A stretch of DNA of 37,027 nt, taken from the NCBI GenBank assembly GCA_029226955.1, contig JAQXZA010000026.1, forward strand, positions 1 through 37,027, read 5' to 3'. The position numbers and the translations under genes were made by a program. Below are positions 1 through 37,027 of this stretch, piece after piece. Numbering within the stretch: position 1 is the first letter of the stretch; each line of letters starts with the position of its first letter. The notes beneath the pieces are model-generated. The model ran no database searches. It was not told where the DNA came from and saw only the letters and a program-made list of their open reading frames with translations. The DNA is from Clostridia bacterium (GTDB lineage Bacteria; Bacillota; Clostridia; Oscillospirales; Acutalibacteraceae).

Positions 1-1
1 A

Positions 2-1324
2 GGTGGAGAGCTTTCTAACAGAAAATCTATGTTCTTCCCCGATAAAGAATTGAAGATGGAGTACCTCTCCGAGCAGGATAAGTCAGATATTAAGTTCGGC
101 GTTGAGCAGGGAGTTGACTTTATCGCTTGTTCATTCGTTTCCAAAGCCCAGGATATAATTGACGTGAGGAATTATTTAAGGGAATGCGGTGACGTAAACG
201 ACGATATCGAACTTATTGCAAAGATTGAAAACAGAGCAGGTGTTAATAACCTTGACAGCATAATAGAAGTCAGCAACGGTATAATGGTTGCAAGAGGTGA
301 CCTTGGTGTTGAAATTCCGTTTGAGGAAATTCCTATTATTCAAAAACAGCTCATAAAAAAGACAAGAAATTCTGACAAACCCGTTATCACAGCAACACAA
401 ATGCTCGACTCAATGATTAAAAACCCACGTCCGACAAGAGCCGAAACAACAGACGTTGCAAATGCGATTTATGACGGTACAAGCGTAATTATGCTTTCGG
501 GCGAAACTGCCGCCGGTGCATATCCGATTGAGGCGGTTAAAACTATGGCATCTATTGCCGAAATTACCGAACAAAACATAGACTATATCGGTAAATTCAA
601 AAAGCGTGATGTTGTTGAACGTCCCGACGTTACATCAGCAATTTCACACGCAACCTGTACTACTGCACACGACCTTGGTGCTACCGCAATTATGACAGCG
701 TCAAAATCGGGTGCTACTTCAAGAATGTTATCGAAATATCGTCCTGACTGTCCGATTATCAGCGGAACAACAAGTGAAAAGGTATGGCGACAGACAAATA
801 TGTCGTGGGGTGTTATTCCGATTAAAATTGAAGAAAAACACAACACTGATGAACTTTTTGACCATCTTATTGATGTTGCACAACAGCACGGACTTCTTAA
901 AAACGGTGACCTTGTTGTAATTACAGCCGGTGTGCCGCTCGGAATTTCGGGTACAACAAATCTTATGAAAGTTCATCTTGTCGGAAATATTCTTGCAAGC
1001 GGCAGTACAATAGTAAATAACATCTCTGTTCGTGGACGCATTATGGTATGCAAAACCGAACAGGAGGCTCTTGAAAACTTTACGGAAAACGAAATTCTTG
1101 TTATACACGAAACATCTAACAATATTCTGCCTGTAATGAAAAAATGTGCGGGCATTATAACTGAGGTTGACGGTCTTACATCTCACGCCGCAATAGTAGG
1201 TCTTGCACTCAACAAGCCTGTAATTGTCGGTGCAAAGAACGCAACCAAACTGCTCAAAACAGGAACTTATGTAAATATGGACGCCGGCAACAGCGTCGTA
1301 ACAACATCATCAGCAAAACTCTGA
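2..1324 (+). CDS. pyk: Pyruvate kinase, 5'-truncated by the window edge
   Basis: Cytoplasmic enzyme that converts phosphoenolpyruvate and ADP to pyruvate and ATP in the last step of glycolysis. The frame is open from base 2 (GGELSNRKS), which matches the middle of the catalytic barrel, so about 170 N-terminal residues lie outside the window. Visible family motifs are IAKIEN, the MARGDLGVEIP segment and the TATQMLDSMIKNPRPTRAE helix. These are followed by the allosteric C domain. The last ~90 residues (from about ISVRGRIMV) form an extra PEP-utiliser-type swivelling domain with the TSHAAIVG motif, as in Bacillus-type pyruvate kinases. The annotated stop is followed by a small DUF6774-type gene and a strong terminator. 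The upstream promoter is not visible. The identification is secure. Confidence 0.97.
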   Translation, partial: GGELSNRKSMFFPDKELKMEYLSEQDKSDIKFGVEQGVDFIACSFVSKAQDIIDVRNYLRECGDVNDDIELIAKIENRAGVNNLDSIIEVSNGIMVARGDLGVEIPFEEIPIIQKQLIKKTRNSDKPVITATQMLDSMIKNPRPTRAETTDVANAIYDGTSVIMLSGETAAGAYPIEAVKTMASIAEITEQNIDYIGKFKKRDVVERPDVTSAISHATCTTAHDLGATAIMTASKSGATSRMLSKYRPDCPIISGTTSEKVWRQTNMSWGVIPIKIEEKHNTDELFDHLIDVAQQHGLLKNGDLVVITAGVPLGISGTTNLMKVHLVGNILASGSTIVNNISVRGRIMVCKTEQEALENFTENEILVIHETSNNILPVMKKCAGIITEVDGLTSHAAIVGLALNKPVIVGAKNATKLLKTGTYVNMDAGNSVVTTSSAKL

Positions 1325-1381
1325 TTTTTGTACCGTTTTATCCCCTTGTTCAATATAATAATTACAGGGGTGCATACGGTT

Positions 1382-1543
1382 ATGATGTGTCCAAATGAGC
1401 TTGTAACAAGCATTACAGCTTTAGCGGTTGCTATTGCTGAGGGAAAATCGGAAGATGAACTGTCAGTTCTTGCCGCACTTTTCACTCAGCTTGGAGATAC
1501 ACTTGCAACCATTGCTGTCCAAAAGAGCGTATGCTCAAAATAA
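1382..1543 (+). CDS. DUF6774-type small protein
   Basis: A 53-residue protein beginning MMCPNELVTS and ending LATIAVQKSVCSK. It resembles the short clostridial DUF6774 family from memory of its 'LATIAAQ' tail; its function is unknown. I chose the ATG at 1382 because AGGGGTG lies about 9 bases upstream. The longer frame that opens at 1328 has no ribosome binding site and adds an atypical hydrophobic leader. Two cysteines, one near each end, and a mostly helical composition can be seen. It follows pyk by about 57 bases, ahead of the shared terminator, so it is probably co-transcribed with pyk. The family assignment is tentative, but the coding call is fairly good. Confidence 0.72.
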   Translation: MMCPNELVTSITALAVAIAEGKSEDELSVLAALFTQLGDTLATIAVQKSVCSK

Positions 1544-1550
1544 TATCGCA

Positions 1551-1591
1551 AAAACGGCATTATATCGCAATATGATATAATGCCGTTTTAT
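1551..1591 (+). terminator. Intrinsic terminator after pyk and DUF6774 gene
   Basis: A 16-bp perfect stem (arms 1551-1566 and 1574-1589) with a 7-base loop. The right arm ends in a run of T. It lies 8 bases after the stop of the small gene. Confidence 0.9.
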
Positions 1592-1611
1592 TGTGCTTTA
1601 TTTTGTTATAA

Positions 1612-1650
1612 CGCAAAAATATTCCCCTTTGACTTTAATCAAAGGGGAAT
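1612..1650 (-). terminator. Intrinsic terminator of the surface protein gene (minus strand)
   Basis: A 12-bp perfect stem, arms 1621-1632 and 1639-1650, with a 6-base loop. Read on the minus strand it is followed by ATTTTTG. It sits about 43 bases after the stop of the 635-residue surface protein gene. Confidence 0.82.
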
Positions 1651-1692
1651 ACCGTTAGTTCAAATCAACAATTAAGTAGTTAATCGTAAAGA

Positions 1693-3600
1693 TTAGTCCT
1701 TAACTGATTTTTTCTTTGAAACAAGAACGATTGCACCGAGAGCTGCAATACCAGCAACTACAAATACGATTGTCATTGTGCCGTTGTCGCCTGTTGCAAC
1801 AGTACCACCGTTACCGCCGTTTGTTGTGCCGCCGTTATTTGTGCCACCATTGTTTGTGCCACCGTTGTTTGACGGAGCTGTGCTTGTAGGAGTTGATGTA
1901 TTGCTGTTGTCACCGCTGTTTGAAGGTTCTGTTGAAGGATCTTCTGTTGAAGGTTCATCTGTTGATGGTTCTTCTGATGGATCTGTACTCGGCAGAGGAT
2001 CGTCCTGTGGCTTCTCTCCACGCTGTTCTGATACGAATTCGCCGTCGTAATCTTCCCAAGCACCCTCATTGTAGATGAACTTTGTCTTCTGCCAGCCAAG
2101 ACCAGCCTTTTTAGCTTCTACAGTAGTGTCAATTTTGTAAATCTGACCAGCGTTAGCTTCTGAATCAAAGTCGAGGTCAGCTGTCTGATAAGCATCGATT
2201 GTGTTTCCAGCTTTAAATGCTTCGTTAAGTTCCTTGTCGCTTACACCGCTGTTGAAGATAATCTTTGTTGCACCGAATGGTACGAGAGCCTGATAAATAT
2301 CTGTTCCAGGAATCTTTGTCATTTCAACGCCCGGGAATTCTGCACCGTAACCCTCACCGAAAGCATTTACTGTTTCGCCGAGATCTACATTCCAGAAGTA
2401 GATGCAAACTTTATCCCACTTTGTTTCTGAGTTGTCAAAGTAGATGTAGTCATCTCTTTCTGTTACATAATATTCAGGTTCTGATGGCTCTTCTGTTGAA
2501 GGTTCTTCTGTTGAAGGTTCTTCTGTTGAAGGTTCTTCTGTTGATGGTTCGTCTGTTGATGGTTCGTCTGTTGAAGGTTCTTCTGTTGAAGGTTCTTCTG
2601 ATGGTTCTTCAGAAGGTTCTTCTGATGGTTCTTCAGGAGTAACAGGTGCTACCTTACCTGTGTAGTTTACAGGCCAGAATGTGAAACCATATTCGTCCAT
2701 ATCCTCTGCTGTCTTTATATCATGAGCAGCTGAACCTTCCTGTGCAAGAGCAGCAGGATCAATGCTTGTTGTATCAAGTTCAATCTTGATTACATCTGTC
2801 TTATCAGTAATTGTTACTTTGCAGTTTGTCTGGCTGTTCTGTGTACGGTCACCAGGATTTCCGGTAGGATCCAACCACTCGTAGTCGCCCCAGCTAAGAT
2901 CCCAAGTTCCGTCTGCACGAACCTTAAATTCATAATCACCGGGTTCTTCACCTGTGATTTCTGCTGTGTAAATACCGTCGCCGTCAAGGTCTGCCATAGG
3001 AATATCGGTTGACCAACCTGACTGTGCAAAGTTACCTATTACACCAAAGTTTGTAGCCTTTGTCTGTGGCTTATAAACTTTGTATGTTACAGGCCAGTAT
3101 TGGTAACCATACTCGTCCCAAAGTCCTTCCATATCTTCAGCAATTTCCTTAGCTATAGAACCGTCCTGAGCAAGAGCTGCCTCAGAAAGTTTTGTTGTAT
3201 CAAAGTTTACATAAACAACCTGATCAGGATCTGTGATTGAGATCTTGCAGTTGTGCTGGCTATTCTGTGTACGGTCAGCAGGATTACCTTCATTGTCTAC
3301 CCATTCATAGTCGCCCCAACTGTAAGTCCAGTCTCCGTCAAGACGTACCTTGAACTCATAGTCGCCAACAGCCTCACCTTTGATAACAGCTGTGTAAACA
3401 CCGTCACCGTCAACATCTGTCATAGCAACATCTGATGACCAACCACACTGTGCAAAGCTACCAGTAATACCTACTGAATGGCTCTTAACTGTTTCTGTTG
3501 TAAGATCGCCAGCAGCAGATGTTGATACAGCAGCTACTGTTGCCACTGAGCCAACGAGTGCAGCTGAAAGTGCAATAGCAAGAATCTTTTTTGTCTGCAT
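1693..3600 (-). CDS. Cell-surface starch-binding multimodular protein
   Basis: A 635-residue exported protein. Residues 1-30 form a signal peptide. Residues 42-174 and 184-314 are two homologous beta-rich modules (core GDYEFKVR..W..SWGDYEW, then DRTQNSQ.NCK). They resemble the X25/SusE-F-like starch-associated modules of pullulanases and R. bromii surface proteins. Residues 383-515 look like a CBM26-type starch-binding domain (IYFDNSETKWDKVCIYFWN, FPGVEMTKIPGTDIY, ATKIIFN). Linkers are EPSTE pentapeptide repeats (322-375) and a TNNGG-rich stretch (535-600). The C-terminus is VATGD, a hydrophobic helix (608-627) and KKK, a surface-anchor layout. No catalytic domain is present. The likely role is holding starch at the cell surface, which is an inference. 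The ATG has AGGAGG upstream. Confidence 0.85.
   Translation of the reverse strand: MQTKKILAIALSAALVGSVATVAAVSTSAAGDLTTETVKSHSVGITGSFAQCGWSSDVAMTDVDGDGVYTAVIKGEAVGDYEFKVRLDGDWTYSWGDYEWVDNEGNPADRTQNSQHNCKISITDPDQVVYVNFDTTKLSEAALAQDGSIAKEIAEDMEGLWDEYGYQYWPVTYKVYKPQTKATNFGVIGNFAQSGWSTDIPMADLDGDGIYTAEITGEEPGDYEFKVRADGTWDLSWGDYEWLDPTGNPGDRTQNSQTNCKVTITDKTDVIKIELDTTSIDPAALAQEGSAAHDIKTAEDMDEYGFTFWPVNYTGKVAPVTPEEPSEEPSEEPSEEPSTEEPSTDEPSTDEPSTEEPSTEEPSTEEPSTEEPSEPEYYVTERDDYIYFDNSETKWDKVCIYFWNVDLGETVNAFGEGYGAEFPGVEMTKIPGTDIYQALVPFGATKIIFNSGVSDKELNEAFKAGNTIDAYQTADLDFDSEANAGQIYKIDTTVEAKKAGLGWQKTKFIYNEGAWEDYDGEFVSEQRGEKPQDDPLPSTDPSEEPSTDEPSTEDPSTEPSNSGDNSNTSTPTSTAPSNNGGTNNGGTNNGGTTNGGNGGTVATGDNGTMTIVFVVAGIAALGAIVLVSKKKSVKD
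2481..2636 (-). repeat. EPSTE-type pentapeptide-coding tandem repeat (linker)
   Basis: An in-frame 15-bp tandem repeat encodes EPSEE, EPSTE and EPSTD units, forming a flexible acidic linker between the X25-like pair and the CBM26-like module. A shorter copy of the same repeat occurs near 1921-1990. Such repeats often vary in number between strains. Confidence 0.85.
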
Positions 3601-4022
3601 AATAATTCATCCTCCTAAAAAATATTTTATTATGTATAAAGCCATATACATTCAGCTTTATTTATATATGATTATACAACCAAAAAATTCAAATTTCAAG
3701 TGTAAATTAACATTTTCCTATTCTTTTAATTTACTTTACAATATCTTTTTGTATAAAATGCCGTATCAAAAAAGCCCATATTTCTTTTATAAAAATATAA
3801 AAAATAAATCATTGTGCAATTTTACCATTTTATTAAAACATTTCTTATGCAAATTCACACTTAAAATGGTTACAAATTGATTACATTTTTGTTAATCTGC
3901 ATTTTAAAATCCGACATTATCTACATTATATAAGCATTTTCTGACGTTCAGACCGATGATATTTGACTTTTGTATGAGTTTATAATAGAATGACTGTATA
4001 ATAACGAAGTGGAGATAGCAAA
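3601..4022. other. AT-rich intergenic region between divergent genes
   Basis: This region holds the ribosome binding site, leader and promoter of the surface protein gene (minus strand) in its left part. The right half holds TATAAT-like sequences at 3981 and 3997, upstream of the zinc-ribbon gene, but neither has a well-spaced -35. No credible gene or RNA was seen. An 82-residue frame here has a Phe/Tyr/Lys/Ile-rich composition typical of random AT-rich DNA. Confidence 0.6.
3671..3699 (-). promoter_or_regulatory. Sigma-A promoter of the surface protein gene
   Basis: On the minus strand TTGAAA (3699-3694), a 17-base spacer and TATAAT (3676-3671) form a near-consensus promoter. It leaves a leader of about 65 bases before the ATG at 3600. 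Confidence 0.8.
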
Positions 4023-4541
4023 ATGAAATATTGTACCCGCTGTAAATTGATTTTTAATAATGACAATCAGAATATCTGTCCTAAATGCAGAAAAAAACTT
4101 ATATCAAACCCAAGTTCATATTCCGCCGTAAACGTTGTCACCGCAAACGGCTTTGAACTTGAACGCATACGCTCTGCCCTGACTGACGCTGATATTCCTT
4201 TTTCCGTACAGGAAACACGCAGTGATACGGGAATACAAATACTCAACTCTGCACCGCCCGAAAACTGTAATATTTTTGTGCCGCTCAGCTCTTATGATGA
4301 CGCAATAGACGTTCTTGTCGGCATAAACGCACTGAAAGACAACGAAATTCCCGAAATTGACGAAAAGACACAAGAGGAGTTAAAAAAAGTAAAAGCACAA
4401 GCCGAAAAAGACGAAATGTCCCCACGAAAAAGATTCTGGGTAAAACTTTTGTCACTTATCGGATTTTTACTGGTAATTACAGGTGTCGTATATCTTACTG
4501 ATTATCTTATGTCGTCTGTAAAGACATTTTTCGGTTGGTAA
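4023..4541 (+). CDS. Zinc-ribbon membrane protein with DUF2007-like domain
   Basis: 172 residues. The N-terminus has two CxxC pairs (CTRC at residues 4-7 and CPKC at about 19-22), a zinc-ribbon knuckle. Residues ~35-105 (VVTANGFELERIRSALTDADIPFSV, ending in FVPLSSYDDAIDVLVGI) resemble the DUF2007 'putative signal transducing' fold. A charged helix follows, then one transmembrane helix (about 138-160), placing the protein in the membrane with the ribbon probably cytoplasmic. GTGGAG lies just before the start. It appears monocistronic, with a strong terminator after it. Its function is unknown. Confidence 0.82.
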   Translation: MKYCTRCKLIFNNDNQNICPKCRKKLISNPSSYSAVNVVTANGFELERIRSALTDADIPFSVQETRSDTGIQILNSAPPENCNIFVPLSSYDDAIDVLVGINALKDNEIPEIDEKTQEELKKVKAQAEKDEMSPRKRFWVKLLSLIGFLLVITGVVYLTDYLMSSVKTFFGW

Positions 4542-4560
4542 TAATTTATTCCTGAAATTC

Positions 4561-4607
4561 AAAAAGCAGATAACTGCATACTATCGGGTGCAGTTATCTG
4601 CTTTTTT
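4561..4607. terminator. Bidirectional intrinsic terminator
   Basis: An 18-bp stem (arms 4561-4578 and 4589-4606) with a 10-base loop. It has T-rich flanks on the plus strand and A-rich flanks that give a T run on the minus strand. It lies between the convergent ends of the zinc-ribbon gene and the DUF1540 gene and can serve both. Confidence 0.92.
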
Positions 4608-4634
4608 CGGCTTTTGTGGGTTTTAATCAGAGGT

Positions 4635-4799
4635 TCAGCCTTTTGCCATAAATGACATACAGTCTGTACACTGATTTACTGTCGGGTTGGATTCGTGTGT
4701 GCCAATTTGTACGGTATCAAGTGAGCAGTAGTCCTGATTTGTACAGTGGTGCTGGCATTGTGTTACCGTGCATTGAATACTTTTGTTAACTGTTTCCAT
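4635..4799 (-). CDS. DUF1540 cysteine-rich small protein
   Basis: A 54-residue protein, METVNKSIQC at the start and MSFMAKG at the end. The cysteines fall in the DUF1540 pattern: IQCTVTQCQHHC, then YCSLDTVQIG, then QCTDCMSF. These are probably metal-binding. The family is common in clostridia and spore formers but has no settled function. The ATG at 4799 is preceded by GAGGAG about 10 bases upstream. It is transcribed away from the 54-residue gene on the plus strand and ends at the bidirectional terminator. Confidence 0.87.
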   Translation of the reverse strand: METVNKSIQCTVTQCQHHCTNQDYCSLDTVQIGTHESNPTVNQCTDCMSFMAKG

Positions 4800-4946
4800 T
4801 TTTTACGATCTCCTCTCTGTCCGCTTTAACGGCGGCTTTATTATAATTGACCGTTTACAATATAAATATACAGCTGTGTTTCAAGAATTTTTTTCTGCTT
4901 ATAAAAAGTCTTATACAATAAATAATATTGTTGAGGTGATTTTTAA

Positions 4947-5111
4947 ATGGATAATCATATATGTCTTTCAGAACTTCTTGACCAGGATATTTCAAGCTAT
5001 GAATTTTTTTATTCTCTGCCTGATGAAGTACGTCAGCGGATTGAGGAGGAAGACCCGACTTCATTTGAAGAAATGCAGAGAATTGCCGCCGAAGAAAAAC
5101 ACATTGTCTGA
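4947..5111 (+). CDS. Small acidic helical protein upstream of enolase
   Basis: 54 residues starting MDNHICLSEL. It is rich in Glu and predicted helical (FYSLPDEVRQRIEEEDP, then FEEMQRIAAEEK). The start has GAGGTGAT about 7 bases upstream. It ends 61 bases before the enolase start with no terminator between, so it may share a transcript with enolase. I do not recognise a named family. A longer frame across the same bases (4783-5139) is basic, lacks a ribosome binding site, and is rejected. Confidence 0.7.
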   Translation: MDNHICLSELLDQDISSYEFFYSLPDEVRQRIEEEDPTSFEEMQRIAAEEKHIV

Positions 5112-5157
5112 ATATATTTTATTTTTATGTCAAAAATAATTCCGTATCTTATTATAA

Positions 5158-6441
<1,284 letters not shown>

Positions 6442-6455
6442 ATATAATTCCATTC

Positions 6456-6490
6456 TAACCGAAAGGCATTATGTCTTTCGGTTAATTTTT
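6456..6490 (+). terminator. Intrinsic terminator of enolase
   Basis: A 10-bp stem TAACCGAAAG/CTTTCGGTTA (6456-6465, 6475-6484) with a 9-base loop, followed by ATTTTTTC. Confidence 0.88.
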
Positions 6491-6767
6491 TCTTACAGTT
6501 ATTACATTCCTGTAACCCTTAATTAAAAATTTAACTAAATTTATATTGTTTTTTCGGTATTATTTTATATAAATCAACGATTTTTATATTCCTGAATGTA
6601 AATGAATTTTGTACAGATTGCATATTCATCAAAAATTAAATTGTAATTTATGCACAATTTATCAAGAAATATTTTTCTTTTTAAGAATTATACTTTTACT
6701 TTCCGACCTCACATTCACATTTATTTGTCACTAATGGAATTTATGACCATTTTTTGAAAAAATACGC

Positions 6768-6796
6768 TTGATTTTTTGGAATCAGAATAGTATAAT
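6768..6796 (+). promoter_or_regulatory. Sigma-A promoter of the 260-aa surface protein
   Basis: TTGATT (6768-6773), a 17-base spacer and a perfect TATAAT (6791-6796). The predicted leader is about 50 bases, ending with GGGAGGAA before the ATG. Confidence 0.85.
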
Positions 6797-6852
6797 CAAT
6801 TCAATGAAACTGAATAGGTAGTTTCAAAATATTTTTTGGGAGGAATTTTACA

Positions 6853-7635
6853 ATGAATAAGTCAAAAATTCTCAGTGTTGCTCTTGCAGGTGCTCTCGTA
6901 GCTTCTGTTGCAGCCGTTTCAACAATCAGTGCATCAGCTCTTTCTTCTGATGAAGTTAAATCACACAAAGTAGGTATCACAGGTGCTTTTGCAGAATGCA
7001 ACAGCTGGAACGATGATATTGAAATGACTGATAATGGTGACGGCACATATTCAGCTGAAATCACAAATCAGGAACCAGGCGACTATGAATTTAAGGTTCG
7101 TCTTGATGGTTCATGGGATTACAGCTGGGGTGATTACGAGTGGGAAGACGCTGCCGGCAATCCTGGTGACCGTACACAGAACAGCCAGACAAACTGCAAA
7201 GTTACAGTTGCTAACAAAACAGATGTAATCAAAGTAACATTTGATACAACAAAGATTTCTGACAAAGCTCTTGCTCAGGACGGTTCAACTGCTAAGGAAC
7301 TCGAAGGTCCGGACGATGAATTTGCTTACAATTTCTGGCCTGTAACATACACAGTTGAGGCTGGTGCTGCTGATGAACCAGCTACTGACGAACCAGCTAC
7401 TGATACTCCAGCTACTGACACTCCGGCTACTGACACTCCGGCTACCGACACTCCGGCTACTGATGCTCCAGCTACTGATACTCCAGCTGCTGACGCTCCG
7501 GCTACTACTGAAACATCAGACACAAAGACAGTTGCAACAGGCGACACAACATCAGCTATCGCTCTTGTAGGTGTTGTTCTTGCATCACTCGGAACAGCTG
7601 TTGTTATGACAAAGAAAGCTTCTTCTAAGGACTAA
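6853..7635 (+). CDS. Single-module surface protein, paralogue of the starch-binding protein
   Basis: 260 residues. A signal peptide (1-30) is followed by one X25-like module (39-168: VGITGAFAECNSW, GDYEFKVRLDGSW, SWGDYEWEDAAGNPGDRTQN, NFWPVTY). It is closely similar to the two modules of the 635-residue protein at 1693-3600. A PATDT pentapeptide linker (175-217) then leads to VATGD (227-231), a hydrophobic helix (234-252) and a KK/SSKD tail. It has no catalytic domain and is probably displayed on the envelope as a small carbohydrate-binding protein. The two genes flank enolase on opposite strands, and duplication is the simplest explanation. Ligand specificity (starch) is inferred from family resemblance only. 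Confidence 0.85.
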   Translation: MNKSKILSVALAGALVASVAAVSTISASALSSDEVKSHKVGITGAFAECNSWNDDIEMTDNGDGTYSAEITNQEPGDYEFKVRLDGSWDYSWGDYEWEDAAGNPGDRTQNSQTNCKVTVANKTDVIKVTFDTTKISDKALAQDGSTAKELEGPDDEFAYNFWPVTYTVEAGAADEPATDEPATDTPATDTPATDTPATDTPATDAPATDTPAADAPATTETSDTKTVATGDTTSAIALVGVVLASLGTAVVMTKKASSKD

Positions 7636-7676
7636 TTTGTAATAATATTACATTTAATGCTTAAAAGCTAATACTT

Positions 7677-7714
7677 AAAAAGCCGATTGTTCGCTATGCG
7701 GACAGTCGGTTTTT
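7677..7714 (+). terminator. Intrinsic terminator of the 260-aa surface protein
   Basis: An imperfect hairpin (AAAAAGCCGATTGTTCGC pairing with GCGGACAGTCGGTTTTT), with one bulged G, ending in a T run. Confidence 0.8.
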
Positions 7715-7730
7715 GTTTTGTCTTTAAACG

Positions 7731-7767
7731 TAAAAATGCAGTGACAACCGTTTTGGCTATCACTGCG
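7731..7767 (-). terminator. Intrinsic terminator of pduL
   Basis: On the minus strand a GCAGTGA/TCACTGC stem (7738-7744, 7760-7766), extended inside by GCC/GGT pairing, is followed by ATTTTTA. It lies about 75 bases after the pduL stop. Confidence 0.72.
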
Positions 7768-7789
7768 TTTAATAATTATTTTCGTTTTT

Positions 7790-7843
7790 TCAAAAAACTG
7801 CGGTTACGATAATTACGCATTACGAATTACGCATTACGCATTA
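7790..7843 (-). repeat. Heptanucleotide repeat tract at the pduL stop codon
   Basis: Read on the minus strand it is a run of NCGTAAT heptamers (GCGTAAT, GCGTAAT, TCGTAAT, GCGTAAT) followed by a diverged tail TTATCGTAACCGCAG. The TAA stop of pduL is directly at the first repeat boundary. It belongs to the same family as the tracts at 12636, 19167 and 24737. Confidence 0.85.
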
Positions 7844-8407
7844 TTTTATGATTTCGCCTTCGGCATTGCCGGTAAGACCAGCAGCATTTGATTCGTCAGT
7901 GTCAATGTGCATAGCCGGTGCGAATTTCGGGCTTACTCTGATTACAACATCACCAAAAACAAGTTTTCTGCCCTCTCCGCCTACTGCAACGCTGACAATT
8001 TCTTTTTCTTTAACGCCAAATTCCTCAGCCTTTTCAGGTGTAAGGTGAATATGTCTTTTTGCGGCAATAACTCCGCAAGAAATTTCAACTTCACCGTTTG
8101 GCCCTACAAGTTTACAGCCCGGTGTGCCGTCAATGTCGCCTGATTCACGTACAGGTGCGGCAATACCAAGTTTGCGAGCCTCAGTAAGAGAAACTTCAAC
8201 CTGGTCTGCACTGCGGACAGGTCCGAGTATTGACGCTTTCATTTCGCCCTTAGGACCAACGATTGTAATTTTTTCATTTGATACAAACTGTCCCGGCTGT
8301 GAAAGGTCTTTTTTCTTTGTGAGTTCTGCACCCTTACCGAAAAGTTTTTCAAAAGTTTCCTGTGTTACGTGAACGTGACGTGCTGATGTTTCAACAAGTA
8401 TTTTCAT
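7841..8407 (-). CDS. pduL: PduL-type phosphate acyltransferase (phosphotransacetylase)
   Basis: 188 residues. PduL enzymes move an acyl group between CoA and phosphate (acetyl-CoA or propanoyl-CoA to the acyl phosphate), feeding ATP formation by acetate kinase. Both tandem PTAC lobes are visible, each with its metal-binding HxH segment: ARHVHVTQETFEKLFG near residue 10 and KRHIHLTPEKAEEFGV near residue 115. The N-terminus is short and lacks a microcompartment-targeting extension. No shell genes are nearby, so a general acetate-forming role is more likely than propanediol use. GGAG precedes the ATG. The upstream region holds a promoter with an overlapping palindrome. Confidence 0.93.
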   Translation of the reverse strand: MKILVETSARHVHVTQETFEKLFGKGAELTKKKDLSQPGQFVSNEKITIVGPKGEMKASILGPVRSADQVEVSLTEARKLGIAAPVRESGDIDGTPGCKLVGPNGEVEISCGVIAAKRHIHLTPEKAEEFGVKEKEIVSVAVGGEGRKLVFGDVVIRVSPKFAPAMHIDTDESNAAGLTGNAEGEIIK

Positions 8408-8424
8408 TTTTATTTCTCCATTCC

Positions 8425-8469
8425 CTGTACTATAATTTAATTATGGTACAGATTTAATTTCGTTATCAA
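8425..8469 (-). promoter_or_regulatory. pduL promoter with overlapping palindromic operator
   Basis: Minus-strand TTGATA (8469-8464), an 18-base spacer and CATAAT (8445-8440). The -10 lies inside a 27-bp palindrome (8425-8451) whose arms CTGTACYATAATT match at 12 of 13 positions. A repressor binding there would block the promoter. The regulator is not identifiable from this window. Confidence 0.68.
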
Positions 8470-8567
8470 GTTAATTTTACAACTGTTTTTACAAAAAGTA
8501 AAGTAAAAAATAAGTTTTGAAACAACAAAATTGCTAATCTGTTTTTATCTTTTCTTTGCAAACTACG

Positions 8568-8596
8568 TTGATATTTGTCAATAGTTGTGGTATCAT
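8568..8596 (+). promoter_or_regulatory. Sigma-A promoter of the DUF389 gene
   Basis: TTGATA (8568-8573), a 17-base spacer and TATCAT (8591-8596). It is about 45 bases before the start codon. Confidence 0.7.
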
Positions 8597-8640
8597 TTTT
8601 GCGTAAAAATAAAAATTCAGATTTGTGAGGTCATAACATA

Positions 8641-10032
8641 ATGGACAATACATCAGAAGCGTCACACACAAAAGCAAAAGACGCAATAAAAGGATATTTT
8701 CATAAACTCCTTGACATTCGTGGAGATATGATGAGTTACAAAGAACTTGACAAGATGATGGCGGAAAACACCGTTATTCACGGTTCAAATATGTGGATTT
8801 TAATGCTTGCAATTCTTATTGCGTCAATCGGACTCAACGTAAACTCCACTGCCGTTATAATAGGTGCAATGCTTATTTCACCTCTTATGAGCGGAATTTT
8901 AACAATGGGTTATTCACTTGCAATACGAGATCTTAATATGCTGAAAAGAGCGTTAGGACGTTTCGGAACACAGGTTTTAATCAGCCTTATAACCTCTACG
9001 CTTTATTTTCTTATTACTCCGCTTGACGTTGCAACAGATGAAATGATTGCCCGAACCAGTCCTACAATATGGGACGTACTTATTGCACTTTTCGGCGGTC
9101 TTGCCGGAATGATAGGCAACACCCGACAGAAAAAAGGAAACGTAATTCCCGGTGTGGCAATAGCAACCGCACTTATGCCGCCTCTTTGTACAGCCGGTTA
9201 CGGACTTGCAACACTTCAACCTAAATTTCTTTTCGGTGCTTTTTATCTGTTTTTAATCAACACTCTTTTCATTATGCTTTCATCGGCATTTGTAACGGTA
9301 CTTCTGAGAGTTCCCGTTCATCACAGCGTAAATGAAAGACAGCAAAAAAGAATAAACCACATAGTCGCCCTTATTACAACAATAACAATAATTCCAAGCG
9401 TTCTTATCGGAACAATTACAGTTCACAGAACGGTAATTGAACAAAATGTCAACAACTATCTCAAAAGTGAATTTGTATTTCACGACACTCAGGTTGTTCA
9501 GAGCAGTACGGATAACCTGAATAAAGTAATTTCGGTTTCACTTGTCGGGGAAACGGTTTCGGACGAGGTTATCGGCAGACTTGAACAGGAACTTAATAAT
9601 TACAATCTCAGTGGCTATACCTTGCGTATAACACAAAACAAAAACATTGAGGTTGATAATTCCGACAGCGTTACAATAGCTTTGCAAACAGAAGAAATAA
9701 AGGCTCTCGAAAACAAACTTACCGAACAAAAAGACAAAATAAACGAACTTGAAAATCAGATTAAATCCAAAATTGACTGCAAGAAAATTTCCGAAAACGC
9801 TCAGAAGATTTTTACAAAGCTGTCGGATTGCAGTTGCGGAATTATGTCTGATACAAACGGTGATTACATTCTTCTGACAGCAAATGTCGAAAAGGCATTG
9901 ACTGATGATGAGTGCAGTACAATAAAAAATTGGCTTATTACCGAAAGCGGAATTTCAAAAGCCGAATTACATATAACAGTCAGACCAAAGACAAATATCA
10001 AGCCTGACACCAGCAAAAATCCCTCAAATTAA
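8641..10032 (+). CDS. DUF389 family multi-pass membrane protein
   Basis: 463 residues. After a soluble N-terminal ~50 residues comes the DUF389 membrane core, with about six hydrophobic helices between residues 51 and 265. Characteristic segments include AVIIGAMLISPLMSGILTMGYSLA, a GNTRQKKGNVIPGVAIATALMPPLCTAGYGLA-like stretch and the nearby FLINTLFI helix. The C-terminal third is soluble, with a coiled coil (EIKALENKLTEQKDKINELENQ, about 360-385) followed by a small alpha/beta domain. Function of the family is unknown; a transport role is often supposed. It is transcribed alone from its own promoter. No clear terminator follows before the ilvB leader. Confidence 0.88.
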   Translation: MDNTSEASHTKAKDAIKGYFHKLLDIRGDMMSYKELDKMMAENTVIHGSNMWILMLAILIASIGLNVNSTAVIIGAMLISPLMSGILTMGYSLAIRDLNMLKRALGRFGTQVLISLITSTLYFLITPLDVATDEMIARTSPTIWDVLIALFGGLAGMIGNTRQKKGNVIPGVAIATALMPPLCTAGYGLATLQPKFLFGAFYLFLINTLFIMLSSAFVTVLLRVPVHHSVNERQQKRINHIVALITTITIIPSVLIGTITVHRTVIEQNVNNYLKSEFVFHDTQVVQSSTDNLNKVISVSLVGETVSDEVIGRLEQELNNYNLSGYTLRITQNKNIEVDNSDSVTIALQTEEIKALENKLTEQKDKINELENQIKSKIDCKKISENAQKIFTKLSDCSCGIMSDTNGDYILLTANVEKALTDDECSTIKNWLITESGISKAELHITVRPKTNIKPDTSKNPSN

Positions 10033-10060
10033 AAATAATCCGACATATTTCATTTATCCA

Positions 10061-10089
10061 TTGACATATAAGCCAAAAAATCGTATTAT
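10061..10089 (+). promoter_or_regulatory. Promoter of the ilvBN T-box transcript
   Basis: A perfect TTGACA (10061-10066), a 17-base spacer and TATTAT (10084-10089). The transcript would begin near 10096, at the T-box leader. Confidence 0.85.
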
Positions 10090-10095
10090 AGTATA

Positions 10096-10425
10096 TATCA
10101 ATACAATAAATGCAATGACAGGAAGCAGTAATGTTGTACACTGTGTTCAGAGAGCTGTTGTTCGGTGCGAAACAGCCACAGCACAATATGAAGTAGTCCG
10201 TGAGCAGTTCCGCCGAAAGCAATAATAAATATTATTAAGTAAGCGGAAACGGTCGCCATTCGTTACTGTGGCAGTATTCGATTTATACTTTTGTATATTT
10301 CTGATATGAGGCACTTTTTTAACCGTGCTTTTTCAAAAAGAGTGGTACAGCGAAGTACAACACAATTATGCTATGTCAACTTCGTCTCTTTAATTCGTTT
10401 AAAGAGATGAAGTTATTTTTTGTAA
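10096..10425 (+). promoter_or_regulatory. T-box riboswitch controlling ilvBN
   Basis: T-boxes read the charging state of a tRNA and let transcription continue when it is uncharged. Stem I elements are visible: GGAAGCAGTAATG near 10120, AGAGAGCTGTTG, and the apical GGTGCGA flanked by GCTGTT/AACAGC. The diagnostic T-box sequence AGAGTGGTACAGCG is at 10339-10352, close to the canonical AGRGUGGUACCGCG, and it is followed by a terminator. The likely specifier lies in TATGAAGTAGTCC (about 10188-10200). Either GUA or the next triplet GUC is a valine codon, suggesting tRNA-Val, which is logical for acetolactate synthase. The specifier call is an inference; the T-box call is firm. Confidence 0.93.
10378..10421 (+). 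terminator. Regulated terminator of the ilvBN T-box
   Basis: A 16-bp stem (10378-10393, 10399-10414, one G-T pair) followed by ATTTTTTG. It competes with the antiterminator formed from the upstream T-box sequence. Confidence 0.92.
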
Positions 10426-10457
10426 TAAAAATAATCAAGGAAAACGGAGGAATTACT

Positions 10458-12131
10458 ATGCAGCTTACAGGAGCAGAAATTATCGCTGAATGTCTTTTGG
10501 AGCAGGGCGTTGATACCGTATTCGGCTATCCGGGTGGAGCGGTTCTCAACATCTATGACGCTCTTTACAAATACAGCGACAAAATCACACACATTCTTTC
10601 TGCACACGAACAGGGTGCGGCTCACGCAGCCGACGGCTATGCAAGAACAACAGGAAAACCCGGTGTTGTTATCGCAACATCAGGCCCAGGTGCAACAAAC
10701 CTTGTAACAGGTATTGCAACAGCTTATATGGATTCAATTCCTATGGTTGCGATTACAGGTAATGTTTCAACAGACCTTCTTGCACGTGACAGTTTTCAGG
10801 AAGTGGATATAACGGGCATAACTATGCCGATAACAAAGCACAATTTTATCGTCAAAAATGTAGCTGACCTTGCAAACGTATTGCGTAAGGCTTTCAAAAT
10901 CGCTATGTCGGGCAGAAAAGGCCCTGTTCTTGTGGATATTCCGAAAGACGTTACAGGTGCAAAATTCGACTTTGAACCTGTTGCACCTCAGCCGATTATA
11001 AACGAAACATCATCTGAAAAAGCTGATTTTGAATCTGCCGCAAAAGCAATAAACAATGCAAAGCGTCCTATAATTTATATGGGCGGCGGTGTTGTAAGTT
11101 CTGACGCTGAAAAACAGCTTGTTGCATTTGCCGAAAAAATCGACTGTCCTGTTGCAACATCAATTATGGGACTTGGCGGATTTCCGGCGTCGCACCCACT
11201 GTTTATGGGTACAATCGGTATGCACGGCGGATATGAAACAGGTATGGCAACGGCAGACTGCGACCTTATGATTACAGTAGGTGCAAGATTTTCTGACCGT
11301 GTTGCCGGCGACAGAAACAAATTCGGCGAAAATGCAACCATAATTCAGCTTGATATAGACAAAGCCGAAATAAACAAAAACGTAAAAACAGATTACAACC
11401 TTATCGGCGACCTCAAAGACACTCTGCAAATACTTACAGATACAGTCGAAAAATCAGAACATAAAGACTGGATTGCAAAGGTTGAGGAATGGGGCAAAAA
11501 GTCATCAGTTTCCGAAACACCTATGTCCGACAAATACGCTCACCCATATCATATCATTGACGCTGTAAGAGAACTTGCAAGCGACGACGATATTATCGTA
11601 ACAGATGTAGGACAACATCAGATGTGGGTTTCACAGAAATACCGCTTTGAAAAGCCACGCACGTGGTGTACTTCGGGCGGACTCGGAACAATGGGTTACG
11701 GTCTTGGTGCGGCAGTAGGTTCAGCCGTTGCACACCCCGACAGAAAAGTCGTTCTTTTCACAGGTGACGGCAGTTTCCATATGAACCTCAACGAACTTGC
11801 AACCGTAAAATCCTATAATCTTCCTATTATCGTTGTTGTAATGAACAACACTGTTCTCGGAATGGTAAGACAGTGGCAAAAACTTTTCTACGGCAACCGT
11901 TTTTCTCAGACAGACCCGCACAGACAGACAGATTTTGTCGAACTTGCAAAGGCTTTCGGCATTGACGGTATGAGAATACACAACGACAGTGAAGTTGAAA
12001 CCGTACTGAAAAAAGCATTTGAAAACAATGCACCTGTCGTTGTTGACTGCTGTATTTCACCTGATGAAAATGTACTTCCGATGATTCCTCCGGGAAAAAC
12101 CGTTGACGATATGATTACAGAAATGGAGTGA
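10458..12131 (+). CDS. ilvB: Acetolactate synthase, large (catalytic) subunit
   Basis: 557-residue thiamine-diphosphate enzyme that makes 2-acetolactate or 2-aceto-2-hydroxybutyrate, the first committed step of valine, leucine and isoleucine synthesis. The order is PYR domain (catalytic Glu in SAHEQGAAHAADGYAR, then TSGPGATN), central FAD-type domain (GARFSDRVAG) and PP domain (GDGSFHMNLNELATV..., NNTVLGMVRQWQ). I chose the ATG at 10458 because GGAGG sits 7 bases upstream. The frame stays open to 10368, but that part is inside the T-box terminator. It is followed after 6 bases by ilvN, and the operon is controlled by the T-box leader. Confidence 0.97.
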   Translation: MQLTGAEIIAECLLEQGVDTVFGYPGGAVLNIYDALYKYSDKITHILSAHEQGAAHAADGYARTTGKPGVVIATSGPGATNLVTGIATAYMDSIPMVAITGNVSTDLLARDSFQEVDITGITMPITKHNFIVKNVADLANVLRKAFKIAMSGRKGPVLVDIPKDVTGAKFDFEPVAPQPIINETSSEKADFESAAKAINNAKRPIIYMGGGVVSSDAEKQLVAFAEKIDCPVATSIMGLGGFPASHPLFMGTIGMHGGYETGMATADCDLMITVGARFSDRVAGDRNKFGENATIIQLDIDKAEINKNVKTDYNLIGDLKDTLQILTDTVEKSEHKDWIAKVEEWGKKSSVSETPMSDKYAHPYHIIDAVRELASDDDIIVTDVGQHQMWVSQKYRFEKPRTWCTSGGLGTMGYGLGAAVGSAVAHPDRKVVLFTGDGSFHMNLNELATVKSYNLPIIVVVMNNTVLGMVRQWQKLFYGNRFSQTDPHRQTDFVELAKAFGIDGMRIHNDSEVETVLKKAFENNAPVVVDCCISPDENVLPMIPPGKTVDDMITEME

Positions 12132-12137
12132 TACACA

Positions 12138-12641
12138 ATGGCACATAAACAAATTATCAGTCTTTTTGTACACAACCACCCCGGCGTACTTTTGAGAGTT
12201 ACAAGCCTTTTCACACGTCGTGGATTTAACATTGACAGCCTTACCGTCAGTCCTGCCGGAACAGACGGATATTCAAGAATGACAATCCGCATTGAAGGCG
12301 ACGACAACGCTATTGAACAGTTCATAAATCAGGTTATGAAAATTGTTGATGTAAAGAAAGCTGAGGCACTTCCTCAGGATTCTTCCGTTGCGTCCGAGCT
12401 TATTCTCATAAAAGTAAGCACAAAAACTCATAACGACAATGACATTCTTGCCGTTACATCATCATATCACGCATCTCTTGTAAATATCGGCGAAAATTCA
12501 CTGACATTCCGTGCATCAGGAACACCTGACGAAATTGACACCCTTGTAAAAGAGCTTGACCGTTTTGGTATTCTTGAAATGGCAAGAACAGGAATTGCCG
12601 CTCTTGAAAACGGCGACAGATGCCTTAATAACAATTCGTAA
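12138..12641 (+). CDS. ilvN: Acetolactate synthase, small (regulatory) subunit
   Basis: 167 residues, partner of IlvB. The N-terminal ACT domain (IISLFVHNHPGVLLRVTSLFTRRGFNIDSLTVSP) binds the feedback inhibitor valine in this family. The C-terminal ~90 residues form the second regulatory domain (LILIKVSTKTHNDNDILAV...). It starts 6 bases after ilvB with GGAGTG in the intervening overlap, so the two are co-translated. The final codons and the TAA stop run straight into a heptanucleotide repeat tract, so the last few residues may be repeat-derived. ilvH is the name used for the paralogue in enterics; here ilvN is used generically. Confidence 0.95.
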   Translation: MAHKQIISLFVHNHPGVLLRVTSLFTRRGFNIDSLTVSPAGTDGYSRMTIRIEGDDNAIEQFINQVMKIVDVKKAEALPQDSSVASELILIKVSTKTHNDNDILAVTSSYHASLVNIGENSLTFRASGTPDEIDTLVKELDRFGILEMARTGIAALENGDRCLNNNS

Positions 12642-12696
12642 TGCGTAATTCGTAATGCGTAATTATTGTGTGAACCGTTAGTTTGTTTGCTAAGGG
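12636..12696 (+). repeat. Heptanucleotide repeat element at the ilvN stop codon
   Basis: Four NCGTAAT heptamers (12636-12663, TCGTAAT/GCGTAAT alternating) followed by a tail (12664-12696) containing GAACCGTTAGTTTGTTTGC. The tail closely matches the tails of the elements at 19167-19231 and 24737-24780. The ilvN stop TAA is inside the first heptamer. Confidence 0.9.
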
Positions 12697-12722
12697 CAGT
12701 CAGTACGAATAATTGAGAATTA

Positions 12723-12769
12723 AAAAAGCGTAACATTATTTTCTTGATAAGAAATAATGCTACGCTTTT
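12723..12769. terminator. Bidirectional terminator between ilvN and the phage operon
   Basis: A long stem: AAAAGCGTA/TACGCTTTT (12724-12732, 12761-12769), then after one mismatch CATTATTT/AAATAATG (12734-12741, 12752-12759). It is T-rich on both strands. It ends ilvBN (plus) and the phage-derived operon (minus). Confidence 0.9.
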
Positions 12770-12772
12770 ATT

Positions 12773-13255
12773 TTATGCCTGTTCTGACATATCTTTCCAT
12801 TCAAATTCAAAATAACAGGGCAAAAATGCCTTAACTTGCTGTTTTATCAGTTGCAGTTTATCATCAGAAACAGGTGTTGTACACTCAAAAATAAATTTCT
12901 TATTGTCACAATCCTCTTTAAGCGTTCCCTCTACTCCCCATATTTTAAGGCATTTCTGAAAACCGTCATAAGTAAAATCGTTGTTGCATACCGACAAAGC
13001 CGCAATAATGCTGTTTCTTCTGCTGTCTGTGCTGTCGTCAACAGGACATTTACAGATATATTTTTCACGCATTGTCAAGCCATAATTCTGTGCTGTGCTG
13101 ACAAAACATTCCCTTAAAAGTTCTTTAAGTGCATTATAGTAAATATCCAGACCCTCAGCATAAGCCATAAGTTCCGCATATACCATTTTGCCCTCAGCCG
13201 TTGAGTACAGACCTGTTTTTGAGAGTTTTTCGCTCATTGACTCAAATGCCGTCAT
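12773..13255 (-). CDS. XkdU/YmfQ-like baseplate protein (DUF2313)
   Basis: 160 residues, starting MTAFESMSEKL. The layout and position, directly after the baseplate J gene, fit the YmfQ/XkdU (DUF2313, gpI-like) family that joins the baseplate wedge to fibres. C-terminal segments SVCNNDFTYDGFQKCLKIWGV and FFEFEWKD-like (FEFEWKD) can be seen. I chose the ATG at 13255 because GGAGG is 8 bases upstream; the GTG at 13264 overlaps the ribosome binding site. It is the last gene of the operon. No tail fibre gene follows, which is unusual because fibres normally come next. Confidence 0.78.
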   Translation of the reverse strand: MTAFESMSEKLSKTGLYSTAEGKMVYAELMAYAEGLDIYYNALKELLRECFVSTAQNYGLTMREKYICKCPVDDSTDSRRNSIIAALSVCNNDFTYDGFQKCLKIWGVEGTLKEDCDNKKFIFECTTPVSDDKLQLIKQQVKAFLPCYFEFEWKDMSEQA

Positions 13256-13270
13256 AAAATGCACCTCCGT

Positions 13271-14332
13271 TTATTCGACTACGCCTGTTTGTGTTACGGT
13301 AACTGACGAAAGCAACGCAAGCTGTTTATATGTAATCGCTGTGTCGGTCATATAGTTAAAGCTATAATTTTCTACACCGTCAGTATGAAATACCACATCA
13401 CCAAGTGCAGAAAGTGTTATATTTTCTCCAACTGAAAGATTTTTGAAATATTCAGTAATATTATTTTCGACATCAGTTTTGACATCATCAAAGCTATAAC
13501 CGCTTTTTACTTGTATATTTACGCTTACGGCAACATTTACTGCTTGTGCCTTTAAAACAGAAACACTTATTCCGACCGCTTTGTTGTTTTTCAGCATTTC
13601 CTGAACACTTCTGTATGCAACGTCATCAGGAATACAACCTCTGCCGCCTACTGTAACAACAATAGTGTAGGTATTATCAGGCAGAACAGTTGCCGACTGT
13701 ATTCCCTCAACAGATTTTGCAAGGGAAATATAATATTCACTGTTTGCACCGTTCGGGATATTCTGCATACTGTACATAATTCTTTTTCTGAGTTGTTCGT
13801 CAGTTTCGTCATTTGTACCGCCACTGAATGACGACGAGTTTTGAATACTTATTCCGACAGAAAAATATGTAACAACGGTTGTAATGGATTTTAGCGGAAC
13901 ATTATACTGTGTGCCGCTGTTTTCTGCCTCAGCCTCAGCCATTACAAAATTTCCGCCACGAATTATTGTAGCGTCTTCTGAAATAATAAAATTCAATGCT
14001 CCGTCAGATGTTGTACATATAGTTCCTTTCGGCACTGTGACTTCATATTCAAGCGGTGTGTCAAGTTTGAACATAATCTGACCTGTTGCCTTGTCGCCTT
14101 TTCTGCGTGAAAGTCCCCTTTGCTGTGCGTGAAGTTCAAGCTGTTCACCGCTTGCGGTATTCGGGAACATCTGTTTTTTCAGCCAGTCAATATTTGATGT
14201 CAGCGAAAAAATCTCCCCCGCAAGAAGTCTTATACGAATACCAATGTCACTCACTCTGTCTGCCTCATATCCCGACAGTTCATAGAATTTATTGTTCATT
14301 CTTTCAAGAATTTCATCATAAGTACAGTTCAT
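13271..14332 (-). CDS. Baseplate J-like protein (XkdT family)
   Basis: 353 residues. Baseplate J (P2 gpJ / XkdT / T4 gp6-like) builds the wedge of contractile-type baseplates. Recognisable parts are GEIFSLTSNIDWLKKQMFPNTASGEQLELHAQQRGLSR-type N-terminus (about 30-75), the central FSGGTNDETDEQLRKRI motif (about 168-185) and ANSEYYISLAKSVEGIQSA (about 195-215). The ATG has AGGAGG 6 bases upstream. It lies between gp25-like and XkdU-like genes, as in PBSX. Such proteins are normally found only with a contractile sheath, which is missing here. Confidence 0.9.
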   Translation of the reverse strand: MNCTYDEILERMNNKFYELSGYEADRVSDIGIRIRLLAGEIFSLTSNIDWLKKQMFPNTASGEQLELHAQQRGLSRRKGDKATGQIMFKLDTPLEYEVTVPKGTICTTSDGALNFIISEDATIIRGGNFVMAEAEAENSGTQYNVPLKSITTVVTYFSVGISIQNSSSFSGGTNDETDEQLRKRIMYSMQNIPNGANSEYYISLAKSVEGIQSATVLPDNTYTIVVTVGGRGCIPDDVAYRSVQEMLKNNKAVGISVSVLKAQAVNVAVSVNIQVKSGYSFDDVKTDVENNITEYFKNLSVGENITLSALGDVVFHTDGVENYSFNYMTDTAITYKQLALLSSVTVTQTGVVE

Positions 14333-14344
14333 AGCTTTCCTCCT

Positions 14345-14677
14345 TTATATTCTGAGTTCAACGGCATTATTTACACCGTTTATGTCAACAAAGACAGTAA
14401 TTTTTCCGTCCATAATTTCCGTTTTTGTAACCTCAGCCTGTGGAATTTCAAACAGTGCTTTTCTTGCCTTTGCGGTAATTTCCCCACAGGCTGTCGGTGA
14501 TGAAATATCTATACTGTAAATTTCACTTCCGAGTGTACGGTCATAGACAAATTCTCCGAGCCTTGCCGACAAAATAATATATACTTTCTGTTTGAGTTCA
14601 TCATTTCCGCATATTCTGTATGCCTTGCCTGATGAATCCCTGTCAAAATCTCCATTTATATTAAGTGCCGTATCCAT
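14345..14677 (-). CDS. gp25/XkdS-like baseplate wedge protein
   Basis: 110 residues. Segments LKQKVYIILSARLGEFVYDRTLGSEI and a following ICGEITAKARKAL-like helix match the short gp25/gpW/XkdS lysozyme-like wedge family, which starts sheath and tube assembly in contractile tails. The start ATG follows GGGGAGG by 9 bases and lies 1 base after the upstream stop. Its placement before baseplate J is the standard order. Confidence 0.8.
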   Translation of the reverse strand: MDTALNINGDFDRDSSGKAYRICGNDELKQKVYIILSARLGEFVYDRTLGSEIYSIDISSPTACGEITAKARKALFEIPQAEVTKTEIMDGKITVFVDINGVNNAVELRI

Positions 14678-14678
14678 A

Positions 14679-15017
14679 TCAGTATTCCTCCCCGTTGATA
14701 ATAACTTTACCGTTGTTTTTCAAGAATATTGTCGCACCGCCAGCCGAATAAAATGCAATTTCTCCGGCTTCAAGTTCGTAATCAGTCGGCGGAATACGCA
14801 CACCTATGCACATCTGTCCCGAATCGGTAGGAATAACAACCGCCTCATCATCTTTTTGCGGAATGAATATCATTCCGGGCGGTGCGGCAAGTGCAAACTG
14901 ACCTGTACCGTTTGCGGCACTTGCAGAAATTCTTCTGTCGGCACTCTGTTTTATTTTGCCTGACGAGGCGGCAGTGTTTTTATTTTCGATTCTTGCAATA
15001 TTTTTTGAAAGCCACAT
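14679..15017 (-). CDS. gpV/XkdR-like baseplate hub protein (short)
   Basis: 112 residues. It contains an OB-fold-like middle (GMIFIPQKDDEAVVIPTDSGQMCIGVRIPP) and the GEIAFYSAGGATIFLKNNGKVIING segment typical of gpV or DUF2577-type hub proteins. It ends right after this segment, so no long beta-helical spike tip is encoded. Its ATG overlaps the stop of the preceding hub gene (TGATG), implying translational coupling. The exact family (gpV or XkdR) is uncertain. Confidence 0.72.
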   Translation of the reverse strand: MWLSKNIARIENKNTAASSGKIKQSADRRISASAANGTGQFALAAPPGMIFIPQKDDEAVVIPTDSGQMCIGVRIPPTDYELEAGEIAFYSAGGATIFLKNNGKVIINGEEY

Positions 15018-15940
15018 CAGTTTTGCACCTCCGTATAAAGTGTTGTTGTTTCTCCGTCAGAATTAAGATTATAGTGTATTTCATTTACTCTTAATTTTTT
15101 GCCGTTATCTTTGAGAATAACGGTTGCCCCTGTACCACACAGAATACAGCCGTTACATTCAAGCACAATCTGTTCGTAATTTCTGACGGATTTATCGAGA
15201 ATTTTTTTCGTATCAAGCACAGAGCGGCTTTCGCTGTCGATTGTATTTACATAACGGCGGCGGTGTACTCCGATTTTCTTTGCAAAATAATTTTCAAGCG
15301 GCATTTCATATCCGCCCGAAATACAGGTTCTTGCGATAATATCCGAAATTAAACAACTTCGTTTAAGAATACGCTTTTTTGAAATACATCTGTTTTTTCC
15401 GCTGTCAGAAATATAAACAACCTCGTCGTTTTTTCTGCCCGATATGTCTATAACACCGAAACAGTCAATTTTCGGAACAGTTTTCAGAAAACGCTTGCAA
15501 AACATTTCAAGAACTGCCCATTCACTCATTCCCTTTGATATTATCATTTCACCGTTAAAGGCTTTGTCCGTGCCGATATATTCTTTAAAGCCGAGTGGTT
15601 CAAGATGTCGTTTAAAAATAAGCGGCATTGACGGCATACAGTATGTCTGCGGCAATGCCTCGTTGTCAAGCAAAACACATTCAAGACTTCTTGCCGTCAG
15701 TGTAAGTAACATTCCGCCGCTTGTCCGCTGTTCGGTTTGTGTATCGACAAGACCGCTGAAAATTCTTTCGCCACCGTTTTCAACAATAAGCGAAACAAAA
15801 GGATAAACGCTTTCATTTACGGCAAAAACTACCGTCATACTGTCAGCCGGTGCGTCCTCAGACGAAACAAAATTTACACTCAGCGGATAATTCATTGTGC
15901 TTTTTCTGCCGTTGATGTCATTTAAAATATATGTCAGCAC
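15017..15940 (-). CDS. XkdQ / gpD-like baseplate hub protein
   Basis: 307 residues. N-terminal segments (YPLSVNFVSSEDAPADSMTVVF, GERIFSGLVDTQ) and the C-terminal LRVNEIHYNLNSDGETTTLYTEV are typical of the XkdQ/gpD/gp27-like hub that caps the tail tube. It starts at GTG 15940, which overlaps the stop of the LysM gene (GTGCTGA), with GAGGGTGG upstream. It lies in the usual XkdP-XkdQ order. The call rests on gene order and these partial motifs. Confidence 0.8.
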   Translation of the reverse strand: MLTYILNDINGRKSTMNYPLSVNFVSSEDAPADSMTVVFAVNESVYPFVSLIVENGGERIFSGLVDTQTEQRTSGGMLLTLTARSLECVLLDNEALPQTYCMPSMPLIFKRHLEPLGFKEYIGTDKAFNGEMIISKGMSEWAVLEMFCKRFLKTVPKIDCFGVIDISGRKNDEVVYISDSGKNRCISKKRILKRSCLISDIIARTCISGGYEMPLENYFAKKIGVHRRRYVNTIDSESRSVLDTKKILDKSVRNYEQIVLECNGCILCGTGATVILKDNGKKLRVNEIHYNLNSDGETTTLYTEVQN

Positions 15941-16455
15941 AAAGCCACCCTCTTTCCCTTTTCTATAAGCAAATCAGGGCGGCATACTGACGGATTAAGC
16001 CGTAAAAGTTCCTCAATTCTTACACCGTATCTGTACGAAATATCCCACAACGAGTTTGTTCCGTCTGATATTATGTCCGTGCAGTGTTCATTCAGTGACT
16101 TTTCAAAACTTTCAGTAAACTCAAAACTGTATTTAATAACACCGTCAATATCTTGTGCAAGAAGTTCAAGCGATGAAAAAATCGCATATATCGGCTTTTG
16201 CGACGGAATATACAACATTCCGCCGCCACCCGTTTCAAATACTTTTTTCAGTCTTTCAAAATCCTCAATACAGTTTTCGCCGCAAAATTCGCCCTCACCG
16301 CTTATTGTCCGTCCGTTTTTTCCCATATCGGTAACGGCATTATTCCCGAACGGTATTTTCTGTCGTGAAATTTTGCGTGAATGAAAAATCCTTATAAATG
16401 ACGGATTTATCGGAAACACAAAATCCCTGAAACTCATTTTTCCGTCAGTATTCAT
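15934..16455 (-). CDS. LysM baseplate protein (XkdP-like)
   Basis: 173 residues. Residues 1-120 match the N-terminal part of XkdP-like proteins (FPINPSFIRIFHSRKISRQKIPFG, then GEGEFCGENCIEDFERLKKVF). Residues ~125-173 are a LysM domain (GTNSLWDISYRYGVRIEELLRLNPSV), which binds N-acetylglucosamine polymers. In PBSX-type tails this protein lies next to the tape measure gene. Here it follows a 50-residue gene instead. The ATG at 16455 has GGAGGAAGTAA upstream. Confidence 0.87.
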   Translation of the reverse strand: MNTDGKMSFRDFVFPINPSFIRIFHSRKISRQKIPFGNNAVTDMGKNGRTISGEGEFCGENCIEDFERLKKVFETGGGGMLYIPSQKPIYAIFSSLELLAQDIDGVIKYSFEFTESFEKSLNEHCTDIISDGTNSLWDISYRYGVRIEELLRLNPSVCRPDLLIEKGKRVALC

Positions 16456-16597
16456 TTACTTCCTCCTCTGCATTAAGTGTGCGGTCATACCTCATCATAT
16501 CCCTGTGTACAAGTTCCGAAACCTTGCTGAGTTCTGCCGTTTCATCTGATGTAAAGTTTTCTTTTATGGTCGGATTTATGTTTTTTATCTCTTTCAC
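16445..16597 (-). CDS. 50-residue protein occupying the tape-measure/chaperone slot
   Basis: Starts VKEIKNINPT and ends EEEVNEY, mostly charged and helical. The GTG start at 16597 overlaps the stop of the tube-like gene (GTGA) and has GGAGGAAACA directly upstream. Its own stop overlaps the start region of the LysM gene by 11 bases, whose ribosome binding site is the GAGGAGGAAG within this gene. In PBSX the XkdN chaperone and the XkdO tape measure occupy this position. No homologue is recognised. It could be a relic of an XkdN-like chaperone. Confidence 0.68.
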   Translation of the reverse strand: MKEIKNINPTIKENFTSDETAELSKVSELVHRDMMRYDRTLNAEEEVNEY

Positions 16598-16977
16598 TCT
16601 GTTTCCTCCACATTCATTTTAAGGGCGGTCAAACTCACCTTTTCCCTGAAACGCTCACTGTCTGCAAAGCTGAAAATTTCATTCCAGATACAGCCTGTAA
16701 GAGTGATTTTTGCCCCGTCAATTTCCATAGTTACGGTAAAATTGTCAAGGTCATAGAAATTACAGTTTTCAAAAGGCTTTCTGAATTTCAGGGCGGTCAA
16801 TGACGCTTTATATATTTTTCTGCCCTTTATTTGTGCAATATCGTCATTACAAAAACAACTTCTTACGCTGTGAATATCGCAAAGTGTATTTATTTCCACT
16901 TTTTCCGCCTGAAAAACCTGTTTTCCGTCGATTGAAATACAAACATCACGTCCGTTTATCGTTTCAATTTCTTTCAA
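16594..16977 (-). CDS. Tail-tube-like protein (XkdM-type)
   Basis: 127 residues, predicted almost entirely beta-stranded (DVCISIDGKQVFQAEKVEI, IKGRKIYKASLTALKFRKPF, YDLDNFTVTMEIDGAKITLTGC). This matches the gp19/XkdM-type tube fold by secondary structure and position. The start is TTG at 16977, one base after the upstream stop, with GGGGGTGAG before it. If it is a tube, the absence of both a sheath gene and a tape measure is notable. It could also be a tail terminator or another beta-sandwich protein. Confidence 0.62.
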   Translation of the reverse strand: MKEIETINGRDVCISIDGKQVFQAEKVEINTLCDIHSVRSCFCNDDIAQIKGRKIYKASLTALKFRKPFENCNFYDLDNFTVTMEIDGAKITLTGCIWNEIFSFADSERFREKVSLTALKMNVEETE

Positions 16978-17394
16978 TCACTCACCCCCGAAATCAATAA
17001 CCGTTTCCCTCAGACCGAATTTCATAGTAATTCTGTACCCGAAAATCTTTTTGTCGTAATTACATTTTTCAACGGACACGGAAGAAATCATCTTTTCGCT
17101 GTCAAGTTTCATAATTTCAATGCAAATATCCTTTGCCTTTTCTTCACAGAAACTTCCCCCCTCTGATTCATCAACCGCAACGGTTACAAGCATACTTTCC
17201 GACATCATTTCGCAGTTTTTAACACCGATAAGAACCGTGTCGGTTTTTGAATATTCCGTTGAAAAGGTCACATAAGGTTTTTTGACAGGATATTTTACCG
17301 TCGTATTTTCATAAGCCTTTACAAGTTCAAAATCCGCAAAAGCACTGTCGCTTTTTGCCCGTTCAAAGATTTTTTCAAGAAAACTCCCTGTCAC
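16978..17394 (-). CDS. Head-tail junction / tail terminator-like protein
   Basis: 138 residues from GTG 17394 (GAGGGAG upstream; 4 bases after the previous stop). The frame extends 6 codons further to a TTG at 17412, but that start has no ribosome binding site. The mixed alpha/beta layout (N-terminal helix FLEKIFERAKSDSAF, then strands YPVKKPYVTFSTEY, SMLVTVAVDESE, FGYRITMKFGLR) and the position before the tube-like gene match SPP1 gp17 / XkdJ-type tail completion proteins. Assignment is by gene order and shape. Confidence 0.6.
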   Translation of the reverse strand: MTGSFLEKIFERAKSDSAFADFELVKAYENTTVKYPVKKPYVTFSTEYSKTDTVLIGVKNCEMMSESMLVTVAVDESEGGSFCEEKAKDICIEIMKLDSEKMISSVSVEKCNYDKKIFGYRITMKFGLRETVIDFGGE

Positions 17395-17398
17395 CCTC

Positions 17399-17728
17399 TC
17401 ACTCTCCCTCAATAACTTTTCTTATATAGGATTTTATGTATGAACCCGTTCTGCACGAAAATTCATCAATCCATAAGATTATATAGCGGTTTTTGCCGTC
17501 GTTTACGCTGTCGCCACGCCTTGCATATTTCACAAGTTCACCGTCACAGTACATAGTGTATCTGTCAGGTTCACTTCTGCCCTCAAAGGTATTTTCAATG
17601 CCGCCCTCCGCATTTTTCTCATATCTCACAGGATAAATAACTGCATTACCTTTTCTTATGCCATTTGATGTACAAATTGTGACTTCCGTGCCGATTTTAT
17701 CAACGGCACTTTTACAAACATTCTTCAT
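17399..17728 (-). CDS. Head closure (stopper)-like connector protein
   Basis: 109 residues with a beta-barrel-like pattern (GTEVTICTSNG, DRYTMYCDGELVKYARRGD, NRYIILWIDEFSC). The size and position between the helical connector and the tail completion gene are those of SPP1 gp16/XkdH-type head-closure proteins. GAGAGG precedes the ATG. There is no strong family motif, so this is a positional call. Confidence 0.62.
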   Translation of the reverse strand: MKNVCKSAVDKIGTEVTICTSNGIRKGNAVIYPVRYEKNAEGGIENTFEGRSEPDRYTMYCDGELVKYARRGDSVNDGKNRYIILWIDEFSCRTGSYIKSYIRKVIEGE

Positions 17729-17731
17729 AAA

Positions 17732-18094
17732 TCAAATCCTCTCAAACACAAAACTTCCGTCATCAAAAACCTCACTTACTGCCGAAAACGCATTTCTGCA
17801 TAATTTTTCAGCTGAATCAAGCTGTTTTTCGCTGACAGGCTTAACAGATATATCGCCTACTTTTATTTCACTTCCGTCACCGTCAGTCAGACACCACAGA
17901 ATATATCCGTAATATGCAAGTGTTGCGGCGGCAAATGTCAGTCTGCCGCCGTAAACACCCATATCCGTTCCGCTTTTTGTGTGCGACTTAACATATTCAT
18001 AAGCATTAAGGCACATAAAGCGGAATTTTATAATATCTTCTGCCGCAAGTCCTGAAAGACGGGTGAATATATCAACAACATCTTCAATATTCAA
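17732..18094 (-). CDS. Helical head-tail connector protein (gp6/gp15-like)
   Basis: 120 residues, mainly helical (IEDVVDIFTRLSGLAAEDIIKFRFMCLNAYEYV, LTFAAATLAYYGYILWCL). This is the layout of HK97 gp6/SPP1 gp15-type ring proteins that sit below the portal. The start is TTG at 18094 with GGGAGG 9 bases upstream; the ATG nearby is out of frame. It follows the capsid gene by 21 bases, as in PBSX and SPP1-like modules. Confidence 0.66.
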   Translation of the reverse strand: MNIEDVVDIFTRLSGLAAEDIIKFRFMCLNAYEYVKSHTKSGTDMGVYGGRLTFAAATLAYYGYILWCLTDGDGSEIKVGDISVKPVSEKQLDSAEKLCRNAFSAVSEVFDDGSFVFERI

Positions 18095-18115
18095 ACCGTC
18101 ATTCCTCCCACAAAA

Positions 18116-19126
18116 TCAGTATGAAAGCACCTTTGCGGAATCGGGGAATATCTTTGCAAAACCGGCAATACAGCTTATTGAGGCTCTTTCAAGCTGTCTG
18201 TCGATAAGTTTGTCATAGTCGGTTATGATACCACCAGCCTGAACCATTTCCAAAGCACAGTTTTTGTCAAGACCTATCATTTTTGTTCCGCTCATTGACG
18301 GAATGTGAAGAAGTGACGCACCCATAGGTGTAATCATTTTTCCTGTACCCTGAAAATTCAGTCCAGCCTGAGAATCTTTCATTTCACTCATTGAAAGAAT
18401 TTCCTGTACAACTCCTGTCGGTGCAAGAATAGTATTAAGCTGATAAGGCGAAAGTCCAGCCCAGAGTTTAAGCATATCCTTGTATGTAAGCGTTCCTGTT
18501 GATGACGCTGAAATTACCGTTGCGGCATTGTCATTGCCGTCACCGTTTATAAGCACGTCAACAGCGTCTTTAAGCTGTTCTCTTGCTATATATGCACCAA
18601 TCTGACGAAGTGTTACAGTGAACAGGTCAAGTCGCTGAAACTTCACCGCCTCATAAGACGCAACAAGCATACGACCACGCTTATTGAGCTTTACAAGGTT
18701 TTCCTGAGTTTTTACGACAGTCTGCGGAAGTGCAGCACCCTCCATAACAGGTTTTAGTGACTTATCGTCCTCATTCGGAACAGACACAACAGAACGGTAG
18801 TCCATACCGTCAATTATTGTTTTTGCCGCAATAATATCGGGAAGATAATCTGCATTTTCCATACCCTGTCTTACTGCCCTTGAAACATATTCAGGGAAAA
18901 GTGCCGCTGAATTTGATGTTTCAAAGAATTTCTGAACGGAATCCGAATGTTCTCCGCCGACTTTTATATCGTATCTTTTAAGCTGACGCTGATATGCGTC
19001 AAGTCCTTCAAGCTGAGTACCTTTGTAGTTTTCTGACGGGTCAAGTTCTTCAAGAACATCAGTCAGACTTTTTCCGCCTACACCATACATACCCTTTTCA
19101 AGTTTTATAGAATCATAAAATGCCAT
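18116..19126 (-). CDS. Major capsid protein, HK97-fold type
   Basis: 336 residues. Typical features are the N-terminal arm (residues 1-60), then KFFETSNSAALFPEYVSRAVRQGM, SVVSVPNEDDKSLKPVMEGAALPQ (E-loop region), the long spine-helix stretch LFTVTLRQIGAYIAREQLKDAVDVLINGDGN, and an axial-domain region LSPYQLNTILAPTGVVQEIL ending LERASISCIAGFAKIFPDSAKVL. The order after the protease/scaffold and decoration-like genes is standard. The ATG has AAGGAG upstream. The length matches HK97-fold capsids, so shells could assemble. Confidence 0.88.
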   Translation of the reverse strand: MAFYDSIKLEKGMYGVGGKSLTDVLEELDPSENYKGTQLEGLDAYQRQLKRYDIKVGGEHSDSVQKFFETSNSAALFPEYVSRAVRQGMENADYLPDIIAAKTIIDGMDYRSVVSVPNEDDKSLKPVMEGAALPQTVVKTQENLVKLNKRGRMLVASYEAVKFQRLDLFTVTLRQIGAYIAREQLKDAVDVLINGDGNDNAATVISASSTGTLTYKDMLKLWAGLSPYQLNTILAPTGVVQEILSMSEMKDSQAGLNFQGTGKMITPMGASLLHIPSMSGTKMIGLDKNCALEMVQAGGIITDYDKLIDRQLERASISCIAGFAKIFPDSAKVLSY

Positions 19127-19166
19127 AATATTTAATCTCCTTTAAAAATTATTTTCAATATTTTAT

Positions 19167-19231
19167 CTTTAAACGAACAAACTGACGCTTTTCACAACAA
19201 TTACGCATTACGCATTACGAATTACGCATTA
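19167..19231 (-). repeat. Heptanucleotide repeat element inside the phage operon
   Basis: On the minus strand, four NCGTAAT heptamers (19231-19201) are followed by a tail (about 19200-19167) with GAAAAGCGTCAGTTTGTTCG, like the tail at 12664-12696. The TAA stop of the decoration-like gene lies at its start. It separates that gene from the capsid gene. Confidence 0.88.
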
Positions 19232-19567
19232 AAGAATAATTCCTGCGTATTTGTTGACAGTATCGACATCAACAACAAGAATATCTCTGCCGTTTGTTGA
19301 GTCAGCCTGAATTTTTCCGTCATTACTGCCTGAAATTTTGCTGTAACCTACGTTAAGAGTGCCGGTGTATTTTACTTTTATGTAGCCGTTAAGCTGTACT
19401 GCGGCATAACCGTCACGAACACTTACGCAAATTCCGCAAAATGCGGTACTGTTTGTTGCCTTAACCTTGCCGTTTGACGACATTTCAACAGGCATACCTG
19501 TCTTTACTGTGCTGTCAGCCTCAAAGGTGACAATTCCCTCGTTATAACCGTTAAAACATACATTCAT
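19229..19567 (-). CDS. Head decoration-like protein
   Basis: 112 residues, predominantly beta (GIVTFEADSTVKTGMPVEM, DGYAAVQLNGYIKVKYTG, NGRDILVVDVDTVNKYAGII). Size, composition and place between the protease/scaffold and the capsid suit a capsid decoration or DUF2190-like protein. GGAGG precedes the ATG. Its TAA stop is part of the heptamer repeat tract, so its C-terminal end might have been reset by the repeat. The family assignment is tentative. Confidence 0.62.
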   Translation of the reverse strand: MNVCFNGYNEGIVTFEADSTVKTGMPVEMSSNGKVKATNSTAFCGICVSVRDGYAAVQLNGYIKVKYTGTLNVGYSKISGSNDGKIQADSTNGRDILVVDVDTVNKYAGIIL

Positions 19568-19582
19568 TATGAAAAATCCTCC

Positions 19583-20527
19583 TTAAATATTTTTGTAAAG
19601 TGTGTTGTTGCTTTTTTGTGTGCTGTTTTCCTTAAAAAGCTGCGGTTTTAAGGGTAAAACATTCATAGCCTTTTTTTCAAAAGCCGAGCGAAATTCTTTA
19701 AGCTGTTCAACCGTCATATTTTCCGCAACGCTTTCAAGTGATTCTCCGCTGATTTCAGGGAATACCACAGCCGCATATTTTCTGACATCTTCCGCAAGCT
19801 GTCGGCGGTACAGTTCACCGTCGTGTGCCTTTTCGGTAAGTGTGCGGATTTTCTCCGAAATAGCCTTTACTTCTTCTGCGGTAAAGGTCTGTTCCTCGCC
19901 CGTTTGAAGTCTTTTTTCAATATCCAATAGTTTTTTACCTCCGTTTTTATAAGATTTGATTACTCCTGCACCTTTTTGTGCCGGAACAGCGACAAATGAC
20001 CATTCATAAACATCAGAAACTCCGTCAAGTGTCGCATAACATAACTTTTTGCCGTATTTTCTGCCCTTTATATGTTTACAGTCGTAAATATCCCCACCGC
20101 AAATTGAACAAATACGCTTTTTAACGGCACAACCTACACTGACTTCTTTTTTGATACCGCTGTCGAGTTCAAGAATAAAATCCCTGTTGCTGTCGCTTAT
20201 CGGCATATAAGCCCTTGCACAAAGTCTGTAATACGGCTGACCGTCGGAAGTCAGCTTATCTTTGACATTTTCCAGTCTGCACGAAAAAATTCTTGCATTC
20301 TGATTTTTGCTTTCGGGATTGTGGTCAAATATCCCGGTAACACCGACAAAAAGTTTTTCTAGACTTTTAAGCGACTCAACCGAAAAGCGTTCAAAATCCC
20401 TGTCAATCTCGTTGTCGCATAAAACAACAGAAAACACATACACTTCGTCTTTACTCAGATTCCGCCTTGTAAATCGGTTTATCTGTTCAAGTTCATTGTC
20501 AAGCGGTTTTCCGCATAAATCCTCCAA
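19583..20527 (-). CDS. Prohead protease with C-terminal scaffold (XkdF-like)
   Basis: 314 residues from a TTG start at 20527, 5 bases past the portal stop; AGGAAAGGGTG lies upstream. The frame is open to 20641, but that would overlap the portal gene by 110 bases. The protease half carries a candidate catalytic His (GVTGIFDHNPES) and Ser (KKEVSVGCAVK). It also carries a cysteine knuckle, CSICGGDIYDCKH, that could bind metal, and DVYEWSFVAVPAQKGAG. The last ~110 residues are helical and charged (FTAEEVKAISEKIRTLTEK), a scaffold-like tail. It prepares the capsid shell. Activity is not proven. Confidence 0.76.
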   Translation of the reverse strand: MEDLCGKPLDNELEQINRFTRRNLSKDEVYVFSVVLCDNEIDRDFERFSVESLKSLEKLFVGVTGIFDHNPESKNQNARIFSCRLENVKDKLTSDGQPYYRLCARAYMPISDSNRDFILELDSGIKKEVSVGCAVKKRICSICGGDIYDCKHIKGRKYGKKLCYATLDGVSDVYEWSFVAVPAQKGAGVIKSYKNGGKKLLDIEKRLQTGEEQTFTAEEVKAISEKIRTLTEKAHDGELYRRQLAEDVRKYAAVVFPEISGESLESVAENMTVEQLKEFRSAFEKKAMNVLPLKPQLFKENSTQKSNNTLYKNI

Positions 20528-20531
20528 AAAA

Positions 20532-21671
20532 TCACCCTTTCCTGTTTCTTGTTTCGATTTCCTCAGCCTGTGCGGAATAAAGCCTTGCCTTTGCAAGTTC
20601 AACCTCGTCCTGTAAGTTGATGTTATCCCACACAATGTCAAAATTTCTGTTTATGCCGTGAATTTTAAGATAAATACTGCATATCTTACGTATTGCCGTT
20701 TCAAGAACACGTCTGTAATATTCAAGCTCACTTGTGAGAATATCCGCTTGCTGACTTGACATTTTTTCGGTTGACGACCACGAGAGTCCCAGAAGAAACG
20801 GCGGTATTGACAGCTTTGCGACAATCTGTTCAAGTATCTGACGGACAGGCACCTGACTGTCGGGAATCTGATTGTCAGCACCTATTACTTTAATGCTTAC
20901 GTCCCCGACTGAAACAAAGTCCTTAGGTTCACGGCTTTTCATAGCCTTGCTCCATTCGGACGCAATCTGCATTGCCCTTTCCTTAGAAAATCCCCTGTCG
21001 CTGTCTGATGGTTTGTATGTTACGGCAAAGCGTATGTTTCCTATTCTTTCCCAGTTTGTGCCGGTTGCATTGAGAATTTTAAGAAGAATATCACTCACAA
21101 ACGGCAAGCCTTTTAAAATTGACGTGCCATAAATATTACTTGCCTCAGGCATAATTGCACTGCACAGCACAAGTTCGGGATATTTTACAGGAATATGTTC
21201 TCCGCTGTCGCTTATTGTAAAAATCCTTACATCAAACGGACTGTTCTCCGCCGACAATTCAACATCATCAAGCGACGCATTGTAAAGAGCCGCAACCTCG
21301 TTTCCAGACGAATCAAGCACAACCTCGCCTACCGCTGTACCATAAGTTAAAAGCTGTTCAAGATATGATGAAACAAAACTTTCTATACCTGTCTGACAAC
21401 TGTTCACTCTGACATTTTTCAAAAAGCTGTTCAGCATATTTTCAACACGAATGTCGCCACATTCAGCCTTAAAGCCACCCACAAGCCTTATTATCTTGTA
21501 TATTGCCGCATCAATTATCGGCACAGCCTCACGCAATGATTTATAAAGGTGCTTTTCGTATGGTGTTATCGGCGAATAATTCCGCAAATCTGAAAACGGG
21601 TGTACAGAATATTTTCCGTCACTCACAGTCTGAACACAAAAGTCATTATTTTTATTTTTCTTTTTAAACAA
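20532..21671 (-). CDS. Phage portal protein
   Basis: 379 residues. Motifs include YKIIRLVGGFKAECGDIR-like wing, GTAVGEVVLDSSGNEVAALYNAS, RIGNIRFAVTYKPSD, and the crown-side VRQILEQIVAKLSIPPFLLGLSW ... ILTSELEYYRRVLETAI. These are characteristic of SPP1/PBSX-type portals, the dodecameric ring through which DNA is packed. It lies just after the terminase large subunit, 19 bases away. The length is at the short end of portal families, and all expected regions seem present. Confidence 0.87.
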   Translation of the reverse strand: MFKKKNKNNDFCVQTVSDGKYSVHPFSDLRNYSPITPYEKHLYKSLREAVPIIDAAIYKIIRLVGGFKAECGDIRVENMLNSFLKNVRVNSCQTGIESFVSSYLEQLLTYGTAVGEVVLDSSGNEVAALYNASLDDVELSAENSPFDVRIFTISDSGEHIPVKYPELVLCSAIMPEASNIYGTSILKGLPFVSDILLKILNATGTNWERIGNIRFAVTYKPSDSDRGFSKERAMQIASEWSKAMKSREPKDFVSVGDVSIKVIGADNQIPDSQVPVRQILEQIVAKLSIPPFLLGLSWSSTEKMSSQQADILTSELEYYRRVLETAIRKICSIYLKIHGINRNFDIVWDNINLQDEVELAKARLYSAQAEEIETRNRKG

Positions 21672-21690
21672 ATCAGTCTTTCACCTCCGT

Positions 21691-22935
21691 TTATCTGTCT
21701 GACGCAAATGCAAAAATATCGTCGTCGTCATCAAGTGCTGTCGAAACGAAATATCTCACATCGTCCATAGCGTGATCATTTTCTTTGAGTGGTGCGTCTT
21801 TTCCGCCGCTTTCCCACCTGTACATACCAAATTCCCTTATGCAGTCGGTACAGTTTTTGCAAATTCTTATACTGCCCTGTTTCAGTGCCGTACTGACACG
21901 GCGTATTCCGTCAAGAACATTATTTTTTGCGGGAATTACTCTGTAATCGCCGTGCCGCCTTATCACTTCAATAAAACTTGCGGCTGACGGGTCAACAATA
22001 ATTTCCGATATATTTCTGCCGCCGATAAGTTCGCACAAACCACTGTAATGTTCCTCGTCTGTTCTCGACACTCCCTCAGTGCGTGAATTATAATAATATT
22101 CGTCAATTCTGTACCACACACCGCCACAAAGTCCCCACAATCCGAATGATGACGGATTGACTGTTCCGTAATCGCAAGAAACAATATATCTGTCAAATTC
22201 ACCTGTCGGAATATCGGCAAACATTTTTTCATCAGACATAAACGGATAGACAAGACCTTCTGTTGCCACCCATTTTCCGAGAACATAACGCTGATAAAAA
22301 CTGCCCGAATAAAGTTTTTTGTAGCGGTCAAGCATTTTCTTTGACAAAGACGGATTATCCTCCATACTGAAATGGATATAAAGCATATTTTTTTCCTTTG
22401 CTTTTTTAACCCATTCACGACAGAACCAGTGCTGAGGATATTCGGGATTGCAGTTGAACCACAGCTTTGAATTTTCAACAGAACACCTTGCAACCGCCTG
22501 TTCCACAAACGACCTCGGCATTAACACAACCTCATCAAAGAGTACTCCACACAACGTCATACCCTGAATAAGTGCTGCCGAACTTTCATCACGACCGCCG
22601 AAAAAGTAAAATCTGTTTTTGTGTTCTTTGAACGAAACCTCAAAATAATTTTCGGACATTCGTTCATAAACATCAAAGCCAAGCTCCGACAAAATCGGCA
22701 TAAGCGGCATAATAACATTCCTTTTTACAGAGCGGATAGTCTTTCCGCATAAAGCAAAACTGCCGCCGTCAAAACTGAAAGTTGCCCACAAAACAAATGA
22801 AACACTCATACAAAGAGTTTTTCCGCTACGCACTGCACCGTCACAGATAATTCCGTCAAAATCCGAAAATTCACTGTCGGGACACCACCAATTAAGCACC
22901 TTAATCTGTTTTTGTGAAAAAGCCTTATAGTTCAT
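21691..22935 (-). CDS. Terminase large subunit (PBSX/XtmB type)
   Basis: 414 residues. The motor half has the Walker A-like GAVRSGKT (about 33-40) and Walker B VLFDEVV (about 132-138). The nuclease half has acidic residues in VSCDYGTVNPSS, EIIVDPSAASF and MDDVRYFV, fitting the RNase H-like fold. The enzyme packs DNA into the head. The start overlaps the terS stop (ATGA), so they are coupled. No key residue appears lost. Confidence 0.92.
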   Translation of the reverse strand: MNYKAFSQKQIKVLNWWCPDSEFSDFDGIICDGAVRSGKTLCMSVSFVLWATFSFDGGSFALCGKTIRSVKRNVIMPLMPILSELGFDVYERMSENYFEVSFKEHKNRFYFFGGRDESSAALIQGMTLCGVLFDEVVLMPRSFVEQAVARCSVENSKLWFNCNPEYPQHWFCREWVKKAKEKNMLYIHFSMEDNPSLSKKMLDRYKKLYSGSFYQRYVLGKWVATEGLVYPFMSDEKMFADIPTGEFDRYIVSCDYGTVNPSSFGLWGLCGGVWYRIDEYYYNSRTEGVSRTDEEHYSGLCELIGGRNISEIIVDPSAASFIEVIRRHGDYRVIPAKNNVLDGIRRVSTALKQGSIRICKNCTDCIREFGMYRWESGGKDAPLKENDHAMDDVRYFVSTALDDDDDIFAFASDR

Positions 22936-23429
22936 TGTTCATCACCCGATTCACCGCTGTCTGATTTTTTAAGACCTCCAAGCAAAGCCCTGTAAAATTC
23001 CGAGCCTGTACTGTCAGTACCGTTTTCGGAATTTTCAAGTTTTTCAAGTGCCTTTATTCTGTCAAAGAATTTTATTTCCATAGCGTTGTCCTTAGGGCGT
23101 TTTATTTCCGCAACATTGAATAAATCGTATTTATCGAGATTTTCTCCGTGCGGATTTTCCGAAAACATCAGCTTTATTGCGTCCGAAACATTCCCGAATG
23201 CAAGCCGTTCATAACCAAGACTTGCAAGCTGTCTGGGATTTTGTTTTTTCTCTTTGAAAAGCCTTTCAATTTCATCATTGATTTCTTTCCTTTGAAGAAG
23301 TGCAAGACCGCTTTTTCCGGGCTGACTGTAACCGGCATAAGCCGCCGATTCCCTTATACAGCCGCTGTTTGCATAAAATCTGCAAAATTCCTTTTCTCTT
23401 GAAGTCAGACTGTGCAATTTTCTCTGCAT
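22932..23429 (-). CDS. Terminase small subunit (XtmA type)
   Basis: 165 residues. The N-terminal LTSREKEFCRFYANSGCIRESAAYAGYSQPGKSGLALLQRKEINDEI is the standard helix-turn-helix DNA-binding domain of terminase small subunits. Acidic residues dominate the C-terminus. It is the first gene of the operon, with AGGAGG 8 bases before the ATG. It starts about 40 bases after a minus-strand terminator; there is little room for a separate promoter. Confidence 0.9.
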   Translation of the reverse strand: MQRKLHSLTSREKEFCRFYANSGCIRESAAYAGYSQPGKSGLALLQRKEINDEIERLFKEKKQNPRQLASLGYERLAFGNVSDAIKLMFSENPHGENLDKYDLFNVAEIKRPKDNAMEIKFFDRIKALEKLENSENGTDSTGSEFYRALLGGLKKSDSGESGDEQ

Positions 23430-23463
23430 TATTTAAACCTCCTTTCAACAATCCTCTGAAACG

Positions 23464-23494
23464 CAAAAAAATTCGACCATCAGAGGTCGAATTT
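23464..23494 (-). terminator. Intrinsic terminator between gerQ-like gene and terS
   Basis: On the minus strand a 10-bp stem AAATTCGACC/GGTCGAATTT with a 6-base loop (arms 23494-23485 and 23478-23469) is followed by T-rich sequence. A second, imperfect hairpin lies directly at the gerQ-like stop (23535-23562). Confidence 0.82.
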
Positions 23495-23560
23495 CATATT
23501 TTATTAACATAATATTAACGTTTTATTTATATTTAAGGCGATTTTCAGGCAAAATCACCC

Positions 23561-24223
23561 TTAATAATAGAATTTCATAAACTTTATATTATAAAAATCA
23601 CACGCAAGAATATCCGTTGTATCAAGCGGATTTAAAAGTATAAAATTTGCCCCGACAGCGACAAGATAGCCGTCTTTTTCAACTATGTTGTTTGTACCGA
23701 TAAGAAATTCAACGTGAACACGTCTGCCCACCTGTGAGCGTATAAAACCGTTAAGATACTGAATATTATGCGCATTTATCGGGTAAGGCTGATTATATTC
23801 CCTTATCGGCATAAAATCATTATTTCTGCACGACGGACAAAAGTTTGTGTCGCCGTCTGCACCTGTATTTTCAAACGCTTCAACAGACATCGGTGCAAAT
23901 CTGCACCGCCCTCTTGCACACGTTTCAAGGTCAATCTGATTTTCATTAACAGGATTATTTTCCGTACTTGTTTCAGGCATATTCACATTTTCGCTTTCCA
24001 TAGTATTCTGTTCATTGTTTATGCTATTCATTTCATTTACGGCATTTTCAGTGTTTTCGGTATTTTCTCTGTTGTTCAGTGCAAAATTGTTGCTTGACGC
24101 AATTTGTTCAAGTGATGGAGGCTGAACATTCATTGATTTACTGCGTGAATTTACATTTTCACTGCGGTTAAGACCGTAAATTCTTGCAAGGTCTATGCGG
24201 TTGTTGTTTATGCTGCCGTTCAC
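23561..24223 (-). CDS. gerQ: GerQ-like spore coat protein with long disordered N-terminus
   Basis: 220 residues from a GTG start (GGGGTG upstream, 13 bases after the cwlJ-like stop). The C-terminal ~70 residues (YLNGFIRSQVGRRVHVEFLIGTNN ... LVAVGANFILLNPLDTTDILACDFYNIKFMKFYY) resemble the GerQ coat domain. In Bacillus, GerQ anchors CwlJ in the spore coat and is needed for germination. Residues 30-100 are a low-complexity Asn/Glu-rich stretch, and residues 102-132 carry four cysteines (C102, C107, C129, C132). The next gene upstream is cwlJ-like, as in Bacillus. Family name is by resemblance and synteny. Confidence 0.72.
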   Translation of the reverse strand: MNGSINNNRIDLARIYGLNRSENVNSRSKSMNVQPPSLEQIASSNNFALNNRENTENTENAVNEMNSINNEQNTMESENVNMPETSTENNPVNENQIDLETCARGRCRFAPMSVEAFENTGADGDTNFCPSCRNNDFMPIREYNQPYPINAHNIQYLNGFIRSQVGRRVHVEFLIGTNNIVEKDGYLVAVGANFILLNPLDTTDILACDFYNIKFMKFYY

Positions 24224-24235
24224 AAATATTCACCC

Positions 24236-24676
24236 CTATGTTTGTCTGTATTTCTGTGTAGGTATATAAAAGCAGTGTTCCCCTATCCGTGTAATGAATT
24301 TTCCTATTCCTCCTGCGGGAAAATACTGCGGACACTCGCTGCTGTAAGGGTTGAAAAAGAAAAGGCTGTTGCCGACCTCGCTCAGCACATTGCCCTCCAA
24401 AGCCCAGTCAGCAACCCTGAAACTTTCCTCGGTTGCATAAAGGTCATAGACATTCTGCGGATTGTACTGACCGCCGACGCTGGTTTTAAGACAGGTAAAC
24501 TGCCCCATCCGTTCTATAATATTACGGATATTTCCGCCGTTGCTTATCCTCGCAAATTCACCATAAGGCACGGTTGCCCTGTTCACAACAACCGTTGCAA
24601 CAGCTTTCATACCCTCCTCGCCCTCGCCGCCCGCCTCACACTCCAACAGCCGTGCAAAAAGCTCTCTTGTATCCAT
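24236..24676 (-). CDS. cwlJ: CwlJ-type spore cortex-lytic hydrolase
   Basis: 146 residues, matching the length of CwlJ. The conserved start ARLLECEAGGEGEEGMKAVATVVVNRA holds the catalytic Glu. ALEGNVLSEVGNSLFFFNPYSSECP and the C-terminal IGEHCFYIP are typical of the SleB/CwlJ lytic transglycosylase family. The enzyme breaks the muramic-lactam cortex during germination. Without signal peptide, like CwlJ. It starts with GGGGGTGAG upstream, and a possible sigma-K/E-like -10 (CATAATATA, minus strand 24704-24696) is too close to be sure of. It precedes the gerQ-like gene in the same transcript. Confidence 0.86.
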   Translation of the reverse strand: MDTRELFARLLECEAGGEGEEGMKAVATVVVNRATVPYGEFARISNGGNIRNIIERMGQFTCLKTSVGGQYNPQNVYDLYATEESFRVADWALEGNVLSEVGNSLFFFNPYSSECPQYFPAGGIGKFITRIGEHCFYIPTQKYRQT

Positions 24677-24736
24677 CTTCTCACCCCCACACCTTTATAT
24701 TATGCAAACATCTGTCAAAGTGACAAACATAATAAT

Positions 24737-24780
24737 GCGTAATTCGTAATTATTTATGCGGACGGTTAGTCTGTATGTCG
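24737..24780 (+). repeat. Heptanucleotide repeat element in the spoIID-cwlJ gap
   Basis: Two NCGTAAT heptamers (24737-24750) and a tail TATTTATGCGGACGGTTAGTCTG (24751-24780) related to the 12664 and 19167 tails. Confidence 0.85.
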
Positions 24781-24806
24781 AAAACATCAGCAATTACACT
24801 CATTCA

Positions 24807-24841
24807 TAACTCCTCACTCCTAATTCCTAACTCCTAACTCC
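24807..24841 (-). repeat. Second heptanucleotide family (GGAGTTA) at the spoIID stop
   Basis: Five heptamers on the minus strand: GGAGTTA, GGAGTTA, GGAATTA, GGAGTGA, GGAGTTA. The first includes the spoIID TAG stop, and the last two spoIID codons (Arg-Ser) are repeat-encoded. Confidence 0.88.
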
Positions 24842-25892
24842 TCATAAGTTTTGCTCCGTGATAGTACCACGACAGGATTTCTTTATAATCTGCTCCCTGT
24901 TGTGCCATATATTCAGCACCATACTGACTCATTCCTACTCCGTGACCATAACCACGAACAGTAAAAACAAAACTATTATCTTTGTACTCAACATCAAAAT
25001 TTGCACTTCTCAGACCAAACAATTCACGGATTTTTGCACCGCTGAAATTTTCTCCGCCGATTTTTATGTTTTTTACAGTACCTGAATTTGTTTTTTCGCT
25101 CTTGCCTATCCATTTTTCAGGACTTTTTGATAAATCCGCATTTTTATTTTCGGCAAGAATTTTATTTTTGAAGTCTTTTTCATCAACCGTACATTCCGAC
25201 AGATAACCGGGTGCTGAAAAGTCACCGGGACTTGCAACCGCTTGAAGATAAGAAACATCTTGCCCGAAAACATCAACACAATCTTCCGTTGCACCGCCTG
25301 AAACAGCGTGATATGCAACCATAATCAAATTGCCGTCACTGTCCGTCAGAACCTCGCCGAACACATCGTCAACAGCGGTTTTTATATTTTTTATGCTTTC
25401 GTCATATAAATTCCCCCACGATTTTTTCATTGCGTCATCTGACATATAGTATTGATTTTCGGACAGCTTTGCGGAAAAGTCAGCACCTTTCAGACTGCTG
25501 TCGGGTTCTGAACGCTGAATATTTCTCAGACGGCAAAAATGCGTATAACAGGCTACACACTGAGCTTTTAAAGCCTCCTGTTCAAATGACGGAATCATCT
25601 CAGCGGCAACAGCACCATAACAAAAATTCCTGTCGTCAACCGTGATTATTTCCCCTGTGTCTTCATCAAGAATTTTAAAATATTTATCTTCCGAAACTGT
25701 TTGAATTGAATTTTCTGTGTTTTTTTCCTCTTTGGAATTATTTTCACTTTGATGACTTGAAGTCACTGAAACATCATTTTCCTTACTTTCATTTTCAGGC
25801 TTTACGGCACTGTCAGTGTTTCTTACTGCCACAAACGGAAGAACCGCCATAGCCGCAAAACATACAAGTGATATAATTATTCTTTTTTTCAT
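24834..25892 (-). CDS. spoIID: Stage II sporulation protein D
   Basis: 352 residues. An N-terminal membrane anchor (KRIIISLVCFAAMAVLPFVAV) and a Ser/Glu/Asn-rich linker precede the SpoIID domain. Conserved parts are GAVAAEMIPSFEQEALKAQCVA (catalytic Glu region), AYHAVSGGATE, the metal-binding Cys/His region around VDVFGQDVSYL, and the C-terminal RGYGHGVGMSQYGAEYMAQQG with YKEILSWYYHGAKL. It is a lytic transglycosylase active in engulfment. AAGGGGAG precedes the ATG. It ends in a GGAGTTA repeat, and cwlJ-like follows after 157 bases. Confidence 0.95.
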   Translation of the reverse strand: MKKRIIISLVCFAAMAVLPFVAVRNTDSAVKPENESKENDVSVTSSHQSENNSKEEKNTENSIQTVSEDKYFKILDEDTGEIITVDDRNFCYGAVAAEMIPSFEQEALKAQCVACYTHFCRLRNIQRSEPDSSLKGADFSAKLSENQYYMSDDAMKKSWGNLYDESIKNIKTAVDDVFGEVLTDSDGNLIMVAYHAVSGGATEDCVDVFGQDVSYLQAVASPGDFSAPGYLSECTVDEKDFKNKILAENKNADLSKSPEKWIGKSEKTNSGTVKNIKIGGENFSGAKIRELFGLRSANFDVEYKDNSFVFTVRGYGHGVGMSQYGAEYMAQQGADYKEILSWYYHGAKLMRS

Positions 25893-26201
25893 TTCAATAC
25901 TCCCCTTAATGTATAAATATTCATCAGCCGTATAAAAATCTGTAAAAACATAAATGAATTTTAAAACCTGAAAAATTGCACTTCAAAACGTTGTTCGGGT
26001 TTTTTACTGCAAATAGACGGATAAAATGCAATTTTTTACTGCAATAAATTCAAAAATGACTATTTATAAATATATTTGTCGTATAAATTTAGGTCAATCC
26101 TATAAATTTTTACAATATAAACCACTTTTCTTGACATAGAATATAAAACAGGATAAAATAATAATATTAACAGTATTATATGCGGAAATGAGGAATCTAA
26201 T
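25893..26201. other. Divergent intergenic region between spoIID and gltA
   Basis: It holds the gltA promoter (26131-26159) and two 13-bp direct repeats TTTTTTACTGCAA (26000-26012, 26032-26044), 32 bases apart. An extended 10-bp stem (AAAACCTGAA/TTCGGGTTTT, about 25972-26002) with a large loop lies next to them. I see no gene here. The spoIID promoter is probably also within this region but no convincing sigma-E site was found. Confidence 0.5.
26131..26159 (+). promoter_or_regulatory. Sigma-A promoter of gltA
   Basis: A perfect TTGACA (26131-26136), a 17-base spacer and TAAAAT (26154-26159). Start codon is about 43 bases downstream. Confidence 0.82.
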
Positions 26202-27569
26202 ATGACACTTGATGCAGTAACTCTCAACAATACTCTCGCTGAACTTTGTGACGAATATCGTCAGCACAACGGTTTTAACAGTCAGGACTATCAAACCTAC
26301 GGTGTAAAGCGTGGACTGCGTAACCCTGACGGTACAGGCGTTATGGCAGGACTTACAAACATCTGTAATGTTCACGGTTTTCTGGTAGCTGACGGTGAAC
26401 GAATCCCGGACGAAGGAAAACTCACCTACCGTGGAATAAATGTCAATGATATAGTCGAGGCCTGCGTCAAAGAAAACCGTTTCGGCTTTGAAGAAACAGC
26501 ATGGCTTTTGCTTTTCGGCAGTCTTCCGACAAAGGAACATCTCGAACATTTCAAACTGACTCTCGGACATATGCGTGAACTTCCTGAAAACTTTGCCGAA
26601 GATATGATTCTTAAATTTCCGTCAAGGGATATTATGAACAAACTTGCACGTTCGGTACTTGTGCTTTATTCTTTTGACCCCAACCCCGACGATACTTCAC
26701 TCGGAAATATTATGCGTCAGTCAATACAGCTTATTGCGTCACTGCCCACAATTATGACTTATGCCTATCAGGTAAAACGTCGTGCATTCGATAAGCAAAG
26801 TATGTTCTTTCACCCGATTGACCTTTCACTTTCAACAAGTGAGTCAATTCTCCGTGCGTTGCGTCCGGATATGAAATTCACTGATTCTGAGGCAAAATTG
26901 CTTGACCTTTGTATGATACTTCACGCTGAACACGGCGGCGGTAATAACTCAACATTTTCAACTCGTGTGCTTTCGTCCTCAGGAACGGACACATACTCCG
27001 CAATAGCTGCTGCAATAGGTTCTCTTAAAGGTCCACGTCACGGAGGTGCAAACCTCAGAGTACGCTCAATGATGGAAGACCTCAAAGCAGGCGTTAAAGA
27101 CTGGACTGACGAGGACGAAGTAGCAGATTATCTTGCCGGAATCATCAGAAAAGAACACGGCGACGGTTCGGGACTCATTTACGGCTTTGGTCACGCAATA
27201 TACACACTTTCCGACCCACGTGCCGTAATACTTAAAAAAGTTGCCGGAAAAATTGCCGAAGAAAAAAATATGGTAGCGGAATTTAATCTTTATAAAACCG
27301 TTGAAAAACTGACACCGTCTGTGTTTGAAAAAGTTAAAGGAAATTCAAAAGTTATCTGTGCAAATGTTGACTTTTACTCCGGCTTTGTGTATGATATGCT
27401 TGGTATCCCAAGCGATCTGTTCACGCCGCTGTTTGCTGTTTCAAGAATTGCCGGCTGGTGTGCCCACAGAATTGAAGAGGTTACATATGGCGGAAGAATT
27501 ATCCGTCCTGCATATCGTTCAATGGTACGCAGTAAAAAATATACACCTATTTCAGAACGAAACGCATAA
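26202..27569 (+). CDS. gltA: Citrate synthase
   Basis: 455-residue enzyme condensing acetyl-CoA and oxaloacetate into citrate. Active-site pieces are HAEHGGGNNSTFSTR (His), GPRHGGANLRVR, GFGHAIYTLSDPRA (His) and the Asp in NVDFYSGFVYDMLGIP. The Arg of RIAGWCAHRIEE binds citrate. GAGG sits about 10 bases before the ATG. Because the window shows no other TCA genes, it is probably used to make glutamate precursors rather than a full cycle; that is an inference from the anaerobic setting. Confidence 0.96.
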   Translation: MTLDAVTLNNTLAELCDEYRQHNGFNSQDYQTYGVKRGLRNPDGTGVMAGLTNICNVHGFLVADGERIPDEGKLTYRGINVNDIVEACVKENRFGFEETAWLLLFGSLPTKEHLEHFKLTLGHMRELPENFAEDMILKFPSRDIMNKLARSVLVLYSFDPNPDDTSLGNIMRQSIQLIASLPTIMTYAYQVKRRAFDKQSMFFHPIDLSLSTSESILRALRPDMKFTDSEAKLLDLCMILHAEHGGGNNSTFSTRVLSSSGTDTYSAIAAAIGSLKGPRHGGANLRVRSMMEDLKAGVKDWTDEDEVADYLAGIIRKEHGDGSGLIYGFGHAIYTLSDPRAVILKKVAGKIAEEKNMVAEFNLYKTVEKLTPSVFEKVKGNSKVICANVDFYSGFVYDMLGIPSDLFTPLFAVSRIAGWCAHRIEEVTYGGRIIRPAYRSMVRSKKYTPISERNA

Positions 27570-27578
27570 GGCTGTCAC

Positions 27579-27609
27579 CCTTTGTGTCCGCTCTGTAAAT
27601 GCACAAAGG
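27579..27609 (+). promoter_or_regulatory. Hairpin covering the ribosome binding site of the membrane protein gene
   Basis: CCTTTGTG (27579-27586) pairs with CACAAAGG (27602-27609) across a 15-base loop. The right arm includes part of the AAAGGAG ribosome binding site, so it could mask initiation. Alternatively the stem slows or terminates gltA transcripts, but no T run follows. Confidence 0.5.
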
Positions 27610-27622
27610 AGTGTTTTTGTTA

Positions 27623-29020
27623 ATGAAATTAAAACTTTTATGGCTGCCTATGGTTATTCTCACGCTTATAGGCGGTGCGGCAAAAATCTGTGACACCCTG
27701 TTTAATCTGAACGGTGACGGATTTTTCCTCAATTCGACTGCCTGTAACTTTACATTTATAATTTGTCTTGCACTTTTGCTTATTCTGGGATTTGCGTTAA
27801 GCATTGCAGACAGAAAGAAAAATTTTACGGCAGCTCCCGTCAAAGATACTTTATGCGGAGTTTTCGGATTTATTGCCTCAGTGTCGCTTATCGGCGGCGG
27901 AGTTATTTCAATGCTCAATCTTGGCAATTCGTCTTCCTTTGCCGGTGACGCAATAGTTTGCCTTTTGACGCTTTTGGGCGGTGCTGTATTGCTGTTTGAG
28001 TCCTGTATTTCGTTTACAGGTCATAACAGTATGGTAAAAATGCCTGTACTGACGCTTGCTGTTCCGCTGTGGTGCTGTGCAAGGTTCGTTTCGCTTTTTG
28101 TTTCATACTCAAAGGTATCAGTACACGCAACTGAAATGTTTGATATTATTTTTGTTGCACTGCTTTTGATGTTTCTTTTCTATCAGTCAATGTTCTTTGC
28201 ACAAATCAATGTATCAACCGCTGTCAAAAAAACCATTGTTTACGGTATGCCATTCCTGATGGGTGCATTGATTGTAACAATCGACATTATTATAAAAATG
28301 GCAATGCCTCAGGCGGTTTCAAATGTTGACACATATATTGTTGAACCGACAATAACAAGAATTATAAGCTGTATTGGCGACCTTGCACTTTGCGGATATG
28401 CCGTATGCCTTATGAAAGACATTATGAAAAGCATAAAAACAGATATTCCCGATACACAAAGCAACAATGATAATTCAGAAGTAAAATCTGAAATAAAATT
28501 TTCGGCAAAAATAGCTGTTGACGAACCCGCTAACAAACCAAAAACTAAAATAGCTATTGATGACCCTATTGACGAAACAAAACCTGAAACAGCTGTTGAT
28601 GAACCAATTAACGAAACTGAACCTGAAACAGTCGTTGATGAACCTGTTGACGAAATCAAAACTGAAACAGTCGTTGATGAACCTGTTGACGAAACAAAAC
28701 CTGAAACAGTCGTTGATGAACCTGTTGACGAAACAGAACCTAAAACAGTCGTTGATGAACCTGTTGACGAAACAAAACCTGAAACAGTCGTTGATGAACC
28801 TGTTGAGGAAATCAAAACCGAAACAGCCGTTGATGAACCTGTTGACGAAACAGAACCTGAAACAGCCGTTGATGAACCCATTGACGAAGTTCATATCAGA
28901 ACTGTTGTCGCTCAGCCTGAAAAACAAAAAGCCGATAAAAATTCAAATAAAGAAAAAAATGACAGTGCATACGACGAAATATTCAGAATGCTTGACGAAA
29001 TGAGTTCAAATAATAACTAA
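27623..29020 (+). CDS. Polytopic membrane protein with acidic C-terminal repeats
   Basis: 465 residues from ATG 27623, with AAAGGAG about 11 bases upstream; the frame is open to 27599 but the leader adds no function. About eight hydrophobic helices fill residues 5-260. The C-terminal part is cytoplasmic or soluble and carries eight copies of a 13-residue unit (PVDETxPETVVDE), strongly acidic, then a charged tail ending DEIFRMLDEMSSNN. I do not recognise the family. It lies 53 bases after gltA and may be read from the gltA promoter. A terminator follows at 29032. Confidence 0.75.
   Translation: MKLKLLWLPMVILTLIGGAAKICDTLFNLNGDGFFLNSTACNFTFIICLALLLILGFALSIADRKKNFTAAPVKDTLCGVFGFIASVSLIGGGVISMLNLGNSSSFAGDAIVCLLTLLGGAVLLFESCISFTGHNSMVKMPVLTLAVPLWCCARFVSLFVSYSKVSVHATEMFDIIFVALLLMFLFYQSMFFAQINVSTAVKKTIVYGMPFLMGALIVTIDIIIKMAMPQAVSNVDTYIVEPTITRIISCIGDLALCGYAVCLMKDIMKSIKTDIPDTQSNNDNSEVKSEIKFSAKIAVDEPANKPKTKIAIDDPIDETKPETAVDEPINETEPETVVDEPVDEIKTETVVDEPVDETKPETVVDEPVDETEPKTVVDEPVDETKPETVVDEPVEEIKTETAVDEPVDETEPETAVDEPIDEVHIRTVVAQPEKQKADKNSNKEKNDSAYDEIFRMLDEMSSNNN
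28565..28876 (+). repeat. Tandem 39-bp repeat coding the PVDETxPETVVDE units
   Basis: Eight in-frame 39-bp units with minor substitutions (DEIKTETVVDE, DETEPKTVVDE, EEIKTETAVDE). It is expected to vary in copy number between strains. Confidence 0.9.
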
Positions 29021-29031
29021 CCAAAAACTTT

Positions 29032-29065
29032 ATTGCCACAGTATAAAGCTGTGGCAATTTTTTTG
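29032..29065 (+). terminator. Intrinsic terminator after the membrane protein gene
   Basis: A 10-bp stem ATTGCCACAG/CTGTGGCAAT (29032-29041, 29049-29058) with a 7-base loop, then TTTTTT. Confidence 0.88.
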
Positions 29066-29194
29066 AATAATGTAAAAAATTCTGTAAATGATATTATTAT
29101 GTGCATTTTTATTACAAGTCAGAACATTATTGTATCGAAATCAGTTTTTTCTGAAAAATTTTTTAAAAATTTCTGTTAAAATTTATACAAGCAC

Positions 29195-29221
29195 TTGTAA
29201 TTTGATTGAAAATGCTATAAA
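29195..29221 (+). promoter_or_regulatory. Possible gapA promoter (extended -10)
   Basis: TGC-TATAAA (29213-29221) gives an extended -10, with TTGTAA (29195-29200) upstream, but its spacing is only 15 bases. It sits 35 bases before the gapA start. Confidence 0.4.
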
Positions 29222-29255
29222 ATAAGAACAGTAAATTTATTAGGAGGTAATTCCA

Positions 29256-30293
29256 ATGTCAGTTAAAGTTGCTATTAATGGTTTCGGCCGTATCGGTCGT
29301 CTTGCATTCAGACAAATGTTTGGTGCAGAAGGTTATGAAGTTGTTGCTATCAACGACCTTACAAAGCCTTCAATGCTCGCTAATCTTCTCAAATATGATA
29401 CAGCACAGGGCGGTTACTGTGGCAGAATCGGTGAAAACCTTCACACAGTATCAGCTGATGACGAGAACGGCACACTCACAGTTGACGGTAAAGTTCTCAA
29501 AATCTATGCTGAAAAAGACGCTAAGGATCTTCCTTGGGGCGAAATCGGTGTAGATGTTGTTCTTGAATGTACAGGTTTCTATACATCAAAGGCTAAGTCA
29601 CAGGCTCACATTGACGCTGGTGCAAAGAAGGTTGTTATTTCTGCTCCTGCTGGCAACGATCTTCCTACAATCGTTTTCAGCGTAAACGAAAAGACTCTTA
29701 CAACAGACGACAAGATCATTTCTGCTGCTTCTTGCACAACAAACTGCCTTGCTCCTATGGCTAAGGCTCTTAACGACTACGCTCCTATCCAGAGCGGTAT
29801 TATGTCAACAATCCACGCTTACACAGGCGATCAGATGATCCTTGACGGTCCTCACCGTAAGGGCGACCTCAGAAGAGCAAGAGCTGGTGCTGCTAATATC
29901 GTACCTAACTCAACAGGTGCTGCTAAGGCTATCGGTCTTGTAATTCCTGAACTCAACGGCAAGCTCATCGGTTCTGCACAGCGTGTTCCTGTACCAACAG
30001 GTTCAACAACAATCCTTACAGCTGTTGTTAAGGGTGCTGACGTAACAAAGGAAGGCATCAATGCTGCTATGAAGGCTGCTGCTTCTGAATCATTCGGTTA
30101 CAACGAAGAACCAATCGTTTCTTCTGACGTTATCGGTATGAGATACGGTTCACTCTTTGACGCTACTCAGACAATGGTAAACAAGATTGCTGACGATCTT
30201 TATGAAGTTCAGGTTGTTTCTTGGTATGATAACGAGAACAGCTACACAAGCCAGATGGTTAGAACAATCAAATACTTTGCTGAACTCGGCTGA
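29256..30293 (+). CDS. gapA: Glyceraldehyde-3-phosphate dehydrogenase (type I)
   Basis: 345 residues, NAD-linked glycolytic enzyme forming 1,3-bisphosphoglycerate. It has the dinucleotide motif [13 protein letters not shown], the Asp in VAINDLT that favours NAD, the catalytic Cys in [12 protein letters not shown], the catalytic His in HAYTGDQ, and the SWYDNE.SY C-terminal motif. The ATG follows AGGAGG by about 8 bases. It is codon-biased toward GCT, AAG and TCT, consistent with a highly expressed gene. A terminator follows. Confidence 0.98.
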
Positions 30294-30336
30294 TTAAAAC
30301 AGCTTTAAAAGTACAGTAATATTTATCTGAAAATTT

Positions 30337-30371
30337 CGCTCTGTCGGATTTATTCTGACAGGGCGTTTTTG
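30337..30371 (+). terminator. Intrinsic terminator of gapA
   Basis: A 9-bp stem CGCTCTGTC/GACAGGGCG (30337-30345, 30357-30365) then TTTTTG. Confidence 0.85.
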
Positions 30372-30547
30372 TTTTATAAGACAGCAATAATTTTTTATTT
30401 TCACAAATTACTCTTCACGCTTTTTCGACAGTTACAATATGTTACCATAGATTTCCAGTTAAGGTAAATTATAAGTATGAAATAGCAGTTATATTGTGTA
30501 AATCATTAGTTTTTAACAAATTTTCATAAAAAGAACGCAATAAGTAC

Positions 30548-30576
30548 TTGAAATTTATCCAAAATTAAGCTATTAT
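30548..30576 (+). promoter_or_regulatory. Sigma-A promoter of the glycogen operon
   Basis: TTGAAA (30548-30553), a 17-base spacer, TATTAT (30571-30576). It is 40 bases before the glgB ATG. Confidence 0.8.
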
Positions 30577-30615
30577 ATAATAAATAGAAGTTTAGTATAA
30601 AGGAGTTGTTTATAT

Positions 30616-32979
30616 ATGCAGGTAGAAACCGCTGAAAATAACGAACGCACAGCACTCGAACTTTTTCATAGCGGAGAAAATTATCACGCTTATAAATACC
30701 TCGGTGCTCATAAAACAACCGTTGACGGTGTTGACGGCGTAGTTTTTCGTACTTGGGCTCCGAATGCAAAAACCATTTCAGTTGTCGGCACATTCAATAA
30801 CTGGAATCGTTCAATGCACAAAATGCACAGAATTTCCGACGGCGGCGTATGGGAATGTTTTATTCCTCACATTGTTGAACCGTTTTCAATATATAAATAC
30901 AGCATTGAAACATTTGACGATGTTTGCATATTGAAATCCGACCCCTATGCCTACCATTTTGAAACCCGTCCTAATAACGCATCTGTGTTCTTTGACATTG
31001 ACGGCTATGAATGGCACGATGAAGAATGGATTAAAAGCAGAGCAGATGTCGAATCATACAGCCAGCCAATGAATATCTATGAAGTTCACGCTGGTTCGTG
31101 GAGAAAATACAAAGACGGAAACTGCTTTTCATACTCAAAACTTGCCGACGAGCTTATCCCTTATGTAAAGGAAATGGGTTATACTCACATAGAACTTATG
31201 CCTCTTACCGAATATCCCTTTGACGCATCGTGGGGTTATCAGGTAACGGGTTATTATGCCGTTACATCACGATATGGCAGTCCGTTTGATTTTATGGAAT
31301 TTATTGATAAATGCCATCAGGCAGGAATCTATGTAATTATGGACTGGGTACCGGCACACTTCCCACGTGACGGCTTTGGACTCGCAAAATTTGACGGTAC
31401 ACCGTGCTATGAATATTCCGACCCACGAAAAGGCGAACATAAAGACTGGGGTACACTGGTATTTGACTATGGAAGAAACGAAGTAGTAAGTTTCCTTATT
31501 TCAAGTGCAATTTACTGGATGGACTACTACCACGTTGACGGAATAAGAGTTGACGCTGTTGCCTCAATGCTTTACCTTGATTACAGCCGTCGTGACGGCG
31601 AATGGGTTCCTAACAAATTCGGCGGAAAAGAAAACCTTGAAGCCGTTGCATTCCTGCAAAAACTCAATGAGGCTGCTTTCAAATATTTCCCGAATTGCCT
31701 TATGATAGCTGAGGAATCAACATCTTGGCCAATGGTTTCACGTCCTACATATTCAGGCGGTCTGGGCTTTAACTACAAATGGAATATGGGCTGGATGAAC
31801 GATATGCTCCACTATATTTCACTTGACCCGCTTTACCGTCCTTTTAATCACGATAATCTTACATTCTCATTCTTCTATGCTTTTTCTGAGAACTTTATTC
31901 TTCCTATTTCTCACGATGAAGTAGTACACGGAAAAGCGTCGCTTATCAATAAAATGCCCGGTGCATACGAACAGAAATTTGCCGGCGACAGAGCATTTAT
32001 CGCATATATGATGGCTCACCCCGGCAAAAAGCTGACATTTATGGGTACAGAATTTGGACAATTCAAAGAATGGGACTATGCTTCTGAACTTGACTGGCTC
32101 TTGCTTCAATATCCGGCACACAGGGATTTGAAATATTTTTATCAGTCAATCAATAAATTCTATCTTGAAACACCTGCCCTCTGGGAAATTGACTATTCCT
32201 GGGACGGTTTTTCGTGGATTTCAAATGACGACTATACTCAAAGTGTTATCAGTTTCCGTAGAATGGACAAAAGCGGCAATGAAATTATTGTTATATGTAA
32301 TTTCCAGCCTGTTCTTCGTGAAAATTACCGCATAGGTGTGCCTGTTTATGGCGTATATGCCGAAGTATTCAACACAGACAGTAAAGATTTCGGCGGTTCA
32401 GGCATTACAAACGGAAAATCAATCTCAGCAAATGATGAACTTGCTCTTCACGGATTTGACCAGTCAATTTGCATTACACTGCCGCCTATGTCGGTAATGT
32501 ATCTGAAATGTGTACGCAAAAAAGCCAAAAGAGTTAAAAAGGCTCTTAAAGACGGTACTGCCGCTGAAACAGCCACAAAGAAAAAGACAACAAAAGCTAA
32601 AAGCACCGCAAAGTCAGAAACCAAAAAAACAACCAAAACTAAAAAATCCGACTCTGCGGAAAAGGCTGAAACCAAGACTAAAACAAAAAAAGCCGAAACT
32701 TCTGAAAAGACAGAAACCAAGGCTGATACAAAGAAAGCTAAAACTTCTGAAAAGACAGAAACCAAAGCTGACACAAAAAAAGCTGAAACTTCTGAAAAAA
32801 CAGAAACCAAAGCTGACACAAAAAAAGCTGAAACTTCTGAAAAAACAGAAACCAAGGCTGATACAAAGAAAGCCGAAACTTCTGAAAAGACAGAAACTAA
32901 GGCTGATACAAAGAAAGCCGAAACTCCTGAAAAGACAGAAACCAAAGCTACACCAAAAAAAGCTAAAAAAGACAAATAA
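30616..32979 (+). CDS. glgB: 1,4-alpha-glucan branching enzyme with repetitive C-terminal tail
   Basis: 787 residues; a normal GlgB is about 620-650. A CBM48 domain (about 10-110) precedes the GH13 barrel. Catalytic parts are [16 protein letters not shown] (nucleophile Asp), [10 protein letters not shown] (acid/base Glu) and ISHDEVVHG (transition-state His/Asp). The C-terminal ~155 residues are a low-complexity Lys/Glu/Thr tail, including six copies of a 15-residue unit [15 protein letters not shown] (32692-32961). It forms alpha-1,6 branches in glycogen. The ATG has GGAG upstream. It is first of glgB-glgC-glgD-glgA. Confidence 0.95.
32692..32961 (+). repeat. Tandem 45-bp repeat coding the GlgB tail
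   Basis: Six near-identical 45-bp units encode [15 protein letters not shown] (one has AKT, the last AETP...ATPKK). Reading frame is kept, so it is a flexible charged extension. Confidence 0.9.
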
Positions 32980-33016
32980 CTTATAGATAATTATTGTTAT
33001 AAAAGGGGGAATTACA

Positions 33017-34231
33017 ATGTATCCAAAACAGGAAGTTGTTGCAATGATTCTCGCCGGAGGTCAGGGCAGCAGACTCGGGGTACTTACTCAGAAACTCGCA
33101 AAACCAGCCGTTCCTTATGGCGGCAAATACCGCATTATTGACTTTCCGCTTTCAAACTGCGTAAATTCAGGCATTGAGGCAGTAGGTGTTCTCACACAAT
33201 ATCAGCCGCTTGTTCTGAATGAATACATAGGCAGCGGTCAGCCGTGGGATTTGGACAGTATGAACAGTGGTGTCCGTGTATTGTCACCATATCAGCAGGT
33301 AAAAGGTGCTGACTGGTATTCAGGTACAGCTAATGCAATTTATCAGAACATAAACTACATAGAAAGATATAACCCCGAATATGTCGTTATACTTTCAGGC
33401 GACCATATCTACAAAATGGATTACTCAAAAATGGTTGCTTATCACAAAGAAAAAAATGCCGACTGCACAATCGCAGTAATTGATGTTCCGCTTGCGGAGG
33501 CGTCAAGATTCGGTATTCTTAACACCAATCCCGACGGTTCAATCTATGAATTTGACGAAAAGCCAAAAGTTCCGAAAAGCACAAATGCCTCAATGGGTAT
33601 TTATGTTTTCAGTTGGGACAAGCTCAGAAAATATCTTGTTGAAGATGAAGAAAATACTGAATCATCACACGATTTCGGTAAAGATGTTCTCCCAAAAATG
33701 CTTTCTGACGGTCAGAGAATGTTTGCTTATGCCTTTGAAGGCTACTGGAAAGATGTAGGAACTATCGACAGTCTTTGGGAGTCAAATATGGATCTTCTTG
33801 ACCCGAATACAACGCTCGACCTCAGTGACGAATCGTGGAAGATTTATTCACGCAATCCTGTTGTTCCGCCGCACTATATTTCAGAAACAGCAAGCGTACA
33901 AAATTCGCTTATCTCTGACGGCTGTGATATAAACGGTAAAATTGACTTCTCGGTTCTTTTCTCTAATGTAACTGTTGCACATAATGCGGTTATACAGGAT
34001 TCAATCATTATGCCGGGTGCAGTAATTGAGGAAGGTGCCGTTGTACAGTATGCTATCGTATCCGAAAACGCTGTAATAGGTAAAAATGCTGTTGTTGGTG
34101 CTCGTCCTGAGGATATTGACGACAAGGATAAATGGGGTATTGCGGTAATAGGCGACAATGTAAAAATCGGTGCAAATGCCGTTGTTCCACCAAAAGCTAT
34201 GATTTCAAAAGATGTTGAGGAGGTAAAATAA
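33017..34231 (+). CDS. glgC: Glucose-1-phosphate adenylyltransferase, catalytic subunit
   Basis: 404 residues. It makes ADP-glucose from glucose-1-phosphate and ATP, the committed step of glycogen synthesis. The nucleotide-binding [14 protein letters not shown], the [19 protein letters not shown] loop, the catalytic Asp in [20 protein letters not shown] and the C-terminal left-handed beta-helix hexapeptides (about 290-390) are all present. It follows glgB by 37 bases with GGGGG just upstream, and precedes glgD by 2 bases. Confidence 0.97.
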
Positions 34232-34233
34232 TT

Positions 34234-35346
34234 ATGCGTGGAAATAATATCATGGGTATTATCTTCTCAAATCTTCACGAAGATCTTATCAATGAACTTA
34301 CCGACAGACGCACAATGGGTTCTGTTCCATTTGGCGGCAGATACCGTCTTATCGACTTTCCGCTTTCAAATATGGTGAACTCGGGTATCAATAAAATAGG
34401 TGTTCTCACAAAAAGCAACTATCAGTCCCTTATAGACCATCTCGGAACAGGTAAAGCGTGGGATCTTTCAAGAAAACGTGACGGACTTTTCATACTTCCG
34501 CCGTTCTCAAATACTTCCGAATATTCAAACCGTGTTACAACGCTTAATTCAATTATGCCGTTCCTCAAAAATTCAACTGAGGAATATGTTGCTATTTCCG
34601 ATTGTGACACAATATGCAATATAGACTATCAGAAAATATGCAGCAAGCACCTTGAAAACAATGCTGACATCACACTTGTATATAAGCGTGACACAATTCC
34701 GGCAAAACTTCACGACCCTGTTGTGCTTTCATTCGACTCAAAGGGCAGAGTAATTGATGTGCTTATAAATCCGTCACTTACAGGCAGTTGCAGCTTTTAT
34801 ATGAATATTATGATCATCAAACGTGAACTGCTGATAGACCTTGTAAACAAATGCATAAGCAAAAACACACTGAATTTCAAGCGTGATATTATTCAGGCTG
34901 AATACAAGAACCTTAACATCTACGGATATGAATTTGACGGTTTCTCACCTTGCATAACTTCAATGGGTGACTATTTCAACGCAAATATGGCACTTATGAA
35001 CTCAGATGTAAGAAAAGACCTTTTCAACAGCGACCGTCCTATTTATACAAAAGTCAGAGATGATATGCCGACAAAATACGGTCTTGGCTCAAAGGTTACA
35101 AATTCACTTATCGCAAACGGCTGTAATATTGAGGGTGAAGTTGAAAACTGCGTACTGTTCAAGGGTGTTCATATCGGCAAGGGTACAAAGGTTTCTAACT
35201 GCGTAATTATGCAGGACACAAAAATCGGCGATAACTGCAATCTTAACTATGTAATAGTAGATAAAGACGTTATCATCAAGGACGAACGCTCACTTATGGG
35301 TTTCCTTTCATATCCGGTATATATCAGCAAGGAAAGCACTGTTTAA
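34234..35346 (+). CDS. glgD: GlgD, non-catalytic partner subunit of GlgC
   Basis: 370 residues. It has the ADP-glucose pyrophosphorylase fold (GGRYRLIDFPLSNMVNSGI, C-terminal beta-helix hexapeptides) but the catalytic signatures are degraded. The GGQGxRL loop is replaced by SNLHEDLINELT, and GDHIYKMDY is replaced by SDCDTICNIDY. GlgD is known in Firmicutes as a regulatory partner of GlgC. The start at ATG 34234 is 2 bases after the glgC stop, with GAGGAGG in the glgC end. It is likely co-translated with glgC. Confidence 0.95.
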   Translation: MRGNNIMGIIFSNLHEDLINELTDRRTMGSVPFGGRYRLIDFPLSNMVNSGINKIGVLTKSNYQSLIDHLGTGKAWDLSRKRDGLFILPPFSNTSEYSNRVTTLNSIMPFLKNSTEEYVAISDCDTICNIDYQKICSKHLENNADITLVYKRDTIPAKLHDPVVLSFDSKGRVIDVLINPSLTGSCSFYMNIMIIKRELLIDLVNKCISKNTLNFKRDIIQAEYKNLNIYGYEFDGFSPCITSMGDYFNANMALMNSDVRKDLFNSDRPIYTKVRDDMPTKYGLGSKVTNSLIANGCNIEGEVENCVLFKGVHIGKGTKVSNCVIMQDTKIGDNCNLNYVIVDKDVIIKDERSLMGFLSYPVYISKESTV

Positions 35347-35394
35347 TAAAATTTTTACACAAATACAAAAATACCCGGAGGTGTATATATAAGT

Positions 35395-36822
35395 ATGAAG
35401 GTTTTGTATGTAACAAGTGAGGCACAACCTTTTGCAGCGTCAGGCGGACTTGCCGAAGTTTCCGGCTCTCTCCCCCACGCTTTGCGTCAGCGTCTTATCG
35501 GCTGTCGTATTGTAATGCCTCTTTATGATGAAATCTCACAGGAATACAAAGACCAAATGCGTTTCATCACAAGTTTTTCTGTTCCTGTATCTTGGAGAAG
35601 ACAATACTGCGGAATTTTTGAACTCAGATACAACGGTGTAATTTACTACTTCCTTGATAACCAGTATTACTTCAAACGTCAGGGAATGTACGGTCACTAT
35701 GATGATGCTGAGCGTTTTGCATTCTTTTCAAGAGCCGTACTTGAAATGCTTCCGTTTATCGACTTTAAGCCGAATGTAATTCATTGCAACGACTGGCAGT
35801 CAGCTCTTGTGCCTACATACTACAATCTGTTCTATTCTCAGAATGAATGGTATAAAGGTATCAAAACAATATTTACGATTCACAACATACAGTATCAGGG
35901 AAAATACGGTCCCGAACTTTATGATGAAGTCCTCGGCATACCACCTCAGAGTCGTTCAATTCTCGACTGCGACGGCTGTATCAACTATATGAAGGGTGCA
36001 ATAGAAACCGCAAACCGTGTTACAACCGTAAGCCCGAGTTATTCGTGGGAAATCCGTGACCCGTGGTTCTCGCACGGACTTGACTCTATTCTTAACGCTC
36101 GTGCGTGGAAGATAAGAGGTATTCTCAACGGTATTGACACCACATCATATAATCCGGCAACCGACAAGGCGATTTATGTAAACTACAATGTCAATGACCT
36201 TGCTGGAAAAGCCGAAAACAAGAGAAAATTACAGGAACGTCTTGGACTTGAACAAAATGCCGAAGTTCCGGTTATTGCAATGGTTACACGACTTGTTGCA
36301 CATAAAGGACTTGACCTTGTCAAACAGGCACTTGACCAGCTTATGCGTGAGGAATATGTTCAGTTTGTAATTCTCGGTTCAGGCGACTGGGAATATGAAA
36401 GTTTCTTCCGCTCAATGCAGGACAAATATCCGGGCAAACTTTGTTCCTGTCACGGCTTTGTTCCCGAACTGTCAAGAAAAATTTATGCCGGTGCTGATAT
36501 GTTCCTTATGCCGTCAAAATCAGAGCCTTGTGGACTTTCACAGATGATTGCACTACGCTATGGCACTATTCCGATTGTACGTGAAGTAGGCGGTCTGCGT
36601 GACTCCATTCAGGACAGCGGCACAGGTGAGGGCAACGGCTTTACATTCAAAAACTATGACGCAATGGATATGCTTGGCTGTATCCGCCGTGCGATTGCGG
36701 GTTACTGGCAGCACGACGGCTGGGAGGTTCTTATAAAACGTGCAATGAACTGCGATAATAGTTGGGCTCGTTCCGCAACCGAATATATCAACCTTTACCG
36801 TGAAGTTATAGACGAAAAGTAA
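35395..36822 (+). CDS. glgA: Glycogen synthase (ADP-glucose type)
   Basis: 475 residues, GT5 family. It transfers glucose from ADP-glucose to the glycogen chain. The N-terminal substrate loop reads PFAASGGLAEVSGSLP, where the usual Lys-Thr-Gly-Gly-Leu has Ser in place of the Lys-Thr. C-terminal parts are VTRLVAHKGLDLV, GSGDWEYE and the SEPCGLSQMIALRYGTIPIVRE catalytic and nucleotide-sugar segment (E-x7-E). The ATG has GGAGGTG about 11 bases upstream. It is the last gene of the operon, closed by a terminator. Confidence 0.96.
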   Translation: MKVLYVTSEAQPFAASGGLAEVSGSLPHALRQRLIGCRIVMPLYDEISQEYKDQMRFITSFSVPVSWRRQYCGIFELRYNGVIYYFLDNQYYFKRQGMYGHYDDAERFAFFSRAVLEMLPFIDFKPNVIHCNDWQSALVPTYYNLFYSQNEWYKGIKTIFTIHNIQYQGKYGPELYDEVLGIPPQSRSILDCDGCINYMKGAIETANRVTTVSPSYSWEIRDPWFSHGLDSILNARAWKIRGILNGIDTTSYNPATDKAIYVNYNVNDLAGKAENKRKLQERLGLEQNAEVPVIAMVTRLVAHKGLDLVKQALDQLMREEYVQFVILGSGDWEYESFFRSMQDKYPGKLCSCHGFVPELSRKIYAGADMFLMPSKSEPCGLSQMIALRYGTIPIVREVGGLRDSIQDSGTGEGNGFTFKNYDAMDMLGCIRRAIAGYWQHDGWEVLIKRAMNCDNSWARSATEYINLYREVIDEK

Positions 36823-36830
36823 AATAAATC

Positions 36831-36867
36831 AACCGTGTGTATAGATTTCTATGCACACGGTTTTTAT
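36831..36867 (+). terminator. Intrinsic terminator of the glycogen operon
   Basis: A 14-bp stem AACCGTGTGTATAG/CTATGCACACGGTT (one T-G pair) with a 4-base loop, followed by TTTTATTTT. Confidence 0.92.
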
Positions 36868-36925
36868 TTTCGACTTATAATAATTGCATTACCAGTTTCC
36901 AAGTTTTCATAAAATAAAATAAAAA

Positions 36926-37000
36926 GTGAATTACTGACTAAAAGGTGATAAAATGGTAGATAACCAAACCAACCATATAAAACCTAAAGGAGTAATTCAC
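36926..37000 (+). promoter_or_regulatory. Leader with 10-bp inverted repeat at the last ribosome binding site
   Basis: GTGAATTACT (36926-36935) and AGTAATTCAC (36991-37000) are perfect inverted repeats 55 bases apart. The right arm lies between AAAGGAG and the ATG at 37001, so pairing could hide the start. An ATG-GTA frame at 36953 in the same frame as 37001 has a weaker ribosome binding site. Confidence 0.55.
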
Positions 37001-37027
37001 ATGAAAATATTATATACCCAAACACCT
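37001..37027 (+). CDS. Start of an unidentified gene (truncated by the window)
   Basis: Nine codons (MKILYTQTP) from ATG 37001 with AAAGGAG 8 bases upstream, running past the window end. The preceding 16 codons from ATG 36953 are in the same frame, so the true start may be earlier. Too little sequence to identify. Confidence 0.6.

Follow-up and report, generated by a model that had tools for sequence, protein, structure and literature searches.

The window, by which we mean the whole stretch of 37,027 nucleotides analysed, carries a phage-derived block of genes that is probably a domesticated, vertically inherited particle of the gene transfer agent (GTA) kind, one that would package host DNA. 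Domestication is the well-supported part of this reading; the packaging and transfer of DNA by the element we infer. The preliminary description of this DNA had left three options: a domesticated particle with a very short tail, a GTA-like element, or a decayed phage whose parts lie elsewhere. The first two are favoured together by the dN/dS values, the agreement with the host tree, the shared flanks, and the absence of orphan parts from our searches. The third is left unsupported by the same dN/dS values and tree agreement, by the intact reading frames, and by the failure to find an orphan sheath or fibre-like gene.

Gene content of the phage-derived block

The block consists of 17 open reading frames running from 23429 down to 12773, none of them interrupted; the earlier reading of 17 same-strand genes without a frameshift is borne out. 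All lie on the minus strand, and the Pfam, PHROGs, and NCBIfam libraries name the terminase, portal, capsid, hub, gp25, baseplate J, and YmfQ families among them. We assessed conservation across 142 distinct loci, a non-random set comprising 64 named contigs (from the best 80 of at least 596), 77 regions picked among positive genomes, and the window; 11 of 153 loci had been removed as duplicates or for having no portal, and 12 of the 142 stop close to a contig edge and were left unclassified. The large locus tree was built with FastTree and has some long branches.

The first gene encodes a terminase small subunit of 165 aa (22932-23429; PF03592, 6e-11; phrog_51). It is followed by the large subunit, TerL, with ATPase and nuclease, 414 aa long (21691-22935; PF03237), which scores 192 bits against the NCBIfam "PBSX family" model TIGR01547, where the cut-off is 105. 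In loci with the relevant column filled, the Walker A residue K39 is kept in 136/136, D134/E135 in 138/138, and D255, D315, and D391 in 139/139; judged by this alignment, the element has kept the residues that an active motor for packaging needs. The portal (379 aa, 20532-21671) matches phrog_30703 at 2e-135.

The next frame, a head maturation protease/scaffold, is listed with 352 aa (19583-20641). The short overlaps of one to a few bases described earlier do not extend to this frame, which in its listed form shares 110 bases with the portal, a probable result of placing the TTG start too early; the true start is probably near 20530, and the protein of most relatives is about 310-330 aa long. 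Its library matches are phrog_16951, of unknown function, and, weakly, phrog_8158, a head maturation protease. From the place of the gene and from H107 and S168, kept in 141/142 and 142/142 loci, we take it to be a probable protease. A head decoration-like virion protein of 112 aa (19229-19567; phrog_4588, virion structural protein, 1e-17) and the major capsid protein (MCP) of 336 aa (18116-19126; PF25209, 3e-16; phrog_3922, 9e-102) complete the head. Sequence searches of solved structures with the capsid and portal gave nothing useful.

Two putative head-tail connectors follow, of 120 aa (17732-18094) and 109 aa (17399-17728), their roles assigned from place and conservation across loci; the first has no useful library match and the second none. 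Beyond the tail terminator (144 aa, 16978-17412), a 127-aa frame at 16594-16977 is predicted to fold as a contractile tail tube (model pLDDT 89.6), and Foldseek matches the model to the neck of phage 812 (E 2e-5) and the tail of phiCD508 (E 5e-4). At the tape-measure position, the sole gap noted earlier holds a 50-aa frame (16445-16597), and comparison across relatives confirms that this is a real, conserved gene.

The remaining genes form the baseplate. An XkdP-like hub protein of 173 aa (15934-16455; PF07157, 4e-6; phrog_184, baseplate hub) contains a LysM domain that falls slightly under the cut-off (PF01476, 5e-4); it is followed by an XkdQ-like hub of 307 aa (15017-15940; phrog_177, 8e-8), a gpV-like spike candidate of 112 aa (14679-15017; phrog_25991, function unknown), a gp25-like wedge or sheath initiator of 110 aa (14345-14677; phrog_120, 2e-10; PF10934, 4e-5, under its cut-off), and the baseplate J wedge of 353 aa (13271-14332; PF04865, 1e-44). 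The last gene encodes a YmfQ/XkdU-like baseplate protein of 163 aa (12773-13264; phrog_521; PF10076, Gp48/YmfQ, 1e-6, under its cut-off). The hub set proposed in the preliminary description stands by library matches for LysM, XkdQ, gp25, gpJ, and YmfQ, and the gpV-like member is assigned from its place. Scans for promoters and terminators gave nothing informative on mechanism.

The element is widespread and follows its hosts

A genome search found the portal, which served as marker for the element, in 228 of 398 genomes of the family and in 82 of its 135 genera; 225 of the 228 positive genomes hold a single copy. In a sample of the order, 70 of 394 genomes in six family codes were positive, with one match each, and in a sample of the class there were five positives among 341 genomes, all five within the order. 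The element was not found in 170 of the 398 family genomes and is therefore dispensable. A stop lies within the matched stretch in 7 of the 70 order-sample matches and in at least two in the family sample.

We compared the tree of the element with that of rpoB, a single host marker, in 39 genomes. The two share 27 of 36 splits, where shuffled trees share 0.2 on average and at most 2. Of the supported branches, 19 of the 20 in the element tree are present in the rpoB tree and none is contradicted; the Mantel correlation is 0.75, a value reached in 0 of 2000 permutations.

All gene families are under purifying selection in relatives

In every one of 18 gene families (those of the block plus the sheath), pooled dN/dS falls within 0.06-0.26, calculated from 21 pairs of relatives in which loci are reused between pairs and the window, having no close enough partner, takes no part. 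Values well below 1 had been proposed as a mark of domestication, and every family shows them when pooled in this way. The lowest belong to the MCP (0.058), TerL (0.08), and the portal; the 50-aa gene stands at 0.26 (8 pairs), and the highest value for any single pair is 0.75 (connector 2, one pair). Head and packaging genes are more constrained than tail genes, and the hub, gp25, J, and YmfQ families are still under selection.

Probable loss of the sheath and of most of the tail length

Among the 17 genes, the Pfam, PHROGs, and NCBIfam libraries reveal no sheath, chaperone, tape measure, fibre, lysis gene, or integrase. The sheath and tape measure had already been described as absent and, the gp25 initiator aside, no family of either kind appears in the 17 proteins. 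The related expectation that baseplate J and gp25 normally accompany a sheath fits the likely ancestor: some relatives keep a sheath of 340-372 aa (PF04984/PF17482, phrog_279) exactly at the place where it is missing in the window. Since the corresponding place in these relatives is occupied by a true sheath, we regard the window as a sheathless form. The 50-aa protein carries a C-terminal RRY-type motif similar to that of a longer protein in the sheathed relatives; where the frame was found, its median length is 51 aa in sheathless loci (56 of 76) and 170 aa in sheathed ones (16 of 23). Judging by this likeness, the 50-aa protein is probably a C-terminal remnant of the longer one.

In a further 12 loci there is no tail, and a fibre-like domain is fused to the tail terminator, although in two of these (L115 and L258) only about 2 kb of sequence extends beyond the fusion. 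The presence of this domain on the terminator of tailless relatives points to cell attachment.

Whole-genome searches for missing parts, covering PF04984, baseplate J, and the fibre-like family in chosen genomes, bear on whether tail genes lie elsewhere. PF04984 has no match anywhere in the window's genome, which is one of 14 without a match among the 20 tested, and the element's own baseplate J is the sole PF04865 match in its genome. The PF04984 search detected the short element sheath of one genome (G116) but missed that of another (G097, locus L048), whose single match is on another contig; the negative is therefore firm where ordinary sheaths are concerned, but less so for sheaths that are short and divergent. 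In four genomes with a sheathless element, sheath frames of ordinary size (428-513 aa) do occur away from it: G213 and G051 have them on other contigs, G152 and G396 on the same contig at a great distance from the element. The fibre-like family is without a match in 6/6 genomes of the window's genus; the same search did find it in 4/4 genomes known to carry it. The search for orphan parts proposed earlier thus found neither sheath nor fibre-like genes in the window's genome, with the same weakness for short divergent sheaths.

These results bear on two alternatives. The first is that the block is a decaying remnant of a temperate phage, its tail genes elsewhere or already lost. The missing sheath, tape measure, and fibre genes would fit this, as would the few matches elsewhere that contain stops and one locus (L045) in which the element genes are spread apart by gaps of 0.2-1.3 kb. 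Decay is at odds, however, with the low dN/dS of all gene families, those of the tail included, with a single copy and a host-like phylogeny, and with a window in which no frame is broken and whose genome yielded no orphan sheath or fibre-like gene. We reject a decaying prophage on the dN/dS values and the trees, and consider it extremely improbable.

The second is a PBSX-like killing particle or tailocin, which would pack host DNA without delivering it and kill sister strains. The PBSX-family terminase and the continued selection on the hub, gp25, J, and YmfQ families are consistent with this, and PBSX reportedly does not inject its DNA (PMC12946183). Yet contraction would not take place, because the locus has no sheath and the genome no PF04984 match. 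Moreover, the constraint on head and packaging genes exceeds that on the tail, the part that a killing device should keep, and the twelve related loci without a tail retain the head. A killing function is therefore unlikely.

Flanking genes and virus catalogues

Synteny is conserved only in part: flanks are common to many relatives in the window's genus, but neighbourhoods differ between genera. The label gerQ, given earlier to the frame at 23561-24223, has no support from Pfam at E 1 or NCBIfam at E 0.01. A cell wall hydrolase and SpoIID adjoin the element in the window, and we considered a link to sporulation; it was rejected as a general feature since the neighbours are not shared. Of the window's four nearest upstream neighbours, three are unique to it among the loci compared and the fourth recurs in a single other one.

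Neither integrase nor replication genes were found in the 30 window proteins scanned (17 of the element and 13 others), and no direct repeats bracket the element among 20 of the 23 repeat families listed for positions 12000-24300. Elsewhere, a PHROG integrase profile matches at least one of 86 flanking proteins from 25 loci (86 of the 94 flank frames listed were included in the scan).

In IMG/VR, 400 stretches encode a relative of the portal, and the few inspected carry the same gene cluster. Portal relatives with 49-54% identity are also found in five human-gut "Bacteriophage sp." records. These viral listings are what would be expected of a widespread active temperate phage or satellite with a narrow host range, its lysogeny genes unrecognised or supplied in trans, and a serine recombinase does lie near the element in two of the six IMG/VR loci inspected (L334 and L342). 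In L334, however, a DegV gene lies between recombinase and element, and the one "Bacteriophage sp." record examined, MT835508, is flanked by chromosomal genes and is a piece of chromosome. Given also one copy in nearly every positive genome and trees without supported conflict, we consider an active phage or satellite very unlikely. Kin phages do exist: the portal has a distant relative, at 27% identity, in a phage of Microcystis.

A model for the origin and function of the element

From these comparisons, the ancestor would have been a contractile-tailed phage with a PBSX-family terminase, and the lineage would have lost the sheath, the tail chaperone, most of the gene at the tape-measure position, and a separate fibre-like gene, although the tree alone fits either loss or gain of tail parts. 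In the GTA reading, capsids would assemble and the terminase fill them with fragments of the host chromosome; the connectors and terminator would close the head, and the stub tail, built on the LysM hub and the gp25/J/YmfQ baseplate, would be one or two tube rings long. Particles would be released by lysis genes encoded elsewhere, and the LysM hub may help to anchor them on the wall of a related cell, which would take up the DNA. That neither a lysis gene nor a fibre-like gene was found in the locus counts against this reading, and the tail genes could have a role other than delivering DNA.

Another possibility is that the particle was domesticated to serve the host in a different way, for example by exporting DNA for a matrix or for the sharing of nutrients, or by interfering with infecting phages. 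It may overlap with gene transfer, and the two are not mutually exclusive. It draws on the fact that domestication is what is supported, transfer itself being something we infer, and on the lack of the fibre-like domain in the window's genus. Against it, the LysM baseplate hub and the wedge proteins are under selection, and the terminator of tailless relatives still bears a fibre-like domain. We consider a purpose of this kind rather unlikely.

Returning to gene transfer, we lean towards a single GTA lineage whose one domestication took place at the base of the order or close to it, and in which the contractile tail would since have been dismantled stepwise and several times. The steps would lead from a full tail with a shortened sheath, through the sheathless stub of the window, to no tail at all, with the terminator-fibre fusion sitting at the portal vertex. 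Under a single domestication, tail length may have gone to zero because delivery from kin to kin replaced infection.

Few GTAs are known outside the Alphaproteobacteria. If our reading is true, the element is not a broken virus but an old and widespread device for sharing genes, carried by gut and rumen bacteria of one order and by more than half of the genomes sampled from one family. The intermediates suggest a route from phage to host organ in which replication and integration go first, then the sheath, the tape measure, and the whole tail, the capsid and packaging genes remaining the most constrained throughout. Random host DNA was recently found in virus-like particles of the gut, and the element is a candidate for its genetic basis; its abundance in IMG/VR is also a warning for virus catalogues. 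The named isolates Pseudoruminococcus massiliensis and Anaeromassilibacillus sp. An172 carry it, and the question is thus testable.

Comparison with known systems

The window's order of hub, XkdQ, gpV, gp25, J, and YmfQ follows the xkd order of PBSX of Bacillus subtilis, in keeping with the match of its TerL to the PBSX-family model. PBSX possesses a sheath, tape measure, fibres, and lysis genes, none of which was found among the window's 17 genes. RcGTA of Rhodobacter capsulatus has a non-contractile tail with a tape measure; in contrast, the window's ancestor was likely contractile and no tape measure is left. The folds of the tail tube and terminator resemble those of phiCD508, R-type bacteriocins (diffocin), and monocin. 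R-type bacteriocins are headless and monocin is non-contractile; unlike phiCD508 and diffocin, the window has no sheath or tape measure. Tailocins and contractile injection systems have a sheath and neither capsid nor terminase, and the window is the opposite on both counts.

Faecalibacterium belongs to the same order by GTDB naming, and we looked there for a bridge. An 18-base Faecalibacterium 16S probe matched 0/25 and 0/394 genomes, an uninformative result. A TerL profile matched 13 of 30 genomes (27 of family code f26, including the already positive G731, and three of f14). Ten loci around these matches (L189-L198) hold, by our models, a TerL homologue alone, suggesting other phages; L199 is a different compact element whose portal also occurs in L200 (2/41 f26 genomes). 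No link to the Faecalibacterium element emerged from these loci. A literature search on Acutalibacteraceae and GTAs found nothing, and other literature searches gave no description of the element among the matches listed.

By gene content and description rather than by sequence, the closest published case is FpGTA of Faecalibacterium prausnitzii, as portrayed in its report (PMC12946183, 2026). There, a 10.5 kb operon encodes TerS, TerL, portal, scaffold, and capsid, without replication genes; particles of about 40 nm with no visible tails hold about 9 kb of DNA, and reads of 8.4-8.9 kb are spread across the host genome (PMC12946183). For Ruminococcaceae and Oscillospiraceae, the same text describes small capsids that contain random host DNA (PMC12946183). 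The accession numbers given for the FpGTA portal (RCH50851) and capsid (RCH50849) suggest one gene between the two, as in the loci of our set without a decoration gene. FpGTA I comprises ten genes, and the baseplate, fibre, receptor-binding protein, holin, and endolysin are encoded in a second, separate operon (PMC12946183), whereas in the window a single block of 17 genes, with no lysis gene among them, encodes head and baseplate together.

An unbroken packaging and baseplate block

The window is contig 26 in a 2.6-Mb genome of 150 contigs, and its ORF listing gives 17 minus-strand genes from 23429 (TerS, 22932..23429) down to 12773 (YmfQ, 12773..13264), with no broken frames. Library scans of the window proteins identified the terminase, portal, capsid, baseplate hub, gp25, baseplate J, and YmfQ; for the two connectors and the gpV-like gene, the names come from their place. 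TerL belongs to the PBSX family in NCBIfam (score 192 bits, cut-off 105), and the LysM hub protein is matched better by the PHROG baseplate hub, with an endolysin family as a weak second match. A 127-aa frame was modelled as a tail tube (AlphaFold2, pLDDT 89.6) whose nearest folds are the tails of phage 812, phiCD508, Mu, and monocin. These scans gave no sheath, tape measure, fibre, or integrase match for any of the 17 genes, bearing out the preliminary description on these points.

The element is flanked on one side by plus-strand ilvB/ilvN. On the other, a single frame for which no Pfam family exceeds its cut-off is followed by minus-strand genes for a cell wall hydrolase and SpoIID. The label gerQ, originally given to 23561-24223, is unsupported: the frame passes no Pfam cut-off and matches nothing in NCBIfam. 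The window contains seven copies of a 14-base unit, AATTACGCATTACG, at up to one mismatch, where shuffles predict none; the repeat scan places the sites at 7811-7838, 12637-12664, 19199-19219, and 24738-24751. The copies lie in spacers, including the gap that separates the capsid and decoration genes and a spacer beside ilvN, and two of the sites form a 55-base inverted repeat.

Selection and inheritance with the host

We estimated dN/dS in 21 close locus pairs (concatenated identity >88%), several of which share loci; four come from the window's genus clade and none includes the window. Pooled dN/dS is lowest in the capsid (0.058), TerL (0.080), and the portal (0.088) and lies at 0.11-0.26 in the other gene families, tail genes included. 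All these values are well below 1, as anticipated for a domesticated element; single pairs reach 0.75 (connector 2, one pair). The TerL Walker motifs and three acidic nuclease residues are invariant in loci with those columns filled, and of the two presumed catalytic residues of the protease, the histidine is retained in 141 of 142 loci and the serine in 142; the roles of all these residues are those usual in their families. The element is under selection.

For 39 genomes from three family codes, we set a host tree built on rpoB against an element tree built on TerL, portal, protease, and capsid. The trees have 27 of 36 splits in common (after label shuffling, a mean of 0.2 and never more than 2). 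Of the element branches with support of at least 95, 19 of 20 are found in the rpoB tree, as are 17 of 18 supported rpoB branches in the element tree, and no supported branch is contradicted among these genomes. The Mantel correlation is 0.75, with none of 2000 permutations as high. No direct repeats bracket the window element among the repeats listed. The gene neighbourhood varies from genus to genus; in the window's genus clade, ilvN/ilvB adjoins YmfQ in 6 of 19 loci with a readable downstream flank, window included, and in 8 of the 19 the flank holds a gene from a family, possibly multi-copy, sited about 4.5 kb past ilvN in the window. We read the element as inherited with its host rather than mobile.

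Within the family, 228 of 398 genomes (82 of 135 genera) matched a portal query, with two matches in 3 genomes and one in each of the others. In the order sample, 70 of 394 genomes from six family codes were positive, with one match each, and in 7 of these a stop codon interrupts the matched stretch; in the class sample there were 5 positives among 341, all from the order. Judging from the names of matched contigs, we take the family to be GTDB Acutalibacteraceae and the order Oscillospirales. On named contigs, at least 596 stretches encode portal relatives; among the best 80 are stretches from Pseudoruminococcus massiliensis, from Anaeromassilibacillus sp. An172, and from numerous assemblies of rumen metagenomes.

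Virus catalogues also hold relatives. MT835508.1 (46.7 kb, labelled 'Bacteriophage sp.') carries the element from TerS to the tail terminator amid chromosomal genes, among them NrdD, Rnf, SecY, adenylate kinase, RpoA, and L17, and is a piece of bacterial chromosome. The pooled scan behind these names covered 37 proteins, 27 of them from MT835508 and 9 of the other 10 also scanned singly. Its element has no recognised baseplate genes. In IMG/VR, 400 stretches encode a portal relative, the 80 listed lying on contigs of 3-31 kb; a serine recombinase lies near the element in 2 of 6 loci inspected, in one with a DegV gene between.

Probable reduction of the tail

Using per-gene profiles, we read 153 loci, 142 with distinct portals; 12 of the 142 end close to a contig edge. 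A baseplate without a sheath is found in 76, including the window, and a sheath in 23; 12 lack a tail and carry a tail terminator with a fused fibre-like domain, 13 consist of head genes alone, and 6 have XkdQ as sole baseplate gene (L163, L164, L165, L167, L168, and L208, all from family code f26). In loci L043, L049, L051, L090, L093, L111, and L130, an XkdN-like chaperone remnant is all that comes after the head genes, with no tail; the first three have downstream genes in common, including nusA and infB by our reading of L043. L045 (genome G041, 1.4 Mb; L114 is the same contig) has recognisable element genes mostly about 0.2-1.3 kb apart, a spacing that differs from the other loci read, and is a spreading or decaying copy. 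Two f26 genomes have a second compact element (L199, 4647-12366, and L200), sited in L199 between housekeeping genes: TerS and a related TerL precede a portal, scaffold, and capsid of a different kind, a hub-like protein, and a GH25-like lysozyme, the labels apart from TerL coming from our reading of the L199 sequence. It looks like another gene-transfer-like cluster.

The sheath of relatives is short (340-372 aa) and lies between terminator and tube. All four sheaths tested match phrog_279, and three exceed the Pfam cut-offs for PF04984 and PF17482, the fourth being weaker. Sheath presence changes at least seven times on the tree, a count that cannot separate gain from loss; repeated loss is the simpler reading, because sheathed loci have the sheath gene's place and sequence in common. 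At the tape-measure place, sheathed and sheathless forms encode a similar C-terminal arginine-tyrosine motif. Where a frame with the motif was found, its median length is 170 aa with a sheath (16 of 23 loci) and 51 aa without one (56 of 76 loci), a few lengths being inflated by early starts. If the product governs tail length in the manner of a tape measure, a protein of 50 residues would correspond to one or two tube rings.

Missing tail parts might instead be encoded elsewhere in the genome. PF04984 matched in 6 of 20 genomes searched and had no match in the window's genome, in a search that overlooked one known short sheath. We searched 18 genomes for baseplate J: 14 with head-only, fused, or XkdQ-only elements, two portal-positive with unread loci (G648, G700), and two portal-negative (G038, G066). 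Ten of the 14, one of them 81% complete, gave no match, which indicates that the tail was lost there rather than moved. Among the others, the matches in G360, G181, and G255 are weak and fall in frames of 720-1020 aa, and G003 has a match on a different contig from its element. Of the six XkdQ-only loci, the search covered the genomes of all but L168 (G536), and these five had no match.

Likeness to known gene transfer agents

We regard the element as almost certainly domesticated, and a role in gene transfer as probable. In such a role, the particle would package host DNA, be released from the cell, and transfer that DNA. Random host DNA of 4.6-8.9 kb is reported from particles of Ruminococcaceae and further Clostridia of the gut, together with the FpGTA (gene transfer agent) operons of Faecalibacterium, whose 40 nm capsids show no tail (PMC12946183). 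The window element resembles systems of that kind: packaging machinery maintained by selection, with a stub tail but none of the phage life cycle.
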